From Flavobacteriales bacterium (lineage in GTDB: Bacteria > Bacteroidota > Bacteroidia > Flavobacteriales_D > Sanyastnellaceae), in the NCBI GenBank assembly GCA_030729695.1, contig JANQWV010000058.1, positions 1-57,975 of the forward strand: a stretch of DNA of 57,975 nucleotides, written 5' to 3'. The notes beneath the pieces are model-generated. The model had not been told where the DNA came from, ran no database searches, and saw only the letters and a program-made list of their open reading frames with translations. Below, in pieces: positions 1 through 57,975 of the stretch. The translations under genes were made by a program, and so were the position numbers. The first letter of the stretch is position 1. Every line of letters begins with the position of its first letter.

Positions 1-713
1 CACAAGTTAACATTGTTGTAGCAGGCCAATCCTATATCTCCGCCTCCACCTCGAACAATTACGACAGCATCGAAATGATGTGCGACTTTACGAATGCGAT
101 TGAGCTGATTGGTTAAATCTGCAACAGCCTTATCTCCTTGTAACAAAGAAGGAAAGAGCATGTGGAAGAATTTGTACTGCCACTGATTCTCGTCGAGCAC
201 ATGCGTGAAATCTTGATATCCCTTGCTGTTCGCCACAGAGATAATAGCCAAGCGTTGCGGAAGCATAGGCAGCAACTTCTTTCGATTCAAATCAAAAACA
301 CCTTGTTGCTTTAGCGCTTGAATGCTGTTCTGCTTTTCTTGCTCTAAATCGCCTAACGTGTAATTCGCATCTATTTCATGTATGGTTAGCGAAATCCCGT
401 ATTTCGAATCGAATCCGACCGAGACATTCATAAGCACTTTAATTCCGTCCTTTAATGGCTCCTTCAATACTTGAATAAAATTCTGATTGATTCGCTCGTA
501 TTCGTTCTTCCAAAGATTGGCGCGCATTTCCGCCACAATCACGCCGTCTTGCTTTTCCACAAGTTCTGGATAGGCATGTCCACTTTTCGGATAAAGGTTC
601 AGCTTATTCATTTCCGCTACGATCCAATAACGCCCGTCAAATGAGACTTCCAGGGCTTTTCGAATACTTTGCGTGAGTTGAAGAAGGGTGAATGTTTTTT
701 TCGGGGCTGACAT
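1..713 (-). CDS. xseA: Exodeoxyribonuclease VII large subunit, 5' part (runs off the window)
   Basis: The first 237 or so codons are present and the gene continues past position 1. The product begins MSAPKKTFTLLQLTQSI and has an N-terminal OB-fold region (WIVAEMNKLN...GHAYPELVEK), followed by the start of the catalytic domain with the family motif VVIVRGGGGDIGLACYNN near the window edge. With XseB, XseA forms the nuclease that degrades single-stranded DNA to oligonucleotides. The ATG at 713-711 is the natural start because the OB-fold begins directly after it. No xseB is visible upstream, where 380 bp of gene-free DNA follow. Confidence is high from the motif and N-terminal fold; the catalytic C-terminal half cannot be assessed. 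Confidence 0.9.
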   Translation of the reverse strand, partial: MSAPKKTFTLLQLTQSIRKALEVSFDGRYWIVAEMNKLNLYPKSGHAYPELVEKQDGVIVAEMRANLWKNEYERINQNFIQVLKEPLKDGIKVLMNVSVGFDSKYGISLTIHEIDANYTLGDLEQEKQNSIQALKQQGVFDLNRKKLLPMLPQRLAIISVANSKGYQDFTHVLDENQWQYKFFHMLFPSLLQGDKAVADLTNQLNRIRKVAHHFDAVVIVRGGGGDIGLACYNNVNL

Positions 714-1092
714 AGGAAGTGAAATTAGGACGAAAATGCACCTTCCTTTCCATTGTGGATAATTATTTGACCGTGCCAAAAATTAAATTCGTTGTTGAAA
801 TTTATTTCGAAATTTTATAAGACCCTTATCATTATTGAAAATAAATATTTTTGAACAGGGGTACTCGCCCTTCAATTTTTCAACAGTTAAAAACTATTTG
901 CTCCTTCGCGCGAGATGTCATTCTACTTTTGATGTCCCGATTTGAAAAAATCACCCCTTTTATTTTTTTAATAGCCAAACTCCTCTATTTACGGGACTTC
1001 CCGCACACACAGGAAAGGCCACTGCTTTGCCTTTTTTTTAATGCAGCATAACTGCACACCTAACAAATACTTTCGCCAAGAGACAAAAAACT
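714..1092. other. Gene-free stretch between xseA and the ATPase gene
   Basis: These 379 bp separate divergent genes. A 66-codon frame with a TTG start at 851 has no recognisable homology or ribosome-binding context, and I do not call it a gene. The stretch is AT-rich. It holds a terminator-like hairpin (1014-1039) and a -7-like element TACTTTCG at 1068-1075, 17 bp before the ATPase start. A short transcript ending at the hairpin is conceivable but nothing else supports it. Confidence 0.6.
1014..1039 (+). terminator. Terminator-like hairpin with T tract
   Basis: AAAGGC (1014-1019) pairs with GCCTTT (1029-1034) across a 9-nt loop, and the T run continues to 1039. The shape is that of a weak intrinsic terminator on the plus strand. 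No confident plus-strand gene lies upstream of it, so it may end a small untranslated transcript or be chance. Confidence 0.35.
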
Positions 1093-2517
1093 ATGCATCA
1101 AATCTTCATTCACGCCGAGAATTTCACGGTATTTCAAGAAAAACAAACCTGGGAAATTGGAAGATTAAATTTCCTTTATGGAGAATTAGCTACAGGAAAA
1201 AGTAGCCTATTTAAACTCATCGAATTGTTTCCAAGTAACGATCAAGAAATGAAGGAAGTAAAACACTTCCAGTCGTTCGGTCCGCACGCCAACTTCGAGA
1301 ACATTTTGCACGACAAAAGCAAGCCATTGAAGATAGCCTTTGAGGTGCGCGCTGAAATTGGCGTCTTTACCCAGAACTATGAATTCAAACCGTCGAAAAA
1401 GCAAGGCGAAGGAGAGCTCTCGCATTTCACCATTGTCTTCAATGAAGAAATTGTATTTGAATACATCAACGGCGACGGCCAACTCTTCACCCTTCCTACA
1501 CTGAATCTTTTCGAGGCAGCGCGTGACTTCCTTTCAAAACAAGAAAAGGATGCCCCACTTGCAGAGGACTGTCCAACCCGATCTGAATTGCTAATTGCTG
1601 TCTTTCGATTAGCCGATGACTCGAATTTTATTGGACAGGCAGAGCGCGAATTCTTTCAGCGAACTCCTGCTTTGAAAATGAGAAAAAAAGGACCCAAGCA
1701 AGACAGTGATCTCCCCTTTCAAGATTTTTTCTTTCAACTTTTCGAAATCACAGACTTCAATGGCCTGGACGAGTTCGCTGAATCACTCTCCTGGTTTGTT
1801 CGTCAATGCTTCTCGACGTTAGGACTTTACTTTCAACGAAACATTCTCAACACGACGCAGAGCTTCAATCGCTTCGCGCCAACCGCATTCAAAAAGATTG
1901 AAGATGGATTTAAGAAACTAGACGAGTTCGAAATTTTCTCCGAAGAAAAAAAGATCACTCCGATTTTTAAAGACTTCGGATTGCCTAAGCCCATTCGTTC
2001 CGAGATCAATGACAGCGAAGGAAACAACTATGGATATTCTTACCTCTTCGAATATGCAAACAAGAAACGTGTTCAATACTACCAGTTGAGTTCAACGGAG
2101 CAAAGGAAAATATTCATGCTCACACAGATTATCTCTCATCATGACATGCACAGTGAATTCAACTTTCACAACGACTACGGTTGGATGTACATAGACAATT
2201 TGGAAAATCTTATGCCGGTAACTGAATTAGGTCCATTCATAAAAAACCTAATTAAACATTTTCCTAAATATTATTTCTTCTTCGAAACGCGAGGCACGCA
2301 CGTTGAATCGCTCACGAAAGAATTGATTCGATCCAAGAAAATTAAGAAGTCTGAAATTCGGATTTACCACTTCATTAAAAACAAAAAAAAACATACCGCC
2401 TATGTAAGTCAGCACACCATTACCAAACGAAACGAAGTCTTCCCTTCGCTCTACAACACCAATAAAATCGAGGAAAACTGGAAGAGAAAAATCCCACTTC
2501 AACTTCACTTCAACTAA
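1093..2517 (+). CDS. AAA/ABC-type P-loop ATPase of unknown function
   Basis: A 474-residue protein with the Walker A motif GELATGKS at residues 30-37, in an N-terminus typical of SMC/RecF/OLD-like ATPases. An ABC-signature-like LSSTEQRK lies around residue 332. A Walker B-like strand WMYIDNLEN follows, with Asp368. In related ATPases that line usually reads IDEPEN, so the catalytic Glu position is Asn369 here. The C-terminal part (FFFETRGTHVESL...) fits the H-loop region. No nuclease (TOPRIM) motif is visible. It is followed at 71 bp by a vWA gene and then a Cys-rich gene on the same strand, suggesting one functional unit. The -7-like TACTTTCG (1068-1075) could drive it. Function unknown; a housekeeping repair or defence-type role are both possible. 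Confidence 0.75.
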   Translation: MHQIFIHAENFTVFQEKQTWEIGRLNFLYGELATGKSSLFKLIELFPSNDQEMKEVKHFQSFGPHANFENILHDKSKPLKIAFEVRAEIGVFTQNYEFKPSKKQGEGELSHFTIVFNEEIVFEYINGDGQLFTLPTLNLFEAARDFLSKQEKDAPLAEDCPTRSELLIAVFRLADDSNFIGQAEREFFQRTPALKMRKKGPKQDSDLPFQDFFFQLFEITDFNGLDEFAESLSWFVRQCFSTLGLYFQRNILNTTQSFNRFAPTAFKKIEDGFKKLDEFEIFSEEKKITPIFKDFGLPKPIRSEINDSEGNNYGYSYLFEYANKKRVQYYQLSSTEQRKIFMLTQIISHHDMHSEFNFHNDYGWMYIDNLENLMPVTELGPFIKNLIKHFPKYYFFFETRGTHVESLTKELIRSKKIKKSEIRIYHFIKNKKKHTAYVSQHTITKRNEVFPSLYNTNKIEENWKRKIPLQLHFN

Positions 2518-2588
2518 AAAAAACAAGGTTGTCAAAACTTTACTTAGCCTTGTTCAACACCACACCTTTGCAGAAATAATTAAACAAA

Positions 2589-3224
2589 ATGAATAAACAA
2601 AACGCCACCCATTACCACATTGTCTTGGACAAAAGTGGAAGCATGCAATCGCATTACAAAGAAACCCTTGAAGGTTTGAATGAAAAGCTTCATTCCATTA
2701 AAGCCATTCAAGAGCGCAACTTAGATCAACCAATCTATGTATCACTTACACTTTTCTCAGACAGTCCTGAACTGGTATTTGAAAACCTGCCTGCGGCAGA
2801 ACTACCTGTGCTTACGGAACAAGATTACGTGCTAGACGGTATGACTGGGTTGCTCGACGCAATAGGCACTGTGATCAACCGCATGAAGTATGTAGTTGGA
2901 CGTGACCTGAAAGAAAAGAACGGAACGGTTATGATTGTCATCTTCACCGACGGAGGAGAGAACGCATCACGCATGTTCAAATTCCCAGAAATCTCTTCTT
3001 CGATTAAAGAATTGGAAGCTACGGGTAACTGGAACTTCGCCTTCATTGGAGCAGACATAGATGCTTGGGGAGCAGCCAGCAGATTGAACATGCAACAATC
3101 ACGTGTCTACTCTTCACAAAAAGCGAACATCAAAGACACCATGCACTTTGCCGCCGATGCACTGGAGAATTCCATTCATCAGAAAAGATCTGGCAAAAAT
3201 TGGGAAGGTTTTGGTGAATTATAA
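2589..3224 (+). CDS. Cytosolic von Willebrand factor A domain protein
   Basis: A 211-residue single-domain vWA protein without a signal peptide. The MIDAS metal site is complete: DKSGSM at residues 14-19, the Thr in LDGMTGLLDAIG, and the Asp in FTDGGEN. Such domains bind protein partners through a Mg2+-coordinated acidic ligand and often accompany AAA ATPases. The segment before the gene holds an inverted repeat (2522-2528/2548-2554, AACAAGG/CCTTGTT) and a -7-like CACCTTTG at 2563-2570, so it may have its own promoter as well as being read from the ATPase. A plausible role is adaptor between the ATPase and the downstream Cys-rich protein; this is inferred from order only. Confidence 0.85.
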   Translation: MNKQNATHYHIVLDKSGSMQSHYKETLEGLNEKLHSIKAIQERNLDQPIYVSLTLFSDSPELVFENLPAAELPVLTEQDYVLDGMTGLLDAIGTVINRMKYVVGRDLKEKNGTVMIVIFTDGGENASRMFKFPEISSSIKELEATGNWNFAFIGADIDAWGAASRLNMQQSRVYSSQKANIKDTMHFAADALENSIHQKRSGKNWEGFGEL

Positions 3225-3241
3225 TTATTAAATTTATCGTC

Positions 3242-4423
3242 ATGCGAACACGGGTTCATTTATTAAAATCAGAAGAAGTAGACCAAGCTGCCTACCACGA
3301 AATTTTGCAACAATTGCAATCGTTTTCGGGTCCGCTCGAATTTGTCTCTACAGTAGATGAACCCGTGTTTGAAGACGACCTAGGCTTCGAATTCGATAAC
3401 GATGATGAGGAAGGTCGAGATACTTCAATAATCTTGCCCGATGAAATGCTACAGCACGAGATGTGTTACTCAATAAGTGAAGCTATCGATTCTCATGAAG
3501 CATTTTACGACGAAGTTCCTGAAATAATTACTCGATTAAGATGGGAAGACATTTTCGACCGATGCAAAACGTTTAGAAAATCTAACGACATTTCAGAATT
3601 TGAATTCGTTATTCTTCTTACCGACAAAGGCAATGAATTCAATTGGTTTGCTGCGCCAGATCCTAAAGGAGGAAGAAATGGATTCGTTCAAACATCTGGA
3701 CTCGGATTCTATTTACCCGGATTTTCTCGAGCAAGTATCGTCTATCTCATCACTACGCATTTGCTGCGTCACTATATGTTCTCAGACATTCGTGAGATGT
3801 CTGAAGGCGTGCATCAAACATCGGTTGGATGCATGAATGATTTTTGTGGAAACAAAAACGAGCTTATTTTAAAAATACGCACTGCTGATTTATGCTCCGA
3901 TTGTGTCAAGCGTTTGGAAGACAAAAAAGTGCATCCCCTTCTTGCCAGCCAAGTATTCGAAATCATGGAAGCCACTCGCAGCGAAATCTTATTCAGAGAT
4001 CGTTACTCTTTGTTGAAGAAACCGAGCCGCATGAGCATCACAGGTCCGAATTTCACCATTCAATTCCCTGACCTTGCCAACATTGAATTAAAACTCGATA
4101 AGATTGAAAAAACAATCTATCTGTTTTTTTTAGGCAAACCTGAAGGAGTGAAACTTAACATGCTCGACGAGCACAGAGAAGAACTCACTGAATTGTACCT
4201 AAAGGTCAGCCCAACATCAGACAGGGCAACTGCTACAAGAAGAATTAACGAACGTACCGATAACGCTCATACTCACAGAATTAGTGAGACCATCTCGAAG
4301 ATTAGAAGAAAGATCAATGATTTACTTGGAACTGAAATGGCAGAGCATTACATCATTGCTGGTGCAAATGGCGAATTGAAGAAGATTGGCGTTGACAGGA
4401 ATTTAATTTCCTTCGTGAAATAA
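3242..4423 (+). CDS. Uncharacterised Cys-cluster (zinc-binding-like) protein, third gene of the ATPase-vWA trio
   Basis: A 393-residue soluble protein starting 17 bp after the vWA gene. The N-terminal third is acidic. The centre has THLLRHYMFSD followed by GCMNDFCGNK and RTADLCSDC, four cysteines in two pairs that look like a structural zinc site. The spacing is faintly like archaemetzincin peptidases, but no HExxH is present, so peptidase activity is not supported. The C-terminal third (YLFFLGKPEGVKL... to ...HYIIAGANGELKKIGVDRNLISF) resembles a helical domain I have seen only in Bacteroidota proteins of unknown role. It ends 3 bp before a convergent transporter gene. Function unknown; context suggests it is the client or effector of the ATPase/vWA pair. 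Confidence 0.7.
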   Translation: MRTRVHLLKSEEVDQAAYHEILQQLQSFSGPLEFVSTVDEPVFEDDLGFEFDNDDEEGRDTSIILPDEMLQHEMCYSISEAIDSHEAFYDEVPEIITRLRWEDIFDRCKTFRKSNDISEFEFVILLTDKGNEFNWFAAPDPKGGRNGFVQTSGLGFYLPGFSRASIVYLITTHLLRHYMFSDIREMSEGVHQTSVGCMNDFCGNKNELILKIRTADLCSDCVKRLEDKKVHPLLASQVFEIMEATRSEILFRDRYSLLKKPSRMSITGPNFTIQFPDLANIELKLDKIEKTIYLFFLGKPEGVKLNMLDEHREELTELYLKVSPTSDRATATRRINERTDNAHTHRISETISKIRRKINDLLGTEMAEHYIIAGANGELKKIGVDRNLISFVK

Positions 4424-4426
4424 TTC

Positions 4427-5833
4427 TTACTTCGCTAAAACCACCAACCCCACCAACAACAAAAACGAAATCACATTCACTATTATTCCAATGGTGAACA
4501 TGTCCTTGGCTTTTACCCATCCGGTTCCGTAGGCAATCGCATTAGGAGGAGTACTCATCGGAAACATGAAATCACAACTCGCAGCCAGCGTAACAGGAAT
4601 GGCCCACGCAGCGGGTGAAATTCCGTTAGCCTGAGCCAGGATGCCAACAATTGGAACGAACAAAGTAACCATGGCTAGGTTGCTCATGAGTGCTGTAAGC
4701 AAGAGACCTATTCCACATAACATAATTAGATACAGCGTTGAACTTCCTACGTTCACCACAGCAAGCCATTGCGACAAGCGTTCCAACAGTCCCGCTTCTT
4801 TAAAAGCCAATGACAAAGCAAGTCCTCCGCCAAACATAAGCAAAACTCCCCACGATAATTTCTCGGTATCTGACCACTCTAACAATCCCACCGAACGCTC
4901 ATTCGGTATGGCCGACTCTCTTGGAATAAAAAACAAAGACAATCCGAACGCCAAAGCAATCCAGGTATCATTGAAGGCAGGGATTTTCAAAGCTGATGAA
5001 ATCGGAGATTGGAAAATCCAACAGAGCACCGCACCAGCGAAGACATACAACACTCTGCGTTCGGTCTTAGAGATACCTCCCATCTCCTGTCGAAGGCGAT
5101 GCAATTCTTCATGCGCCCCATCAATGGTCTCTTTCCGTTTAAAATGAATCTTAGAAAGAACTAAAAACACAAGAAACAAAAGAACCAAGGAGAATGGAAC
5201 TCCATACTTCATCCAGCCAACGAAAGAAATCTCTTCACCAAATTGCTCCCTCAAGATTCCCGCAGCGGCTACGTTAGGCGGCGTTCCAATTAAAGTGGCC
5301 ATGCCACCAACGCTTGCTGCATAAGCGACTCCCAACACCAACGCACGTTTAAATTTTGCCTCATGATTGTGAGCAGCAAGTAAATGCGCAACAGAAGCGG
5401 CTATCGGAATCAACATCATGGCAGTTGCGGTATTACTGATCCACATGCTTAACACGTAGGAAGACAACATGACGGCAAGTAAAATTCTCGCCTTCGCGTT
5501 ACCCGCTAAATCGAGCAAACGAAAAGCAATGCGTTTATGTAATCCGTGTTTCTCAATGGCCAACGCCAGAAGAAATCCACCTAGAAATAAAAAAACAAAT
5601 TTATCGGCGTAAGGCACCACCACCTTTTCCATGCTCATGACATTCGCTATTGGAAAAACCAACATCGGAACAAGCGCTGTAACCGCCATGGGTATCACTT
5701 CAGATATCCACCACCACAGCATAACTAAAACCGTCGACAAGACTACCCGCTCATTCCACGACAACCAATTCGGAAGCCCCAGTGTAATAGCAAATGCAAG
5801 TATTACAGGAAGAAACAGATTTATTTTTCGCAT
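4427..5833 (-). CDS. DASS/SLC13 family sodium-coupled anion (dicarboxylate or sulfate) symporter
   Basis: A 468-residue inner-membrane protein with about 11-12 hydrophobic segments. Both sodium/substrate signature loops of the divalent anion:sodium symporters are present: MWISNTATAMMLIPIA (SNT motif) in the first half, and MSTPPNAIAYGTGW in the second. An IGTPPN loop lies at VGGMATLIGTPPNVAAA. The family imports C4-dicarboxylates, citrate or sulfate with Na+; the sequence alone does not fix the substrate. Length is normal and both inverted repeats are intact. The next gene upstream on the same strand encodes the VDAEYKA protein, 8 bp away, so the two may be cotranscribed. Confidence 0.88.
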   Translation of the reverse strand: MRKINLFLPVILAFAITLGLPNWLSWNERVVLSTVLVMLWWWISEVIPMAVTALVPMLVFPIANVMSMEKVVVPYADKFVFLFLGGFLLALAIEKHGLHKRIAFRLLDLAGNAKARILLAVMLSSYVLSMWISNTATAMMLIPIAASVAHLLAAHNHEAKFKRALVLGVAYAASVGGMATLIGTPPNVAAAGILREQFGEEISFVGWMKYGVPFSLVLLFLVFLVLSKIHFKRKETIDGAHEELHRLRQEMGGISKTERRVLYVFAGAVLCWIFQSPISSALKIPAFNDTWIALAFGLSLFFIPRESAIPNERSVGLLEWSDTEKLSWGVLLMFGGGLALSLAFKEAGLLERLSQWLAVVNVGSSTLYLIMLCGIGLLLTALMSNLAMVTLFVPIVGILAQANGISPAAWAIPVTLAASCDFMFPMSTPPNAIAYGTGWVKAKDMFTIGIIVNVISFLLLVGLVVLAK

Positions 5834-5841
5834 GGACGAAT

Positions 5842-6177
5842 TTAGTACAACAACTGCTTCTTAGAAGCATTCTTCCAACCTGCTTTGTACTCTGCGTCGA
5901 CGAAATAAATTTTCAATTCAGCTTTGTATTCAGCATCTTCAAAATAGATTTTCTTATTCGCCTTGTATTCAGCATCTACAAAAAACCAACGTCCGTCGTT
6001 GTTGCCTGCTTTGTATTCCGCATTCTCTTTATAGACCAACAAATCTGCCTTGTACTCGGCGTCTACCACATAGACCTTCACCTGCGCCTTGTATTCAGCA
6101 TCTACTGAATAAATCTTCTGAGCCCTCGCGCTTAGTCCAAATGCGCACAATGCAAAAAGTAGAACGATCGATTTCAT
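5842..6177 (-). CDS. Small exported VDAEYKA-repeat protein (DUF6150-type)
   Basis: A 111-residue protein with a signal peptide (MKSIVLLFALCAFGLSARAQ, cut expected after ARAQ). The mature chain is six imperfect copies of a unit ending in (V/E)(D/N)AEYKA, spaced 12-21 residues and alternating with aromatic/basic strands such as KIYFVD. It closes with GWKNASKKQLLY. This family is widespread in Bacteroidota; its role is unknown. A -7 element of the TAnnTTCG type (TATCTTCG, 6204-6197 on the minus strand) lies 19 bp before the ATG. Array A begins just upstream of that promoter. The repeats are protein-level and are not related to the DNA mini-hairpins. Confidence 0.85.
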   Translation of the reverse strand: MKSIVLLFALCAFGLSARAQKIYSVDAEYKAQVKVYVVDAEYKADLLVYKENAEYKAGNNDGRWFFVDAEYKANKKIYFEDAEYKAELKIYFVDAEYKAGWKNASKKQLLY

Positions 6178-6210
6178 AACTGTGTTTTTGTTTCAACGAA
6201 GATAATCAAT

Positions 6211-6351
6211 GCTTCGCAAGATCGTTCCGAAGATGTTACACAAGGTCCTGTGGAAGGTGTTTCACAAGGTCGTTCCGAAGGTGTTTTACAAGGTCGTTCC
6301 GAAGGTGCTTCGCAAGACCTTCCACAGGACCTTGCTTGCGCCTTGCAAAGC
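6211..6351 (+). repeat. Mini-hairpin array A (AAGRT linker, strict 12-bp phase)
   Basis: From 6211 to 6313 there are nine 7-nt units at exactly 12-bp spacing, separated by AAGAT or AAGGT. The units are GCTTCGC, CGTTCCG, GTTACAC, CCTGTGG, GTTTCAC, CGTTCCG, GTTTTAC, CGTTCCG, GCTTCGC. In every one the first two bases are the reverse complement of the last two, around a 3-nt loop. From 6314 the orientation flips (ACCTT linker) with units CCACAGG (6322-6328), GCTTGC (6334-6339) and GCAAAGC (6345-6351). The array sits between the divergent VDAEYKA and rlmD genes. The rlmD frame stays open through it back to a GTG at 6250. See findings for interpretation. Confidence 0.9.
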
Positions 6352-6365
6352 ATCCCCTATATTTG
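6336..6365 (+). promoter_or_regulatory. Promoter of rlmD (TTG - 19 bp - TATATTTG)
   Basis: TATATTTG at 6358-6365 matches the Bacteroidota -7 element TAnnTTTG. A TTG at 6336-6338 lies 19 bp upstream as the -33 element. The GTG proposed as the rlmD start begins only 4 nt after the -7 element, so the message would be leaderless or nearly so. The -33 part falls inside array A. Confidence 0.6.
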
Positions 6366-6369
6366 CCCC

Positions 6370-7791
6370 GTGCTAAAAAGAAACCAAATACTCGACATTA
6401 AAATAGACCGCTTTGCCTTTGGAGGCAATGGAATAGGGCTATTGAAAACCGACAAAGGCGATTTTACTGTTTTTGTTGAAAACACATTCCCGGGACAACT
6501 CGTGCGTGCACAAGTGATCAAGTCCGACAAGCGATTTGCAAATTGCAAATTGATTGAAGTGCTTGAAAATTCTCCAGATGAAATAGACTTGCCTTACCAG
6601 CGCATTCCTGGCGCGCCATACGCTGCTTGGCCCATAGAAAAGCAACACGAAGCGAAAAAAGATTCGTGCCTTCAACTCTACAAGCGCATTGGTAAAATTG
6701 AAAACATTGCTGAACTGTTCGATGAATACATTGAATCTCCTTCTGTTTGGAACTACAGAAACAAAATGGAGTACAGCTTCAGCGCTATCCGCTATGACCT
6801 TCCAACCAAAACAGAACTCGATGATTTCGGTTTAGGTTTCAAGCACAGAGGAACGTGGTGGATGGTTGAAAATCTAGATGCGGAGTCGGGTCTCTTTGAT
6901 GCGACATTCGAAAACAACCTGCATCGCATTCGCACCTTTTGCATAAACAGCGGACTTCCAGCATGGCACCCACCAAAACGCGAAGGTTTCTTTAGATACG
7001 TTGTCGTTCGAAAATCATTCACACACGACTTACTTCTGATCAATCTCGTTACTTCATCTGGAGGACTGGAACAATTCGATCGCGATGGATTTGTGAAACT
7101 TGTTTTAGATATACTCGGAGAACGTTGCGGAGGAATTATTCATACGCTGAACGACGACACAGGAGACCGCGCTGAACCTTTGAATGGCTCGTCGCACCTA
7201 CTCTACGGAAATTCGGAAATCGAAGAAATTTTATTGGGATTGAAGTTCAAAGTAAACATGAAGAGCTTCTTTCAAACCAATCCGAAAAGCGCAGAAAGAC
7301 TATATACCAAAGCAATCGATTACTGTAATCCGGAAGAAGTGCCAAATGGATACATACTCGATTTGTTTTGCGGAACGGGAACAATCGGGCAACTCATTGC
7401 GCAGAAAACTTCATTGCCCGTTGTGGGTGTTGATATTGTGGAAGCAGCCATTGAAGACGCAAAGAAAAACGCGCAAGAAAACAATGTTTCGAATATCGAA
7501 TTCTTCGCAGCCGATGTAGGGAAATTCTTATTGGAGCAACCTCAGTTTCAAAACCAAATCAACACGCTTGTCCTTGACCCGCCGCGAGGTGGAATTTCAC
7601 CAAAGACATTAAGAAAAGTAATTGGACTCGACGCCAAGCGTATCGTTTATATTTCATGCAATCCTTCTACGCAAGCAAGAGATTGCGAAACGCTTATTCT
7701 ATCGGGATATCAATTGAAGAAAATTAGTTTCGTAGACCAATTCCCACACACCTCGCATTTAGAGGCGGTGGCATTGTTCGAAAAAAATTAA
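6370..7791 (+). CDS. rlmD: 23S rRNA/tRNA (uracil-5-)-methyltransferase, RlmD/TrmA family
   Basis: SAM-dependent 5-methyluridine methyltransferase of 473 residues. An N-terminal TRAM RNA-binding domain (LKRNQILDIKIDRFAFGGNGIG) is followed by a central domain and the Rossmann core. Visible are FFQTNPKSAERLY, the SAM loop LDLFCGTGTIG, LDPPRGG, and the catalytic-cysteine motif YISCNPSTQARD. I place the start at GTG 6370, where the TRAM domain begins and just after a good -7 element. The frame is open upstream to GTG 6250; using it would add 40 residues encoded by array A (MEGVSQGRSEG...). Three of the four Fe-S cysteines of E. coli RlmD are not evident, so the exact target base is uncertain. The stop overlaps the convergent ftsA stop by 4 bp. 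Confidence 0.88.
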   Translation: MLKRNQILDIKIDRFAFGGNGIGLLKTDKGDFTVFVENTFPGQLVRAQVIKSDKRFANCKLIEVLENSPDEIDLPYQRIPGAPYAAWPIEKQHEAKKDSCLQLYKRIGKIENIAELFDEYIESPSVWNYRNKMEYSFSAIRYDLPTKTELDDFGLGFKHRGTWWMVENLDAESGLFDATFENNLHRIRTFCINSGLPAWHPPKREGFFRYVVVRKSFTHDLLLINLVTSSGGLEQFDRDGFVKLVLDILGERCGGIIHTLNDDTGDRAEPLNGSSHLLYGNSEIEEILLGLKFKVNMKSFFQTNPKSAERLYTKAIDYCNPEEVPNGYILDLFCGTGTIGQLIAQKTSLPVVGVDIVEAAIEDAKKNAQENNVSNIEFFAADVGKFLLEQPQFQNQINTLVLDPPRGGISPKTLRKVIGLDAKRIVYISCNPSTQARDCETLILSGYQLKKISFVDQFPHTSHLEAVALFEKN

Positions 7792-9326
7792 TTCACTGCT
7801 TCGTCGTTTTCGAAGAATCCTTTGAAGCGGCCGACAATACTTTCCAACGGATTACGTGTCGGGCGAGTTGTTTTAACAGGCGCTTCAGTAACTTCATTCG
7901 CAGAATCTGCCATTGAAGGTTCTTCGTTCTCTACGCTTTCAGTATGAGCAACTGTTGACTCAACTTGTTCTTCCTCCTCAGATCCTGCTACTCCAATAGA
8001 GGTCATAAATGTCATAAAATCATCCGCAGAAGCCGCGTCGACTGGCACATTCACATCTTCCGGAATAACAACTTCCTCTTCTTCTACCGCAACTTCCTCT
8101 CCCAAGACACGCTCGAAATAATCTTCACCCACATTCTCTTCACCTGTAATAACAAGTCCAACACCAGTTGAAAGAGCCGGCGGTAATTGTGATTCGTCTG
8201 TATAGTTAATCACGTGTTCAATTGGCTTACCAATGCGACAATCCAAGCCAGTGATGTATTCAACCAACTGCTTAATGTGCTTCAACTGCGCACCCCCACC
8301 GGTCAATACAATTCCTCCGATTAACTTGCGCTCATAACCGCTGCGCATAATTTCGAAGTGAACCAATTCCAATATTTCTTTCATACGCGCTTCAATAATT
8401 CCTGAAAGCGCACCCAATGTAATTTCCTTCGGCGTTCTTCCATTCAGACCTGGAACAACAACCTTCGCGTTCTGTGTTTCAGCGGCTAAAGCCGATCCGT
8501 ACTGAACCTTCAACTGCTCGGCGTGTCTGCTTAGAATTGAACATCCGGTTTTAATGTCTTCCGTCAAAATATTTCCACCAAATGGAATCACCGCAGTATG
8601 ACGAATCAAACCGTCATGGAAAATAGCAATGTCTGTAGTTCCACCACCAATGTCAACCAATGCAACACCTGCTTCTTTCTCTTCATCACTCAATACCGCC
8701 GCAGAACTTGCAATCGGTTCAAGCGTTAATTCACCCACTTCAAGACCAGACAATTTCACACAACGGTAAATGTTTTTGATAGCTGGAAGTGAACCCGTAA
8801 TGATGTGGAAATTCGCTTGCAAACGAACACCAGCCATTCCAACAGGATCTTTAATTCCGCCTTCTGTATCAACGGTGTATTCTTGTGGAATAACGTGAAT
8901 GATAGACTCACCAGCAGGAACGTGAATCTTGAACATATCTTCCTTCAACGCTTGCAAATCTGCAATGCTGATTTCCGTTTCCAAATCCTTGCGCGTATAG
9001 ATTCCCGGTTGCTGAATACTCTTGATGTGCTGTCCCGCAATACCCACATTCACGCGATGAACTTTAATTCCGCATTCCATCTCGGCCTTCTGAACAGCTT
9101 CTTTGATAGACGCAACTGTCTGATCAATATTCAAAACAATACCGCGCTTAACGCCATCACTTTTACTGCGACCAATACCCAAGATGGTCACCTTTCCAAA
9201 TGAATCAATTTTTCCTACAACACAAGCAATCTTGGTTGTTCCAATATCAATTCCAACTACCAATTTCTCTTTGTTGCTCGGGGTTGGGTTGTTGTAAGTA
9301 GCGAATGTATATTCCATATTCTTCAA
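7788..9326 (-). CDS. ftsA: Cell division protein FtsA
   Basis: Actin-like ATPase that anchors FtsZ to the membrane and recruits division proteins. The 512-residue chain has the phosphate-1 loop VVGIDIGTTKIACVVG, the 1C subdomain, ALVDIGGGTTDIAIF (phosphate 2) and GGIVLTGGGAQLKHI (adenosine). After residue about 400 comes a long acidic, low-complexity linker rich in Glu and Val, then a terminal amphipathic helix NPLESIVGRFKGFFEN that fits the membrane-targeting helix. The linker makes it roughly 90 residues longer than E. coli FtsA. It is the last gene of the dcw operon; ftsZ, normally next, is absent. Four bases separate it from ftsQ. Confidence 0.95.
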   Translation of the reverse strand: MKNMEYTFATYNNPTPSNKEKLVVGIDIGTTKIACVVGKIDSFGKVTILGIGRSKSDGVKRGIVLNIDQTVASIKEAVQKAEMECGIKVHRVNVGIAGQHIKSIQQPGIYTRKDLETEISIADLQALKEDMFKIHVPAGESIIHVIPQEYTVDTEGGIKDPVGMAGVRLQANFHIITGSLPAIKNIYRCVKLSGLEVGELTLEPIASSAAVLSDEEKEAGVALVDIGGGTTDIAIFHDGLIRHTAVIPFGGNILTEDIKTGCSILSRHAEQLKVQYGSALAAETQNAKVVVPGLNGRTPKEITLGALSGIIEARMKEILELVHFEIMRSGYERKLIGGIVLTGGGAQLKHIKQLVEYITGLDCRIGKPIEHVINYTDESQLPPALSTGVGLVITGEENVGEDYFERVLGEEVAVEEEEVVIPEDVNVPVDAASADDFMTFMTSIGVAGSEEEEQVESTVAHTESVENEEPSMADSANEVTEAPVKTTRPTRNPLESIVGRFKGFFENDEAVN

Positions 9327-9330
9327 ATAA

Positions 9331-10278
9331 TTATTGTGGTTGTTGAACTGCTTGCGCAGCTGCTGGTATTAAGTCAGTTGGTATTGCAATGGGTGCGCTA
9401 TTCCCTGTTAATGCTAGGCTATCAACAGGCGCTGGAAATAAATCTAAGCCGCGCTTTTCGCAGATCACTTGATTCTCAAAATTCAAATTAATGCGACTGT
9501 ATTTTTCAAGGTCGGTGATGTACAATTGCGAACGATAAAACTGGAAGAGCATCTTCGTCTTCATTTCCAAATTGTAAATACTTCCGTAATCTATCACGTG
9601 TCTTCCAATGCGAGGAATAACTTCCAACGTTCCCATGGCCGTTAAATGAACATGCTCGGTCCAATCTTTCAAGTCGGCATGTTTGCGTATGTGATTTCCA
9701 AACGTAACCAACTCATCCAAATAAGTTAAGCCCAATGTATTCTCATCGTAATACGCTTGGGTCGCTGGAAACTCCATTGCACCCATTACTCCTTCAACAG
9801 AAACAATTGGAACATAGGCAACCGATCGATCAAGTAGGTTGAATGACTGGCCCAACGTGTCGACATAAAATCCACTTCCATCGCTGTTCATGACCCTGAA
9901 CATTGGAGCGCGTTGCTGAATATCGATATTCAAAATCCCATCCACACCCATGTAAACGTTGCACGATTGAATCGCCGGATGTCTGTTCACAGCAACTTGA
10001 ATGGCGCCAACATCGATCTGACTCATGGGAGTTCCTTGCAACAATCCAAAGTGACTATGCACAATGGAATCAACTTCACGCTTCGTAATAAGCTCGTCTA
10101 CGTTTTGTCCTTTTTGAATATTCACGCGCAATTCCGGAACCGGTTGCGCATTGTGTCTCGAAATAGAAAAAGCCCACAACACAAGCGCTCCAGCGCCCAT
10201 GAGCACAAAGAACGCCAACACCAAAACCCTCATGAAAACAGAGGGCTTCTTCGCTGTATTTGGCTTTTCATTTTTCAT
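9331..10278 (-). CDS. ftsQ: Cell division protein FtsQ/DivIB
   Basis: A 315-residue bitopic membrane protein: short basic cytoplasmic tail, one membrane span at about residues 14-36 (VLVLAFFVLMGAGALVLWAF), and a periplasmic domain with a POTRA-like start (LRVNIQKGQNVDELITKREV) and the beta domain. The C-terminus is Ala/Pro/Gln-rich. FtsQ bridges early and late divisome proteins and binds FtsL. Sequence conservation in Bacteroidota FtsQ is low; the call rests on position between murC and ftsA together with topology and POTRA pattern. It overlaps murC by 4 bp, indicating translational coupling. Confidence 0.9.
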   Translation of the reverse strand: MKNEKPNTAKKPSVFMRVLVLAFFVLMGAGALVLWAFSISRHNAQPVPELRVNIQKGQNVDELITKREVDSIVHSHFGLLQGTPMSQIDVGAIQVAVNRHPAIQSCNVYMGVDGILNIDIQQRAPMFRVMNSDGSGFYVDTLGQSFNLLDRSVAYVPIVSVEGVMGAMEFPATQAYYDENTLGLTYLDELVTFGNHIRKHADLKDWTEHVHLTAMGTLEVIPRIGRHVIDYGSIYNLEMKTKMLFQFYRSQLYITDLEKYSRINLNFENQVICEKRGLDLFPAPVDSLALTGNSAPIAIPTDLIPAAAQAVQQPQ

Positions 10279-11666
10279 ATCACACGCTCTTTCATGTACA
10301 CTTCCAACGGAGAAACAAGGGTGTCAATATCACCCGCTCCCAACGTTAAAAGCACATCAAACTGCAGTTTATTTAGTAAGGTGAAGATGGCATCTTTCTC
10401 CACTAAGTATTTCTCGTCCTTTTGAATTTTATCAAATAGCCATTGTGAATCAATTCCCTCCATGGGCAATTCACGCGCTGGATAAATAGGTAACAAAATC
10501 GGCACGTCCAAAAGCGCTAAACTTTCAGCAAATCCGTCTACAAAATCTCTTGTTCTTGAAAACAAATGCGGTTGAAAAATCCCAACAATACGCTTGCCCG
10601 GAAACAATTCTCGAACCGAACGAATGGCAGCAGACAACTCGGTCGGATGATGCGCGTAGTCGTCAATGTAAACACCAGTCTCACTTTTATACCGCACATC
10701 GAATCTTCGAGCAACGCCTTTGAAACTAGCCAAGACATTCGGTAAATCTTGAATTGCAACACCTGCAAGTAATGCGCAAGCCATTGCCACCACTGCGTTT
10801 TCTACGTTATGCCTTCCAGGTAATCCCAAACGAACATTTGCTAATTCACCGTTTGGCGAATGAAAATCGAAAACGTAAGCACCTTCTTCAATGCGAATAT
10901 TCGACGCGAAATAATCGGCTTCCGACAAGATACTGTATGTCAAAACACCCGAGCGCTCTGCCTTCAATTCATCGTGAATATTCAACTCTTTCTTCACCAC
11001 CACATTTCCATCTGCGCGAGTCTGTTTCAAAAACAAAAGAAACCCTTCGCGAATGCTTTCTTCATTTCCATAGATATCCAAATGATCGGCATCCATAGAT
11101 GTCAGCGCTGAAATCTTCGGATACAACGTCAAGAAACTTCGATCAAACTCATCAGCTTCCACCACTGTTCTTGAAGTGTCTGAAAGCAAAACATTACTCT
11201 TAAAGTTGGAAGAAATTCCACCTAAAAAAGCATTGCATCCGATGGTTGAATGAAGAATATGCGCCACCAATGTTGAAGTCGTAGTCTTCCCATGCGTTCC
11301 GCCAATAGCAATGGTTTCATCGAGTTGCGTAATGTATCCCAACAACTCGCTTCGCTTCCAAATTCTAAATTCATGTTGAAGGAAATACTGCAATTGTGAC
11401 GAATCTTTCGGCACAGCTGGTGTGCGGACAATCAATACTTTTTCCTTCGGTGTGGAATGAAGCAATTGCGGCAAAGACATAACACTGTCTTCGTACTGCA
11501 CCGAAATTCCTTCCAACTCAAGTTCTGTTGTTAACGCAGTAGACGTGCGATCGTAACCCATAACATGCACTCCCTTGCGATGAAAATAGCGTGCAAGGGC
11601 TGACATGCCAATGCCACCAATACCCAAGAAATACATGACATCGCACGTTAGCTTACGCTCTTCCAT
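10275..11666 (-). CDS. murC: UDP-N-acetylmuramate-L-alanine ligase MurC
   Basis: Cytoplasmic ATP-dependent ligase that adds L-Ala to UDP-MurNAc. The protein has the N-terminal nucleotide-sugar fold (VMYFLGIGGIGMSALARYF), the ATP loop AIGGTHGKTTTSTL, the central EADEFDRSFL segment and the C-terminal DDYAHHPTELSAAIRS motif. I use the ATG at 11666 (MEERKLTCDVMYFLG). An upstream ATG at 11678 would add MKWC and more overlap with murG. Even so the gene overlaps the murG end by 14 bp, as expected in this compact operon. Length (463) is normal for MurC. Confidence 0.95.
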   Translation of the reverse strand: MEERKLTCDVMYFLGIGGIGMSALARYFHRKGVHVMGYDRTSTALTTELELEGISVQYEDSVMSLPQLLHSTPKEKVLIVRTPAVPKDSSQLQYFLQHEFRIWKRSELLGYITQLDETIAIGGTHGKTTTSTLVAHILHSTIGCNAFLGGISSNFKSNVLLSDTSRTVVEADEFDRSFLTLYPKISALTSMDADHLDIYGNEESIREGFLLFLKQTRADGNVVVKKELNIHDELKAERSGVLTYSILSEADYFASNIRIEEGAYVFDFHSPNGELANVRLGLPGRHNVENAVVAMACALLAGVAIQDLPNVLASFKGVARRFDVRYKSETGVYIDDYAHHPTELSAAIRSVRELFPGKRIVGIFQPHLFSRTRDFVDGFAESLALLDVPILLPIYPARELPMEGIDSQWLFDKIQKDEKYLVEKDAIFTLLNKLQFDVLLTLGAGDIDTLVSPLEVYMKERVI

Positions 11667-12765
11667 ACACCACTTCAATTAAGGTATTTACAATCTCTTC
11701 TGTAGCATTCGGCATTGCGAATGCAGCTATATTCTCTTTCAATTCTGAAATCTCATTTTCGTTTTGAAGCAATTCAGAAACGACTTCAGCCAACTTCAAT
11801 TCTGCTTCACTGTCACGGACCATTAATGCCGCTCGTTTCGAAACAAGCGCCATAGCATTCTTCGTTTGATGATCTTCCGCCACATTCGGAGAAGGCATAA
11901 ACACAACAGGCTTTCCAACTAGCGACAATTCAGAAACACTCATGGCTCCTGCTCGAGAAACAATCACATCGGCCGCCGCATAAACCAACGCCATATCTTG
12001 AATGAAGTCGTAAAGACGCACCCCCGAAGTTCCTTCGTACTTCGTCTCTAAATTCGATTTGTAAATCTTTCCGCATTGCCAAATAACTTGAAATCCTTGC
12101 TGAAGCCAAGCATTCAAAGAAGCTTCAACCGCAGCATTCACAGCGCGCGCGCCCAAACTTCCACCTACAATTAAAATGGTTTTTTTTGCTGAATCGAAAT
12201 TCAATTTAGCCAACGCCTCTTCCTGCGAATAAGGCAACTTCACGAAATCTTTTCGCACTGGATTTCCAGTTAACTGAATCTTCTCTTTTTGAAAAAATAC
12301 TTCCATGCCTTCGTAGGCAACACATATCGCTTGCGCTCGCTTCGCCAACAATTTATTGGTCACCCCAGCAAATGAATTTTGCTCTTGCAAAACCGTTGGA
12401 ACACCTGCTGTACCTGCCGCGCGAAGCGTTGGACCGCTGGCGTACCCTCCAAAACCTACAGCGACTTGCGGACGAAATTCATTCACCACAGCTTTCGCCT
12501 TCAACATGCTTTTCAAAATTTTAATTGGAAGTAAAAAATTCGAAAGCGTCAATTTACGTTGAAGCCCAGCAATGGGAAGTCCAACAATTTTATATCCTGC
12601 TTGAGGAACTTTTTCCATCTCCATTTTTCCTTCCGCCCCAACAAATAAAATCTCGCATTCAGGAAAGCGCGATTTTATTTCATTCGCAACTGCAATGGCT
12701 GGAAATATATGTCCGCCCGTTCCTCCGGCCGACAACAAAACTCTATTTAGACTTCTCTCTTCCAT
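11653..12765 (-). CDS. murG: UDP-GlcNAc:lipid I N-acetylglucosaminyltransferase MurG
   Basis: GT-B glycosyltransferase on the inner face of the membrane that turns lipid I into lipid II. Glycine-rich loop 1 SAGGTGGHIFPAIAVA lies near the N-terminus, followed by FGGYASGPTLRAA, EQNSFAGVTNKLL and VGGSLGARAVN. The C-terminal donor site contains SRAGAMSVSEL and MPSPNVAEDHQTKNA. It has 370 residues, the usual length. It lies between ftsW (5 bp gap) and murC (overlap) in the dcw operon. Confidence 0.95.
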   Translation of the reverse strand: MEERSLNRVLLSAGGTGGHIFPAIAVANEIKSRFPECEILFVGAEGKMEMEKVPQAGYKIVGLPIAGLQRKLTLSNFLLPIKILKSMLKAKAVVNEFRPQVAVGFGGYASGPTLRAAGTAGVPTVLQEQNSFAGVTNKLLAKRAQAICVAYEGMEVFFQKEKIQLTGNPVRKDFVKLPYSQEEALAKLNFDSAKKTILIVGGSLGARAVNAAVEASLNAWLQQGFQVIWQCGKIYKSNLETKYEGTSGVRLYDFIQDMALVYAAADVIVSRAGAMSVSELSLVGKPVVFMPSPNVAEDHQTKNAMALVSKRAALMVRDSEAELKLAEVVSELLQNENEISELKENIAAFAMPNATEEIVNTLIEVVYGRA

Positions 12766-12770
12766 TAGAA

Positions 12771-13955
12771 TTAAAAAGGTGCTTCTTCCAGTTCTTCTGT
12801 TTGTTCTGTATCATCGTTCTCCTCATCCATCTTCGAAATACTCAAAATCACTCCGAACATAATTGCAACGAAGACAATCGATGTTCCTCCCATACTCACC
12901 AAAGGCAAAGGCTGTCCGGTTGTTGGAAATAAATCCACAGCCACTCCCATGTTAATAAACGCTTGAAGCGAAATAACTAATCCCAATCCCAAGGCGGTTA
13001 AACCGCCGAAATATTTCGGACTTCGAATCGATATTCGAATAACCCGAAAAAGAAAAATAACATACATCAACATCACGAGTGCTCCACCGAGAATAGAACC
13101 GTACTCTTCAATAATGAAGGCGTAAATCATATCTGAATACGGATGCGGAAGGAAGTTTCTTGAAGTTCCAGAACCGGGACCTTTCGGAATAATTCCTCCT
13201 TCGTAAATGGCGTATTGCGCTAACTCAATTTGATATTTCGAATCGTCTATTGCGCCCGCCTGGACTTCCTTTCCAACCAAACGGTTTTTCCAAGTGCTGT
13301 ATCGCGGAAGTAATTTCTCTGGTCCAAATTCACCAATAACAATAATCAAAAGAAGTATCCCAACGACTGCTCCAATAAGTTTGAACAAATGCTTCCAAGG
13401 CACACCTCCAAACACCAACATTAAAAAACACACAAACCCAATTAATGCTGCTGTAGAAAAGTTTGCTGGTAACACCAATCCGCAAACCATGGCTATTGGA
13501 AGAACAATCGGCAATACACCTTTCTTAAAATCGTCTAACATTTGTCGTTTCACGGTTAGCTGACGCGCGACATAAATGATAAGCACCAATTTCGCCAAAT
13601 CACTCGTCTGGAAGGTCACACCAATTCCGGGTATTCGTATCCAACGATCGGCGTTATTGATGTTCGAACCGAAGAACATCGTGAACACCAATAACGGTAT
13701 CACCACCCAAATCATGAGCTGTCCTATCCGAGAAAAAACCGTCAAAGGAAGTAGATGCGTGCCGTACATGAACGCGAGTCCGAGTCCAAGCATGAAGACA
13801 TGCTTAATCAAAACTCCTGCACTGCTTCCACCTTCTGCCTTCCACACCAAAGAAGAAACAGCACTGTATACCGCCAACACCGAAAGGGTGCACAAAAAAA
13901 GTGCAACCATCCAGATCACGCGATCTCCCTTTAAGTGTGAAAGAAACTTTTGCAT
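12771..13955 (-). CDS. ftsW: Lipid II polymerase FtsW (SEDS family)
   Basis: A 394-residue multispan protein of the SEDS family, the septal peptidoglycan glycosyltransferase working with the FtsI transpeptidase. Family marks include WIRIPGIGVTFQTSDLAKLVLI, the periplasmic loop with PHPYSDMIYAFIIEEYG, and FPTTGQPLPLVSMGGTSIVF near the end. The short cytoplasmic tail is strongly acidic (DEENDDTEQTEELEEAPF). Its position between murD and murG, and the partner ftsI in the same operon, favour FtsW over RodA. Confidence 0.94.
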   Translation of the reverse strand: MQKFLSHLKGDRVIWMVALFLCTLSVLAVYSAVSSLVWKAEGGSSAGVLIKHVFMLGLGLAFMYGTHLLPLTVFSRIGQLMIWVVIPLLVFTMFFGSNINNADRWIRIPGIGVTFQTSDLAKLVLIIYVARQLTVKRQMLDDFKKGVLPIVLPIAMVCGLVLPANFSTAALIGFVCFLMLVFGGVPWKHLFKLIGAVVGILLLIIVIGEFGPEKLLPRYSTWKNRLVGKEVQAGAIDDSKYQIELAQYAIYEGGIIPKGPGSGTSRNFLPHPYSDMIYAFIIEEYGSILGGALVMLMYVIFLFRVIRISIRSPKYFGGLTALGLGLVISLQAFINMGVAVDLFPTTGQPLPLVSMGGTSIVFVAIMFGVILSISKMDEENDDTEQTEELEEAPF

Positions 13956-13958
13956 GAA

Positions 13959-15302
13959 TTACAACCCTTTTACCGCAACTTTAAATTGACGACCTCTGTC
14001 TTCGTAGTTCTCGAACAAATCGAAAGATGCGCATGCAGGTGACAACAAAACAGTGTCGCCGTCTTTCCCTAAATCGTAAGAAACACGAACTGCTTGTTCA
14101 GCGCTGTCTGTATCGATAATGGTATCTACAATAGATCCAAATGCTTTTCTAATTTTAGAGCTGTCTTTCGTTAAGCAAACGATTGCTTTCACTTTAGACT
14201 TCACCAATTCCGACAATTCAGAATAGTCGTTTCCTTTGTCAGTTCCACCAGCAATCCAAATGATTGGCTTGTCAACAGATTCCAAAGCGTACCAAGTAGA
14301 GTTAACGTTTGTAGCCTTGCTGTCGTTAATGAAACGAATGCCATGAATACTAGCAACAAACTCCAAGCGGTGTTCAATGTTTTCGAAGTTCATTAAACTG
14401 TCGCGAACAGCCTCTTTTCTTAATTCCAAAAAGCGAGCTGCTGCTCCTGCTGCCATGCTGTTCTGCAAATTGTGTTTGCCTTGCAATGCTAGTTCTGTGA
14501 TTTTCATAGTAAATAAATTATGGTTTGTGTTTAGGTTAAAATTTGATTCGTCGCAATAGCCACCTTGTTCGTAGGTCTTTCCAGGTTGAATTGAAATTGG
14601 AAATAAGGTGGCGTTCAATACATGGCGTGCCATAGTCTCTTCAGTAATGGCATCGTCTGCATTGAAAATGAAAACATCGTTCGATGTTTGGTTCTGCGCA
14701 ATGCGCAACTTCGCATCTGCGTATTTACTTAAATCGTAATCGTAACGATCCAAGTGATCAGGAGTAATGTTCGTTAGAATAGCAATGTCCGCTTTGAACG
14801 CATACATGTTATCGAGTTGGAAACTGCTTACTTCCAACACATAGTAATCGAAGTTTTCTTCAGCAACTTGTCTTGCGAAACTCTTTCCAACATTTCCACC
14901 AAGACCAACATTCAGTCCCGCATTTTTCAAAATATGGTAAGTCAACAAGGTCGTTGTAGTCTTACCGTTACTTCCTGTAATTGCAATAAGCTTCGCATTC
15001 GTATAGCGGTATGCGAATTCCAATTCCGACAATACTGGAATGTTTTTTTCGTGCAGGGCTACAATCAATTTGGCAGTGTTCGGAATACCCGGACTCTTCA
15101 CCACTTCGTCTGCATTCAGAATTAATTCATCTGTGTGCATCCCTTCTTCGAAGGCAACACCGTGCGCGTTCAATTCAGCTTTGTACTTGTCTTTCAACAA
15201 GCCCTTATCCGAAAGGAATACATCGTACCCCATCTTCTTTGCAAGCACTGCTGTACCTGCGCCGCTCTCGCCTCCTCCAAGTATGACTAATCGCTTATTC
15301 AT
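13959..15302 (-). CDS. murD: UDP-N-acetylmuramoylalanine-D-glutamate ligase MurD
   Basis: Cytoplasmic ligase adding D-Glu to UDP-MurNAc-L-Ala. It has the N-terminal Rossmann fold VILGGGESGAGTAVLAKK, the ATP loop AITGSNGKTTTTLLTYH, NITPDHLDRYDYD in the central domain, and FINDSKATNVNSTWYALES with WIAGGTDKGNDY in the C-terminal domain. Its 447 residues are standard. The start shares one base with the mraY stop and the gene ends 3 bp before ftsW, so translation is tightly coupled. Confidence 0.95.
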   Translation of the reverse strand: MNKRLVILGGGESGAGTAVLAKKMGYDVFLSDKGLLKDKYKAELNAHGVAFEEGMHTDELILNADEVVKSPGIPNTAKLIVALHEKNIPVLSELEFAYRYTNAKLIAITGSNGKTTTTLLTYHILKNAGLNVGLGGNVGKSFARQVAEENFDYYVLEVSSFQLDNMYAFKADIAILTNITPDHLDRYDYDLSKYADAKLRIAQNQTSNDVFIFNADDAITEETMARHVLNATLFPISIQPGKTYEQGGYCDESNFNLNTNHNLFTMKITELALQGKHNLQNSMAAGAAARFLELRKEAVRDSLMNFENIEHRLEFVASIHGIRFINDSKATNVNSTWYALESVDKPIIWIAGGTDKGNDYSELSELVKSKVKAIVCLTKDSSKIRKAFGSIVDTIIDTDSAEQAVRVSYDLGKDGDTVLLSPACASFDLFENYEDRGRQFKVAVKGL

Positions 15303-16525
15303 TATCTTACTTTTAGGGTGATGATGGTTAATACTGCTAGCATAATTCCAATAATCCAGAAGCGAGAAACGATTTTCGATTCGTGCATTCCTTTGCGCTG
15401 ATAGTGGTGGTGAAGCGGAGACATTAAGAATATGCGACGACCTTCTCCGTATTTCTTTTTTGTGTATTTGAAATACCCAACTTGAAGCATAACACTTAAG
15501 TTTTCAATCAAGAAAATTCCACACAACACCGGAATTAAAAGTTCTTTTCGAATAGCAATAGAGAACGTTGCAATAATTCCACCGAGCGCTAAACTTCCTG
15601 TATCGCCCATGAATACTTGTGCAGGGAAACTGTTGTACCAAAGGAATCCAACACATGCACCTACGAATGCCGCTATGAATACGGTAAGTTCACCGCTGTG
15701 CGGGATATACATTACGTTCAGATAATCTGCGAAAATGTAGTTACCCGAGACGTATGCGAAGATGGCCAGCGTTATACCTATGATAGCGCTTGTGCCTGTT
15801 GCTAATCCGTCTATTCCATCGGTGATATTGGCTCCGTTCGAAACAGCAGTAACAATGAATATTACAATTACCGCGAACACGCCCCACAACACCCATGGGC
15901 TTTCCATGCTGTCTGGAACCAACCACGCGTAATCGAATTCGTTGTCCTTAATAAAAGGAATAGTAGTCTTTAAACTTTTCTCTTCTTCCCATTGCATGGC
16001 CTGCTGATCGGCTGTTGCATTTTGAATTTGAACATCAGAAACTTTCTCTTTAATGGTAACAGCTGGATTCCAATAAAGCATGCTCGCTACAATAACACCC
16101 ACGCCTATTTGTCCAACAATTTTGCTCTTTCCCGCAAGTCCTTCTTTGTTCTTTTTGAATACTTTGATGTAGTCATCTAAGAATCCGATCAACCCCAACC
16201 AAATGGTTGCAATGATCATGGTCTGAATGTAGATGTTCGTCAAATCAGCGAGCAACAAAGTCGGCACCAGAATAGCAGCTAGAATAATCAATCCACCCAT
16301 CGTCGGAGTTCCCGCCTTCTGCATTTGTCCGTCTAATCCTAAATCACGAATGGTCTCACCCACTTGCTTTTTGCGAAGCATGCGAATCAACGTCTTTCCA
16401 AATACCATGGAAATCGTCAATGAAATAAGAATGCTCAAAGCAGCACGAAACGACAAGTAGTGAAACAACCCTGATCCAGGGAAATTCATGTGCTTATCGA
16501 GGTATTCAAAAAGGTGGTACAACAT
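15302..16525 (-). CDS. mraY: Phospho-N-acetylmuramoyl-pentapeptide-transferase MraY
   Basis: Integral membrane enzyme making lipid I from UDP-MurNAc-pentapeptide and undecaprenyl phosphate. About ten membrane spans; the catalytic loops [17 protein letters not shown] (Asp pair), [14 protein letters not shown] and the late [12 protein letters not shown] histidine motif are intact. At 407 residues it is longer than E. coli MraY because of a hydrophilic insert of about 45 residues after the fourth span ([15 protein letters not shown]...), which I believe is common in Bacteroidota homologues. It sits between murE and murD. Confidence 0.95.
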
Positions 16526-16527
16526 AC

Positions 16528-17982
16528 TTAGTTCGTTTGAAAGAGTTCTGTTATAATTTGTAAATCATCGAAGGGATATTTCACCCCGCTTATCTCTTGG
16601 TATTTCTCGTGTCCCTTGCCGGCAATCAAAATGATATCACCTGGCTTTGCCAGTGAGCAAGCCACTTCAATCGCCTCGCGACGATCAGTGACAGACAATG
16701 CTTTTTTCTTTTGAATCGGATCCAATCCTGCAACCATCTCTTGAATAATGGCTTTCGGATCTTCGCTTCTTGGATTGTCGCTGGTCACAATTACGCGATC
16801 GCTTTTATTCGCTGCGATAGCTGCCATAATTGGACGCTTCGCGCGATCGCGATCGCCGCCGCAACCAACCACTGAAATAATTTCTTCTTGTCCGCGAACA
16901 GACTGAATGGTATTCAAAACATTTTCCAATGCATCTGGAGTGTGCGCGTAATCAACAATTGCCGTTGTTCCATCTTGCTTGCGTATGTATTGAAAGCGAC
17001 CTTCCGGAGCACCTAAAGCGGATAGATGAACCAACACCGTGGTTGGATCAGTTCCTAATTCAACAGCCGCTGCAAAAACAGCCGTTAGATTGTATGCATT
17101 GAATTCTCCGATAAGTGGCGAATGCAATTCAAAACGATCAATGTTTATTTGAAGTCCTTCAAGCGTATTCTCAATCAACTTCGCTTTGTAATCAGCCATC
17201 GTGTGCAACGCATAGGTGCGAACACGTCCTTTGCATGCAGAAACCAACGCGTCGTGGTAACGATCATCTGCATTCACAACAGCGTATGCATTCGCTCCCA
17301 ACTGATCAAATAAAATCTTCTTCGCCTTTATGTATTCATTCATTGAACCGTGATAGTCCAAATGATCATGACTCAGATTCGTGAAAATGGCACCGTCAAC
17401 TTGTACACCAGCCATTCTGCTCTGATGCAATGCATGTGAAGAAGCCTCCATGAAAACATGCGTGCATCCTTCGCAATGCATGCGCGCTAACAAGTCGTTC
17501 AACGCAACAGCATCAGGTGTTGTATGTGTGGAAGGAATTTCAACTTCGTTGATACGATTGACAACGGTTGAAAGCAAACCGCACTTGTGTCCCATTGAAC
17601 GGTACAAGCGGAACAACAATGTGGCAACCGTAGTCTTTCCATTTGTTCCAGTGACAGCAAGAACCTTCATTTTTTCTGAAGGATTCTCATAAAAATTCGC
17701 TGCCATAATACCCAATGCTTTCGAGGTATCGGCAACTTGAACATAGACAATATTCTCGTCTAATTTTTCAGGTAAATCTTGGCAAACAATTGCGGCAGCT
17801 CCTAACTCAATAGCCTTTGCGATGTATGAATGTCCATCTGATTGAATTCCCTTTACTGCAACAAACAACGCCATTGGACGAACCGCACGTGAGTCTGAAG
17901 TAATACTCTCGACAGCAACATTGGTTTTTCCAACTACACCTTCAAGTCGCACCTTGTACAATATGTCTTGCAGTAGCTTCAT
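16528..17982 (-). CDS. murE: UDP-MurNAc-L-alanyl-D-glutamate-2,6-diaminopimelate ligase MurE
   Basis: Cytoplasmic ligase adding the third stem residue. The 484-residue protein shows the ATP loop [17 protein letters not shown], the TTPDA motif for the UDP-MurNAc side, the carbamylated-lysine region and [14 protein letters not shown]. The C-terminal [11 protein letters not shown] contains DNPR, the signature for meso-diaminopimelate rather than lysine, so the peptidoglycan is of the mDAP type. It overlaps the ftsI end by 4 bp. Confidence 0.95.
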
Positions 17983-20072
17983 CGTAAAGTAATTTGAATG
18001 AATTGATGATTCGCTTTAGTTCCCGGAAGTATGCTCTGCGACACAACCTTTCCGTATCCCGTAGATGAAACCTTTAGGCCTCTCTTTTCTAATACATATA
18101 CCGCATCTGTTAGTCCCATTCCGCGGACATCTGGAACCTTGTTTCCGCTTTCGTCTTTGCTCGAGATTGTTATACCCGAAGCATTCGAATTTGCACTGAT
18201 GTATTGCGCATCGGTTTCCACGGCATATGGAAATTGTACATGAGAAAATGCCTTGCGTAATGCGTTAGATTCTCCAGATAAAATTGTCGGGATCCAAGGT
18301 TGTGCAACGAACGTGCTATCACTACCCATTGCGTTGTGCGGAATATCCAACTCCGTTCCGAATAAGATATTCGCTAAATCACGAAAAACAGGTGCTGCAA
18401 CTTTTCCTCCGAATGCTTCGAACACGCGCGCTTTGTTTACAACAACAATGCACGAATACTTTGGATCTTCAGCCGGAAAATATCCAACGAAGGACGCTCT
18501 GTGTGAATTTTCTAAATAATGTCCTTTCTCGAAAACACGAGCGGTACCCGTCTTTCCAGCAGCACGATAGGGCGAATGTTTGAATACTCCCTTACCTGTT
18601 CCAATGGTTGTCACCGCCTCCATAAGCTTGCGACCTTTAGCAATAGTCTCAGGCTTTAAGAAGTTCTGGCGAATAACAACGGGCTCATACTTTTCATAAG
18701 TCAAACCGTTCTTGCGAATCTCACTTACCAAACGCGGCTTCATGAATTTCCCACCGTTTGCAATGGCATTGTAGAAACACAACTGATGCAGCGGAGTGAC
18801 TTGAACTTCATATCCAACAGCCATTTGCGTTAAACTCAAATCGCTCCAACCCGCATCCTTCGTGGTGCGCTTAACACTCGATTTTCCTTCACCCAACAAA
18901 TCAATTCCAACGAGCTGCCCGTATCCGAAACGATCTAGATAATCTAAAAATTTCTGCGGATTACTTCCGAATACATCTCGAACCACCATAGCTGTTCCCA
19001 CGTTTGAGGACTTAGCGTACACTTGTTCAATCGTAATCGAGCCGTAAGCTTTTACATCGCGAAGTGTATGCTCCCCAATGGTAAAAGTTCCGCCTCCTGT
19101 GTGTATGACTTTTCCTAAATCGAGGTTGCCCTCTTCCATGGCTGCAAGTAGACTTGCCAACTTCATGGTAGAGCCGGGTTCAACGCTTTGTGTTAAAGCC
19201 AAATTCTCTGTTTCGTAGAATTTATTGGCAGTAGAATCATACGTCAAATTCGCAAGAGCTTTGATGTATCCCGTCTTCACTTCCATGAGGATTACACATC
19301 CCCAATCTGCTCGATTCACCTCCATCGTGTGACGCAATGAACTTTGTGCAGCATCTTGCAAGTGAACATCTAATGTTGTTACGACATCGAATCCTGGTTC
19401 AGGCTCAACAACGTACTCACCGTTCATGGGCATCCAATCACCCCCTACTTTTTGCTGCATTTGCTTACCCACCTTTCCGCGTAGCAAAGAATCGTAGGAC
19501 GCTTCCAATCCAACCATCTTGCTCTCCCTGAAAATACCAATGGTTCTAGCGGCTAGAGCACCATACGGCTTCGCTCTTTTTTCCTTTGCACTAATGATAA
19601 AACCGCTTTTCAATTTTCTCTCCTTCACAAACGGTAGCGACTTGAATCGTTGCATTTGATTGTAATTCAGATGATCTCCAACCTTCATGTAGCGAGCGCC
19701 GGACTCAACAGCATTCAGAAACATTTGCTTTACCTCCTCCTTCGATTTATCACCTAACAATTCGGCAATACCCGCACTTAGACTATCTAATTTCGAGTTG
19801 AAACGTTCAATGTTATATCCACCTTTACTGTCCCAACGAATTTCATACTCAGGAATACTTGTAGATAGCGGTGAACCGTCTGCTGCTAAAATTCTTCCGC
19901 GCTCCGGCTCAATGTCATTTAACTTATAAGTAAACTGTGCTGCTCTTCTTTGAGCATCTTCATTCGGAATAGCTTGTATGTAGAATACCTTACCTATAAT
20001 AATTAGAGCTAAAACGCACAAAACCACGTACAAGACGTAGATCCAAACAGATATTTTCTTCAACTCATTCAT
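17979..20072 (-). CDS. ftsI: Septal transpeptidase FtsI (class B PBP) with one PASTA domain
   Basis: Penicillin-binding protein that cross-links septal peptidoglycan together with FtsW. After one membrane span (about residues 5-27) comes the PBP dimerisation domain, then the transpeptidase with all three active-site motifs: STMK with Ser301, SSN (YAKSSNVGTAM) and KTGTA (AAGKTGTARVF). A single PASTA domain (VPDVRGMGLTDAVYVLEKRG) closes the protein. I choose the ATG at 20072 (MNELKKISVWIYVLY), which overlaps the ftsL stop by 8 bp. An in-frame ATG at 20102 would prepend ten residues and overlap ftsL more. Confidence 0.94.
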   Translation of the reverse strand: MNELKKISVWIYVLYVVLCVLALIIIGKVFYIQAIPNEDAQRRAAQFTYKLNDIEPERGRILAADGSPLSTSIPEYEIRWDSKGGYNIERFNSKLDSLSAGIAELLGDKSKEEVKQMFLNAVESGARYMKVGDHLNYNQMQRFKSLPFVKERKLKSGFIISAKEKRAKPYGALAARTIGIFRESKMVGLEASYDSLLRGKVGKQMQQKVGGDWMPMNGEYVVEPEPGFDVVTTLDVHLQDAAQSSLRHTMEVNRADWGCVILMEVKTGYIKALANLTYDSTANKFYETENLALTQSVEPGSTMKLASLLAAMEEGNLDLGKVIHTGGGTFTIGEHTLRDVKAYGSITIEQVYAKSSNVGTAMVVRDVFGSNPQKFLDYLDRFGYGQLVGIDLLGEGKSSVKRTTKDAGWSDLSLTQMAVGYEVQVTPLHQLCFYNAIANGGKFMKPRLVSEIRKNGLTYEKYEPVVIRQNFLKPETIAKGRKLMEAVTTIGTGKGVFKHSPYRAAGKTGTARVFEKGHYLENSHRASFVGYFPAEDPKYSCIVVVNKARVFEAFGGKVAAPVFRDLANILFGTELDIPHNAMGSDSTFVAQPWIPTILSGESNALRKAFSHVQFPYAVETDAQYISANSNASGITISSKDESGNKVPDVRGMGLTDAVYVLEKRGLKVSSTGYGKVVSQSILPGTKANHQFIQITLR

Positions 20073-20427
20073 TGGTAATCTTGAAGAAATTTGAATCGAC
20101 ATCTATGATGTACGGAGTGGTAGTAGAATTAACCAATCCCCAAGGCGCAACCTGTCCAACCACCTCGCTATGCTGCGATTTCACACTAAGCTCACTCGCG
20201 TTGGTGCTGTATTCTGAATTAAGATTCTTAAGTTTCTCCTTGGTGTTCTTGATTTCTATTTGAACCGATTCGAAGTAGTAAATCATACTGATTTGAAGGA
20301 AGAACAGCACTACGATAAAAAAGAAAAACGGCATTTGACGCACCAAAGACTGGCGTGTCAAGAACTCCCCTCCTATGATTTCTCTGAAGGTAATTCCTCT
20401 GCGTTTATTTTCTTCTTTCTTTGCCAT
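20065..20427 (-). CDS. ftsL: FtsL-like cell division protein
   Basis: A small bitopic protein of 120 residues: a basic cytoplasmic N-terminus (MAKKEENKRRGITFREIIGG), one span (FFFFIVVLFFLQISMIYYF) and a short periplasmic coiled-coil segment (VQIEIKNTKEKLKNLNSEY). Topology and place between rsmH and ftsI identify it as the FtsL equivalent, the scaffold that activates FtsWI. Sequence similarity to proteobacterial FtsL is not expected. An upstream ATG at 20448 would add MFVRLSK; the later start gives a more typical N-terminus. Confidence 0.82.
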   Translation of the reverse strand: MAKKEENKRRGITFREIIGGEFLTRQSLVRQMPFFFFIVVLFFLQISMIYYFESVQIEIKNTKEKLKNLNSEYSTNASELSVKSQHSEVVGQVAPWGLVNSTTTPYIIDVDSNFFKITNE

Positions 20428-20465
20428 TTTCGATAACCGAACGAACATTCATTCGGTTTAAAGTT

Positions 20466-21359
20466 TTATTTTTTTTGACCTACTCGAAGTTTAGCACTTC
20501 GACTTCTACTGTTTCTTTCAATTTCTTCTTGTGATGGAAGGATTGGTTTGCTCTTCACCGGCTCTATCTGACGCTCGAGATTTCCGAAAAAATCCTTCTT
20601 CATCTCCCCTTCCAAATTTCCAGATCTAAGAAAATCCTTCACCAATCGATCTTCTAAACTGTGATAACTGATAACCACTAACCTTCCCTCTGGTGCTAAC
20701 AACTCCAATGACTGTTGAAGAAACTCTTTCAACACAGCAATCTCGTCGTTCACCACCATGCGAAACGCTTGGAACATCTGAGCCAAGAACTGCTTCTCCT
20801 TCCCGCGTTTCGCGAACGACTGCGTGCAGTCGATCAAAGCTTGCGTTGTTCCCAAAGGCTTATACATGTCAATCTCCTTCGCCACCTTGTACGCCCCATC
20901 AAGCTCACCATACATACGTAAGGCGTCTGTAATTTCTTGAACGCTCGACTTGTTAATCCACTCATCCGCAGAAATTCCAGTCGATTGATTCATGCGCATG
21001 TCCAACGGACCATTAAAACGGATTGAAAACCCTCTTTCGCCTGAATCAAATTGATGACTGCTTACTCCCAAATCCGCCAATATCCCATCGACCTGCTGAA
21101 ACCCATGAAGCTGAACCCAGTTCTTAACGAATCTGAAATTTTGTGGAACAAAAATCAATCGCTCATCCTGTGGAACATTCTTCGCGGCTTCTGCATCTTG
21201 GTCAAACGCGATAAGCTTTCCAGTTGTCAAGTGTTTCAATATCTCTTTCGAATGACCTCCGCCTCCAAAAGTTACATCTACATAAACCCCGTCGGGCTTA
21301 ATGTTCAACCCCTCTATCGACTCGTGCAACAACACCGGGGTGTGATAAACCTGTTCCAT
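20466..21359 (-). CDS. rsmH: 16S rRNA (cytosine-1402-N4)-methyltransferase RsmH (MraW)
   Basis: SAM-dependent enzyme methylating N4 of C1402 in the ribosomal decoding centre. Diagnostic stretches: YHTPVLLHESIEGL at the start, the SAM loop DVTFGGGGHSKEIL, LADLGVSSHQFDSGERGFS, MRMNQSTGISA, and VISYHSLEDRLVKDF near the end. At 297 residues it is of usual length. The first base of its start codon is also the last base of the mraZ stop, giving coupled translation as the second gene of the dcw operon. Confidence 0.96.
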   Translation of the reverse strand: MEQVYHTPVLLHESIEGLNIKPDGVYVDVTFGGGGHSKEILKHLTTGKLIAFDQDAEAAKNVPQDERLIFVPQNFRFVKNWVQLHGFQQVDGILADLGVSSHQFDSGERGFSIRFNGPLDMRMNQSTGISADEWINKSSVQEITDALRMYGELDGAYKVAKEIDMYKPLGTTQALIDCTQSFAKRGKEKQFLAQMFQAFRMVVNDEIAVLKEFLQQSLELLAPEGRLVVISYHSLEDRLVKDFLRSGNLEGEMKKDFFGNLERQIEPVKSKPILPSQEEIERNSRSRSAKLRVGQKK

Positions 21360-21835
21360 TATTTGTCGCCTTTTGCGTCAATGTCTTTTCTAACTTCTTC
21401 CGCCAACGCTCCGAAATCCATCTCCTCTCCCAACACCTCAGCGTTGTATTGATCCAATGCCCAGATTTCCATTTTCTGACCAAGACCCGAAATAACCAAT
21501 TCATTCTTTGAACCATCAACACCCGCATAGTCTAAAAGACTTGCAGGTAATGACAAACGACCAACGCTATCCAACTCAAGAAGCGTAGCTCCCTTCATGA
21601 ATTTGCGCTGAAACATCTGATGCTTTTGATTGTATCTGCTCAACTTCGACATCTCTTCATTCACCATGTCCCATTCCGGCTTTGGATAAACCACCAAGCA
21701 CTGCGTGAAGATGTCGCGGTTAACCACCAACCCGTGATGGAGAACATTCTCCAACTGCTTTTTCAATCGCGCAGGAAAGAGCAAACGCCCTTTTGCATCG
21801 ACTTTACAGTGGTATTCTCCGAGTAGGTTTAACAT
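21359..21835 (-). CDS. mraZ: Transcriptional regulator MraZ
   Basis: First gene of the dcw operon. The protein has two SpoVT/AbrB-like swapped-hairpin domains: LLGEYHCKVDAKGRLLFPARLKKQL and TLLELDSVGRLSLPASLLDYAG, each with the conserved D-x-x-G-R-L-x-x-P core. MraZ forms ring oligomers and binds short TGGG-type direct repeats ahead of its own gene, repressing the operon in E. coli. Matching repeats and a -7 element lie directly upstream here. At 158 residues it is normal length. Confidence 0.95.
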   Translation of the reverse strand: MLNLLGEYHCKVDAKGRLLFPARLKKQLENVLHHGLVVNRDIFTQCLVVYPKPEWDMVNEEMSKLSRYNQKHQMFQRKFMKGATLLELDSVGRLSLPASLLDYAGVDGSKNELVISGLGQKMEIWALDQYNAEVLGEEMDFGALAEEVRKDIDAKGDK

Positions 21836-21854
21836 TCAATTGTGAATTGTTTTC

Positions 21855-21888
21855 CAAAAATAATCACTTCTTCCCACTTTTTACCACT
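21855..21888 (-). promoter_or_regulatory. dcw operon promoter with MraZ box
   Basis: Read on the minus strand, AGTGGTAAAAAGTGGG (within 21888-21871) contains two AGTGG repeats at 10-bp spacing, the pattern expected of an MraZ box. Nine bases further on is TATTTTTG (21862-21855), a -7 element of the TAnnTTTG type, and the mraZ ATG follows at 21835. The box covers the promoter spacer, so bound MraZ would block RNA polymerase. Box and -7 are seen directly; repression is inferred from the family. Confidence 0.7.
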
Positions 21889-21990
21889 AAAGAACCCAAA
21901 ATCGCCATTTTGTTAAAAACTTTAGCGGTAAAGAACAAGTTTGATCTCCCTAAAACCGTTGTAAATCAATACATTTAGACTCAAAACACA

Positions 21991-22010
21991 GTGGTGGGAA
22001 AAAGTGGGAA
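21991..22010 (+). promoter_or_regulatory. Second MraZ-like box, opposite orientation
   Basis: GTGGTGGGAAAAAGTGGGAA holds two TGGGAA repeats at 10-bp spacing on the plus strand, 103 bp from the box at the mraZ promoter and inverted relative to it. It lies upstream of the plus-strand hydrolase/engB pair. It could serve DNA looping for dcw control or bring the divergent genes under MraZ. Confidence 0.55.
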
Positions 22011-22119
22011 ATGTTAATTACAATGAACACACCCCTTCATTCACCTCGAATTGTTCATTGCTTGTAACAATGAGTGACTGTTCTCGAGTAGAATCCCGTA
22101 AATTCGTCCACTATAGATT

Positions 22120-22881
22120 ATGGAATACACTTTAAAAACCGACGGTGACTACACCTACATTGAAGAGGGAGAGGGCAAACCCCTTGTTCTTCTTCACGGA
22201 TTATTCGGAGCGTTAAGCAACTTCAAAGACGTGGTCGATCATTTCAAACCACGCTACAAGGTTGTTATCCCTATGTTACCGCTATACACAATGCCCTTAC
22301 TCACTACTGGAGTAAAGTCTCTGGCAGAATTCCTTCACGATTTCATTCAACATAAAAAATGGGACAAAGTGAATCTTCTTGGAAATTCACTGGGCGGACA
22401 TGTAGCCTTGGTATACACCAAGAACCATTTGGAAAGAGTGGAGTCGCTTATCCTTACAGCCAGCAGCGGATTGTATGAAAATGCATTCGGTTCAAGCTTC
22501 CCAAGAAGAGAAGACAAAGAATTCATTCGTCAGAAAGTTGCAGTAACTTTTTACGACCCCAAACACGCTACACCGGAATTGGTCGACGAATGCTACGAGG
22601 TGGTAAATGATCGCAACCGCGTGTTGCGCATTTTGGCCCTAGCGAAAAGTGCTATTCGCCACAATATGGCCGATGATTTAAAAGACATGAATATTCCAGC
22701 CTGCTTAATCTGGGGAAAAAATGACACCATTACTCCTCCTGAAGTTGCTGAAGAATTTCAACATAAACTTCCACAAGCCAAATTGTATTGGATTGAAGAA
22801 TGTGGTCATGCTCCTATGATGGAACAGTCGGCTCAATTCAACACATTACTAGACGCTTGGCTGAAAGAGCAAAACATATAA
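22120..22881 (+). CDS. Alpha/beta hydrolase
   Basis: A 253-residue cytosolic alpha/beta-hydrolase. The oxyanion loop is LLHGLFGALSNF, the nucleophile elbow GNSLGG has Ser90, the acid is the Asp in WGKNDTITPP, and the histidine is in ECGHAPMMEQ. All four elements of an active hydrolase are present; the substrate is not evident (esterase, lactonase and C-C hydrolases share this plan). A -7-like TAAATTCG (22099-22106) lies 13 bp upstream. engB follows after 6 bp, so the two are probably cotranscribed. Confidence 0.88.
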   Translation: MEYTLKTDGDYTYIEEGEGKPLVLLHGLFGALSNFKDVVDHFKPRYKVVIPMLPLYTMPLLTTGVKSLAEFLHDFIQHKKWDKVNLLGNSLGGHVALVYTKNHLERVESLILTASSGLYENAFGSSFPRREDKEFIRQKVAVTFYDPKHATPELVDECYEVVNDRNRVLRILALAKSAIRHNMADDLKDMNIPACLIWGKNDTITPPEVAEEFQHKLPQAKLYWIEECGHAPMMEQSAQFNTLLDAWLKEQNI

Positions 22882-22887
22882 AGCAAA

Positions 22888-23517
22888 ATGAGTAAAGAAT
22901 TAATTCATTCTGCTACCTTCGTAAAGTCGTCGGTAGAAACCGACAAATGTCCCCCACCCATCTACCCTGAATTCGCATTCATTGGCAGGTCGAACGTGGG
23001 AAAGAGTTCACTCATTAACATGCTCGTGAACAAAAAAGGACTTGCGAAAACTTCGGCAAGTCCTGGGAAAACACAAACCATCAATCACTTCCTTATTAAC
23101 GAGGAAAAGCATCCGTGGTACTTGGTCGATTTACCTGGATATGGATACGCAAAAACATCGAAGACCGAACGCAACAAGTGGGGAAGTTTCATTCGAAACT
23201 ACCTCGATCAAAGAGAAAATCTAATCTGCACTTTTGTGCTTTTAGATTTCCGTATTCCGCCACAAAAAATAGATCTGGAATTTATGCAATGGCTAGGCGA
23301 GCAAGGCTTACCCTTCTGCATCGCATTTACAAAGTGTGAAAAATTAACAGATCTTCAAAAGACGATTCGTTTCGATGCATTTACTGTTGAACTGAAGAAG
23401 ACTTGGGAAGAACTTCCACAGTACTTCTTTACAGCATCAGTTGAGAGAATGGGTCGCGTAGAACTTCAAGAGCAAATTGCAGCTTGGAGGAAAGAGTTCG
23501 CGAAAGACTACGATTAA
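22888..23517 (+). CDS. engB: Ribosome biogenesis GTP-binding protein EngB/YsxC
   Basis: TrmE-Era-type GTPase needed for late assembly of the 50S subunit. G1 FIGRSNVGKSSLINML, G2 TSASPGKTQTIN, G3 LVDLPGYGYAKTS and G4 AFTKCEKLT are present, with the switch region intact. Length 209 is typical of EngB, which carries little beyond the G domain. The stop overlaps the convergent gldC stop by 4 bp. It lies directly behind the alpha/beta hydrolase. Confidence 0.95.
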   Translation: MSKELIHSATFVKSSVETDKCPPPIYPEFAFIGRSNVGKSSLINMLVNKKGLAKTSASPGKTQTINHFLINEEKHPWYLVDLPGYGYAKTSKTERNKWGSFIRNYLDQRENLICTFVLLDFRIPPQKIDLEFMQWLGEQGLPFCIAFTKCEKLTDLQKTIRFDAFTVELKKTWEELPQYFFTASVERMGRVELQEQIAAWRKEFAKDYD

Positions 23518-23843
23518 AGCGGAGGATTGATCTTCATCTTCTCTGCATAGTAATCGCAGAAATCACGCATAGTCGCGGCCATTCTTGCATCACCTGTGGC
23601 TTTTTCAAAACTATCTGAAAGCGTCAACAAGGTTTGATGAACGAAGAATGTCATTTCTTCCACCTGCATATCCTTCGTCCACAAATCAATACGCATAGTA
23701 TTCGCCTCTGCCTTGTCCCAAACGGAAAGAATCATGGCCTTGCACTCTGCCTTCTTGCCAAGCTCAGGAGCTTCCCACTGAATGGTTTCAGGAACATTGT
23801 TTTCGTCTAATTCTACTTCAATTGAAATCGTTGACTTCTTCAT
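23514..23843 (-). CDS. gldC: Gliding motility protein GldC
   Basis: A 109-residue soluble protein of the GldC family, recognised by LDENNVPETIQWEAP, AMILSVWD, MRIDLWTKDMQVEEM and MRDFCDYYAEKM. GldC was first found next to gldB in Flavobacterium gliding genes; it improves gliding but its biochemical role is unknown, and it also occurs in non-gliding relatives. It overlaps gldB by 4 bp, so the two are coexpressed. Confidence 0.92.
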   Translation of the reverse strand: MKKSTISIEVELDENNVPETIQWEAPELGKKAECKAMILSVWDKAEANTMRIDLWTKDMQVEEMTFFVHQTLLTLSDSFEKATGDARMAATMRDFCDYYAEKMKINPPL

Positions 23844-24895
23844 AAATTCGGTTTATAAGCTTGTAATATTTTCTGTGCGTTGTCTTCCTTCAATAGTCGA
23901 TCAACAGTTATCTCAGGATGTTTTTCCATGTAACTCTTCACCATCTGAAATCCCATAAAAACACCCAATTGCGGCGCACTTTCTTGAGGAACGTTTTCAG
24001 CATTTGTGAAAGGGGCGTATTCAAACCAACGTTGAACCTCTACTCTGTTCTTGGAGAACAATACTTCCTGACGCGCTATTTCCTTCCACACATTCAACTG
24101 ATGTCCTTGCGTCCACGTATCTTGCTCAGTAGTCCACGCCATTAACGTTGAATCATGAATTTCTTCAAACGCCAACCACGTGAGGTAGTGTGCCTTTCCA
24201 TGAAAGATCATTTCCGACAACATATCATTTTCATGTTGAAGAGTATCTGACTTCAACATATAATAATAAGCTAAATTTTTAATAGCATTCGGCACCAGTT
24301 GTGCGCGGGTCATATCTTCCTTCTGATACTGTGGAAAAGGAACCGACTTCGTGATTCGATTGTTCTGCCCCAAATAAAAATCCAACCCAACAGCCAAATA
24401 TTCGTCGGTACTGTAGGCTCCAATATTGAATCCGGAATTCATCCAAATCAATTGCGGTAATTTCATAGTTGGAATTAACGTCTGAAGTCGCAAGGACGAC
24501 TCTAGAATTTTTTCATGAAGAGAATCTAAGCGTTCTTGTGAGTAGTTCTTTTCAATTTCTGATTTCAAATCACGAAAATCGGGATGCGAAACAAATCCTT
24601 GAATCATCTTCATAGTTGAGATGCTGTCGCATGGACCAGCATTCAGAATACGCTCAACATACAAACAAAAGAAACTGCCATACTTCGATTTAAGATTGGA
24701 AATCGCCTCTGAGTTGTTCCAATCGCAACTGAAAAAATCTTGATCAAATCGAAGGGGATTCAAGGTTTTCCCTTCCATTTCAATATCAATATCCTTATGC
24801 TTGTCAGCCTCTCCGCATGAGTAACAGAGCATTGTCAACAAAATAGACAATACTTGAAGATAGGAATTCGTTAGCTTTGGCATAGTTATTTGCAA
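23840..24895 (-). CDS. gldB: Gliding motility lipoprotein GldB
   Basis: A 351-residue predicted lipoprotein: an N-terminal hydrophobic stretch (YLQVLSILLTMLCYSCGEAD) ends in a loose lipobox with the Cys after LCYS. The mature chain has GldB family features such as LNPLRFDQDFFSCDW, a central MKLPQLIWMNSGFNIGAYS and the Zn-protease-like HGKAHYLTWLAFEEIHDSTLMAWT. GldB is required for T9SS-dependent gliding in Flavobacterium. The start may be ATG 24895 or 24883. The plus-strand porin-like gene starts 23 bp away in divergent orientation. Confidence 0.88.
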   Translation of the reverse strand: MQITMPKLTNSYLQVLSILLTMLCYSCGEADKHKDIDIEMEGKTLNPLRFDQDFFSCDWNNSEAISNLKSKYGSFFCLYVERILNAGPCDSISTMKMIQGFVSHPDFRDLKSEIEKNYSQERLDSLHEKILESSLRLQTLIPTMKLPQLIWMNSGFNIGAYSTDEYLAVGLDFYLGQNNRITKSVPFPQYQKEDMTRAQLVPNAIKNLAYYYMLKSDTLQHENDMLSEMIFHGKAHYLTWLAFEEIHDSTLMAWTTEQDTWTQGHQLNVWKEIARQEVLFSKNRVEVQRWFEYAPFTNAENVPQESAPQLGVFMGFQMVKSYMEKHPEITVDRLLKEDNAQKILQAYKPNL

Positions 24896-24918
24896 AAGTC
24901 ATTAAAAAAGACCTTGAT

Positions 24919-25743
24919 ATGAAAAAAATAAACATCTTAATTCTATTCAGCTTATTGACAACCTTGTCAATGGCACAGACCGCTACAACTACATCGAATA
25001 AATTCCGTTTGGGGTTTAAAGTTTCTCCTAACGTGTCTTGGCTAGCGAGTGACAATAGCAATATGACGGTAGGCGACAAATCGCTTCAGTTCGGATACGG
25101 ATTGAACTTCGATATTTTCTTCGCAGAAAATTACGCGATTGGTACTGGTTTTAACATCAACAACACTGGCGGCAAGTATTCTTACTTTGCTGAATATACC
25201 GGTGACGATTTCGATGCAAACGGTGTAGCGTTGCCAAACATGAAGCAAGTAGGATTAATTAGCAGAGATCTTCGCCTGCAATATTTACAAATTCCATTGA
25301 CTTTCAAAATGAAAACCAATGAAATTGGCTACATCACCTATTGGGGACAATTTGGTTTGGGTTTAAACATGAACCTTAAGGCACTGAGCAACGACGAGAT
25401 TGACTACCTCTATTACCAAAACAAAAATACATTCGCTTGGGAGAGCTCAAATCGCGAGACCTCAACTTTGGAATCGAATGATATTAAAAATGAAGTAAAC
25501 ATTTTCTCTTCCAATTTAATTTTCGCTGCGGGTATAGAGTATAATCTCTCAGGAAACACGAGCATTCTAGCAGGACTAACTTTCCAAAACGGATTTACCG
25601 ATGTTCTTAAAGGTTCAGGTGTCGCAATTGACAAGAGTACAAACTCGCCAGTATTTAATGGCGGCGCAGCCAACTCACCAAAAACATTTGAATTATCTGG
25701 TCTTCCTAATTATGTTGAATTGAACATTGGCATTTTATTCTAA
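24919..25743 (+). CDS. PorT-family outer-membrane beta-barrel protein
   Basis: A 274-residue protein with a signal peptide (MKKINILILFSLLTTLSMAQ) and alternating amphipathic strands typical of the small PorT/OmpA-like barrel family: FRLGFKVSPNVSWLA, FGYGLNFDIFFAENYAIGTGFNI, LRLQYLQIPLTFKMK, FGLGLNMNL, and the C-terminal YVELNIGILF ending in an aromatic residue. PorT-type proteins are linked to the type IX secretion system, which fits the neighbouring gldB/gldC, but this general family also includes many barrels of unknown role. A terminator hairpin follows directly. Confidence 0.82.
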   Translation: MKKINILILFSLLTTLSMAQTATTTSNKFRLGFKVSPNVSWLASDNSNMTVGDKSLQFGYGLNFDIFFAENYAIGTGFNINNTGGKYSYFAEYTGDDFDANGVALPNMKQVGLISRDLRLQYLQIPLTFKMKTNEIGYITYWGQFGLGLNMNLKALSNDEIDYLYYQNKNTFAWESSNRETSTLESNDIKNEVNIFSSNLIFAAGIEYNLSGNTSILAGLTFQNGFTDVLKGSGVAIDKSTNSPVFNGGAANSPKTFELSGLPNYVELNIGILF

Positions 25744-25764
25744 GTCCGAATAATCAATTTATAA

Positions 25765-25795
25765 ATCCCGTACCTTTGAGGTTCGGGATTTTTTT
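25765..25795 (+). terminator. Intrinsic terminator that also contains the nadE -7 element
   Basis: AATCCCG...CGGGATT with an inner ACCT/AGGT and TTG loop forms a strong hairpin (25765-25789) followed by a run of seven T to 25795. It ends the porT-like transcript. Inside the stem-loop, TACCTTTG at 25771-25778 matches the -7 promoter element, and the nadE ATG follows at 25796. Confidence 0.75.
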
Positions 25796-26578
25796 ATGAA
25801 AAAAAAGCAAACTGTTGATCACATTGTAAAGTGGCTTCGCCAATATTGCGAGACCAGTGGTATGAGTGGGTTCGTGGTTGGCGTAAGTGGCGGTATTGAC
25901 TCCGCGCTTACTTCAACGCTTTGCGCCATGACTGAAAAACCAACGCTACTTGTTGAAATGCCCATTCATCAGGCACAGAGTCAAGTTACTCGAGCTCAGC
26001 AGCACATGGATTTCTTAGAGAATCGCTTTGAACAAGTAAGTACTGTTCGCGTGGAACTAACTTCTTCCTTCGACACCCTTGTGCAAGCACTTCCCCCTTC
26101 AGACAACGATGCGCTTTACAACCTCAGCTTAGCCAATTCTCGCGCAAGATTGCGCATGACTACCCTTTACTACTTCGCAGGAATTCATAGATTTCTTGTT
26201 GCTGGAACAGGGAATAAAGTAGAAGACTTCGGTGTTGGTTTCTTTACGAAATACGGAGACGGCGGAGTAGATCTTTCGCCCATTGCCGACTTAACCAAAA
26301 CAGAAGTGTATTCACTCGCTGAATCTCTAGGAATTCACGAAGACATATTGAATGCCGCGCCAACAGACGGATTGTTCGGAGACGACCGCAGTGATGAAGA
26401 TCAACTTGGTGCGAGTTATCCTGAATTGGAATGGGCCATGAACTTCATTGATCGCGGAGAAAAGCTTTCCATTCGCGAGCGAGAAGTTCTCGTGATTTAC
26501 AAAAAACTGAATAGACAAAATCAACATAAAATGCAACCCATACCGGTTTGTATAATTCCAGACGACTTAAGATTATGA
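25796..26578 (+). CDS. nadE: NH3-dependent NAD+ synthetase
   Basis: Final step of NAD synthesis: amidation of deamido-NAD with ATP. The N-type ATP pyrophosphatase loop VGVSGGIDSALTSTL is near the N-terminus, then NSRARLRMTTLYYFAG, GTGNKVEDFGVGFFTKYGDGGVDLSPIADLTK and NAAPTDGLF. At 260 residues there is only the synthetase domain and no glutaminase domain, so ammonia is the expected donor. The stop overlaps the start of the next gene (ATGA). Confidence 0.94.
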   Translation: MKKKQTVDHIVKWLRQYCETSGMSGFVVGVSGGIDSALTSTLCAMTEKPTLLVEMPIHQAQSQVTRAQQHMDFLENRFEQVSTVRVELTSSFDTLVQALPPSDNDALYNLSLANSRARLRMTTLYYFAGIHRFLVAGTGNKVEDFGVGFFTKYGDGGVDLSPIADLTKTEVYSLAESLGIHEDILNAAPTDGLFGDDRSDEDQLGASYPELEWAMNFIDRGEKLSIREREVLVIYKKLNRQNQHKMQPIPVCIIPDDLRL

Positions 26579-27357
26579 TGAATTTAGATTTAACCGGAAA
26601 AACCGCCGTTGTATGCGGAGCGACACAAGGCATTGGTTTTGCAACTGCCACACAATTGGCAAAACAAGGAGCATCACTAATTCTCATTGCTCGTAGCGAA
26701 GAACGCTTAATGCACGCGATTACTCAATTGGAAAATCCTGAAAGACATTCATATGCTGTTGCAGATTTCTCACATCCTCAATCGGTGAAAGATGCCATTC
26801 AACAAGTAACTGCAGAACATACCGTAAATATTCTTGTAAACAACACGGGCGGACCAAATCCAGGGAAAGCAATCGATGCCGACATTGAAGAATTCCGTCA
26901 AGCTTTTAATGCACATTTAATCTGTAATCAAATCCTAACGCAGGCTGTTGTTGAAGGAATGAAAAAATCGGGCTACGGACGAATTGTCAATGTTATTTCA
27001 ACTTCAGTAAAACAACCTTTACCGAATTTGGGTGTGAGCAACACAATTCGCGGAGCTGTTGCCAATTGGAGTAAGACTTTAGCATCGGAGCTTGGAGCCT
27101 TCGGAATCACTGTAAACAACGTACTTCCCGGTGCTACTTCAACTGGAAGATTGGAACAGATCATGAATAACAAAGCTGCGAAGACTGGACACACTGCAGA
27201 AGAAGTGAAGCATGAAATGGAAAACGAAGTACCCTTGAAACGCTTGGCCAAACCTGAAGAAATTGCGAATGCTATTTCATTCTTATGTTCTCCAGCGGCT
27301 GCCTACATCAACGGGATTAACTTACCCGTTGACGGAGGAAGAACACTCTCACTGTAA
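26575..27357 (+). CDS. SDR-family oxidoreductase, BKR-like subgroup lacking the usual Tyr
   Basis: A 260-residue Rossmann-fold protein of the short-chain dehydrogenase family. Cofactor loop GATQGIGFATA (TGxxxGxG variant), NNTGGPNPG in place of NNAG, then VISTSVKQPLPNLGVSNTIRGAVANWSKTLASEL where YxxxK is expected. The catalytic Tyr is absent; the aligned stretch reads SNTIR. I recall a 3-oxoacyl-ACP-reductase-like SDR subgroup with the same departure, so this is likely a genuine subfamily. I take ATG 26575, overlapping the nadE stop; ATG 26578 is equally possible. Activity and substrate are unknown. Confidence 0.85.
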   Translation: MMNLDLTGKTAVVCGATQGIGFATATQLAKQGASLILIARSEERLMHAITQLENPERHSYAVADFSHPQSVKDAIQQVTAEHTVNILVNNTGGPNPGKAIDADIEEFRQAFNAHLICNQILTQAVVEGMKKSGYGRIVNVISTSVKQPLPNLGVSNTIRGAVANWSKTLASELGAFGITVNNVLPGATSTGRLEQIMNNKAAKTGHTAEEVKHEMENEVPLKRLAKPEEIANAISFLCSPAAAYINGINLPVDGGRTLSL

Positions 27358-27382
27358 GATTTCTATTTTTAATTTTCGAGCT

Positions 27383-28078
27383 TTACAAGTAGTGTAGCAC
27401 CACTGCTATGGCTAAAACAGCGGCAATTGCTTGAATCATTATTTTCAAGAAAATTGGAAGTGGCAGTGCGAAGGCAAGTACCATAAGTAACATGGCTATC
27501 CAGAAGTTTTTACTAAATCCTTCCAATAAGAAAATCGTCAAGGCTGGAAGAAACAAGGCAAGGACAATAAACAAAACCATTTCCAAATCTGATTCTATAT
27601 TCTTCAACAGATTCTCCGAAAGATTCTTCGAAAGGTCCTGCGGAAGGTCTTGCGAAGCACCTTCGGTACGACCTTGCTCAGCATCTTGAAAAACACCTTC
27701 GGTACGACCTTGCTCAGCATCTTGAAAAACACCTTCGGAACGACCTTGTGAAATATCTCGCGAAGCGTCTTGCGAAGCATCTTGTGCAACATCTCGCGAA
27801 GCGACTTGTGAAACATCTATTTCAAGATTCTCTGAAAAGTCCTGCGGAAGGTCTTGCGAAGAATTTCGCGAAGCGCCTTCGGAACGACCTTGTGAAACAT
27901 CTATTTCAAGATTCTCCGAAAGGTCCTGCGGAAGGTCTTGTGAAACATCTCGCTCCGCATCTTGCGCAGCAAAATGATTCCACTCTATATGGTAACCGGG
28001 CTGATAAACACGTTTCTCAACGGAGCAAGAAGCCAAAGAAACGATGGCCAAAACGAGAACAATCCAATTTCTATTCAT
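27383..28078 (-). CDS. Lipoprotein with Pmp3/YqaE-like C-terminus and an array-encoded middle
   Basis: 231 residues in three parts. Residues 1-36 hold a lipoprotein signal (VLAIVSLASC, Cys18) and the motif EKRVYQPGYHIEWN. Residues about 37-156 are a repetitive hydrophilic stretch of SQDLPQDL, SQGRSEG and SENLEIDVS units, entirely encoded by mini-hairpin array B. Residues about 157-231 hold two hydrophobic segments (VLFIVLALFLPALTIFLLEG and beyond) resembling Pmp3/YqaE membrane proteins. Bacteroidota lipoproteins with an EKRxYxxGY motif before a YqaE-like tail exist and normally have a short linker; the linker here seems expanded by the array. A -7 element TACATTCG (28108-28101) precedes it. 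Function unknown. Confidence 0.78.
   Translation of the reverse strand: MNRNWIVLVLAIVSLASCSVEKRVYQPGYHIEWNHFAAQDAERDVSQDLPQDLSENLEIDVSQGRSEGASRNSSQDLPQDFSENLEIDVSQVASRDVAQDASQDASRDISQGRSEGVFQDAEQGRTEGVFQDAEQGRTEGASQDLPQDLSKNLSENLLKNIESDLEMVLFIVLALFLPALTIFLLEGFSKNFWIAMLLMVLAFALPLPIFLKIMIQAIAAVLAIAVVLHYL
27611..27971 (-). repeat. Mini-hairpin array B inside a coding sequence
   Basis: About 30 units, mostly on a 12-bp phase. On the plus strand the linker reads ACCTT/ATCTT/ATCTC (AAGGT/AAGAT/GAGAT on the coding strand). Units include CGGTACG, GCTCAGC, CGGAACG, GCGAAGC, GTGCAAC, GTGAAAC, GCTCCGC, GCGCAGC, CCTGCGG, and 8-nt CCGAAAGG and CTGAAAAG. GCGAAGC occurs five times (27653, 27761, 27773, 27797, 27869), all separated by multiples of 12. 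A 65-bp stretch at 27806 recurs 84 bp later at 27890 with paired substitutions. A few units are imperfect (GAAAAAC, GCGAAGA). Confidence 0.9.
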
Positions 28079-28137
28079 AATGAAAGTTTAATTTATAGTT
28101 CGAATGTATATTATTCTATTCAACATAAAACAAAAGA

Positions 28138-28163
28138 AAAGGGTTGTCTTTCGACAACCCTTT
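28138..28163 (-). terminator. Intrinsic terminator after ahcY
   Basis: A perfect 11-bp stem (AAAGGGTTGTC / GACAACCCTTT) with a 4-nt loop lies 22 bp beyond the ahcY stop. On the minus strand it is followed by TCTTTTGTTTTA, a T-rich tail. It separates ahcY from the lipoprotein promoter. Confidence 0.8.
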
Positions 28164-28184
28164 CTTGATTTCTCTGCACGTTGA

Positions 28185-29501
28185 TTAATATCTGTAAGCA
28201 TCATTCTTGAATGGACCAGCAACTGGAACTCCAATATAATCTGCTTGACTTTGAGACAACGACTCCAACTCAACACCAATCTTAGCCAAGTGCAACATAG
28301 CCACTTTCTCATCAAGATTCTTAGGTAGAACATATACTTTGTTCTCATATTTCTCACGGTGCATCCACAATTCCAACTGCGCCAAAACCTGGTTGGTGAA
28401 TGAAGCACTCATGACAAATGAAGGATGTCCAGTTGCACAACCTAAGTTTACCAAGCGACCTTCAGCTAAAACAATAATGTCTTTGCCTTCTAAAGTGTAC
28501 TTGTCAACTTGTGGCTTAATGGTGTCTTTCGATGCACCGTAGTTGCTGTTCAACCAAGCCATATCAATTTCATTGTCGAAGTGTCCAATGTTACAAACCA
28601 CCGCATTGTGCTTCATGGCCATGAAGTGCTTTCCAACAATAATTTGGTGGTTACCAGTAGCCGTAACAATAATGTCTGCTTCAGCAATTGCAGTATCCAT
28701 GCGCTTAACCTCATAACCTTCCATCGCCGCTTGAAGCGCACAAATTGGATCAATTTCAGTTACAATTACACGAACACCTGCGTTACTCAAAGAATCAGCA
28801 GATCCTTTTCCAACATCGCCGTATCCAGCTACAACAGCTACTTTACCAGCCATCATTAAATCAGTAGCTCTGCGAATTGCATCTACCAAAGACTCACGAC
28901 ATCCATACTTATTGTCGAATTTACTCTTAGTAACAGAGTCGTTGATGTTAATTGCAGGAAGGATTAAGGTTCCGTTCTTCTCACGCTCATACAAACGAAG
29001 AACTCCAGTTGTAGTCTCTTCAGAAATACCGCGGATACCAGCAGCTAATTGAGGGAAGCGATCGAAAACCATGTTCGTCAAATCACCACCGTCATCTAAA
29101 ATCATATTCAATGGCTCACCGCCTTCGAAAGCGTGAAGCGTTTGTTCAATACACCAATCGAATTCTTCTTCGTTCATGCCTTTCCAAGCAAACACAGGAA
29201 TTCCTGCAGCAGCAATAGCAGCAGCAGCGTGATCTTGTGTAGAGAAGATGTTACATGAGCTCCAAGAAACTTGCGCTCCCAATTCAACAAGCGTTTCAAT
29301 TAAAACAGCTGTTTGAATAGTCATGTGTAGACAACCCGCAACGCGAGCGCCTTGTAGAGGTTTGCTGGCTCCGAACTCAGAACGCAAGGACATAAGTCCT
29401 GGCATCTCAGCTTCCGCCAATAAAATTTCTTTACGTCCCCATTCTGCTAGAGACATGTCTTTTACTTTGTAGTTCATTGTGCTTGTGAGTGTTTGGCTCA
29501 T
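28185..29501 (-). CDS. ahcY: Adenosylhomocysteinase
   Basis: NAD-dependent enzyme that hydrolyses S-adenosylhomocysteine to adenosine and homocysteine, clearing the by-product of methylation. Of the frame I use the ATG at 29501 ([22 protein letters not shown]); the upstream extension is untypical and contains the promoter. Landmarks: [17 protein letters not shown], the NAD loop [31 protein letters not shown], and the conserved C-terminus FKNDAYRY that reaches into the partner's active site. 438 residues, normal. The -7 element TACCTTTG lies at 29528-29521. Confidence 0.96.
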
Positions 29502-29520
29502 TATTTCAATTATTAGTTTG

Positions 29521-29528
29521 CAAAGGTA
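29521..29528 (-). promoter_or_regulatory. -7 promoter element of ahcY
   Basis: On the minus strand this reads TACCTTTG, an exact TAnnTTTG, 19 bp before the ahcY ATG. A TTG 16 bp further upstream could be the -33 element. The divergent PPTase gene starts at 29579. Confidence 0.55.
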
Positions 29529-29578
29529 TAAACAGAACATTAAACAAAAGGTTGAATACCTTAGCAAAAAGATTTTTC

Positions 29579-30166
29579 ATGCCCTTTTGGCCACTCCCCG
29601 GAAATAAGAACCTTCTGCTCTGGCACTTAACAGAGTCTGAAGATGCATGGATTGACCTAGCCGAAAAGTCAGATCATCTGTTCCCCAACAAACTTCCCAA
29701 CCGCAGAGATATCGAGCGCTTCGCGACATTGTTGTTGTTGAAAGAAGCGAAGCTTGAAGACCAACTTCTATACAACGAATTCGGGAAACCGGTTCTACGC
29801 GACGGTCGAAGCATTAGCATTTCACACGACAAGAATCTTGTTGGAATAATTATTCACGAGGAAGAAATTGGGCTCGACATTCAAACCGTTGAAGAGCGTA
29901 TTCACCGCATTGCGAATAAATTCTGTAACGAAGATGAATTGAACCAATTTCAATCCACCGAAGAACGAACTGCTATCTGGTGCACCAAAGAAGCCATCTT
30001 CAAATACTTCGGCACCGATGTTCCTTTTGCGGAAAGCATAACCGTAACCGCCATCAATTGGAATTCGGAAGAAATACTTGCTAACTATTCCGGTGTTCAT
30101 GGCTCGCGTATTTTTACTCTGAAGCTCATGAACCTAAACAATACCTTTGTTGTATACACGCTATAA
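29579..30166 (+). CDS. 4'-phosphopantetheinyl transferase superfamily protein
   Basis: A 195-residue enzyme of the Sfp/EntD-like superfamily that moves phosphopantetheine from CoA to carrier proteins. It has LYNEFGKPVL, SISHDKNLVGIIIHEEEIGLDIQ (the Mg-binding GxD as GLD) and WCTKEAIFKYFG (WxxKEAxxK). I choose ATG 29579 (MPFWPLPG); the frame's upstream part overlaps the ahcY promoter and is basic and unlike the family. No biosynthetic cluster is nearby, so the carrier target is unknown; it may serve the housekeeping ACP or a remote pathway. Confidence 0.88.
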   Translation: MPFWPLPGNKNLLLWHLTESEDAWIDLAEKSDHLFPNKLPNRRDIERFATLLLLKEAKLEDQLLYNEFGKPVLRDGRSISISHDKNLVGIIIHEEEIGLDIQTVEERIHRIANKFCNEDELNQFQSTEERTAIWCTKEAIFKYFGTDVPFAESITVTAINWNSEEILANYSGVHGSRIFTLKLMNLNNTFVVYTL

Positions 30167-30167
30167 C

Positions 30168-32027
30168 ATGAGAAGCTTATTCACTTTTGCTCTTGTCCTC
30201 TTTTCATTTTATGTGGAAGGACAATTCCTGTCGGCTCCGGGAACATACATTGACGCTCGCCACACCGCAAACACTTCCAATAGAGAAACAGTTATTTGGT
30301 CGGAAGACTTCGCCAACGGCATTCCTGCCAATTGGAGCAACTCAGGTGCACCGGCGCTTGCGATATGGGAATACCGCGGTCCTTCAACAAACCCGAATCA
30401 ATTGGTTGGATCAAGAGGCTCTTGTCTTCCAGATGGAAATGTTGGAGAAGCGCTTGCAAGCACAACTGCTGCAAATGGATTTATCATCTTCGATTCGAAC
30501 TACTGGGACAATGATTTGAATCCTTGTACTGTCGATAATTTCGGATCGGGACAAGCACCGGGTCCTCACCTCTCGTACTTAACCACCGCTTCCATAGACC
30601 TTACTGCATTCGCGAATGTTGTTTTAGAATTCGAGCAATACATTCGTTACTACCTCGGAAACACACGCGTTGAAATTTCCATTGCCAACGGACCGTGGGA
30701 AGTTCTTTACACCAACATTCTAGAGCAAGGAATCACCACTCCAAATACCCAAACCGTTCGCATGCCTCTGCCCGCAGCAGCAGGAAATCAGAGCAATGTG
30801 AAATTGCGATTTGTGTATGACGGATTGTACTATTTCTGGCAACTCGACGATATTCGTTTGATTCAGGGTTATGCCAATGATTTACTTATTGAAAACTCAT
30901 CTTACGGTGATTTCGATTTGAACAACCCAGACCACACTACCGGATTCGAAATGATGGAATACACCCAGTATCCGAGCGCCTTTGCCCCATTGGTTCACCT
31001 GGAAGCGAACGTATTCAACATTGGAACCAATGCACAAAACAATATTGCGCTGACGGCAAGATTAATGAATGACAACTCGGGTGAATTGCTTTTCGAAAGC
31101 ACATCGCCAACTACTCCATCGCTAGCATCAGGAGCAGACACTGTGCTTGTTTCCGGAGAATTTCAAATGGAACAAGTAGTGGCTGATTACAGCGTATACT
31201 TCAACAGTCTACAAAGTGAGGTAGATGAAAATTCAGACAATCACCTCGATACCCTTCATTTCAAAATAACTCCGGTTACCTACGCTCGCGATGAAAACAG
31301 CTTGGGTTCTATCTTCCTACCTGCAGAAGCATTCGAGAGCGCACCGTTCGAAATGGGAGCGGTGTATTTACTTCCAGCCGGACAACAACTCCACAGCGTG
31401 AGTGTTGCCATGGGTGAAGGAACAACGCTGCCTTGTTCCGTTTACGCAACCATTTTTCCTTTCTCCCTTTCAACTGGAATCGGCGGAGCCATAGCAACCA
31501 CACAAGATTTTCAGGTGACCGAAGCTGACATTAACACCATCGGAGAAGCGAGTATGAAGGTCTTGTCTTTCGACTCACCTGTGTTCCTCTCGCAAGGATT
31601 GTATCTCGTTGCCGTGGGATCTCCAAACAGTGCGCTTCAAGCCGTGATTGGATTGTCTGGAAAATCAGAAGACTTGAGCGCGTGGGTTCGTTTCAACAAT
31701 TCAAACACCGATCTTTTCTACCTGACAAGAACCCCAATGATTCGCATGAATTTCGGTCCTGTTTCGAACATACCCGAACAATCATTCGGTCAATCTTTTC
31801 AAATATATCCTAATCCAGCAACCGAATCTCTTTCCATTCTTTTGAATGAAAAAGAAGCGGCAACCATCGAAGTATTCGACGAAACGGGCAGACGAATTCA
31901 CACGCAAAAAAGCAATACGGAGGTTTCAAAAATTGAAATGAACATTTCATATTTTTCTTCAGGAATCTATACCGTTCGTGTCACTCAAGCGAATCGTTCT
32001 ACCGCTCAAATTTTCATTAAGCAATAA
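30168..32027 (+). CDS. Secreted T9SS cargo protein with type A sorting domain
   Basis: A 619-residue exported protein. A signal peptide (MRSLFTFALVLFSFYVEGQ) is followed by a jelly-roll/MAM-like segment (ENWSNSG-type: WSEDFANGIPANWSN, FDSNYWDND, VVLEFEQYIRYYLGNTRVEIS), a middle region of unknown fold, and a C-terminal T9SS type A domain (QIYPNPATESLSILL ... SGIYTVRVTQ ... IFIKQ). Cargo of this type is exported through the outer membrane and anchored or released. The ATG at 30168 lies 1 bp after the PPTase stop. No catalytic motif recognised. Confidence 0.87.
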   Translation: MRSLFTFALVLFSFYVEGQFLSAPGTYIDARHTANTSNRETVIWSEDFANGIPANWSNSGAPALAIWEYRGPSTNPNQLVGSRGSCLPDGNVGEALASTTAANGFIIFDSNYWDNDLNPCTVDNFGSGQAPGPHLSYLTTASIDLTAFANVVLEFEQYIRYYLGNTRVEISIANGPWEVLYTNILEQGITTPNTQTVRMPLPAAAGNQSNVKLRFVYDGLYYFWQLDDIRLIQGYANDLLIENSSYGDFDLNNPDHTTGFEMMEYTQYPSAFAPLVHLEANVFNIGTNAQNNIALTARLMNDNSGELLFESTSPTTPSLASGADTVLVSGEFQMEQVVADYSVYFNSLQSEVDENSDNHLDTLHFKITPVTYARDENSLGSIFLPAEAFESAPFEMGAVYLLPAGQQLHSVSVAMGEGTTLPCSVYATIFPFSLSTGIGGAIATTQDFQVTEADINTIGEASMKVLSFDSPVFLSQGLYLVAVGSPNSALQAVIGLSGKSEDLSAWVRFNNSNTDLFYLTRTPMIRMNFGPVSNIPEQSFGQSFQIYPNPATESLSILLNEKEAATIEVFDETGRRIHTQKSNTEVSKIEMNISYFSSGIYTVRVTQANRSTAQIFIKQ

Positions 32028-32030
32028 CGC

Positions 32031-33527
32031 ATGTCTATCAAGTCAAGCGCCAGTCTCTGGCTCGGAAAACGCATTCGTAAATCATTGTTGAATGAAAACG
32101 AGCACGCGCAAGCGTTGCAAAAAGAAGTGCTGAAAAATCTTCTGCACACTGCCAACAATACCGCGTTCGGAGCCGATCATAAATTCAAATCCATTTCGAA
32201 TCATGTTGAATGGACCGAAGCAGTTCCTGTGCGCGATTACGAAGAGTTAGTTCCATACATGGAACGCGCAAAGGCAGGTGAACTTTCTGTTTTGTGGCCA
32301 GGAATGCCGAAATATTTCTGTAAGACTTCAGGTACAACCAGCGGAACGAAATTCATTCCGCTTACACAAGCTTCTTTGCCTAACCACATTGGCTCCGCGC
32401 GCAATGCGCTGTTGAACTACATTGGTGAAACAGGTCAATCGAAATTCGTAGATGGAAAGATGATCTTCCTTCAAGGAAGTCCTGAATTAAGCAGACTCGA
32501 TTCGGGTATTCCATACGGAAGACTTTCAGGCATTGTAGCCAATCACGTTCCTGCCTATTTGCAAAAGAATCGCATGCCTTCGTATGCGACGAATTGCATT
32601 GAAGATTGGGAAACGAAAATCAATAGAATTGTTGAAGAGACATGCAAGCAAGACATGCGTCTCATCTCTGGAATTCCAAGTTGGGTGCAGATGTATTTCG
32701 AATTGTTGCTTGAAAAAACAGGCAAGCAAACCATCAAAGAAATTTTTCCGAATTTCGAATTGTTCGTTTTCGGCGGAGTGAATTTCGCTCCATATAAATC
32801 GCGATTTGCGGAACTCATTGGTGAAGAAATTCCAACCATCGAATTATATCCGGCGAGCGAAGGATTCCTTGCCTATCAAGACAGTCAAGAGGCCGAAGGA
32901 CTTCGTTTAAACATCAACAGCGGCATCTATTTCGAATTCATCAAAGCAGAAGAATACTTTTCGGAGAATCCAAAACGTTACGCCTTGCATGAAGTTGAGT
33001 TGGGTGTGAACTACGCGCTCATTCTGAGTAACAACGCTGGCCTTTGGGCGTATAGCATTGGAGACACTGTGAAGTTTGTTTCGCTGAATCCTTATCGCAT
33101 TTTAGTCACTGGAAGAATTAAGCATTTCACCAGTGCCTTTGGCGAACACGTCATTGGTGAAGAAGTTGATCGAGCTATGACACACGCACTCACACAGCTG
33201 AACTTCTCTGTGAATGAGTTTCATGTTGCCCCGCAGGTGCAGCCTTCAGAAGGTCTTCCCTATCACGAATGGATCATTGAATTCAACGGAGAGATTCCTG
33301 AATTGAATGCGCTTCAAGAATTGTTAGACAATAAAATGCAAGAACAAAATGTTTACTACAAAGACCTCATTGTGGGAAGCGTTTTACAAAAGCTGAAAAT
33401 CACTCCTGTGAAAAACGGAGCTTTCAATGCCTATATGAAATCGGAAGGAAAATTAGGAGGTCAAAATAAAATTCCACGACTCGCGAACGATCGAAAATTG
33501 GCCGATGCATTACTTCAACATAAATAA
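32031..33527 (+). CDS. GH3 auxin-responsive promoter family acyl-adenylase-like protein
   Basis: A 498-residue protein of the GH3 family, ANL-superfamily enzymes that in plants conjugate acids to amino acids through an acyl-adenylate. The ATP loop is YFCKTSGTTSGTKFIPLT, and later family marks are ELYPASEGFLAYQ, LSNNAGLWAYSIGDTVKF and LVTGRIKHFTSAFGEHVIGEEV. Bacteroidota often carry one copy; the bacterial substrate is unknown. It lies in a same-strand run from the T9SS cargo to rnhA and overlaps the next gene by 23 bp. Confidence 0.9.
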   Translation: MSIKSSASLWLGKRIRKSLLNENEHAQALQKEVLKNLLHTANNTAFGADHKFKSISNHVEWTEAVPVRDYEELVPYMERAKAGELSVLWPGMPKYFCKTSGTTSGTKFIPLTQASLPNHIGSARNALLNYIGETGQSKFVDGKMIFLQGSPELSRLDSGIPYGRLSGIVANHVPAYLQKNRMPSYATNCIEDWETKINRIVEETCKQDMRLISGIPSWVQMYFELLLEKTGKQTIKEIFPNFELFVFGGVNFAPYKSRFAELIGEEIPTIELYPASEGFLAYQDSQEAEGLRLNINSGIYFEFIKAEEYFSENPKRYALHEVELGVNYALILSNNAGLWAYSIGDTVKFVSLNPYRILVTGRIKHFTSAFGEHVIGEEVDRAMTHALTQLNFSVNEFHVAPQVQPSEGLPYHEWIIEFNGEIPELNALQELLDNKMQEQNVYYKDLIVGSVLQKLKITPVKNGAFNAYMKSEGKLGGQNKIPRLANDRKLADALLQHK

Positions 33528-34833
33528 AATAATTTTTATTCTTGCAACATTCCTTTGCTTCGAAGCGAGTGCGCAATTACGATGGAGTGAGCAGAGCGTG
33601 AACTACGGCGTATTCACGAAATACACCGAGCGCGTTACAGATATCGTTGTTTGGAATGAAGGTACAAAAACAGACCATTTACTTCGTGCCGACTTCTCTC
33701 CGAATTTTCAAGTGTTGTATTCTACGAAAGACGTGCAGCCTGGCGACAGCTTGGTGATTCGAATAAAATTCAATCCGAGAAAAACAGGAAAATTCAAAGA
33801 AGTTGTTCCAGTCTATTTCGCTTCACAAAGCGTTTCAACTTCGCTTACAATTAGCGCTGAAGTTGCCTACGTGAACTTAACGGAAGACCTTCCTTGTCCG
33901 CACTTCAACGAAAAACCTACACAATGCTGCGGTGAATTTTCACTCGATGTTTTGGTCCTTGACAAAGCCACTAAAAAACCCATTCGAGATGCAGATGTTG
34001 AAGTACTTGAAGAACGCACTCTTCAACTCACAAAAAAAACAAACAAAGACGGCGAAGTGAATGCTGAAATTCCCATTGGCTATTACACCCTGTATGCAGG
34101 AAAAGAAGGTTACGCTGGAAAATCTATCACTACACAAGTGAATCTTCACAACCACCGATTTGTCTTCGAATTAGAGAAAAAAGAAACTCCTCTTCCACCC
34201 GTTGTAACTGTTCCAATTGATTCCGTTCCTGCTGTGGTTGTTACGGAACCCATTCCGAATAAAACTTTCGACGAAAAAGAATATGTTCCGAATAACATTT
34301 CTTTCTTGATTGACATTTCAGGGTCCATGGCGCAAGGAGAAAAATGGCCTATAACGAAGCAAGCTCTTTCTTCATTATCTAGAGTCATGCGCGCCACCGA
34401 TCAACTTTCTGTTCTGACATATTCAGAAAAAGCAAAAGTGCTTTTGAATACGACAAAAGGAAATGAAATAAGTGATCTTGGATTGTTGTTGGAAGGAAAG
34501 AAGCCGAACGGACAAACCAGCGGGACAGCGGGATTCAATGCTGCCTTCCGCATGTTGCGTAAATCGAAAATTGAAGCGGGAAACAATCAGCTCTATGTCA
34601 TTACAGACGGCGCCTTCAAACCCGAAGATGAAAAGCGAATTGAGAAACTCGTTCGTTTGGCGAATAAGCGAAATATTCACACGACAGTAATTGTGGTGAA
34701 AGGAAGTAAATTCGCGAAAGAAAATTTGGAAAAGATTTCTCAATATGGAGAAGGTTCTTTTCTCTGCATTGAAAATGCAGAAGATGCGCAATCGAAAATT
34801 TTCGAATTAATAAAGCAGCAATCGAAAAAATGA
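33505..34833 (+). CDS. Exported protein: DUF1573-like, carboxypeptidase-regulatory-like and vWA domains
   Basis: 442 residues. The N-terminus MHYFNINKIIFILATFLCFEASAQ is a signal peptide. Residues about 28-120 resemble a DUF1573/choice-of-anchor Ig-like domain (NYGVFTKYTERVTDIVVWNEG). Residues about 150-225 look like a carboxypeptidase regulatory-like domain (VLDKATKKPIRDADVEVLEE). The C-terminal half is a vWA domain with a MIDAS: DISGSM, the Thr of QTSGTAGF and ITDGAF. It overlaps the GH3 gene by 23 bp and udk by 4 bp, so it is translated within that operon. A periplasmic or surface adhesive role is plausible but unproven. Confidence 0.82.
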   Translation: MHYFNINKIIFILATFLCFEASAQLRWSEQSVNYGVFTKYTERVTDIVVWNEGTKTDHLLRADFSPNFQVLYSTKDVQPGDSLVIRIKFNPRKTGKFKEVVPVYFASQSVSTSLTISAEVAYVNLTEDLPCPHFNEKPTQCCGEFSLDVLVLDKATKKPIRDADVEVLEERTLQLTKKTNKDGEVNAEIPIGYYTLYAGKEGYAGKSITTQVNLHNHRFVFELEKKETPLPPVVTVPIDSVPAVVVTEPIPNKTFDEKEYVPNNISFLIDISGSMAQGEKWPITKQALSSLSRVMRATDQLSVLTYSEKAKVLLNTTKGNEISDLGLLLEGKKPNGQTSGTAGFNAAFRMLRKSKIEAGNNQLYVITDGAFKPEDEKRIEKLVRLANKRNIHTTVIVVKGSKFAKENLEKISQYGEGSFLCIENAEDAQSKIFELIKQQSKK

Positions 34834-35438
34834 GTGAAGTAAAAATCATAGGCATTTCTGGTGGAAGTGGATCGGGCAAGACAACTTTTTTAAGTGGATT
34901 GAAGGAGCGAATTCCCGCTGAACACCTTGCTCTTGTCTCTCAGGACAATTACTACAAGCCGCAAACAGAGCAGCACCGCGACGAGAACGGTTGGGTGAAT
35001 TATGATCTTCCAACAGGGATTGAAAAAGAGCGATTCATTTCCGATATGAATGAATTGTTAAATGGAAATGCGATTGAGTTTTTGGAATACAACTTCAACA
35101 ACCCAGCGTGGGAGCCACAGAAGATGACCATTCAACCGGCACCCATTGTTGTCATGGAAGGATTGTTTGTTTTCCACTACAATGAAATTTTCGAGAAACT
35201 TCATCATAAAATTTACCTCGACGCCCCGGTAGACTTGCGCTTGGAAAGACGCATCAATCGCGACCTTGGACAACGTGGCTACCCTGAGCACGAAGTTCGC
35301 TATCAGTGGGACAATCACGTTCGTCCAGCCGAGATGGAATACCTCGAACCCTTTATTGATCGTTGCGATTTAATCATCGACAGCACCAAGCCCATTGAAA
35401 GTGAGATTGATCGTTTGGTAAAACTCCTCGGATATTAA
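34830..35438 (+). CDS. udk: Uridine kinase
   Basis: Pyrimidine salvage kinase (uridine/cytidine to UMP/CMP). P-loop GISGGSGSGKTTFL, SQDNYY with the catalytic Asp, the lid and PIVVMEGLFVFHYNEI, and the arginine-rich RLERRINRDLGQRGY. 202 residues, the family norm. ATGA overlap with the preceding vWA gene and 1-bp overlap with rnhA. Confidence 0.93.
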   Translation: MSEVKIIGISGGSGSGKTTFLSGLKERIPAEHLALVSQDNYYKPQTEQHRDENGWVNYDLPTGIEKERFISDMNELLNGNAIEFLEYNFNNPAWEPQKMTIQPAPIVVMEGLFVFHYNEIFEKLHHKIYLDAPVDLRLERRINRDLGQRGYPEHEVRYQWDNHVRPAEMEYLEPFIDRCDLIIDSTKPIESEIDRLVKLLGY

Positions 35439-35902
35439 TGGAGATTACGATTTACACAGACGGCGCTGCGAAAGGCAATCCGGGTCCTGGCGGATACGGA
35501 GCAGTGCTCATGGCAGGAAAATTCCACAAAGAAATTTCTGAAGGCTTTCGCCTCACCACCAACAACCGCATGGAGCTTATGGCCGTTTGCGCTGCCTTGG
35601 AATTATTGAAATTCGATAACAGTCCGGTTACCATTTACAGCGATTCAAAATATGTTGTTGACTCTGTAGAAAAGAAGTGGATTGCCGGTTGGGTGAAACG
35701 CGGATGGAAAAATGTGAAGAATCCCGATCTATGGAAACGTTACATGGCTGTGGCTTCCAAGCACAACGTGAAATTCGTTTGGGTGAAGGGACACGCCGGA
35801 AACAAATACAATGAGATTTGTGATGAATTGGCTGTAGCCGCAAGTTCCGGAAGAAATCTTCCTGCCGATGAATGGTACGAACGGAATGCCTCAGATAATT
35901 AA
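35438..35902 (+). CDS. rnhA: Ribonuclease HI
   Basis: Cleaves the RNA strand of RNA-DNA hybrids. The four catalytic acids are visible: Asp in IYTDGAAKGNPGPGGYG, Glu in NRMELMAVCAALE, Asp in IYSDSKYVVDSV, and Asp in CDELAVAAS. The basic handle region WIAGWVKRGWKN and VKGHAGNKYNE are present. 154 residues, normal. It ends the run that started with the T9SS cargo. Confidence 0.95.
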   Translation: MEITIYTDGAAKGNPGPGGYGAVLMAGKFHKEISEGFRLTTNNRMELMAVCAALELLKFDNSPVTIYSDSKYVVDSVEKKWIAGWVKRGWKNVKNPDLWKRYMAVASKHNVKFVWVKGHAGNKYNEICDELAVAASSGRNLPADEWYERNASDN

Positions 35903-35930
35903 TTGTTTTAGCTAATCACTACTATATTTG
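35903..35930 (+). promoter_or_regulatory. Promoter of the glutaryl-CoA dehydrogenase gene
   Basis: TATATTTG at 35923-35930 is an exact -7 element; TTG at 35903-35905 lies 17 bp upstream as -33. The ATG follows 17 bp after the -7 element. Confidence 0.65.
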
Positions 35931-35947
35931 CCCAAACTTTTGAAACC

Positions 35948-37126
35948 ATGCGTACAGACCAATACCAAGGACACGATTATTATTTAATGGATGAGCTGCT
36001 TACCGACGAGCACAAATTGATTCGCGATGCAGCACGTGATTGGGTAAAGAAAGAAGTTTCTCCAATTATTGAAGAGGCTGCTGAAAATTGTAAATTTCCT
36101 CAACACCTTTTGCCTGGCTTAGCTAGCATTGGTGCTTTCGGACCTTATATTCCTGAAGAATACGGCGGAGCCGGATTGGATCAGATTGCATACGGATTAA
36201 TCATGCAAGAGTTGGAGCGTTGCGATAGCGGTCTTCGCTCTACTGCTTCGGTTCAATCTTCTTTAGTTATGTATCCGATTTGGAAATACGGTTCTGAAGA
36301 ACAACGCATGAAGTTCTTACCGAAATTGGCATCTGGCGAATGGATCGGTTGCTTCGGATTAACTGAACCTGACCACGGTTCAAACCCAGGTGGAATGACC
36401 ACCAACTTCAAAGACATGGGCGACCACTATTTGTTGAACGGTGCGAAGATGTGGATCTCTAACGCTCCATTCGCGCAAGTAGCAGTTGTTTGGGCTAAGA
36501 ACGAAGAAGGACGTATTCACGGAATTATTGTAGAAAGAGGAATGGAAGGGTTTTCAACTCCAACCATGCATGGCAAGTGGAGCCTTCGCGCAAGCGATAC
36601 GGGTGAGTTGATTTTCGATAACGTAAAAGTTCCGAAAGAAAACTTATTGCCAGGACGTTCTGGCTTGGGCGGACCGCTTTCTTGTTTAGATAGCGCGCGT
36701 TACGGAATTGCTTGGGGTGCCATTGGTGCCGCATTAGACTGCTACGATGTTGCGCTTCGTTATTCTCAAGAGCGCATGCAATTCAACAAGCCAATCGGCG
36801 CTTTCCAATTGCAACAAAAGAAATTGGCTGAGATGATTACTGAAATCACCAAGGCTCAATTGCTAACGCTTCGTCTAGGTCAACTTCGCAACGAAGGCCG
36901 TGCAACCAGCGCAATGATCTCTATGGCGAAACGCAACAACGTTGACATGGCGAAAACCATTGCTAGCAATGCACGTCAGATGTTAGGCGGAATGGGAATC
37001 ACAGGAGAATATCCAATCATGCGTCACATGATGAATCTTGAGTCGGTGATTACCTACGAAGGAACACACGACATTCACTTGTTAATCACAGGTATGGACG
37101 TAACAGGATTCGATGCATTTAAATAA
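35948..37126 (+). CDS. gcdH: Acyl-CoA dehydrogenase, glutaryl-CoA dehydrogenase type
   Basis: FAD-dependent dehydrogenase of 392 residues. The acyl-CoA dehydrogenase features are FGLTEPDHGSNPGGM (FAD/substrate), MWISNAPFAQVAVVWAK, RYGIAWGAIGAALDCYDVAL, RQMLGGMGITGEYPIMRH, and YEGTHDIHLLITG with the catalytic Glu at the glutaryl-CoA dehydrogenase position. The family converts glutaryl-CoA to crotonyl-CoA in lysine/tryptophan breakdown. A 3-hydroxyacyl-CoA dehydrogenase that could act downstream is encoded at 50284. Other substrates cannot be excluded, since only one residue of the glutaryl pocket can be judged. Confidence 0.87.
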   Translation: MRTDQYQGHDYYLMDELLTDEHKLIRDAARDWVKKEVSPIIEEAAENCKFPQHLLPGLASIGAFGPYIPEEYGGAGLDQIAYGLIMQELERCDSGLRSTASVQSSLVMYPIWKYGSEEQRMKFLPKLASGEWIGCFGLTEPDHGSNPGGMTTNFKDMGDHYLLNGAKMWISNAPFAQVAVVWAKNEEGRIHGIIVERGMEGFSTPTMHGKWSLRASDTGELIFDNVKVPKENLLPGRSGLGGPLSCLDSARYGIAWGAIGAALDCYDVALRYSQERMQFNKPIGAFQLQQKKLAEMITEITKAQLLTLRLGQLRNEGRATSAMISMAKRNNVDMAKTIASNARQMLGGMGITGEYPIMRHMMNLESVITYEGTHDIHLLITGMDVTGFDAFK

Positions 37127-37130
37127 TTTT

Positions 37131-38126
37131 ATGAAAAAGAACTTAGTTGCTTTTTTACTAACCCTGGCTTCGGCTGGGGTTTTTGCTCAACAACCCGTTG
37201 GGTGGCATTATCTGTTCACCAACTACAGCGGCACCTTCACTCCCATAGAAGAAGGAAATTCGCTGGATGGCGGACAAATTTGGGACGATCCAACTTGGAC
37301 CGTGCCGTTGGGATTTACCTTCTACACAGCGAATGATACCATAACTACACTATACGTTGGCGAGCTCGGAACAACAGTGTATGGAATTCAAGACGATTCG
37401 TTAAGTGATATTTTTCTTCCTTACTTCGATGATATCGCGAATGCAGACAACGACACATTGGTGAGTCCTGTTAGCTATGTGATTGAAGGACCTCCTGGAT
37501 TTCAAATCTGCAAAATTGAATGGTTGAATGTAGGTTTCTACGAAGATTGGGCAGCCAATGGCACATACACCCAAACCACATCTTTCCAATTGTGGTTGTA
37601 TGAAAATTCAAACATCTTTGAATACCATTACGGACCAAGTAACATAACAGACCCTTCAACAATTCACATCTTCGGGGCACCGGCAGTGGCCTTCTTAGAG
37701 AACTTAAATCAAAATACAGGATTCGATTGGGATGGATTTTACAGTGTGAGCGGAAATACAGACGCGCCAACGATCACAACGTTGACTAACGCAGAAGTTC
37801 TCGCAGCGCAAGGCATTCCATCATACGCTTTGCTGAACGCTGAGCCAGCTGAAGGAACTGTTTATCGCTTTACACCGAATTTTATAAATGTTGAAGAGAA
37901 CGCCCTTGCTACTTTCGATGTTTATCCGAATCCGACAAGCGGATTGTTGAATGTTTTCAATCCAACACAAGAAACTTTTGTTGCTCAAATCCTTTCGGCA
38001 GAAGGAAAAGTGATTCAAATTGAAACGTTAACTTCAGGAAGAAATACCATTCAAACGGAAGAGCTTTCTTCCGGATTTTACTTGCTTCGTATCAACGGCA
38101 CTTGCTCTTCATTCATTAAGAACTAA
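37131..38126 (+). CDS. Secreted T9SS cargo protein
   Basis: 331 residues with a signal peptide (MKKNLVAFLLTLASAGVFAQ). The body has beta-rich, Asp- and aromatic-rich sequence (ITTLYVGELGTTVYG, FDDIANADNDTL, FQLWLYENSNIFEYHYGPS) like lectin-fold or nidogen-like surface proteins. The C-terminus is a T9SS type A domain (FDVYPNPTSGLLNVF, ILSAEGKVIQIE, ELSSGFYLLRINGT). The ATG at 37131 is 4 bp after the gcdH stop. No enzymatic motif seen. Confidence 0.85.
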   Translation: MKKNLVAFLLTLASAGVFAQQPVGWHYLFTNYSGTFTPIEEGNSLDGGQIWDDPTWTVPLGFTFYTANDTITTLYVGELGTTVYGIQDDSLSDIFLPYFDDIANADNDTLVSPVSYVIEGPPGFQICKIEWLNVGFYEDWAANGTYTQTTSFQLWLYENSNIFEYHYGPSNITDPSTIHIFGAPAVAFLENLNQNTGFDWDGFYSVSGNTDAPTITTLTNAEVLAAQGIPSYALLNAEPAEGTVYRFTPNFINVEENALATFDVYPNPTSGLLNVFNPTQETFVAQILSAEGKVIQIETLTSGRNTIQTEELSSGFYLLRINGTCSSFIKN

Positions 38127-38129
38127 TTG

Positions 38130-39047
38130 ATGAAAGGCAATTGGCGTAGCCTTCCAGTTATTGTCATTTTAGCAATAATCTGGGGTAGCTCTTTCATTCT
38201 CATGAAGCGAGGCATGTTCGCCTTCGACGCCAACGGCATTCAAGTTCCTGTCTTTTCACCGAATCAAGTTGCTGCTTTACGATTAGGCATTGCTTCTTTG
38301 GTCATGCTTCCTTTCGCGTTCATTTTCAAAAGTTGGCTGAAGCGTGAGTTAATCTGGTGGTATGTTGTGGTTGGAATGTTGGGAAGCGGGATTCCTGCCT
38401 TCCTTTTCACGAATTCGCAAATGTTCTTGCACTCGAGCATGTCGGGCATCTTGAATGCACTAACCCCGCTCTTTACCCTAATTGTCGGATACCTTGTTTT
38501 CAAGAAGTCGGTCCGGAAAATGCAAATCGTTGGAGTAACGCTCGGACTTATTGGTGCAGTATGCCTTATTAGTTTGCGCGGATTGGGCGATTCGAAGAAT
38601 ATGGCGTACAGCATGCTTATTGTGCTCGCCACCATAAGCTATGGTTTCAGTGTGAACACCATTCATAGCAAACTACATGGTGTACCTTCGTTCGCTATTT
38701 CAGCATTTTCGTTGTTGGTAATAGGCATTCCCTGTTGGATCCTCATTGCCACAGACGGCACATTGGACATTCTTGAAACAAACGTTCACGGCTGGAGAAG
38801 CTTCGGTTTCGTGGCAACCCTCGCTATTCTCAGCACAGCGCTCGGAAATATCTTGTTCTTCCGCTTCACTCAGAAGGTTGGTGCACTTGCTGCATCTTCC
38901 ATTACCTACCTCATTCCAATCGTAGCTATTTTATGGGGAGTATACGACGGCGAGCCGTTCACGTGGCTTCACGGAGCTTTTGCGGGGATTATTCTTACTG
39001 GGATTTATTTGGTGAATAAACAGCCTGCTTCGAGATTCACGAAGTGA
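38130..39047 (+). CDS. EamA-family (DMT) membrane transporter
   Basis: A 305-residue protein with ten predicted membrane spans in two EamA repeats: VIVILAIIWGSSFILMKRG opens the first, MAYSMLIVLATISYGFSVN the second. The family exports amino acids, nucleobases or other metabolites; the substrate is not evident. The ATG at 38130 follows the T9SS gene by 3 bp. The last codons (ASRFTK and the TGA) lie within the first unit of mini-hairpin array C, so the C-terminus has been shaped by the array. Confidence 0.87.
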   Translation: MKGNWRSLPVIVILAIIWGSSFILMKRGMFAFDANGIQVPVFSPNQVAALRLGIASLVMLPFAFIFKSWLKRELIWWYVVVGMLGSGIPAFLFTNSQMFLHSSMSGILNALTPLFTLIVGYLVFKKSVRKMQIVGVTLGLIGAVCLISLRGLGDSKNMAYSMLIVLATISYGFSVNTIHSKLHGVPSFAISAFSLLVIGIPCWILIATDGTLDILETNVHGWRSFGFVATLAILSTALGNILFFRFTQKVGALAASSITYLIPIVAILWGVYDGEPFTWLHGAFAGIILTGIYLVNKQPASRFTK

Positions 39048-39173
39048 AAGATGTTACTCAAGATTCACGAAGTGAAAGATGTTACTCAAGATTCACGAAG
39101 TGAAAGATGTTACACAAGATGCGATGCAAGATTCTTCGAAAGAATTTCACCAAAGGTTTGATCGTGAAACGAT
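39037..39173 (+). repeat. Mini-hairpin array C (AAGAT linker) at the EamA stop codon
   Basis: Units separated by AAGAT: TCACGAAGTGA (39037, 39065, 39093; 4-bp stem, GAA loop), GTTACTC (39053, 39081), GTTACAC (39109), GCGATGC (39121) and TCTTCGAAAGA (39133-39143). Next come ATTTC, ACCAAAGGT (39149-39157) and ATCGTGAAACGAT (39161-39173; 5-bp stem, GAA loop). The first part is a 28-bp direct repeat, nearly three copies. All units are self-complementary except GTTACTC, which has one mismatch; its third copy is GTTACAC, fully paired. Confidence 0.9.
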
Positions 39174-39210
39174 TGATCGAATGCAAATTCGATTTCTATG
39201 AAATATTATA

Positions 39211-39240
39211 TTGTTTTCAAACAAAGAATGTGTATATTTG
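39211..39240 (+). promoter_or_regulatory. Promoter of rplU-rpmA (TTG - 19 bp - TATATTTG)
   Basis: TTG at 39211-39213 and TATATTTG at 39233-39240 with a 19-bp spacer match the Bacteroidota housekeeping promoter. The rplU ATG is at 39280, giving a leader of about 35 nt, longer than others in this window. Confidence 0.72.
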
Positions 39241-39279
39241 CACCCCTTAATCGGGAAAAACTAATTAAAAATTAACGTT

Positions 39280-39588
39280 ATGTACGCAATTGTTGAAATA
39301 GCAGGGCATCAGTACAAAGTACAAAAAGATCAGCAGATCTTCGTTAATCGTCTTCAAAACGAAGAAGGAACACAGGTTGAATTCGACCACGTTCTTTTGA
39401 CTGATGATAACGGTTCGATCACTGTTGGCGCCCCAGCTGTAGAAGGTGTTAAGGTCACCGCACGCGTAGTGAATCACCTTAAAGGAGATAAAGTAATTAT
39501 CTTCAAAAAGAAACGCCGTAAAGGCTATCAAAAGAAGAACGGTTTCCGTGCTTATTTGACAGAAATTGTAATTGAAAAAATTGGTTAA
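39280..39588 (+). CDS. rplU: 50S ribosomal protein L21
   Basis: 102-residue ribosomal protein: MYAIVEIAGHQYKVQKDQ, FDHVLLTDDNGSITVGAP, and the basic tail IIFKKKRRKGYQKKNGFR with YLTEIVIEKI. It binds 23S rRNA domain VI region next to L20. It is followed after 19 bp by rpmA, the standard pair. Confidence 0.97.
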   Translation: MYAIVEIAGHQYKVQKDQQIFVNRLQNEEGTQVEFDHVLLTDDNGSITVGAPAVEGVKVTARVVNHLKGDKVIIFKKKRRKGYQKKNGFRAYLTEIVIEKIG

Positions 39589-39607
39589 TCCCTAATCCTA
39601 AAAGACA

Positions 39608-39868
39608 ATGGCTCACAAGAAAGGTGTCGGTTCGTCGAAAAACGGCCGTGAATCAGAAAGCAAACGCTTAGGTGTAAAACTATTTGGCGGACAAACATGT
39701 GTTGCTGGTAACATTATCATTCGTCAGCGTGGTACTCGTCACAATGCGGGTTTAAACGTTGGGGTTGGTAAAGACCACACATTATATGCTTTGACAGACG
39801 GAGTTGTAGAATTCCGCAAGAAAAAAGACAACAAGTCGTTCGTATCGGTTGTTCCTGCACAGGCGTAA
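39608..39868 (+). CDS. rpmA: 50S ribosomal protein L27
   Basis: 86 residues. Starts [22 protein letters not shown], then [22 protein letters not shown] and [16 protein letters not shown]. The N-terminus begins directly with AHKKG, without the cleavable extension found in Firmicutes, and reaches the peptidyl transferase centre. A terminator follows. Confidence 0.97.
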
Positions 39869-39893
39869 TCGAGAGTTCGTCTCAACAATTTTC

Positions 39894-39927
39894 AAAAACT
39901 CTCGATCTTTTGGTCGGGAGTTTTTTA
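39894..39927 (+). terminator. Intrinsic terminator of rplU-rpmA
   Basis: ACTCTCGA (39898-39905) pairs with TCGGGAGT (39914-39921, one G-T pair) across an 8-nt loop, with flanking A run and T run (TTTTTT). It lies 26 bp after the rpmA stop. Confidence 0.8.
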
Positions 39928-39956
39928 TTTTATCTAACATCAAGTAACTTCGTCGC

Positions 39957-41225
39957 ATGCTTCAAGTACCCTATTTAAGAGAGAACACAGAGAAAGCGCT
40001 AACCGGATTGGCCAAGCGTAATAAAGATTTTTCAGCAACCGTGCAGTCTATTATTTCGGTAGACGAATCGAGAAGAAAATTGCAGAATGAACTCGACAAT
40101 CTTTTAGCCGAGTCGAACAAGATTTCGAAAACCATTGGCGATCTTTTCAAAGAAGGAAAACGAGAAGAAGCAGATGGAATGAAAGTGCGCACCACCGAAA
40201 TTAAGGAAGAGTGCAAAGGCATTGAAACAAACCTCTCTCAATTGGAAGAAGAGTTGAAGCAATTGCTTTATCAAGTGCCTAACGTACCACACGAAAGTGT
40301 TGTATTCGGAAAAGGAGCTGAAGAAAACGAAGTGGTCTACTCTTCCGGAGATGTAACTTCTCTCGGTGAAAGCAAATTACCCCACTGGGAATTGTGCGAG
40401 AAGCATAAGTTGATCGACTTCGAATTGGGTGTTAAGATCACCGGAGCTGGTTTCCCAGTATACATAGGAAAAGGAGCACGTCTTCAAAGAGCTTTAATTA
40501 ATTTCTTTTTGGAAGAAGCACAGAAAGCGGGATACACAGAGCACCAAGTTCCTCACATGGTGAATGAGGCAAGCGGATATGGAACAGGGCAGCTTCCTGA
40601 TAAAGAAGGGCAGATGTATCACGTGGGAGTAGACGATTTGTATTTAATCCCAACGGCTGAAGTTCCACTTACGAATTTGTACAGAGATGTATTGTTGAAG
40701 GAAGAACAACTTCCGATTAAGCTTACTGGATATACTCCTTGCTTCCGCAGAGAAGCGGGAAGCTATGGAAAAGACGTTCGCGGATTGAACCGCTTACATC
40801 AGTTCGACAAAGTAGAGATTGTTCAATTGTCAAAACAAGAAGACAGCTATGCTTTGTTGGAAGACATGGTGAACCACGTGAAAGGATTGTTGAATAAATT
40901 GGAATTGCCTTTCCGCATTCTTCGTCTGTGTGGCGGAGACATGGGATTCACTTCTTCATTGACTTACGATTTCGAAGTTTACTCTGCAGCGCAAGAGCGT
41001 TGGTTGGAAGTAAGCTCTACTTCGAACTTCGAGACCTTCCAAGCCAACCGCTTGAAGTGCAGATACAAGGGCGCTGACGGTAAAACGCAATTGGTGCATA
41101 CACTAAACGGAAGCGCACTTGCGTTACCACGCATAGTGGCAGCCCTTTTGGAAAACCATCAGGATGAGAACGGAGTAAGAATTCCACACGCGTTGGTGCC
41201 TTACTGTGGATTTGAACGAATTTAA
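39957..41225 (+). CDS. serS: Serine-tRNA ligase
   Basis: Class II aminoacyl-tRNA synthetase of 422 residues. The N-terminal tRNA-binding coiled coil spans about residues 25-105. The catalytic domain has motif 2 GYTPCFRREAGSYGKDVRGLNRLHQFDKVEIV and motif 3 LNGSALALPRIVAALLENHQ (given here in parts: GYTPCFRREAGSYGKD; GSALALPRIVAALLEN). The -7-like TAACTTCG (39945-39952) ends only 4 nt before the ATG, suggesting a leaderless message. Confidence 0.96.
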   Translation: MLQVPYLRENTEKALTGLAKRNKDFSATVQSIISVDESRRKLQNELDNLLAESNKISKTIGDLFKEGKREEADGMKVRTTEIKEECKGIETNLSQLEEELKQLLYQVPNVPHESVVFGKGAEENEVVYSSGDVTSLGESKLPHWELCEKHKLIDFELGVKITGAGFPVYIGKGARLQRALINFFLEEAQKAGYTEHQVPHMVNEASGYGTGQLPDKEGQMYHVGVDDLYLIPTAEVPLTNLYRDVLLKEEQLPIKLTGYTPCFRREAGSYGKDVRGLNRLHQFDKVEIVQLSKQEDSYALLEDMVNHVKGLLNKLELPFRILRLCGGDMGFTSSLTYDFEVYSAAQERWLEVSSTSNFETFQANRLKCRYKGADGKTQLVHTLNGSALALPRIVAALLENHQDENGVRIPHALVPYCGFERI

Positions 41226-41228
41226 TAC

Positions 41229-41807
41229 ATGACTATGCGCATACTTTATTTCTTCCTGGCTTCTGCACTTGTGCTTTCTATGCATTCGTGCACACCACCC
41301 GACAGAACAGAATATGTGAAGCAGATCGATTCTATTTCGAATGCATTGGAAAACGTAGCAGGTTCGTATGAAAAATTAAATCTCAATGAACTTCAGGCAA
41401 AGGTGGATACGGTGAACATGCACCTCGACTTTATTCAAGCGAACTATGAAGGCGACATGAAGAAAAGCATCGCTTTTGAATTGACTGATTACAGAAGCAT
41501 TCGCAAGATTATTCCTGAATTTGGAAAACGTCGTGAAAACATTGCCAACGGCCTAACCGTTTCAAGAGAACAACTTACCTCATTGAAAAAAGCATTGAGC
41601 GAAAACGCTACGCATGACGCCGTTGGAAATGAGATCAACGATGAGTATTTGAAGAAACAAATTCAACAAGAGAAGACTATCAATTCTGCCCTTGTCAAAG
41701 AAATTGAATTTATAGTTCAAAAATCAGACTCCATTAACAATCGCTTCGCACGTCACTACAACCAAGTGAAATTCTGGTGCGACAGTATTGCAGCTTCTTC
41801 AAAATAA
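41229..41807 (+). CDS. Coiled-coil lipoprotein of unknown function
   Basis: 192 residues. The N-terminus ILYFFLASALVLSMHSC is a lipoprotein signal with Cys near residue 21. The mature chain is almost wholly helical and charged, with heptad-like patterns (IDSISNALENVAGSYEKLNLNELQAKVDTV). It starts 3 bp after serS and is followed after 3 bp by a TPR protein, with which it probably acts at the cell envelope. ATG 41235 is an alternative start. No domain recognised. Confidence 0.75.
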   Translation: MTMRILYFFLASALVLSMHSCTPPDRTEYVKQIDSISNALENVAGSYEKLNLNELQAKVDTVNMHLDFIQANYEGDMKKSIAFELTDYRSIRKIIPEFGKRRENIANGLTVSREQLTSLKKALSENATHDAVGNEINDEYLKKQIQQEKTINSALVKEIEFIVQKSDSINNRFARHYNQVKFWCDSIAASSK

Positions 41808-41810
41808 TCT

Positions 41811-43616
41811 ATGAAAAAGCTTTGGCTCATAGCAATTTTGATTCTGGCCACCGAATGTTCATTCGGTCAGCGCGATTTTGAAATTGCCGAGCAGTACTTC
41901 TTCGACGGAAAGTTCACCGAAGCAAAGATGTATTACGAGAAGCTTTCGAAAGAAGGTTTTGAGAATGAAATCTATGAGAATTACAAAACAACGCTCATTC
42001 AATTAAATCTTGAGAAAGACGCTGAAACCCTTATCAAACGAAGACTTAAGCAAACCAAAGACGCTACACTTCATGTCGATTTAGGTAACCTTTACTCGCA
42101 TTTCAAACACGATAAAAACGCAGCTGAAGCCTATCAGACGGCCCTAGATAAAACTGCCCCATACAGAATGCCCATTCTTGAATTGGGACAAAAATTCTTA
42201 GAAGTCAACTTGTATGCATGGGCATTAAAGACCTACGAAAAAGGGAAGACATTCGGAAAAGACGGATACACTTATTCGTTTGAAATTGCAGGAGTACAAG
42301 GGTCACTTGGAAACTTCCTGGGCATGAGCGAAGCATACATGGACATCCTCAAAGAAGATCCCTCGTATCTCGCGCAAGTAGAAACATCGCTTATGCAACT
42401 CGTAGACTTTCAAGACGACGACGTTCGCTGCAATGAATTAAAAACGCTGGTGTTGAAGCGTATTCAACTTGAACCTTCCATTACCATTTACTCTGAATTT
42501 TTAGCTTGGTTCTTAATGCAACGTCGCGATTTTAACGGAGCGTTTATTCAATTGAATGCACTGGACAAACGTAACAACGAAAACGGAAATCGCCTCATGA
42601 ATTTGGCCATTCAAGCCACGAATAACGAGGAATACGGTGTTGCGAAGAAATGTTATGACGCCGTTATTGCGAAAGGCAAAGCTTCGATTTTCTTCCAACA
42701 AGCCAGCGTAAAAAAACTTCAAACCATAAGTCTTCTTTTGAAGAAAAATGAATTCACAACTGCTGACGAATTCAATGCCTTAGATATTGAATACGCTGCT
42801 ATTCAAAAAGACATTGTTCAGGCGAATGAATTGGCTATCTTGAAAAAAGACTGGGCGCACTTGAAGACCTTCTATTTGAATAATTCAAAAGATGCAGAAG
42901 TGCTTCTGAAAGAAGCGCTAACTCTCGGCGGAGTAAACGCCAAGACTCTTGCAGAGATCAAACTTGAGTTGGGAGATGTCCTTCTTTTTCAAAATAAAAT
43001 CTGGGAAGCTTCCCTCCTATTTTCACAGATTGAATTGGACTTTAAAGACGATGTGCTTGGGCACGAAGCGAAATTTCGCAACGCGAAAATTTCATTCTAT
43101 ACCGGAGACTTTGAATGGGCACAAGGACAACTTGATGTATTGAAAGCGTCTACTTCAAAACTCATTTCAAACAATGCTTTGCAACTTTCGTTGTTGATTA
43201 CAGACAACTTCAACATGGACACGATTCCATTGCCTATGATGCAATACGCACGTGCAGAACTATTGGCTTATCAAAATCAATTCGCATTGGCTTTCCAGAC
43301 ATTAGATAGCATTACTACCGCCTTTCCCGGACATTCGCTGACCGATGAAATTCTTTTCACCAAAGCAAATATTTACAGAAAGCAGGGAGATTTCGAAAAG
43401 GCAGTGTTGTTGTATACCGAACTCGTGAACATTCACTTCGACGGTATCTACGCCGACGATGCGCTTTTCGCTTTAGCAGAAATTGAAGAGAAACACTTCA
43501 AAGATTTAGCAAAGGCTCAAACGCAATACGAGCGCCTACTGAACGACTTCCCAGGAAGTTTGTTCGTCATAGACGCTCGTAAACGTTATCGCGCTTTAAA
43601 AGGCGAAGTTCAATAA
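41811..43616 (+). CDS. Exported tetratricopeptide-repeat protein
   Basis: 601 residues with a signal peptide (MKKLWLIAILILATECSFGQ). TPR-like helical pairs run through most of the chain: AEQYFFDGKFTEAKMYYEKL at the start and KANIYRKQGDFEKAVLLYTELV and DALFALAEIEEKHFKDLAKAQ near the end. TPR arrays scaffold protein complexes; in Bacteroidota many are periplasmic. It directly follows the coiled-coil lipoprotein. It ends exactly where the convergent CotH-type gene ends, with no intergenic base. Confidence 0.82.
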   Translation: MKKLWLIAILILATECSFGQRDFEIAEQYFFDGKFTEAKMYYEKLSKEGFENEIYENYKTTLIQLNLEKDAETLIKRRLKQTKDATLHVDLGNLYSHFKHDKNAAEAYQTALDKTAPYRMPILELGQKFLEVNLYAWALKTYEKGKTFGKDGYTYSFEIAGVQGSLGNFLGMSEAYMDILKEDPSYLAQVETSLMQLVDFQDDDVRCNELKTLVLKRIQLEPSITIYSEFLAWFLMQRRDFNGAFIQLNALDKRNNENGNRLMNLAIQATNNEEYGVAKKCYDAVIAKGKASIFFQQASVKKLQTISLLLKKNEFTTADEFNALDIEYAAIQKDIVQANELAILKKDWAHLKTFYLNNSKDAEVLLKEALTLGGVNAKTLAEIKLELGDVLLFQNKIWEASLLFSQIELDFKDDVLGHEAKFRNAKISFYTGDFEWAQGQLDVLKASTSKLISNNALQLSLLITDNFNMDTIPLPMMQYARAELLAYQNQFALAFQTLDSITTAFPGHSLTDEILFTKANIYRKQGDFEKAVLLYTELVNIHFDGIYADDALFALAEIEEKHFKDLAKAQTQYERLLNDFPGSLFVIDARKRYRALKGEVQ

Positions 43617-46600
43617 TTAGTGCTGAACCATTACGGCTTGCACATTCGAAACTCCAGCTGTTGTCATTACTCGAACATAGTACATTCCACTGTTCAAGTT
43701 CGAAACATCTACTGAAGAATATCCTTCTTTCAAATTCTTACTCTCAATCATTTTTCCGGTTACATCGAACACACTCACTACTGCTTGTGTAGAGCATTTC
43801 ACGTTTAATAAAGTGTTCGCTGGATTCGGATAAACAGAGAATAAGACATCTCCTTCTTCTTCAACGCCTACGCCACATGTTGGGTCATAAGCCGCGCTTG
43901 GAGAACCGTTCGGGCAACCTGCGAACCAGTTGTACGCTTCATTCATTAAGTCTGTTGTGCTCAACAATTCCAACGTCTTACCGAAACCATTCGGTTCAGA
44001 AGTCCACGGTGCTGAATTACGGTAGCTAACAGAAAACGTTAGCACTTGATTTTCATCGTAAACTAAAATGTCATCGGTTCCACCCAACACAAATCCCATA
44101 GGTGATTGAATAGCTGTTACAGCTGGATGAATAGCATTGAACAAATTCGCGTCCTCCGCAACAACGATGTATCCATGTGCAGGCAGCGTTGTTCCTTGAG
44201 GGAATGTATAACCGCCAGTAATACCTCCGTCTGAAACCTTCCAGTTACTCATATCTAAATCGGTATCGAGCGTTGAATGCAATTCAAACCAATCGCCTGC
44301 ATCGGCACCAGCAAATGATTTGTAATTAATTTCAGAAACAACAACCGAAGAGTCGCAAGGGAAATAAGCCTCTCCTGGAGAACCTGCCACACAACCCGCG
44401 AACCATGAAGTCGGGTCGCTTGGATTCAATCCATTGCCTTCGAACTCAAGTGATCTTCCATTACCATTTGCACCAAGCGGCCATGGATAATTGGTCGAAT
44501 AAACGATTTCATCTACAACGTTTCCATTGTGATTTACAATTTGAATTAATTCTCCGTTGTTATTCAAAGAGAATCCAAGATTACCAATCACGTTAGTTAC
44601 TGAAGGGTATTGAGCATGGAATACTGCGGTGTCTTGAGCAATAACCAAATAACCATTGGCAGGAATAACCGTCGAAAGTGGAATGTTGAATACATTCAAG
44701 AAGTTACTGTCGCGCACTGCATATGAACTTAAATCAAGTGGGGTATTCAACAAGTTGTGAATCTCTAACCAATCGCCACCGTTGATTGAACTCTCAGAAT
44801 CAACCATAAGTTCTGTCACTTCCAAAGCATTTACAACCGGAACTCCTTCGAACCAAGCAGTGAATGCTGCATTTCCAACTGGATTAATATCTAAAACCTG
44901 ATTAAGATTATTCGTATTGAAAATTGAATTTGGAGACCAGTGATCAAAAGTATATCCCGGATTCGGAACAGCAGTTATGCGCACAGGCACTCCTCTGAAA
45001 TACACGCCAGACCATGGATATTCCAATTCACTTGGTTCAATCGTAGAGATGTGAATTCTTCCCGCTCCTGCAGGTTGAACATCGAGGGTGTATGTTACTT
45101 GTCCAGCTAACCCAAACTGACTCTGAATAACGTTTCGCGCTCCACCAATACGACTGTTGTTCCAATTCAACATATTCGTCATGGTGTTGTTGAAATTGTT
45201 CATGTTTCCACTCCAACGTGTATGATGACGAGGGATCCATGGAGCAACTTGGTTAATCATTGAATTACCCATTGCACTCACTTTGTTTTGTTGCCAGATT
45301 GTATTGATTAAATCGGCATAGCGATCTATGAAGTAATTTCTATACTCAGTATTCTGCAATAATCTGCTGCAGATAGCATCTAAATGAATACTCGGGTCAT
45401 TGATGGCTTGTGTGATGAAGTTATCAGTTGGCGCAGGACCGTATAATCCATAACCAAAATCTAAATCCATCAACATCATTCTCCATTTCTCACCTGGGAA
45501 ATTCCAAAACTTAATGTTATTTGGGTATCCATTACTCCAGTCACCGTTACCATAATAAGTTTCTGCAGCAATGTAGTCGGCGAAATTCTCTAAATCTAAA
45601 TAACTCCCTGCTGTTTCCAAATAGGTAGGACTCGCCGGATCGCCATTCGCAATAGCACTGTACATAGGCCAGAAATTATCGAGGTTACCGTCTTTTGGAT
45701 CAAGACCATCGAGATAATTCTCTGTAATTACTGTAACACTATCTGAATTGAAACCGTGGTTACTCTCTACCCAATGTTTATTTAGAACTTCACGCAATTC
45801 ATATTCACCGAAGTATTCGCCATTGAGGAATACGATAACAGGTGTGTAACCCATGTAATCGTTATGTGTTCCTTTCGTTAGTCGCTGCATAAAGGCATCG
45901 CGCATACGAGATCCGTCGTAATCGTTTCCTCCGTTTCGCAAGTTGAAGTTTTTATATTCTGTAACATGTGGCTTGTCTGGAATTAACGGATACTGAATAT
46001 TTTTAAAACCATATTCATCTCGACACTTCACGCGGAAACTTTTCTGTGGTTGTGCGCGAGACCAACCGCCGTGTATTTTCAATCCAATACATCCTTCAAA
46101 CTTTTGTGTGCTGTCTGTTGCGATATACTCCATGTATGAAAAACGCTCCCAATCTTCCCAAATGTTCGAACCGAAATAAGGATAGTTCGTGTTATAATCA
46201 GGAGGACCTAAAACATAAATCCCAGTGTTGTAATCGTACAAATTTGCATTGTCTGTAGAAAGTGAAATAACTGGCAATCCTACGTATGCTTCATTAATAA
46301 CATAAGTGTTTTTCTCTGTTGGACTTGGCAACACCGAATTATCCGATGCGAATGCGCGAGCCGAAATAACGGTGGTTACAGGCACATTCAAAGGTGCTGT
46401 ATAAATCATTGAAGTATCTACAGGAATACTTCCATCTAATGTGTAACGAATAACGGCATTGACATCGGTAGTCGTAATTGTAACTGTTTGTCCAGCACCA
46501 TAGATACCAGCAGGAATATCAATTACTGGCTTTGTCAAAAAAGCAGAATAACAAACAGCTGAATTGACAGCCGCTGGAGTTGGCTCTGTACTGAAGCACC

Positions 46601-47609
46601 AAGACAACCCACTGTGATTGTAGCTATAATCTACATTCATTTGAGGAACCGTAATCAAATCGGCCGGCGCACCCGTAGGCAACGATAACATAATCTGATC
46701 TCCGGTAGACATTTCGAAGTTGGTATGCCAACCTATTGGCGTAATTAAGTTCATCCAAGCCAAGGCAGGAGAGAATTGCATCGCTGGTGTGGTTACACCT
46801 GCTGCCAAAAATGCGTTGCTTGTCAAATCCGAAGAGGTAGTTGCTACGTTATGCACTTGAATCGCTAAAACGTTTTCTCCATTAACCAATAGGTTTGGTA
46901 AGGCTAAGAGGTTAATAGCATACATATCAAGCGCTATACCTTGATAGCCGTTAGCCTCATGATTACCTGAAGCCAAGGTGTTGAAAGGAGTAACTACACC
47001 ATAGGCACCCAAGTTAGCGCGAGCAATTTCGACACCGTTGATATAAGCAACAAATCCATCGTCGTAATCCATGAACAACATCAAATCATGAATAGCAGAA
47101 ACATCAGTTATGTTGAAGGTTTTGCGCAAAAAAACGCTTGTGGGGGAAGCAATAGTAGTTCCATCGTCATTATCACCCGATCCAATACCACCAATAGCAG
47201 TTATCCAACCAACCAAACCTGTTGCGCCTGGACTTCTCCATGAAGCATTTGGTTCCGATGTAGGAACAATGTAACTCCACACATCATTGGCAGCTATGAC
47301 CGTTTCAAAATGATCTATAACTGGAAATCTATTCTTCCCGCTTGCCCAAATCAACTTGTGTTCACCCGGTGCTAAATCATAGCTAGGCATTACCCACTTG
47401 AATGGCTCTAGCGGATCATTGGTGATACCATATCCTTCAATGTTGACTGAGGTCGCACCGTTGTTTCTAATTTCTAACCAATCGCTAAAATCTCCGTCTT
47501 CATCGGAAAGGGTTGCCATGTTTGTCTGCGACAATTCACTCAAATCGACTTGAGCAAAAATTACCGTCGAAAACAACACGCACGAAAGCAGTGTAAAAAT
47601 TCTTTTCAT
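43617..47609 (-). CDS. Giant secreted CotH-type / lamin-tail T9SS cargo protein
   Basis: 1330 residues with a signal peptide (MKRIFTLLSCVLFSTVIFAQ). In order: a lamin-tail domain (SDWLEIRNNGATSVNIEGYG), a region with KTFNITDVSAIHDLMLFMDYDDGF, a chitobiase-like domain (AVIRYTLDGSIPVDTSMIY), a CotH kinase-like domain (IHGGWSRAQPQKSFRV, NGGNDYDGSRMRDAFMQRL, LNGEYFGEYELREVLNKHW, MLMDLDFGYG), a Gly-rich beta region, two more lamin-tail domains (GDWLEIHNLLNTPLDLSSY and GDWFELHSTLDTDLDMSNW), and a T9SS type A tail (FSVYPNPANTLLNVK). CotH proteins in spores are atypical kinases of coat proteins; in secreted bacterial forms activity is unproven. Confidence 0.9.
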   Translation of the reverse strand: MKRIFTLLSCVLFSTVIFAQVDLSELSQTNMATLSDEDGDFSDWLEIRNNGATSVNIEGYGITNDPLEPFKWVMPSYDLAPGEHKLIWASGKNRFPVIDHFETVIAANDVWSYIVPTSEPNASWRSPGATGLVGWITAIGGIGSGDNDDGTTIASPTSVFLRKTFNITDVSAIHDLMLFMDYDDGFVAYINGVEIARANLGAYGVVTPFNTLASGNHEANGYQGIALDMYAINLLALPNLLVNGENVLAIQVHNVATTSSDLTSNAFLAAGVTTPAMQFSPALAWMNLITPIGWHTNFEMSTGDQIMLSLPTGAPADLITVPQMNVDYSYNHSGLSWCFSTEPTPAAVNSAVCYSAFLTKPVIDIPAGIYGAGQTVTITTTDVNAVIRYTLDGSIPVDTSMIYTAPLNVPVTTVISARAFASDNSVLPSPTEKNTYVINEAYVGLPVISLSTDNANLYDYNTGIYVLGPPDYNTNYPYFGSNIWEDWERFSYMEYIATDSTQKFEGCIGLKIHGGWSRAQPQKSFRVKCRDEYGFKNIQYPLIPDKPHVTEYKNFNLRNGGNDYDGSRMRDAFMQRLTKGTHNDYMGYTPVIVFLNGEYFGEYELREVLNKHWVESNHGFNSDSVTVITENYLDGLDPKDGNLDNFWPMYSAIANGDPASPTYLETAGSYLDLENFADYIAAETYYGNGDWSNGYPNNIKFWNFPGEKWRMMLMDLDFGYGLYGPAPTDNFITQAINDPSIHLDAICSRLLQNTEYRNYFIDRYADLINTIWQQNKVSAMGNSMINQVAPWIPRHHTRWSGNMNNFNNTMTNMLNWNNSRIGGARNVIQSQFGLAGQVTYTLDVQPAGAGRIHISTIEPSELEYPWSGVYFRGVPVRITAVPNPGYTFDHWSPNSIFNTNNLNQVLDINPVGNAAFTAWFEGVPVVNALEVTELMVDSESSINGGDWLEIHNLLNTPLDLSSYAVRDSNFLNVFNIPLSTVIPANGYLVIAQDTAVFHAQYPSVTNVIGNLGFSLNNNGELIQIVNHNGNVVDEIVYSTNYPWPLGANGNGRSLEFEGNGLNPSDPTSWFAGCVAGSPGEAYFPCDSSVVVSEINYKSFAGADAGDWFELHSTLDTDLDMSNWKVSDGGITGGYTFPQGTTLPAHGYIVVAEDANLFNAIHPAVTAIQSPMGFVLGGTDDILVYDENQVLTFSVSYRNSAPWTSEPNGFGKTLELLSTTDLMNEAYNWFAGCPNGSPSAAYDPTCGVGVEEEGDVLFSVYPNPANTLLNVKCSTQAVVSVFDVTGKMIESKNLKEGYSSVDVSNLNSGMYYVRVMTTAGVSNVQAVMVQH

Positions 47610-47721
47610 ACTTCAATTAATTAAAAGGGATGTAAAAGTATATCGCGCTTCCTTAACTCGGGCTTTACATTAGACGAAACAGGACATTTATCGCCAAATC
47701 TGCACATTTAAGGTCACAAAC

Positions 47722-47737
47722 TACTCCAATTGGAGTA
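47722..47737. promoter_or_regulatory. 16-bp perfect palindrome, candidate operator
   Basis: TACTCCAATTGGAGTA is a perfect inverted repeat located between the divergent CotH-type gene and the histidine kinase gene, 49 bp upstream of a -7-like TAATTTCG (47786-47793) for the kinase. The position suits a dimeric regulator, conceivably the adjacent LuxR-type response regulator. The palindrome is observed; the regulator is a guess. Confidence 0.5.
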
Positions 47738-47809
47738 TATTTCCTAATTCTCATTCCTTCCAACCCCTTCACTTTAAGTTTTCCGTAATTTCGGGAGACT
47801 GCAAATCAT

Positions 47810-49660
47810 ATGAGACTTTCACTAACCATTCTGTTATCTATTGCAGTGAGCATAGGATGCGCTCAGAAAGAGCTCAACTTCTATGTTGGTGAACAAATGT
47901 CGGCTTTTCCTACCGGAACAAAATGTTGGGTTGACACCAGTTCTATTATTTCCTTCGACTACTACAAACAAAATGAGGAAAAATTCTCTTCAAACTTACC
48001 GGTCGAATTAAGTAATATCAGTGGGAAGTTATGGATACTAATACCCATCGACTCGCTAATATCGAAAGACAGCCCCTTCGTTGTCTTGACAAATCCACAC
48101 ATAAATTTTGTTTCAGTTTGGTGGTTAGATGAACAACAGAATATTATCAAGGAATGCCGCCCTACTGGTGATCATTATGCTTTCAACTCAAGAGAAATTC
48201 ACACCTCTTCACTCACCTTTCAAAACCCTAATTTATCAAAATCGAAATTCATATTAATCTCCGCTGATAAACGTAACGAAGCCTTCAACTTAAACATTCA
48301 TTTTACAAAACTTAAATTCATTGAAAATAGAATAGCACAAGAAACGGCATTGTTCGGATGGCTTATTGGCATTGTTGCAGTAATCTTCATTATCACTTGG
48401 GTGCTTTTCTCATTTGCAAGAGACACCATTTACCTCTATTATGGTGGCTATCTATTCTTTATGCTCTGCTACTCATTTGCAGACTTCAGTCTTTGGCACT
48501 GGATATTAGCCTTCAATACCCCACGAAATATAGATTTCATAAGACCCATTACACTCGCTGCTTCATTCATTTTCTTTGTCTTCTTTATTTTAAGGGCACT
48601 ATCGATAAAGGTGAATTTTCCAAAATCTTACAAAGTCTTAAGAATAGGATTCCTCGCCTTTATCGCTTACGTCGTAATTGCAATCTGCATTTACGTCCTG
48701 ACACAAAACAGCGGAATAAAGTTTTACGGAATTCTAATCTCTCACTACCTCCAGCGGGGACTACTGATTATTCTCATTATTACTATTATTCAGGCTACAA
48801 TCAAAAAAACACCTTTCGCGCTTCTTGTCAGTATATCACTCGCTCTTTTCCTAGGTGTTCACTTGGTCAACTATTTTTTTGAAAACGGAGTACTCCCAGA
48901 CCGACTTATATTTCAACATTTCTTACCAATAGTTTATACAATAGACTGCTTAGTAATGAGTGTTATTATTGCGCGTACCTTCCTTCGATTTCAAAAAAAA
49001 TCACTTGACTTATCGAATGAAATACTTCTTCAAAACATTGACTTCCAAAATAAGCTCAATGAAGTCAAAGAAAAAGATCTTACTCGCATAAGCCAATATC
49101 TCCATGACAACATAGGTGCTGAAATATCGGCCATGCGCTACGAACTCGAAGCGCTTAAGAGCAATCCAAACCAATCCGATGCGTTAGACAGGCTAATTGA
49201 AAAATCGTCATTTATTGCTAATGAAGTTCGTAATGCCTCCCACAACCTTTCGCCACTTATGCTTGAGCGATTCGGTTTGGAAGAAAGCATCTCACAATTC
49301 CTCACTCAAATAAACAAAACAACGAACTGCAATTTTCAATTAGATATCATTGGAAATCTCGATTTGATTGACAAAAACTTAAACATCGTACTCTTTCAAA
49401 TCATTCAAGAATGCATTCAGAATATCTTAAAACATGCATTTGCAAAAAACACCATCATTCAAATTTTGAACGAGCCCGAATCCATTCAGTTGTTCATCGA
49501 AGACGATGGAATTGGATTTGATTTAGATCATGTGAAATATGGGCTCGGACTGGATAGTATTAAGAAACTAATTGAATATAAACAAGGCGTATTTAGAATA
49601 GTGAGCGAGAAAACAAAAGGAGTAAAAATTTATGTCGAACTACCAAACCAATCAAATTAA
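47810..49660 (+). CDS. 7TM-DISM sensor histidine kinase
   Basis: 616 residues. A signal peptide (SLTILLSIAVSIGCAQ) is followed by an extracytoplasmic sensor region (about 20-165), seven membrane spans (about 180-385; FGWLIGIVAVIFIITWVLFSF first), a coiled coil, and a HisKA_3 dimerisation domain with the phospho-acceptor His432 in ISQYLHDNIGAEISAMR. The ATPase domain has QECIQNILKHAF (N box) and EDDGIGFD (G1). This is the 7TMR-DISM plan common in Bacteroidota. The response regulator gene overlaps its end by 29 bp, giving a coupled two-component pair. The ligand is unknown. Confidence 0.92.
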   Translation: MRLSLTILLSIAVSIGCAQKELNFYVGEQMSAFPTGTKCWVDTSSIISFDYYKQNEEKFSSNLPVELSNISGKLWILIPIDSLISKDSPFVVLTNPHINFVSVWWLDEQQNIIKECRPTGDHYAFNSREIHTSSLTFQNPNLSKSKFILISADKRNEAFNLNIHFTKLKFIENRIAQETALFGWLIGIVAVIFIITWVLFSFARDTIYLYYGGYLFFMLCYSFADFSLWHWILAFNTPRNIDFIRPITLAASFIFFVFFILRALSIKVNFPKSYKVLRIGFLAFIAYVVIAICIYVLTQNSGIKFYGILISHYLQRGLLIILIITIIQATIKKTPFALLVSISLALFLGVHLVNYFFENGVLPDRLIFQHFLPIVYTIDCLVMSVIIARTFLRFQKKSLDLSNEILLQNIDFQNKLNEVKEKDLTRISQYLHDNIGAEISAMRYELEALKSNPNQSDALDRLIEKSSFIANEVRNASHNLSPLMLERFGLEESISQFLTQINKTTNCNFQLDIIGNLDLIDKNLNIVLFQIIQECIQNILKHAFAKNTIIQILNEPESIQLFIEDDGIGFDLDHVKYGLGLDSIKKLIEYKQGVFRIVSEKTKGVKIYVELPNQSN

Positions 49661-50252
49661 AATCGGTCTTGTTGAAGACCATCCCCTTTTCATTGAAGGG
49701 TTAAAGAACATTCTTCTCTTGGCTCGTCCAGTTGAAGTATCTTTCATTTGTCACAACAAAGAAGAACTTCTATCGAGTAAAAACGCGTGCAAGGAAATCG
49801 ACTTTCTCATTTCTGACCTAAACCTAAACGGTGAAATTTGCATAGATGAAATCTCCCAAATAAAATCTGTGGTTCCAAATCTGAAAATAATTGCACTTAG
49901 CATGTATCAGCCTTGGGAAATAAAATTAGACCTCGAGCACTCCATCTTCAATGCATATGTCCTTAAAAACAGTGGCACGAAAGTATTACTCGACGCCTGC
50001 AAAGCCGTCCTAAAAGGAAACACATACTTCGATCCAAACATAGAAAAGAGTACAGCACACATTAATCCTATAAATGTGCTTCTGACTTCAAGAGAAAAAG
50101 AAATTGTCACCTTCCTGAAGGCGGGAAAACAAAACAAAGAAATTGCCGATTTACTCTTCCTTAGTGAATTCACGATTAAAACGCATCGGCAAAACATCAT
50201 GCGAAAACTCGAGGTACGCAACGTAGCCGAACTCATTAAAAAGTTCAGTTAG
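49632..50252 (+). CDS. LuxR/NarL-family response regulator
   Basis: 206 residues. The receiver domain has the acidic pair Glu15/Asp16 (VEDHPLF), the phospho-acceptor Asp62 (LISDLNLNG), the Thr/Ser position (ALSMYQ) and the Lys in YVLKNSG. A C-terminal LuxR-type helix-turn-helix follows (LTSREKEIVTFLKAGKQNKEIADLLFLSEFTIKTHRQNI). It is the partner of the kinase it overlaps. It may bind the 16-bp palindrome upstream of the kinase gene. Confidence 0.93.
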   Translation: MSNYQTNQIKIGLVEDHPLFIEGLKNILLLARPVEVSFICHNKEELLSSKNACKEIDFLISDLNLNGEICIDEISQIKSVVPNLKIIALSMYQPWEIKLDLEHSIFNAYVLKNSGTKVLLDACKAVLKGNTYFDPNIEKSTAHINPINVLLTSREKEIVTFLKAGKQNKEIADLLFLSEFTIKTHRQNIMRKLEVRNVAELIKKFS

Positions 50253-50260
50253 CTTCGTGC

Positions 50261-50268
50261 TATATTTG
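50261..50268 (+). promoter_or_regulatory. -7 promoter element of the hydroxyacyl-CoA dehydrogenase gene
   Basis: TATATTTG, an exact match to TAnnTTTG, 15 bp before the ATG at 50284 and 8 bp after the response regulator stop. Confidence 0.55.
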
Positions 50269-50283
50269 CAAAAATTTGTTTCA

Positions 50284-51174
50284 ATGAAAAACATTGCAGT
50301 TATTGGTGCTGGCACCATGGGAAATGGAATCGCGCACGTGTTCGCGCAAAACGGATTCAACGTTCAATTAATTGACTTGAATGAAGCGCAATTGCAAAAA
50401 GCATTGGCGACCATTGCTAAAAACCTAGACCGTCAAGTTGCAAAAGGTTCTTTAACCGAAGAGCAAAAGGCACAAACCCTTGCCAACCTTTCCACTTCAA
50501 ACTCTATTGAGACAGGCGTTGCAAACGCAGAACTTGTTGTTGAAGCTGCAACTGAAAACGTAGATTTAAAACTTAAGATATTTCAAACCCTCGATGCGAA
50601 CGCTCCGGCAAATTGCATCTTGGCTTCCAATACCTCTTCCATAAGCATCACTAAAATTGCTTCGGTTACCAACCGCCCAGCACAAGTTATAGGTATGCAT
50701 TTCATGAACCCGGTGCCTGTAATGAAACTGGTTGAGGTGATTCGCGGATACAGCACTTCAAACGAAGTAAACGATAAAGTTTTTGAGATTTCGAAACAAC
50801 TTGGAAAAGTTCCGGTTGAAGTGAACGACTACCCTGGATTCGTTGCCAATCGCATTCTTATGCCTATGATCAACGAAGCCATCTATACTTTGTATGAAGG
50901 TGTTGCAGGTGTTGAAGAAATTGACACCGTTATGAAACTTGGAATGGGACATCCAATGGGCCCACTTCGTTTAGCCGATTTCATTGGTCTTGATGTTTGC
51001 TTGGCCATTCTTCGTGTGATGCATGAGGGATTCGGCAATCCGAAATACGCGCCATGTCCTTTATTGGTGAACATGGTTACTGCGAAAAAACTAGGAGACA
51101 AATCAGGAGAAGGTTTTTACATTTTGAATAGAGAAACAAAAGAAACAACCGTTTCTCCTTCGTTTTCAAAATAA
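50284..51174 (+). CDS. 3-hydroxyacyl-CoA (3-hydroxybutyryl-CoA) dehydrogenase
   Basis: 296 residues. The NAD loop GAGTMGNGIAHVFAQNGF opens the Rossmann domain, and the catalytic stretch ASNTSSISITKIA and IGMHFMNPVPVMKLVEVI includes the His of the dyad. The C-terminal helical domain has PGFVANRILMPMINEAI and GMGHPMGPLRLADFIGLD. I use ATG 50284, preceded by a good -7 element. It oxidises (S)-3-hydroxyacyl-CoA, most likely short chain, and could serve butyrate, aromatic or lysine degradation; gcdH, paaA and paaE are also in this window. The downstream ribF starts 6 bp later. Confidence 0.92.
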   Translation: MKNIAVIGAGTMGNGIAHVFAQNGFNVQLIDLNEAQLQKALATIAKNLDRQVAKGSLTEEQKAQTLANLSTSNSIETGVANAELVVEAATENVDLKLKIFQTLDANAPANCILASNTSSISITKIASVTNRPAQVIGMHFMNPVPVMKLVEVIRGYSTSNEVNDKVFEISKQLGKVPVEVNDYPGFVANRILMPMINEAIYTLYEGVAGVEEIDTVMKLGMGHPMGPLRLADFIGLDVCLAILRVMHEGFGNPKYAPCPLLVNMVTAKKLGDKSGEGFYILNRETKETTVSPSFSK

Positions 51175-51180
51175 TTCAAG

Positions 51181-52101
51181 GTGAAGATTCATCACGACTT
51201 TTCTTCGTTTAAAGAAGTTAAAAATCCTGTGCTCACCATTGGCACCTTCGACGGTGTTCACTTGGGCCATCAGGCGCTTCTGAACCGCATGAAAACGCTT
51301 GCGCAAGAGGTAAACGGAGAAACCGTTGTTCTTACTTTCACACCGCATCCACGCACCGTTCTCTTCCCCGAAGATCATGGCATTCAATTGCTCTCTGACA
51401 CTCAAGAGAAAAGAAAATTCCTTGACGATTGCGGTATTGACCATCTCGTTGAATTTCCATTCACCATGGAATTCGCGAAGAAGTCTGCTTTCGAATACGT
51501 GCGTGACCTCTTGGTGGTTGGAATGAATGTGCACACGGTAATTGTCGGATATGACCACCGCTTCGGCAGAAACCGTGAAGGCAATTTCCAACTATTGTTG
51601 GAATACGCCGACATGTTTCAATTTCATGTTGAAGAAATTCCGGCGCAACTCATTAACGAAAGTGAAGTAAGCTCAACGAAAATTCGAAATGCCATTTCAG
51701 TTGGAAACGTAGAATTCGCGATGCAGGCAACCGGACGCAACTACCTGCTTTCAGGCACGGTGGTGCATGGAAAAGGGAACGGTCAAAAGATTGGTTTTCC
51801 AACAGCCAACATAAAAATTTCAGATCCGCTGAAACTTATTCCCGCAAATGGAGTCTATGTAGTAGAAACGAACATCAACGGAAAAAACTACCGCGGAGCC
51901 ATGAACATTGGAACACGTCCTACATTCGAATTAAACGGAAGCCGCTCGTTGGAAGTGCATGTCATTGGGTTTCACAACAACCTCTACGAGCAACCTTTGC
52001 AAGTGGAATTTATTCGGAAGCTTCGCGACGAACAAAATTTTGGTTCAATTGATGCGTTGAAAGAACAACTTGCAAAAGACATTGCCAATGCGATTCGCTA
52101 A
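51181..52101 (+). CDS. ribF: Bifunctional riboflavin kinase / FAD synthetase
   Basis: 306 residues, two domains. The N-terminal FAD synthetase has the nucleotidyltransferase motif TIGTFDGVHLGHQALL and VIVGYDHRFGRNREGN with SSTKIR. The C-terminal riboflavin kinase has GTVVHGKGNGQKIGFPTANI and GAMNIGTRPTF. It makes FMN, then FAD. The start is a GTG at 51181, 6 bp after the previous gene; no ATG lies before the conserved start. Confidence 0.95.
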   Translation: MKIHHDFSSFKEVKNPVLTIGTFDGVHLGHQALLNRMKTLAQEVNGETVVLTFTPHPRTVLFPEDHGIQLLSDTQEKRKFLDDCGIDHLVEFPFTMEFAKKSAFEYVRDLLVVGMNVHTVIVGYDHRFGRNREGNFQLLLEYADMFQFHVEEIPAQLINESEVSSTKIRNAISVGNVEFAMQATGRNYLLSGTVVHGKGNGQKIGFPTANIKISDPLKLIPANGVYVVETNINGKNYRGAMNIGTRPTFELNGSRSLEVHVIGFHNNLYEQPLQVEFIRKLRDEQNFGSIDALKEQLAKDIANAIR

Positions 52102-52708
52102 AACAACGCTTTTCATTCTTCTTTTTTCATTCAACTTCATCGTTGATACACATGCGCAATTGGTGTCGTGGGATAAAATAGATACGTGTAAAATATATAC
52201 CGACCTGAATCTCGCATTGAAAGAACCGAGCAAGGTTTATCGCCTTCACCTCAACAGAAAAAAGTACACCGAGATTCCACAAGAAATATTCCTACTCTCG
52301 AACTTAAACGATTTGCAGCTCGATCGAAATAAGATCAAAACCCTTCCAACAAAAATCAACGAGCTACCATTTTTACAACGTTTGAGCGTGAATGAAAACC
52401 TGGTAGATTCCATTCCGCCAGCCATTTTCACCTTGAAAAATTTACGCGTTCTCGAATTAGGCGACAATTACATTAGCACCCTTCCAGACGAAATAGAAAA
52501 ACTGCAAGAGTTACGCATATTAGCGCTTTGGGACAATCCCATCGACTACTACCCTAACGCTTTGGGATCATTGAAGAACCTCACGCATCTCGATTTTCTG
52601 CACAACCAAATGAGTTACGGGACGCAAGATCGCATTCTTCAGATGATAGACACGAAGAAAACCAAGGTGTATTTCTCCACTCCTTGCGCCTGCGAAGACG
52701 GACATTAA
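52088..52708 (+). CDS. Exported leucine-rich repeat protein
   Basis: 206 residues with a signal peptide (MRFAKTTLFILLFSFNFIVDTHAQ). Five or so leucine-rich repeats follow (LSNLNDLQLDRNKIKTLPTKI, LPFLQRLSVNENLVDSIPPAI and LKNLRVLELGDNYISTLPDEI in parts), ending with a Cys-containing tail FSTPCACEDGH. LRR domains bind proteins; the role is unknown. It overlaps the ribF end by 14 bp if the ATG at 52088 is used, by 32 bp from the ATG at 52070. Confidence 0.8.
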   Translation: MRFAKTTLFILLFSFNFIVDTHAQLVSWDKIDTCKIYTDLNLALKEPSKVYRLHLNRKKYTEIPQEIFLLSNLNDLQLDRNKIKTLPTKINELPFLQRLSVNENLVDSIPPAIFTLKNLRVLELGDNYISTLPDEIEKLQELRILALWDNPIDYYPNALGSLKNLTHLDFLHNQMSYGTQDRILQMIDTKKTKVYFSTPCACEDGH

Positions 52709-52711
52709 AAA

Positions 52712-53788
52712 TTATACTTTATCGAAGTCTATAACGACTGTGTCTGAAACCGGTTCGCATTGACAAGTCAACACGAATCCAGCATTCACCTCACCGGGTT
52801 CCAATGCGTAATTCAGTTTCATGTCTACCTCGCCTTCTTTCACGTGAGCACGACACGTGCAGCACATACCGCCTTTGCATGAGAATGGAATATCCAATCC
52901 CGCGCGCTGCGCAGCATCTAGGATCATCTCTCCGGTTTTCGGCATTTTGAATTGCGTGTAATTCCCGTCGAAAATAACGGTCACATCGGCTTGACCTTCC
53001 AACACCACTTCTTTCTTCACTACCGGAGGAGCCTGTTTTGCTTGTCCCGGAGAAGCGAATAATTCGTAATGAACATTTCCCTCAGCCATTCCATTCGACA
53101 AATAAAAATCTTTCACCGCGCGAATCATCGGTTCTGGTCCGCAAACAAAAACTTCTGAAACGGTATCTATTGGAATGAAACGTTGGGTATAACCTTCGAT
53201 CTTTTCAGCATCTATTCTTCCGTGGAAAAGCGCAATGTCATTCGGCTCGCCGCTTAACACATGAAAAACTCGGAAACGTCCGAGGAATATGTCTTTCATG
53301 TCTTCAATCAAATCGCGGAAGATAATTCCACTGAAGTGTCTATTTCCATATATCAAACTCACCTCTGCCTCTGCATTATTTTGCAGCAAGGTGCGCGCAA
53401 TCGAAAGCATTGGCGTAATTCCGCTTCCAGCAGCGTAAAGGACCACGTGCGTCTTTCCATCTAAATTATTCGGAGTGAAGTGACCCATCGGGTTCATCAC
53501 TTGCATTTCCATGCCCACCTTAATCTCTGAAGTAGCCCAGGTGGAAAACACACCACCGTCTACACGCTTAATAGCCACGCGCAATTCACCGTCGTTTGTT
53601 CCGCTGCAAATCGAATAAGATCTGCGAATGTCCTCTCCGTTTACACTCGCACGAAGCGTAAGGTATTGTCCGGGTTTGAAGGCATAACGCTCCATTAATT
53701 CGGCAGGAACCTGAAAGGCAACAGAAACACTATCTGCGGTTTCCTGACGAACATCGGAAACGGTTAAAGCTGAAAAGGTTGGTCTCAT
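52712..53788 (-). CDS. paaE: 1,2-phenylacetyl-CoA epoxidase reductase subunit PaaE
   Basis: Electron-transfer subunit of the ring-epoxidising monooxygenase of phenylacetate breakdown. The 358-residue protein has an FAD domain (RSYSICSG), an NAD domain (VVLYAAGSGITPMLSIARTLL and VFVCGPEPMIRAVKDF) and a C-terminal plant-type 2Fe-2S domain (DIPFSCKGGMCCTCRAHV ... LTCQC). I take ATG 53788; the frame is open for 78 more codons upstream but those residues are unlike the family and contain the promoter. It is divergent from paaA. Related ferredoxin reductases exist, but adjacency to paaA supports PaaE. Confidence 0.88.
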   Translation of the reverse strand: MRPTFSALTVSDVRQETADSVSVAFQVPAELMERYAFKPGQYLTLRASVNGEDIRRSYSICSGTNDGELRVAIKRVDGGVFSTWATSEIKVGMEMQVMNPMGHFTPNNLDGKTHVVLYAAGSGITPMLSIARTLLQNNAEAEVSLIYGNRHFSGIIFRDLIEDMKDIFLGRFRVFHVLSGEPNDIALFHGRIDAEKIEGYTQRFIPIDTVSEVFVCGPEPMIRAVKDFYLSNGMAEGNVHYELFASPGQAKQAPPVVKKEVVLEGQADVTVIFDGNYTQFKMPKTGEMILDAAQRAGLDIPFSCKGGMCCTCRAHVKEGEVDMKLNYALEPGEVNAGFVLTCQCEPVSDTVVIDFDKV

Positions 53789-53801
53789 AATATTGAAAAG
53801 G

Positions 53802-53830
53802 CAAAAATAGGTTAACAGGCTTCTGAACAA
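53802..53830 (-). promoter_or_regulatory. Promoter of paaE (TTG - 18 bp - TATTTTTG)
   Basis: On the minus strand TTG (53830-53828) and TATTTTTG (53809-53802) are 18 bp apart, a good match to the Bacteroidota promoter. The paaE ATG follows at 53788. Confidence 0.65.
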
Positions 53831-53880
53831 GAATTTTTCACCGCTGATATTTGCAATGATTTTGTTTAGGCTGAATGAAC

Positions 53881-53888
53881 TAAATTTG
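53881..53888 (+). promoter_or_regulatory. -7 promoter element of paaA
   Basis: TAAATTTG, exact TAnnTTTG, ends 5 nt before the paaA ATG (53894), implying a leaderless or very short-leader message. A TTG 16 bp upstream (53862-53864) may be -33. Together with the paaE promoter it makes a divergent control region of about 105 bp. Confidence 0.55.
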
Positions 53889-53893
53889 TGCTT

Positions 53894-54841
53894 ATGGAAA
53901 TGGAAATCGCTCTTCAAAAATTTCAGCAATACGTAGACGCTGAAAATAAAATAGAAGCCAAAGATTGGATGCCCGAAGGCTATCGCAAAACGCTTATCCG
54001 TCAGATCGGACAGCACGCGCACAGCGAAATCATAGGCATGCTTCCAGAAGGAAACTGGATTACACGCGCTCCATCGCTTCGTCGTAAAGCCATTTTGTTA
54101 GCGAAGGTTCAAGATGAAGCCGGACATGGTTTGTACTTGTATTGCGCAGCAGAAACTTTGGGTGTCGACAGAGATACCATGACAGAAGAAATGCTTTCAG
54201 GAAAAGCGAAGTATTCTTCCATCTTCAATTACCCAACCACTTCATGGGCCGACATTGGCGCTATTGGTTGGTTGGTAGACGGCGCTGCTATTGTGAATCA
54301 GGTTTCATTGCAACGCACGAGTTACGGTCCATACAGCAGAGCGCTTATTCGCATTTGCAAGGAAGAGAGTTTCCACCAAAGACAAGGATATGAAATTTGC
54401 ATTGCGCTTTCGAAAGGAACTGCAGAGCAAAAGAAAATGTTACAAGATGCCTTCAACCGTTTCTGGTGGCCGGCGTTAATGATGTTTGGTCCGTCTGACA
54501 AGGATTCTGCGCACAGCAGTCAGAATATGATTTGGAAAATCAAGCGTCACTCGAACGACGACATGCGTCAGAAGTTTGTAGACATGACGGTTGCTCAAGC
54601 TGAATATTTGGGACTAACTATTCCAGATCCAGATTTAAAATGGAATGAAGAAACGGGGCATTACGATTTCGGCGAAATCGATTGGACTGAATTCAACGAA
54701 GTTGTGAAAGGAAACGGCCCTTGCAACAAAGAGCGTGTTGCTGCGAAGCAAAAGGCTTGGAGTGAAGGCGAATGGGTTCGTGAAGCGGCGGTTGCTTATG
54801 CTGAAAAGCAAAAAGAAAAAGCCGCACAGAGTGCAGCTTAA
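53894..54841 (+). CDS. paaA: 1,2-phenylacetyl-CoA epoxidase catalytic subunit PaaA
   Basis: Di-iron oxygenase subunit that epoxidises the ring of phenylacetyl-CoA. 315 residues. Carboxylate/histidine metal ligands are seen in [14 protein letters not shown] and [14 protein letters not shown] (two ExxH-type pairs), and the N-terminus has [21 protein letters not shown]. Family-typical [15 protein letters not shown] is present. It needs PaaC (structural), PaaB and PaaE; only paaE is near. paaB, paaC and paaD, which usually follow paaA, are absent and replaced by a convergent thioredoxin gene. Confidence 0.93.
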
Positions 54842-54862
54842 TCCTTAAACTAAAAAACAATT

Positions 54863-55159
54863 TTATACAGAACGGAGCAGTTGAATCAACTGCTCTTTTT
54901 CTTTTACGCCGGCCTCTTTCCACTTCACTTCTCCGTTCTTGAAGATCATGAGTGTTGGAACAGAACGCACGTTGTATTTCGCAGCCACAGCTTGATTGCG
55001 GTCAATGTCAATTTTGATAATGCGCGCTTCATCTCCGACAGCAGTTGCCAATTCTTCTAAGATAGGACCTTGGTAATTGCAAGGGCCGCACCATGTTGCG
55101 AAGAAATCTACTAAGACCGGCTTATCGCCTTGAATGATATCGTTGAAGCTTCCTTTCAT
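54863..55159 (-). CDS. trxA: Thioredoxin
   Basis: 98 residues, a single thioredoxin fold. The active site is FFATWCGPCNYQGP and the cis-Pro loop is RSVPTLMIFKNGE. Cytosolic thiol-disulfide reductant. Third gene of a small minus-strand set with two rhodanese genes; it overlaps the second rhodanese by 4 bp, so the three probably form one sulfur/redox operon. Confidence 0.9.
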   Translation of the reverse strand: MKGSFNDIIQGDKPVLVDFFATWCGPCNYQGPILEELATAVGDEARIIKIDIDRNQAVAAKYNVRSVPTLMIFKNGEVKWKEAGVKEKEQLIQLLRSV

Positions 55160-55470
55160 TTTTGTTGAATTAACGATTGCATTTTATTCCAGCTACCTGC
55201 ATTGTGAACATTGGTGAATCCCATTTGCTTCAATTGCGAAACGGCTGCACCGCTTCTCATACCGCTTCTGCAGCAGAGAATGATGGCTTCGTCTTTTTTC
55301 CAAGCTTTCGCCTTCGTAGGTATTTCAGGAAGTGGAACATTGCTTGTTCCTTTCGCGTGTCCTTCAGAATATTCTCCTTTGGTTCTCACGTCAACCAGCT
55401 TTGCGCCCTCACGCATCAGCTGCACCAAATCTGCCTTTGGCTTTCCTTTTAAGAATGAAAATAGTCCCAT
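55156..55470 (-). CDS. Rhodanese-like domain protein (CRSGMR active loop)
   Basis: 104 residues, one rhodanese domain: LVDVRTKGEYSEGHAKGTSNVPL and the active-site loop LCCRSGMRSGAAV. The catalytic Cys is followed by RSGMRSG, as in sulfurtransferases. The ATG at 55470 shares one base with the end of the neighbouring rhodanese gene; a longer start at 55497 lies inside that gene. Cytosolic; probably shuttles sulfane sulfur or handles persulfides with the thioredoxin. Confidence 0.87.
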   Translation of the reverse strand: MGLFSFLKGKPKADLVQLMREGAKLVDVRTKGEYSEGHAKGTSNVPLPEIPTKAKAWKKDEAIILCCRSGMRSGAAVSQLKQMGFTNVHNAGSWNKMQSLIQQK

Positions 55471-55745
55471 TATACTAGAGCGTTTACTTCCATCCAACCA
55501 CCACCGTTGTAGACATCTTCTACACCTTGCTGTTGAAGGTATCCGGTCGCCTGTCCGCTTCTACCACCCGAAAGGCAGCACATAACCAAAGGCTTCGGCA
55601 TGTTTTTAAGTTCTTCCACTTTCGTAGGTACTTCTTGTAACGGAATATTGATTGCACCCGCTACATGTCCACTTTGAAATTCTTCTCTTGAACGGACATC
55701 AACGATTGTTGCCGTTCCATTTTTTAAAGCTGCTAATACATCCAT
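55470..55745 (-). CDS. Rhodanese-like domain protein (CLSGGRS active loop)
   Basis: 91 residues: IVDVRSREEFQSGHVAGAINIPL and the loop MCCLSGGRSGQATGYL with the active Cys. It is a tandem paralogue of the next gene downstream but only moderately similar. First gene of the rhodanese-rhodanese-thioredoxin set. Array D lies 66 bp upstream. Confidence 0.87.
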   Translation of the reverse strand: MDVLAALKNGTATIVDVRSREEFQSGHVAGAINIPLQEVPTKVEELKNMPKPLVMCCLSGGRSGQATGYLQQQGVEDVYNGGGWMEVNALV

Positions 55746-55811
55746 GTTTTTTGAATTTTTAGCGAAGGTAGGATGGTAAATTGAACGGTGTTGTGAGGAG
55801 AGTCACATTAC

Positions 55812-56007
55812 GGCGAAGCCGATGACACAACACGTTGTGATGACACCTCCGGTGATGACCGTTCCGGATGACACAACACGTTGTGATGACACCTCCGGTG
55901 ATGACCGTTCCGGATGACGCTCCGCGAAGCGGTCATCGATTGAAAATCGTCATCAACGAAGTTGTCATCACGAAGTGTCATCCTTCAAAGAAGGTCATCG
56001 CGAAGCG
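55812..56007. repeat. Mini-hairpin array D (GATGAC / GTCATC linker, inverted halves)
   Basis: Left half, linker GATGAC: GGCGAAGCC (55812-55820), ACAACACGTTGT, ACCTCCGGT, CCGTTCCGG, then the same three again as an exact 46-bp direct repeat (55827-55872 and 55873-55918). The centre is GCTCCGC and CCGCGAAGCGG (55922-55932). Right half, linker GTCATC: CGATTGAAAATCG, CAACGAAGTTG, CACGAAGTG, CCTTCAAAGAAGG, CGCGAAGCG. Each unit is perfectly self-complementary. It lies between the rhodanese start and the stop of the T9SS cargo gene. Confidence 0.92.
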
Positions 56008-56012
56008 TATTG

Positions 56013-57975
56013 TTATTTTTCAACCACAAATCGCTTCACCACCTCTCCCACTCTCACAACATAATTCCCATCTGCGAAGTTGGAAACAGGAATGGCTGTT
56101 TGTGTTGAAAGGAGCTGTTGCTTGTGCACTAATTTTCCTACCGCATCGAAGATGTATAAGTCACTTCCAATGATGGAAGAGTTGACTTGAATATTCAATT
56201 CAGAGCGGGTTGGATTAGGGTATAAACTTATTGATGCGTTTAGTTCGAAGATGCTGTTATCGATCTCTCCATCGCAGTTCTCGTCTATGCCGTTGCCGCC
56301 AATGTCTTCAGCGCCTGGATTGATGTTCGCGTCGGTGTCGTTGCAGTCGGTGTCGTCAGGAGTGTATCCGATTGGTTGCGTGCATGCCAAGATGCTCACT
56401 GAAGGATTTCCGTAGGTGTCGCCATCGTTGTCTATGAAATAAACGGTTTGAACTCCTTCGTCTATTTGTCCATCGCAGTTATCATCAATGGTGTTACAAG
56501 ACTCTGTCGCACTTGAGTTAATGTTGCTGTTGGCATCGTCACAATCGGTGTTGTTGGTTACATAACCAGCACCAAGGTCAGAGCAACTGCTAATTACATC
56601 TCCTGCTCCGAAGCCATCTCCGTCTGCGTCTGTGTAGTAATCGAGGAATGTAATCCCGTTGTCAATGGCACCATCGCAATCGTCATCTTCGCCGTTGCAG
56701 ATTTCTGTTGAGGCAGTATTTTGATTGGCGTTGTTGTCGTTGCAATCGGTGTTGTTGGTGACATATCCCGCACCAAGATCAACACAGCTGTTTGTTGCAG
56801 TGCCTGCACCAAATCCATCGCTGTCCAAATCGGCATAGTAATCAAGGAAGATCAAACCGTTGTCAATTTGTCCATCGCAATCGTCATCTTCGCCGTTGCA
56901 GATTTCTGTTGAGGCAGTATTTTGATTGGCGTTGTTGTCGTTGCAATCGGTGTTGTTGGTGACATAACCACTTGGCTGAGAACATTCGTAAATTGAATTG
57001 TTTGCATCACCGAAGGTATCAGCATCAACATCTGCGTAATAAGTATTGAATACCAAACCATCGTCGATTGATCCTGAACAGTCGTCGTCGATGTGATTAC
57101 ATATTTCAGTAGCAGCAGGATTAACATCTGCACTTGTATCATCGCAATCAGTGTTATCTGTTACATACCCTTGCGGCTGAACACATGTTGAAATCAACGT
57201 TGCTAAATCTCCGAATCCGTCACCATCTGCATCTGCGAAGTAATCTACATTTGGAATTACAGTAACAACTGTAGCAGCGCTCGTTGAAGAACATGTGCTT
57301 GTGTTCGTCACAACAACAGTGTATGATCCACTTGCGTTAGCAGTGTATGCTGAAGTTGTCGCACCACTAATTGCAACAGCATTGTTGAACCATTGGTACG
57401 AAAGACCTGTTCCCGAGTTTGCGTTAAGAACAACACTTCCTCCTTGACAGAAAGTCGTTGCGGTTGCTGGAGTAATCGTTGCTGTTGGAAGCGCGTTCAC
57501 AGTAACAACTGTCGCCGTGCTCGTCGCAGAACACGTTGAAGTGTTCGTCACCACAACCGTATATGATCCACTTGCGTTTGCAGGGTACGAAGCACTTGTT
57601 GCTCCACTAATTATTACGGCGTTGTTATACCATTGATAAGAAAGTCCTGTTCCGGTGTTTGCATTCAATACTACCGACCCACCTTGACAGAAAGTTGTTG
57701 CGGTTGCTGGAGTAATTGTCGCAGTAGGAGCAGCGTTTACTGTAACAGCAGCTGTTGCTGTGTTGGTGCAACCGTTCGCTCCAGTTCCTGTAACGGTATA
57801 CACCGTGTTTGTTGAAGGTGATGCTGTAACCGTTGTTCCTGTTGTGCTTGAAAGTCCAGATGCAGGTGACCACACGTAAGTTAATCCGCCAGTAGCCGTT
57901 AAAGTTGCCGACTGTCCCGAACAAATTGAAGCGTTGTTCACACCAATATTTGGTAGTTGATTCACTTTTACAAAT
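56013..57975 (-). CDS. Large secreted T9SS cargo with PKD-like and MopE metal-binding repeats, 3' part
   Basis: Open to the window edge; about 654 codons are present and the N-terminus is missing. From the edge inward: three PKD/Ig-like Cys-containing repeats (CSGQSATLTATGG, then two copies with TFCQGGSVVLNAN and GSYTVVVTNTSTCS), and five MopE-type repeats of about 65 residues (DADGDGFGD ... GYVTDNTDCDD ... EICNHIDDDCSGSIDDG). Their Asp-rich loops resemble calcium sites. A T9SS type A tail follows (SLYPNPTRSELNIQV ... YVVRVGEVVKRFVVEK). Two of the MopE repeats are near-identical at DNA level, indicating recent tandem duplication. A surface adhesin or matrix role is likely. Confidence 0.9.
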   Translation of the reverse strand, partial: FVKVNQLPNIGVNNASICSGQSATLTATGGLTYVWSPASGLSSTTGTTVTASPSTNTVYTVTGTGANGCTNTATAAVTVNAAPTATITPATATTFCQGGSVVLNANTGTGLSYQWYNNAVIISGATSASYPANASGSYTVVVTNTSTCSATSTATVVTVNALPTATITPATATTFCQGGSVVLNANSGTGLSYQWFNNAVAISGATTSAYTANASGSYTVVVTNTSTCSSTSAATVVTVIPNVDYFADADGDGFGDLATLISTCVQPQGYVTDNTDCDDTSADVNPAATEICNHIDDDCSGSIDDGLVFNTYYADVDADTFGDANNSIYECSQPSGYVTNNTDCNDNNANQNTASTEICNGEDDDCDGQIDNGLIFLDYYADLDSDGFGAGTATNSCVDLGAGYVTNNTDCNDNNANQNTASTEICNGEDDDCDGAIDNGITFLDYYTDADGDGFGAGDVISSCSDLGAGYVTNNTDCDDANSNINSSATESCNTIDDNCDGQIDEGVQTVYFIDNDGDTYGNPSVSILACTQPIGYTPDDTDCNDTDANINPGAEDIGGNGIDENCDGEIDNSIFELNASISLYPNPTRSELNIQVNSSIIGSDLYIFDAVGKLVHKQQLLSTQTAIPVSNFADGNYVVRVGEVVKRFVVEK

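Follow-up and report, generated by a model that had tools for sequence, protein, structure and literature searches.

The repeats described here, which include a segment of a 57,975-nt window (the whole stretch of DNA that was analysed), probably represent a genus-restricted family of tandem DNA mini-hairpins, and their sequence organization points to a selfish, structure-selected element kept by a hairpin constraint. Along the units the sequence varies freely, while the folding capacity of each 12-base unit is kept. For RNA, structure is usually proven through compensatory evolution; to our knowledge, there are few clear genome-wide cases in which this has been seen for DNA mini-hairpins of only 2-3 bp. 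The nine related genomes, with hundreds of units, constitute a ready data set for studying the origin, correction, and spread of short palindromes, and the arrays allow one to ask whether an enzyme recognizes DNA hairpins by their shape and, if so, which one. Coding genes are also invaded by the arrays, with the reading frame unbroken.

The 12-bp unit and its pairing

The genus-wide pattern search defines the unit as AAG-R-[T-NN-TNC-NN-A], with a period of 12 and both NN pairs complementary (units written out: AAGRTNNTNCNN). Each unit comprises a linker (AAG-R or its complement) and a 9-nt hairpin sequence, T-NN-TNC-NN-A, with a GNA loop on the opposite strand (predicted hairpin form of this strand: TNNGNANNA); AAG-R / Y-CTT is the constant neighbor of the hairpin. 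In units picked blind to their stems, the NN pairs are complementary in 423 of 443 cases (95%), and both inner pairs are formed in 707 of the 762 units picked by linkers alone. Mutual information amounts to 1.43 bits for one pair and 0.97 bits for the other, compared with at most 0.28 bits elsewhere and a shuffle maximum of 0.023. When one unit was taken per array block (64 distinct units), 96.9% of cells were paired and covariation was 0.663 versus 0.172 ± 0.026 in shuffled sets (reached in 0 of 500 shuffles) and at most 0.19 when slid; all paired states in this set are Watson-Crick, with no G·T or one-side-changed G-U type pairs. The outer T-A pair is nearly constant, and it too changes to C-G on both sides (24 two-sided paired and 19 one-sided changes).

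Given the stems, roughly three in four units have a TTC, TGC, TAC, or TCC loop, which reads as GNA on the other strand (603 of about 790 carry TNC on the AAG strand), and the commonest closing pair on the GNA strand is C-G. Most units are built from eight words, and longer-stem hairpins (TGCCGAAGGCA, TTCACGAAGTGAA, TGCAAATGCTTTGCA) occur between the same linkers. A DNA energy model assigns the 9-mers (3-bp hairpins) about 0 to -0.3 kcal/mol, with parameters that may not credit GNA loops, and minimum free energy DNA folds of the segment at 27806 are weakly better than those of shuffles (z about -1.4). Rules for GNA loops are known from d(cGNAg) hairpins. The chemistry of the GNA loop, including its stability, has been described before, d(GCGAAGC) being an extraordinarily stable DNA mini-hairpin (PMC10527192); it shares with the arrays a GNA loop with a free apex and a preference for C-G closing, but it is a physical motif, whereas the arrays are a genomic repeat family.

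The window contains three arrays, and its two-unit matches (21 versus 0.9 expected) are far beyond chance. The main features are as follows:

6213-6340, plus strand (AAG strand): second array, upstream of or N-terminal to the ORF at 6250-7791
27383-28078, minus strand: gene of a 231-aa lipoprotein with the array in frame, a signal sequence ending in LASC, and a membrane C-terminus
27608-27978, no single strand: 12-bp mini-hairpin array within the lipoprotein gene, with blocks of mixed orientation
27620-27646, plus strand: AAG-forward units AAGATTCTTCGA AAGGTCCTGCGG AAG
27647-27818, minus strand: CTT-orientation units (AAG strand minus), following the centre AAGGTCTTGCGAAGCACCTT
39033-39145, plus strand: third array, between a transporter ORF (38127-39047) and a 102-aa ORF at 39280, with long-stem units TTCAC-GAA-GTGAA

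Orthologs of the lipoprotein comprise 203, 301, 224, and 231 aa, and the array is the main difference between them; it is in frame in five genomes/species (total length 203-301 aa).

Distribution, orientation, and sites of the arrays

Using the two-unit pattern, dispersed arrays were found in eight of nine genomes of one lake/freshwater Flavobacteriales genus and in none of 11 genomes of other genera; the backward pattern, used as a control across the same genomes, gave 0 matches. All six stem pairs were formed at 19 of 23 unit-pattern loci in the genus versus 0 of 26 in other taxa, where the matches are mostly one repeated, non-pairing word. A sequence-blind scan of the array stretches detected 81 period-12 hairpin runs compared with two in shuffles, and no such runs were found in samples of G007, the sole array-free genome of the genus, and of four other genera. 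G007 offers a natural contrast for tracing a putative responsible factor. We also considered virus-borne arrays and rejected them: of 46 viral contigs matching the unit pattern, none has mixed palindromic words, and one is a single-word case. L123, L131, L137, L144, and L154 (CAMCUG01 and CAMCVP01) come from public metagenome-assembled genomes titled Chryseobacterium gleum; the identity of their contigs with those of G008 and G004 places these genomes in the array genus, and their titles look wrong.

The array survey comprised 1.3 Mb from seven genomes with 127 array blocks, a set that is not a random genome sample because the stretches were chosen around arrays. In this set, 46 of the 127 arrays lie in open frames and more than half are non-coding, and pairing is similar in the two groups (247 of 253 in coding versus 258 of 271 in non-coding arrays). 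The repeat would reside between genes and in tolerant coding linkers, in which a 12-bp unit preserves the frame.

A single orientation characterizes 80 of the 127 blocks. Among the simple blocks with two orientations, 44 of 45 are convergent (AAG→ ←CTT) and one is divergent, and two further blocks are mixed; AAGGTCTTGCGAAGCACCTT and AAGGACGCTTCGCGTAGCGACCTT are recurrent centres. Due to the convergent order, the two arms have complementary linkers and loops. Complementarity of the stem words between left and right arms was rejected, their sharing being below expectation (0.09 versus 0.20). Two-arm blocks such as L043:10524-10622 and L100:9381-9538 look as though there were avoidance of long perfect palindromes. 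Other species have counterparts at these array sites that contain few units or are empty, that is, arrays expand and contract at fixed sites. Comparison of the empty site L055:2861-2971 with L085 shows a possible target duplication of ~9-10 bp (ACGGAGTAAA / ACGAATAAAC), which is one suggestive case. With respect to the replication strand, determined by GC skew, arrays split 35 versus 22.

The duplicated block and stem changes between copies

A preliminary description of the window had presented a duplicated part of the central array as a case of paired substitutions. The relevant features are as follows:

27806-27856, plus strand: copy 1 of the duplicated block, homologous core with two differences
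27824-27850, plus strand: AAG-forward units of copy 1, including T27833 (loop) and A27838 (linker)
27890-27940, plus strand: copy 2 of the duplicated block
27908-27934, plus strand: AAG-forward units of copy 2

Direct comparison confirmed that the segment at 27806 is repeated at 27890, with an offset of 84 bp (7 x 12). The identical start comprises 27 bases (27806-27832) and not 28, the positions given for the differences were all one base too high, and the 65 bp compared contain seven differences (T27833/C27917, A27838/G27922, C27857/T27941, G27861/A27945, A27862/C27946, T27865/C27949, and G27870/T27954) rather than six. Over the full 84 bp the copies differ at 18 positions, and their likeness ends after about 27856.

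The first proposed pair, T27833C with A27838G, had been interpreted as a T-A to C-G change in a stem. In the family register (plus strand, AAGA-T-TC-TCY-GA-A-A(A/G)G), these changes affect the third loop base and the linker G and no stem base; the CC-GAAA-GG register used previously is an alternative pairing. Across the family, these two positions show no covariation, loop T occurring with linker A 8 times and with linker G 143 times. The T/A state (AGGACTTTTCAGAGAATCTT) is found only in the window, and it is derived in copy 1, because other loci keep the CC..GG form (present in window copy 2, L052, L099, and L116). The second proposed pair (27857/27861/27862) does fall on a stem when read in the family register (GC-GAA-GA versus GT-GAA-AC), but its location is where homology between the copies ends. 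The word of copy 1 at this site (GCGAAATTCTTCGCAAGACC) is also present in G002 and that of copy 2 (GATGTTTCACAAGACC) is present elsewhere too; rather than a substitution, the site probably marks the point where each copy joins another unit that is independently attested. Both window examples are therefore poor evidence, since one was read in the wrong register and the other lies at the end of the duplication.

The underlying idea fared better: family-wide counts show that stems change in complementary pairs with the structure kept, many-fold above chance, and that coding does not explain this. In orthologous arrays, we counted 106 two-sided paired versus 34 one-sided changes at the outer pair and 108 versus 54 at the inner pair. 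When within-genome and between-genome comparisons were pooled by identity, the ratio of one-sided to two-sided paired changes was 13:1 (at least 97%), 20:12 (94-97%), 54:85 (90-94%), and 141:385 (85-90%), where the high-identity classes hold fewer two-sided changes because each counts as two differences, and the low-identity classes carry less weight, since their alignments may include non-homologous units. With the frame taken from neighboring linkers, two-sided paired changes numbered 4 versus 0.28 expected at 94-99.99% identity and 37 versus 2.2 expected at 90-94% identity. None of these tallies represents independent events. The comparison of paired with unpaired changes in duplicated segments, which had been proposed as a measure of structure maintenance, gave a mixed outcome. 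In the nearest copies, unpaired changes are indeed as common as paired ones, which is the result that had been named as refuting the idea, but paired changes in duplicated or orthologous segments exceed independence by about 14- to 17-fold; in diverged copies, paired changes dominate, which is the pattern of stepwise compensation. A single-step template switch, also suggested previously, is not favored, because one-sided changes dominate near-identical copies; compensation appears stepwise instead. Stem bases are free as long as they are paired, and two-sided changes accumulate stepwise with divergence. Among mismatches, C.A is slightly favored over T.G, but the difference is not large enough to single out one strand.

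Competing explanations and related repeat families

In our preferred reading, that of a structure-selected mini-hairpin family, the constraint would act on single-stranded or cruciform DNA and not on RNA or peptide, so that folding units would be the ones to persist and multiply. Folding units may be favored by a structure-specific factor or by hairpin-dependent replication expansion, and quasi-palindrome correction is a further candidate agent. The constant linker and loop ends, together with the free apex, suggest recognition of the unit in its folded form. More tentatively, the arrays may be a bacterial satellite DNA with convergent arms, in which DNA secondary structure is the unit of selection and which a putative genus-specific factor copies or recognizes. 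Searches for Y1/HUH transposases, reverse transcriptase, and SbcD found no trans-acting factor for the arrays. Y1/HUH transposase was rejected as a mobilizer based on distribution and neighborhood: Y1 transposase (PF01797) was undetected in G001, G002, G005, G007, and G008, all of which except G007 carry arrays, and the Y1 genes examined, in L169, L171, L173, and L174, have no array units next to them. Reverse transcriptase was also rejected, as none occurs in the genus.

For the pairing itself, the main rival is quasi-palindrome correction, in which a broken pair is restored to either base by template switching between the arms, with no selection. Such correction is known for imperfect inverted repeats (PMC3820800), would yield exact Watson-Crick pairs without G-T, as observed, and works on either strand, in coding or non-coding DNA. 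It would also be compatible with the SbcD protein scoring below the family cut-off in the genus and in all 20 genomes searched. We nevertheless consider it rather unlikely, as it does not account for the constancy of the AAG linker, for loops with T..C ends and a free apex, or for the convergent order, a stem length of 2-3 bp is very small for template switching, and close genera with the same SbcD state have no arrays. SbcCD loss as a genus-specific cause was rejected, since the SbcD result is shared by array-free genera and is not array-specific; it may represent a background that tolerates palindromes.

Another possible, though doubtful, explanation is turnover of unit words, where slippage and recombination shuffle a small palindromic dictionary (GC, GT, TC, CC, CG, AC, CT, and TT stems) and replaces whole units. 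Word exchange clearly occurs: the eight words make up most units, many differing units also alter the loop or linker, and the second window example is of this kind. Against turnover as the source of the paired changes, clean single-pair changes account for 15 of 65 cases in matched contexts, compared with 6% expected for random words, transitions make up 70-83% of paired changes versus 48% for random word exchange, and one-sided intermediates dominate the closest copies. Turnover also leaves the palindromy of all words unexplained.

A function at the RNA level, with transcript hairpins serving as terminators, processing sites, or stabilizers, is improbable, even though arrays inside genes are transcribed and CCTTCGG-type units resemble UUCG hairpins. 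The RNA fold of the segment at 27806 is no better than shuffles (z -0.88). The Watson-Crick-only pairs without G-U, the indifference to coding, and the lack of orientation preference at tandem intergenic sites (24 same versus 27 opposite) argue for DNA rather than RNA as the level of constraint. Selection on the repeated peptide G/D-x-S-x, for which only the in-frame array of the lipoprotein gene in five genomes would speak, is refuted here as a general cause and hardly credible, because arrays inside and outside open frames pair equally, more than half of arrays are non-coding, and A-T outer pairs, which non-coding arrays contain, give TAA stops in the frame of the lipoprotein gene.

We found no prior description of this array family in the openly licensed literature, the scope of our search. 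The nearest architecture is that of the LIMP/HyLIMP repeats of the Lobosphaera incisa mitochondrion, where LIMPs have a convergent (AACCA)m - loop - (TGGTT)n form with unequal m and n, are dispersed in one lineage only, and HyLIMP stems show complementary changes (PMC4524435). Like LIMPs, the arrays have convergent complementary units around a centre, but LIMP arms pair with each other and their unit is fixed, whereas here each 12-bp unit is a hairpin whose stems covary freely. The arrays lack the AACCA unit and 7-nt loop, reside in a bacterial host, and in over a third of cases run through open frames. REP/BIME elements with TnpA-REP (RAYT) share many dispersed short palindromes in alternating orientations and a constant motif beside the hairpin, GTAG in REP and AAG here (PMC8266576, PMC2817692). 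REP are extragenic palindromes of 20-50 nt with a cognate Y1 gene flanked by repeats, whereas the arrays are tandem 12-bp units with a 3-bp stem, often intragenic, several of their carriers have no Y1, and no Y1 gene is adjacent; membership in the REP family was excluded on motif, transposase, and size (PMC8266576). Rickettsia palindromic elements and PARCELs likewise insert palindromic repeats into frames without frame loss, PARCELs in tandem, but their units are longer, PARCELs have a conserved 25-aa amphipathic peptide, in contrast to the 4-aa coding unit here, and unit-by-unit stem covariation is not known to have been described for them (PMC2996958). The arrays do not fit CRISPR, which has identical repeats with unique spacers, as they consist of 12-bp units without spacers. 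The double-hairpin elements of Allomyces mitochondria (Paquin et al. 2000) are reportedly small mobile hairpins, by name with two hairpins per element and not 12-bp arrays.

Elsewhere in the window, positions 5842-6177, adjoining an array, contain a short ORF of repeated DAEYKA motifs with a 39-bp period. Positions 7788-21835 hold an apparent division/cell-wall gene cluster, with ORFs whose translations resemble ftsA to mraZ. A large, repetitive protein of surface type, truncated where the contig ends, is encoded at positions 56013-57974; its repeats measure 240 bp, and its C-terminus is of the sorting type.
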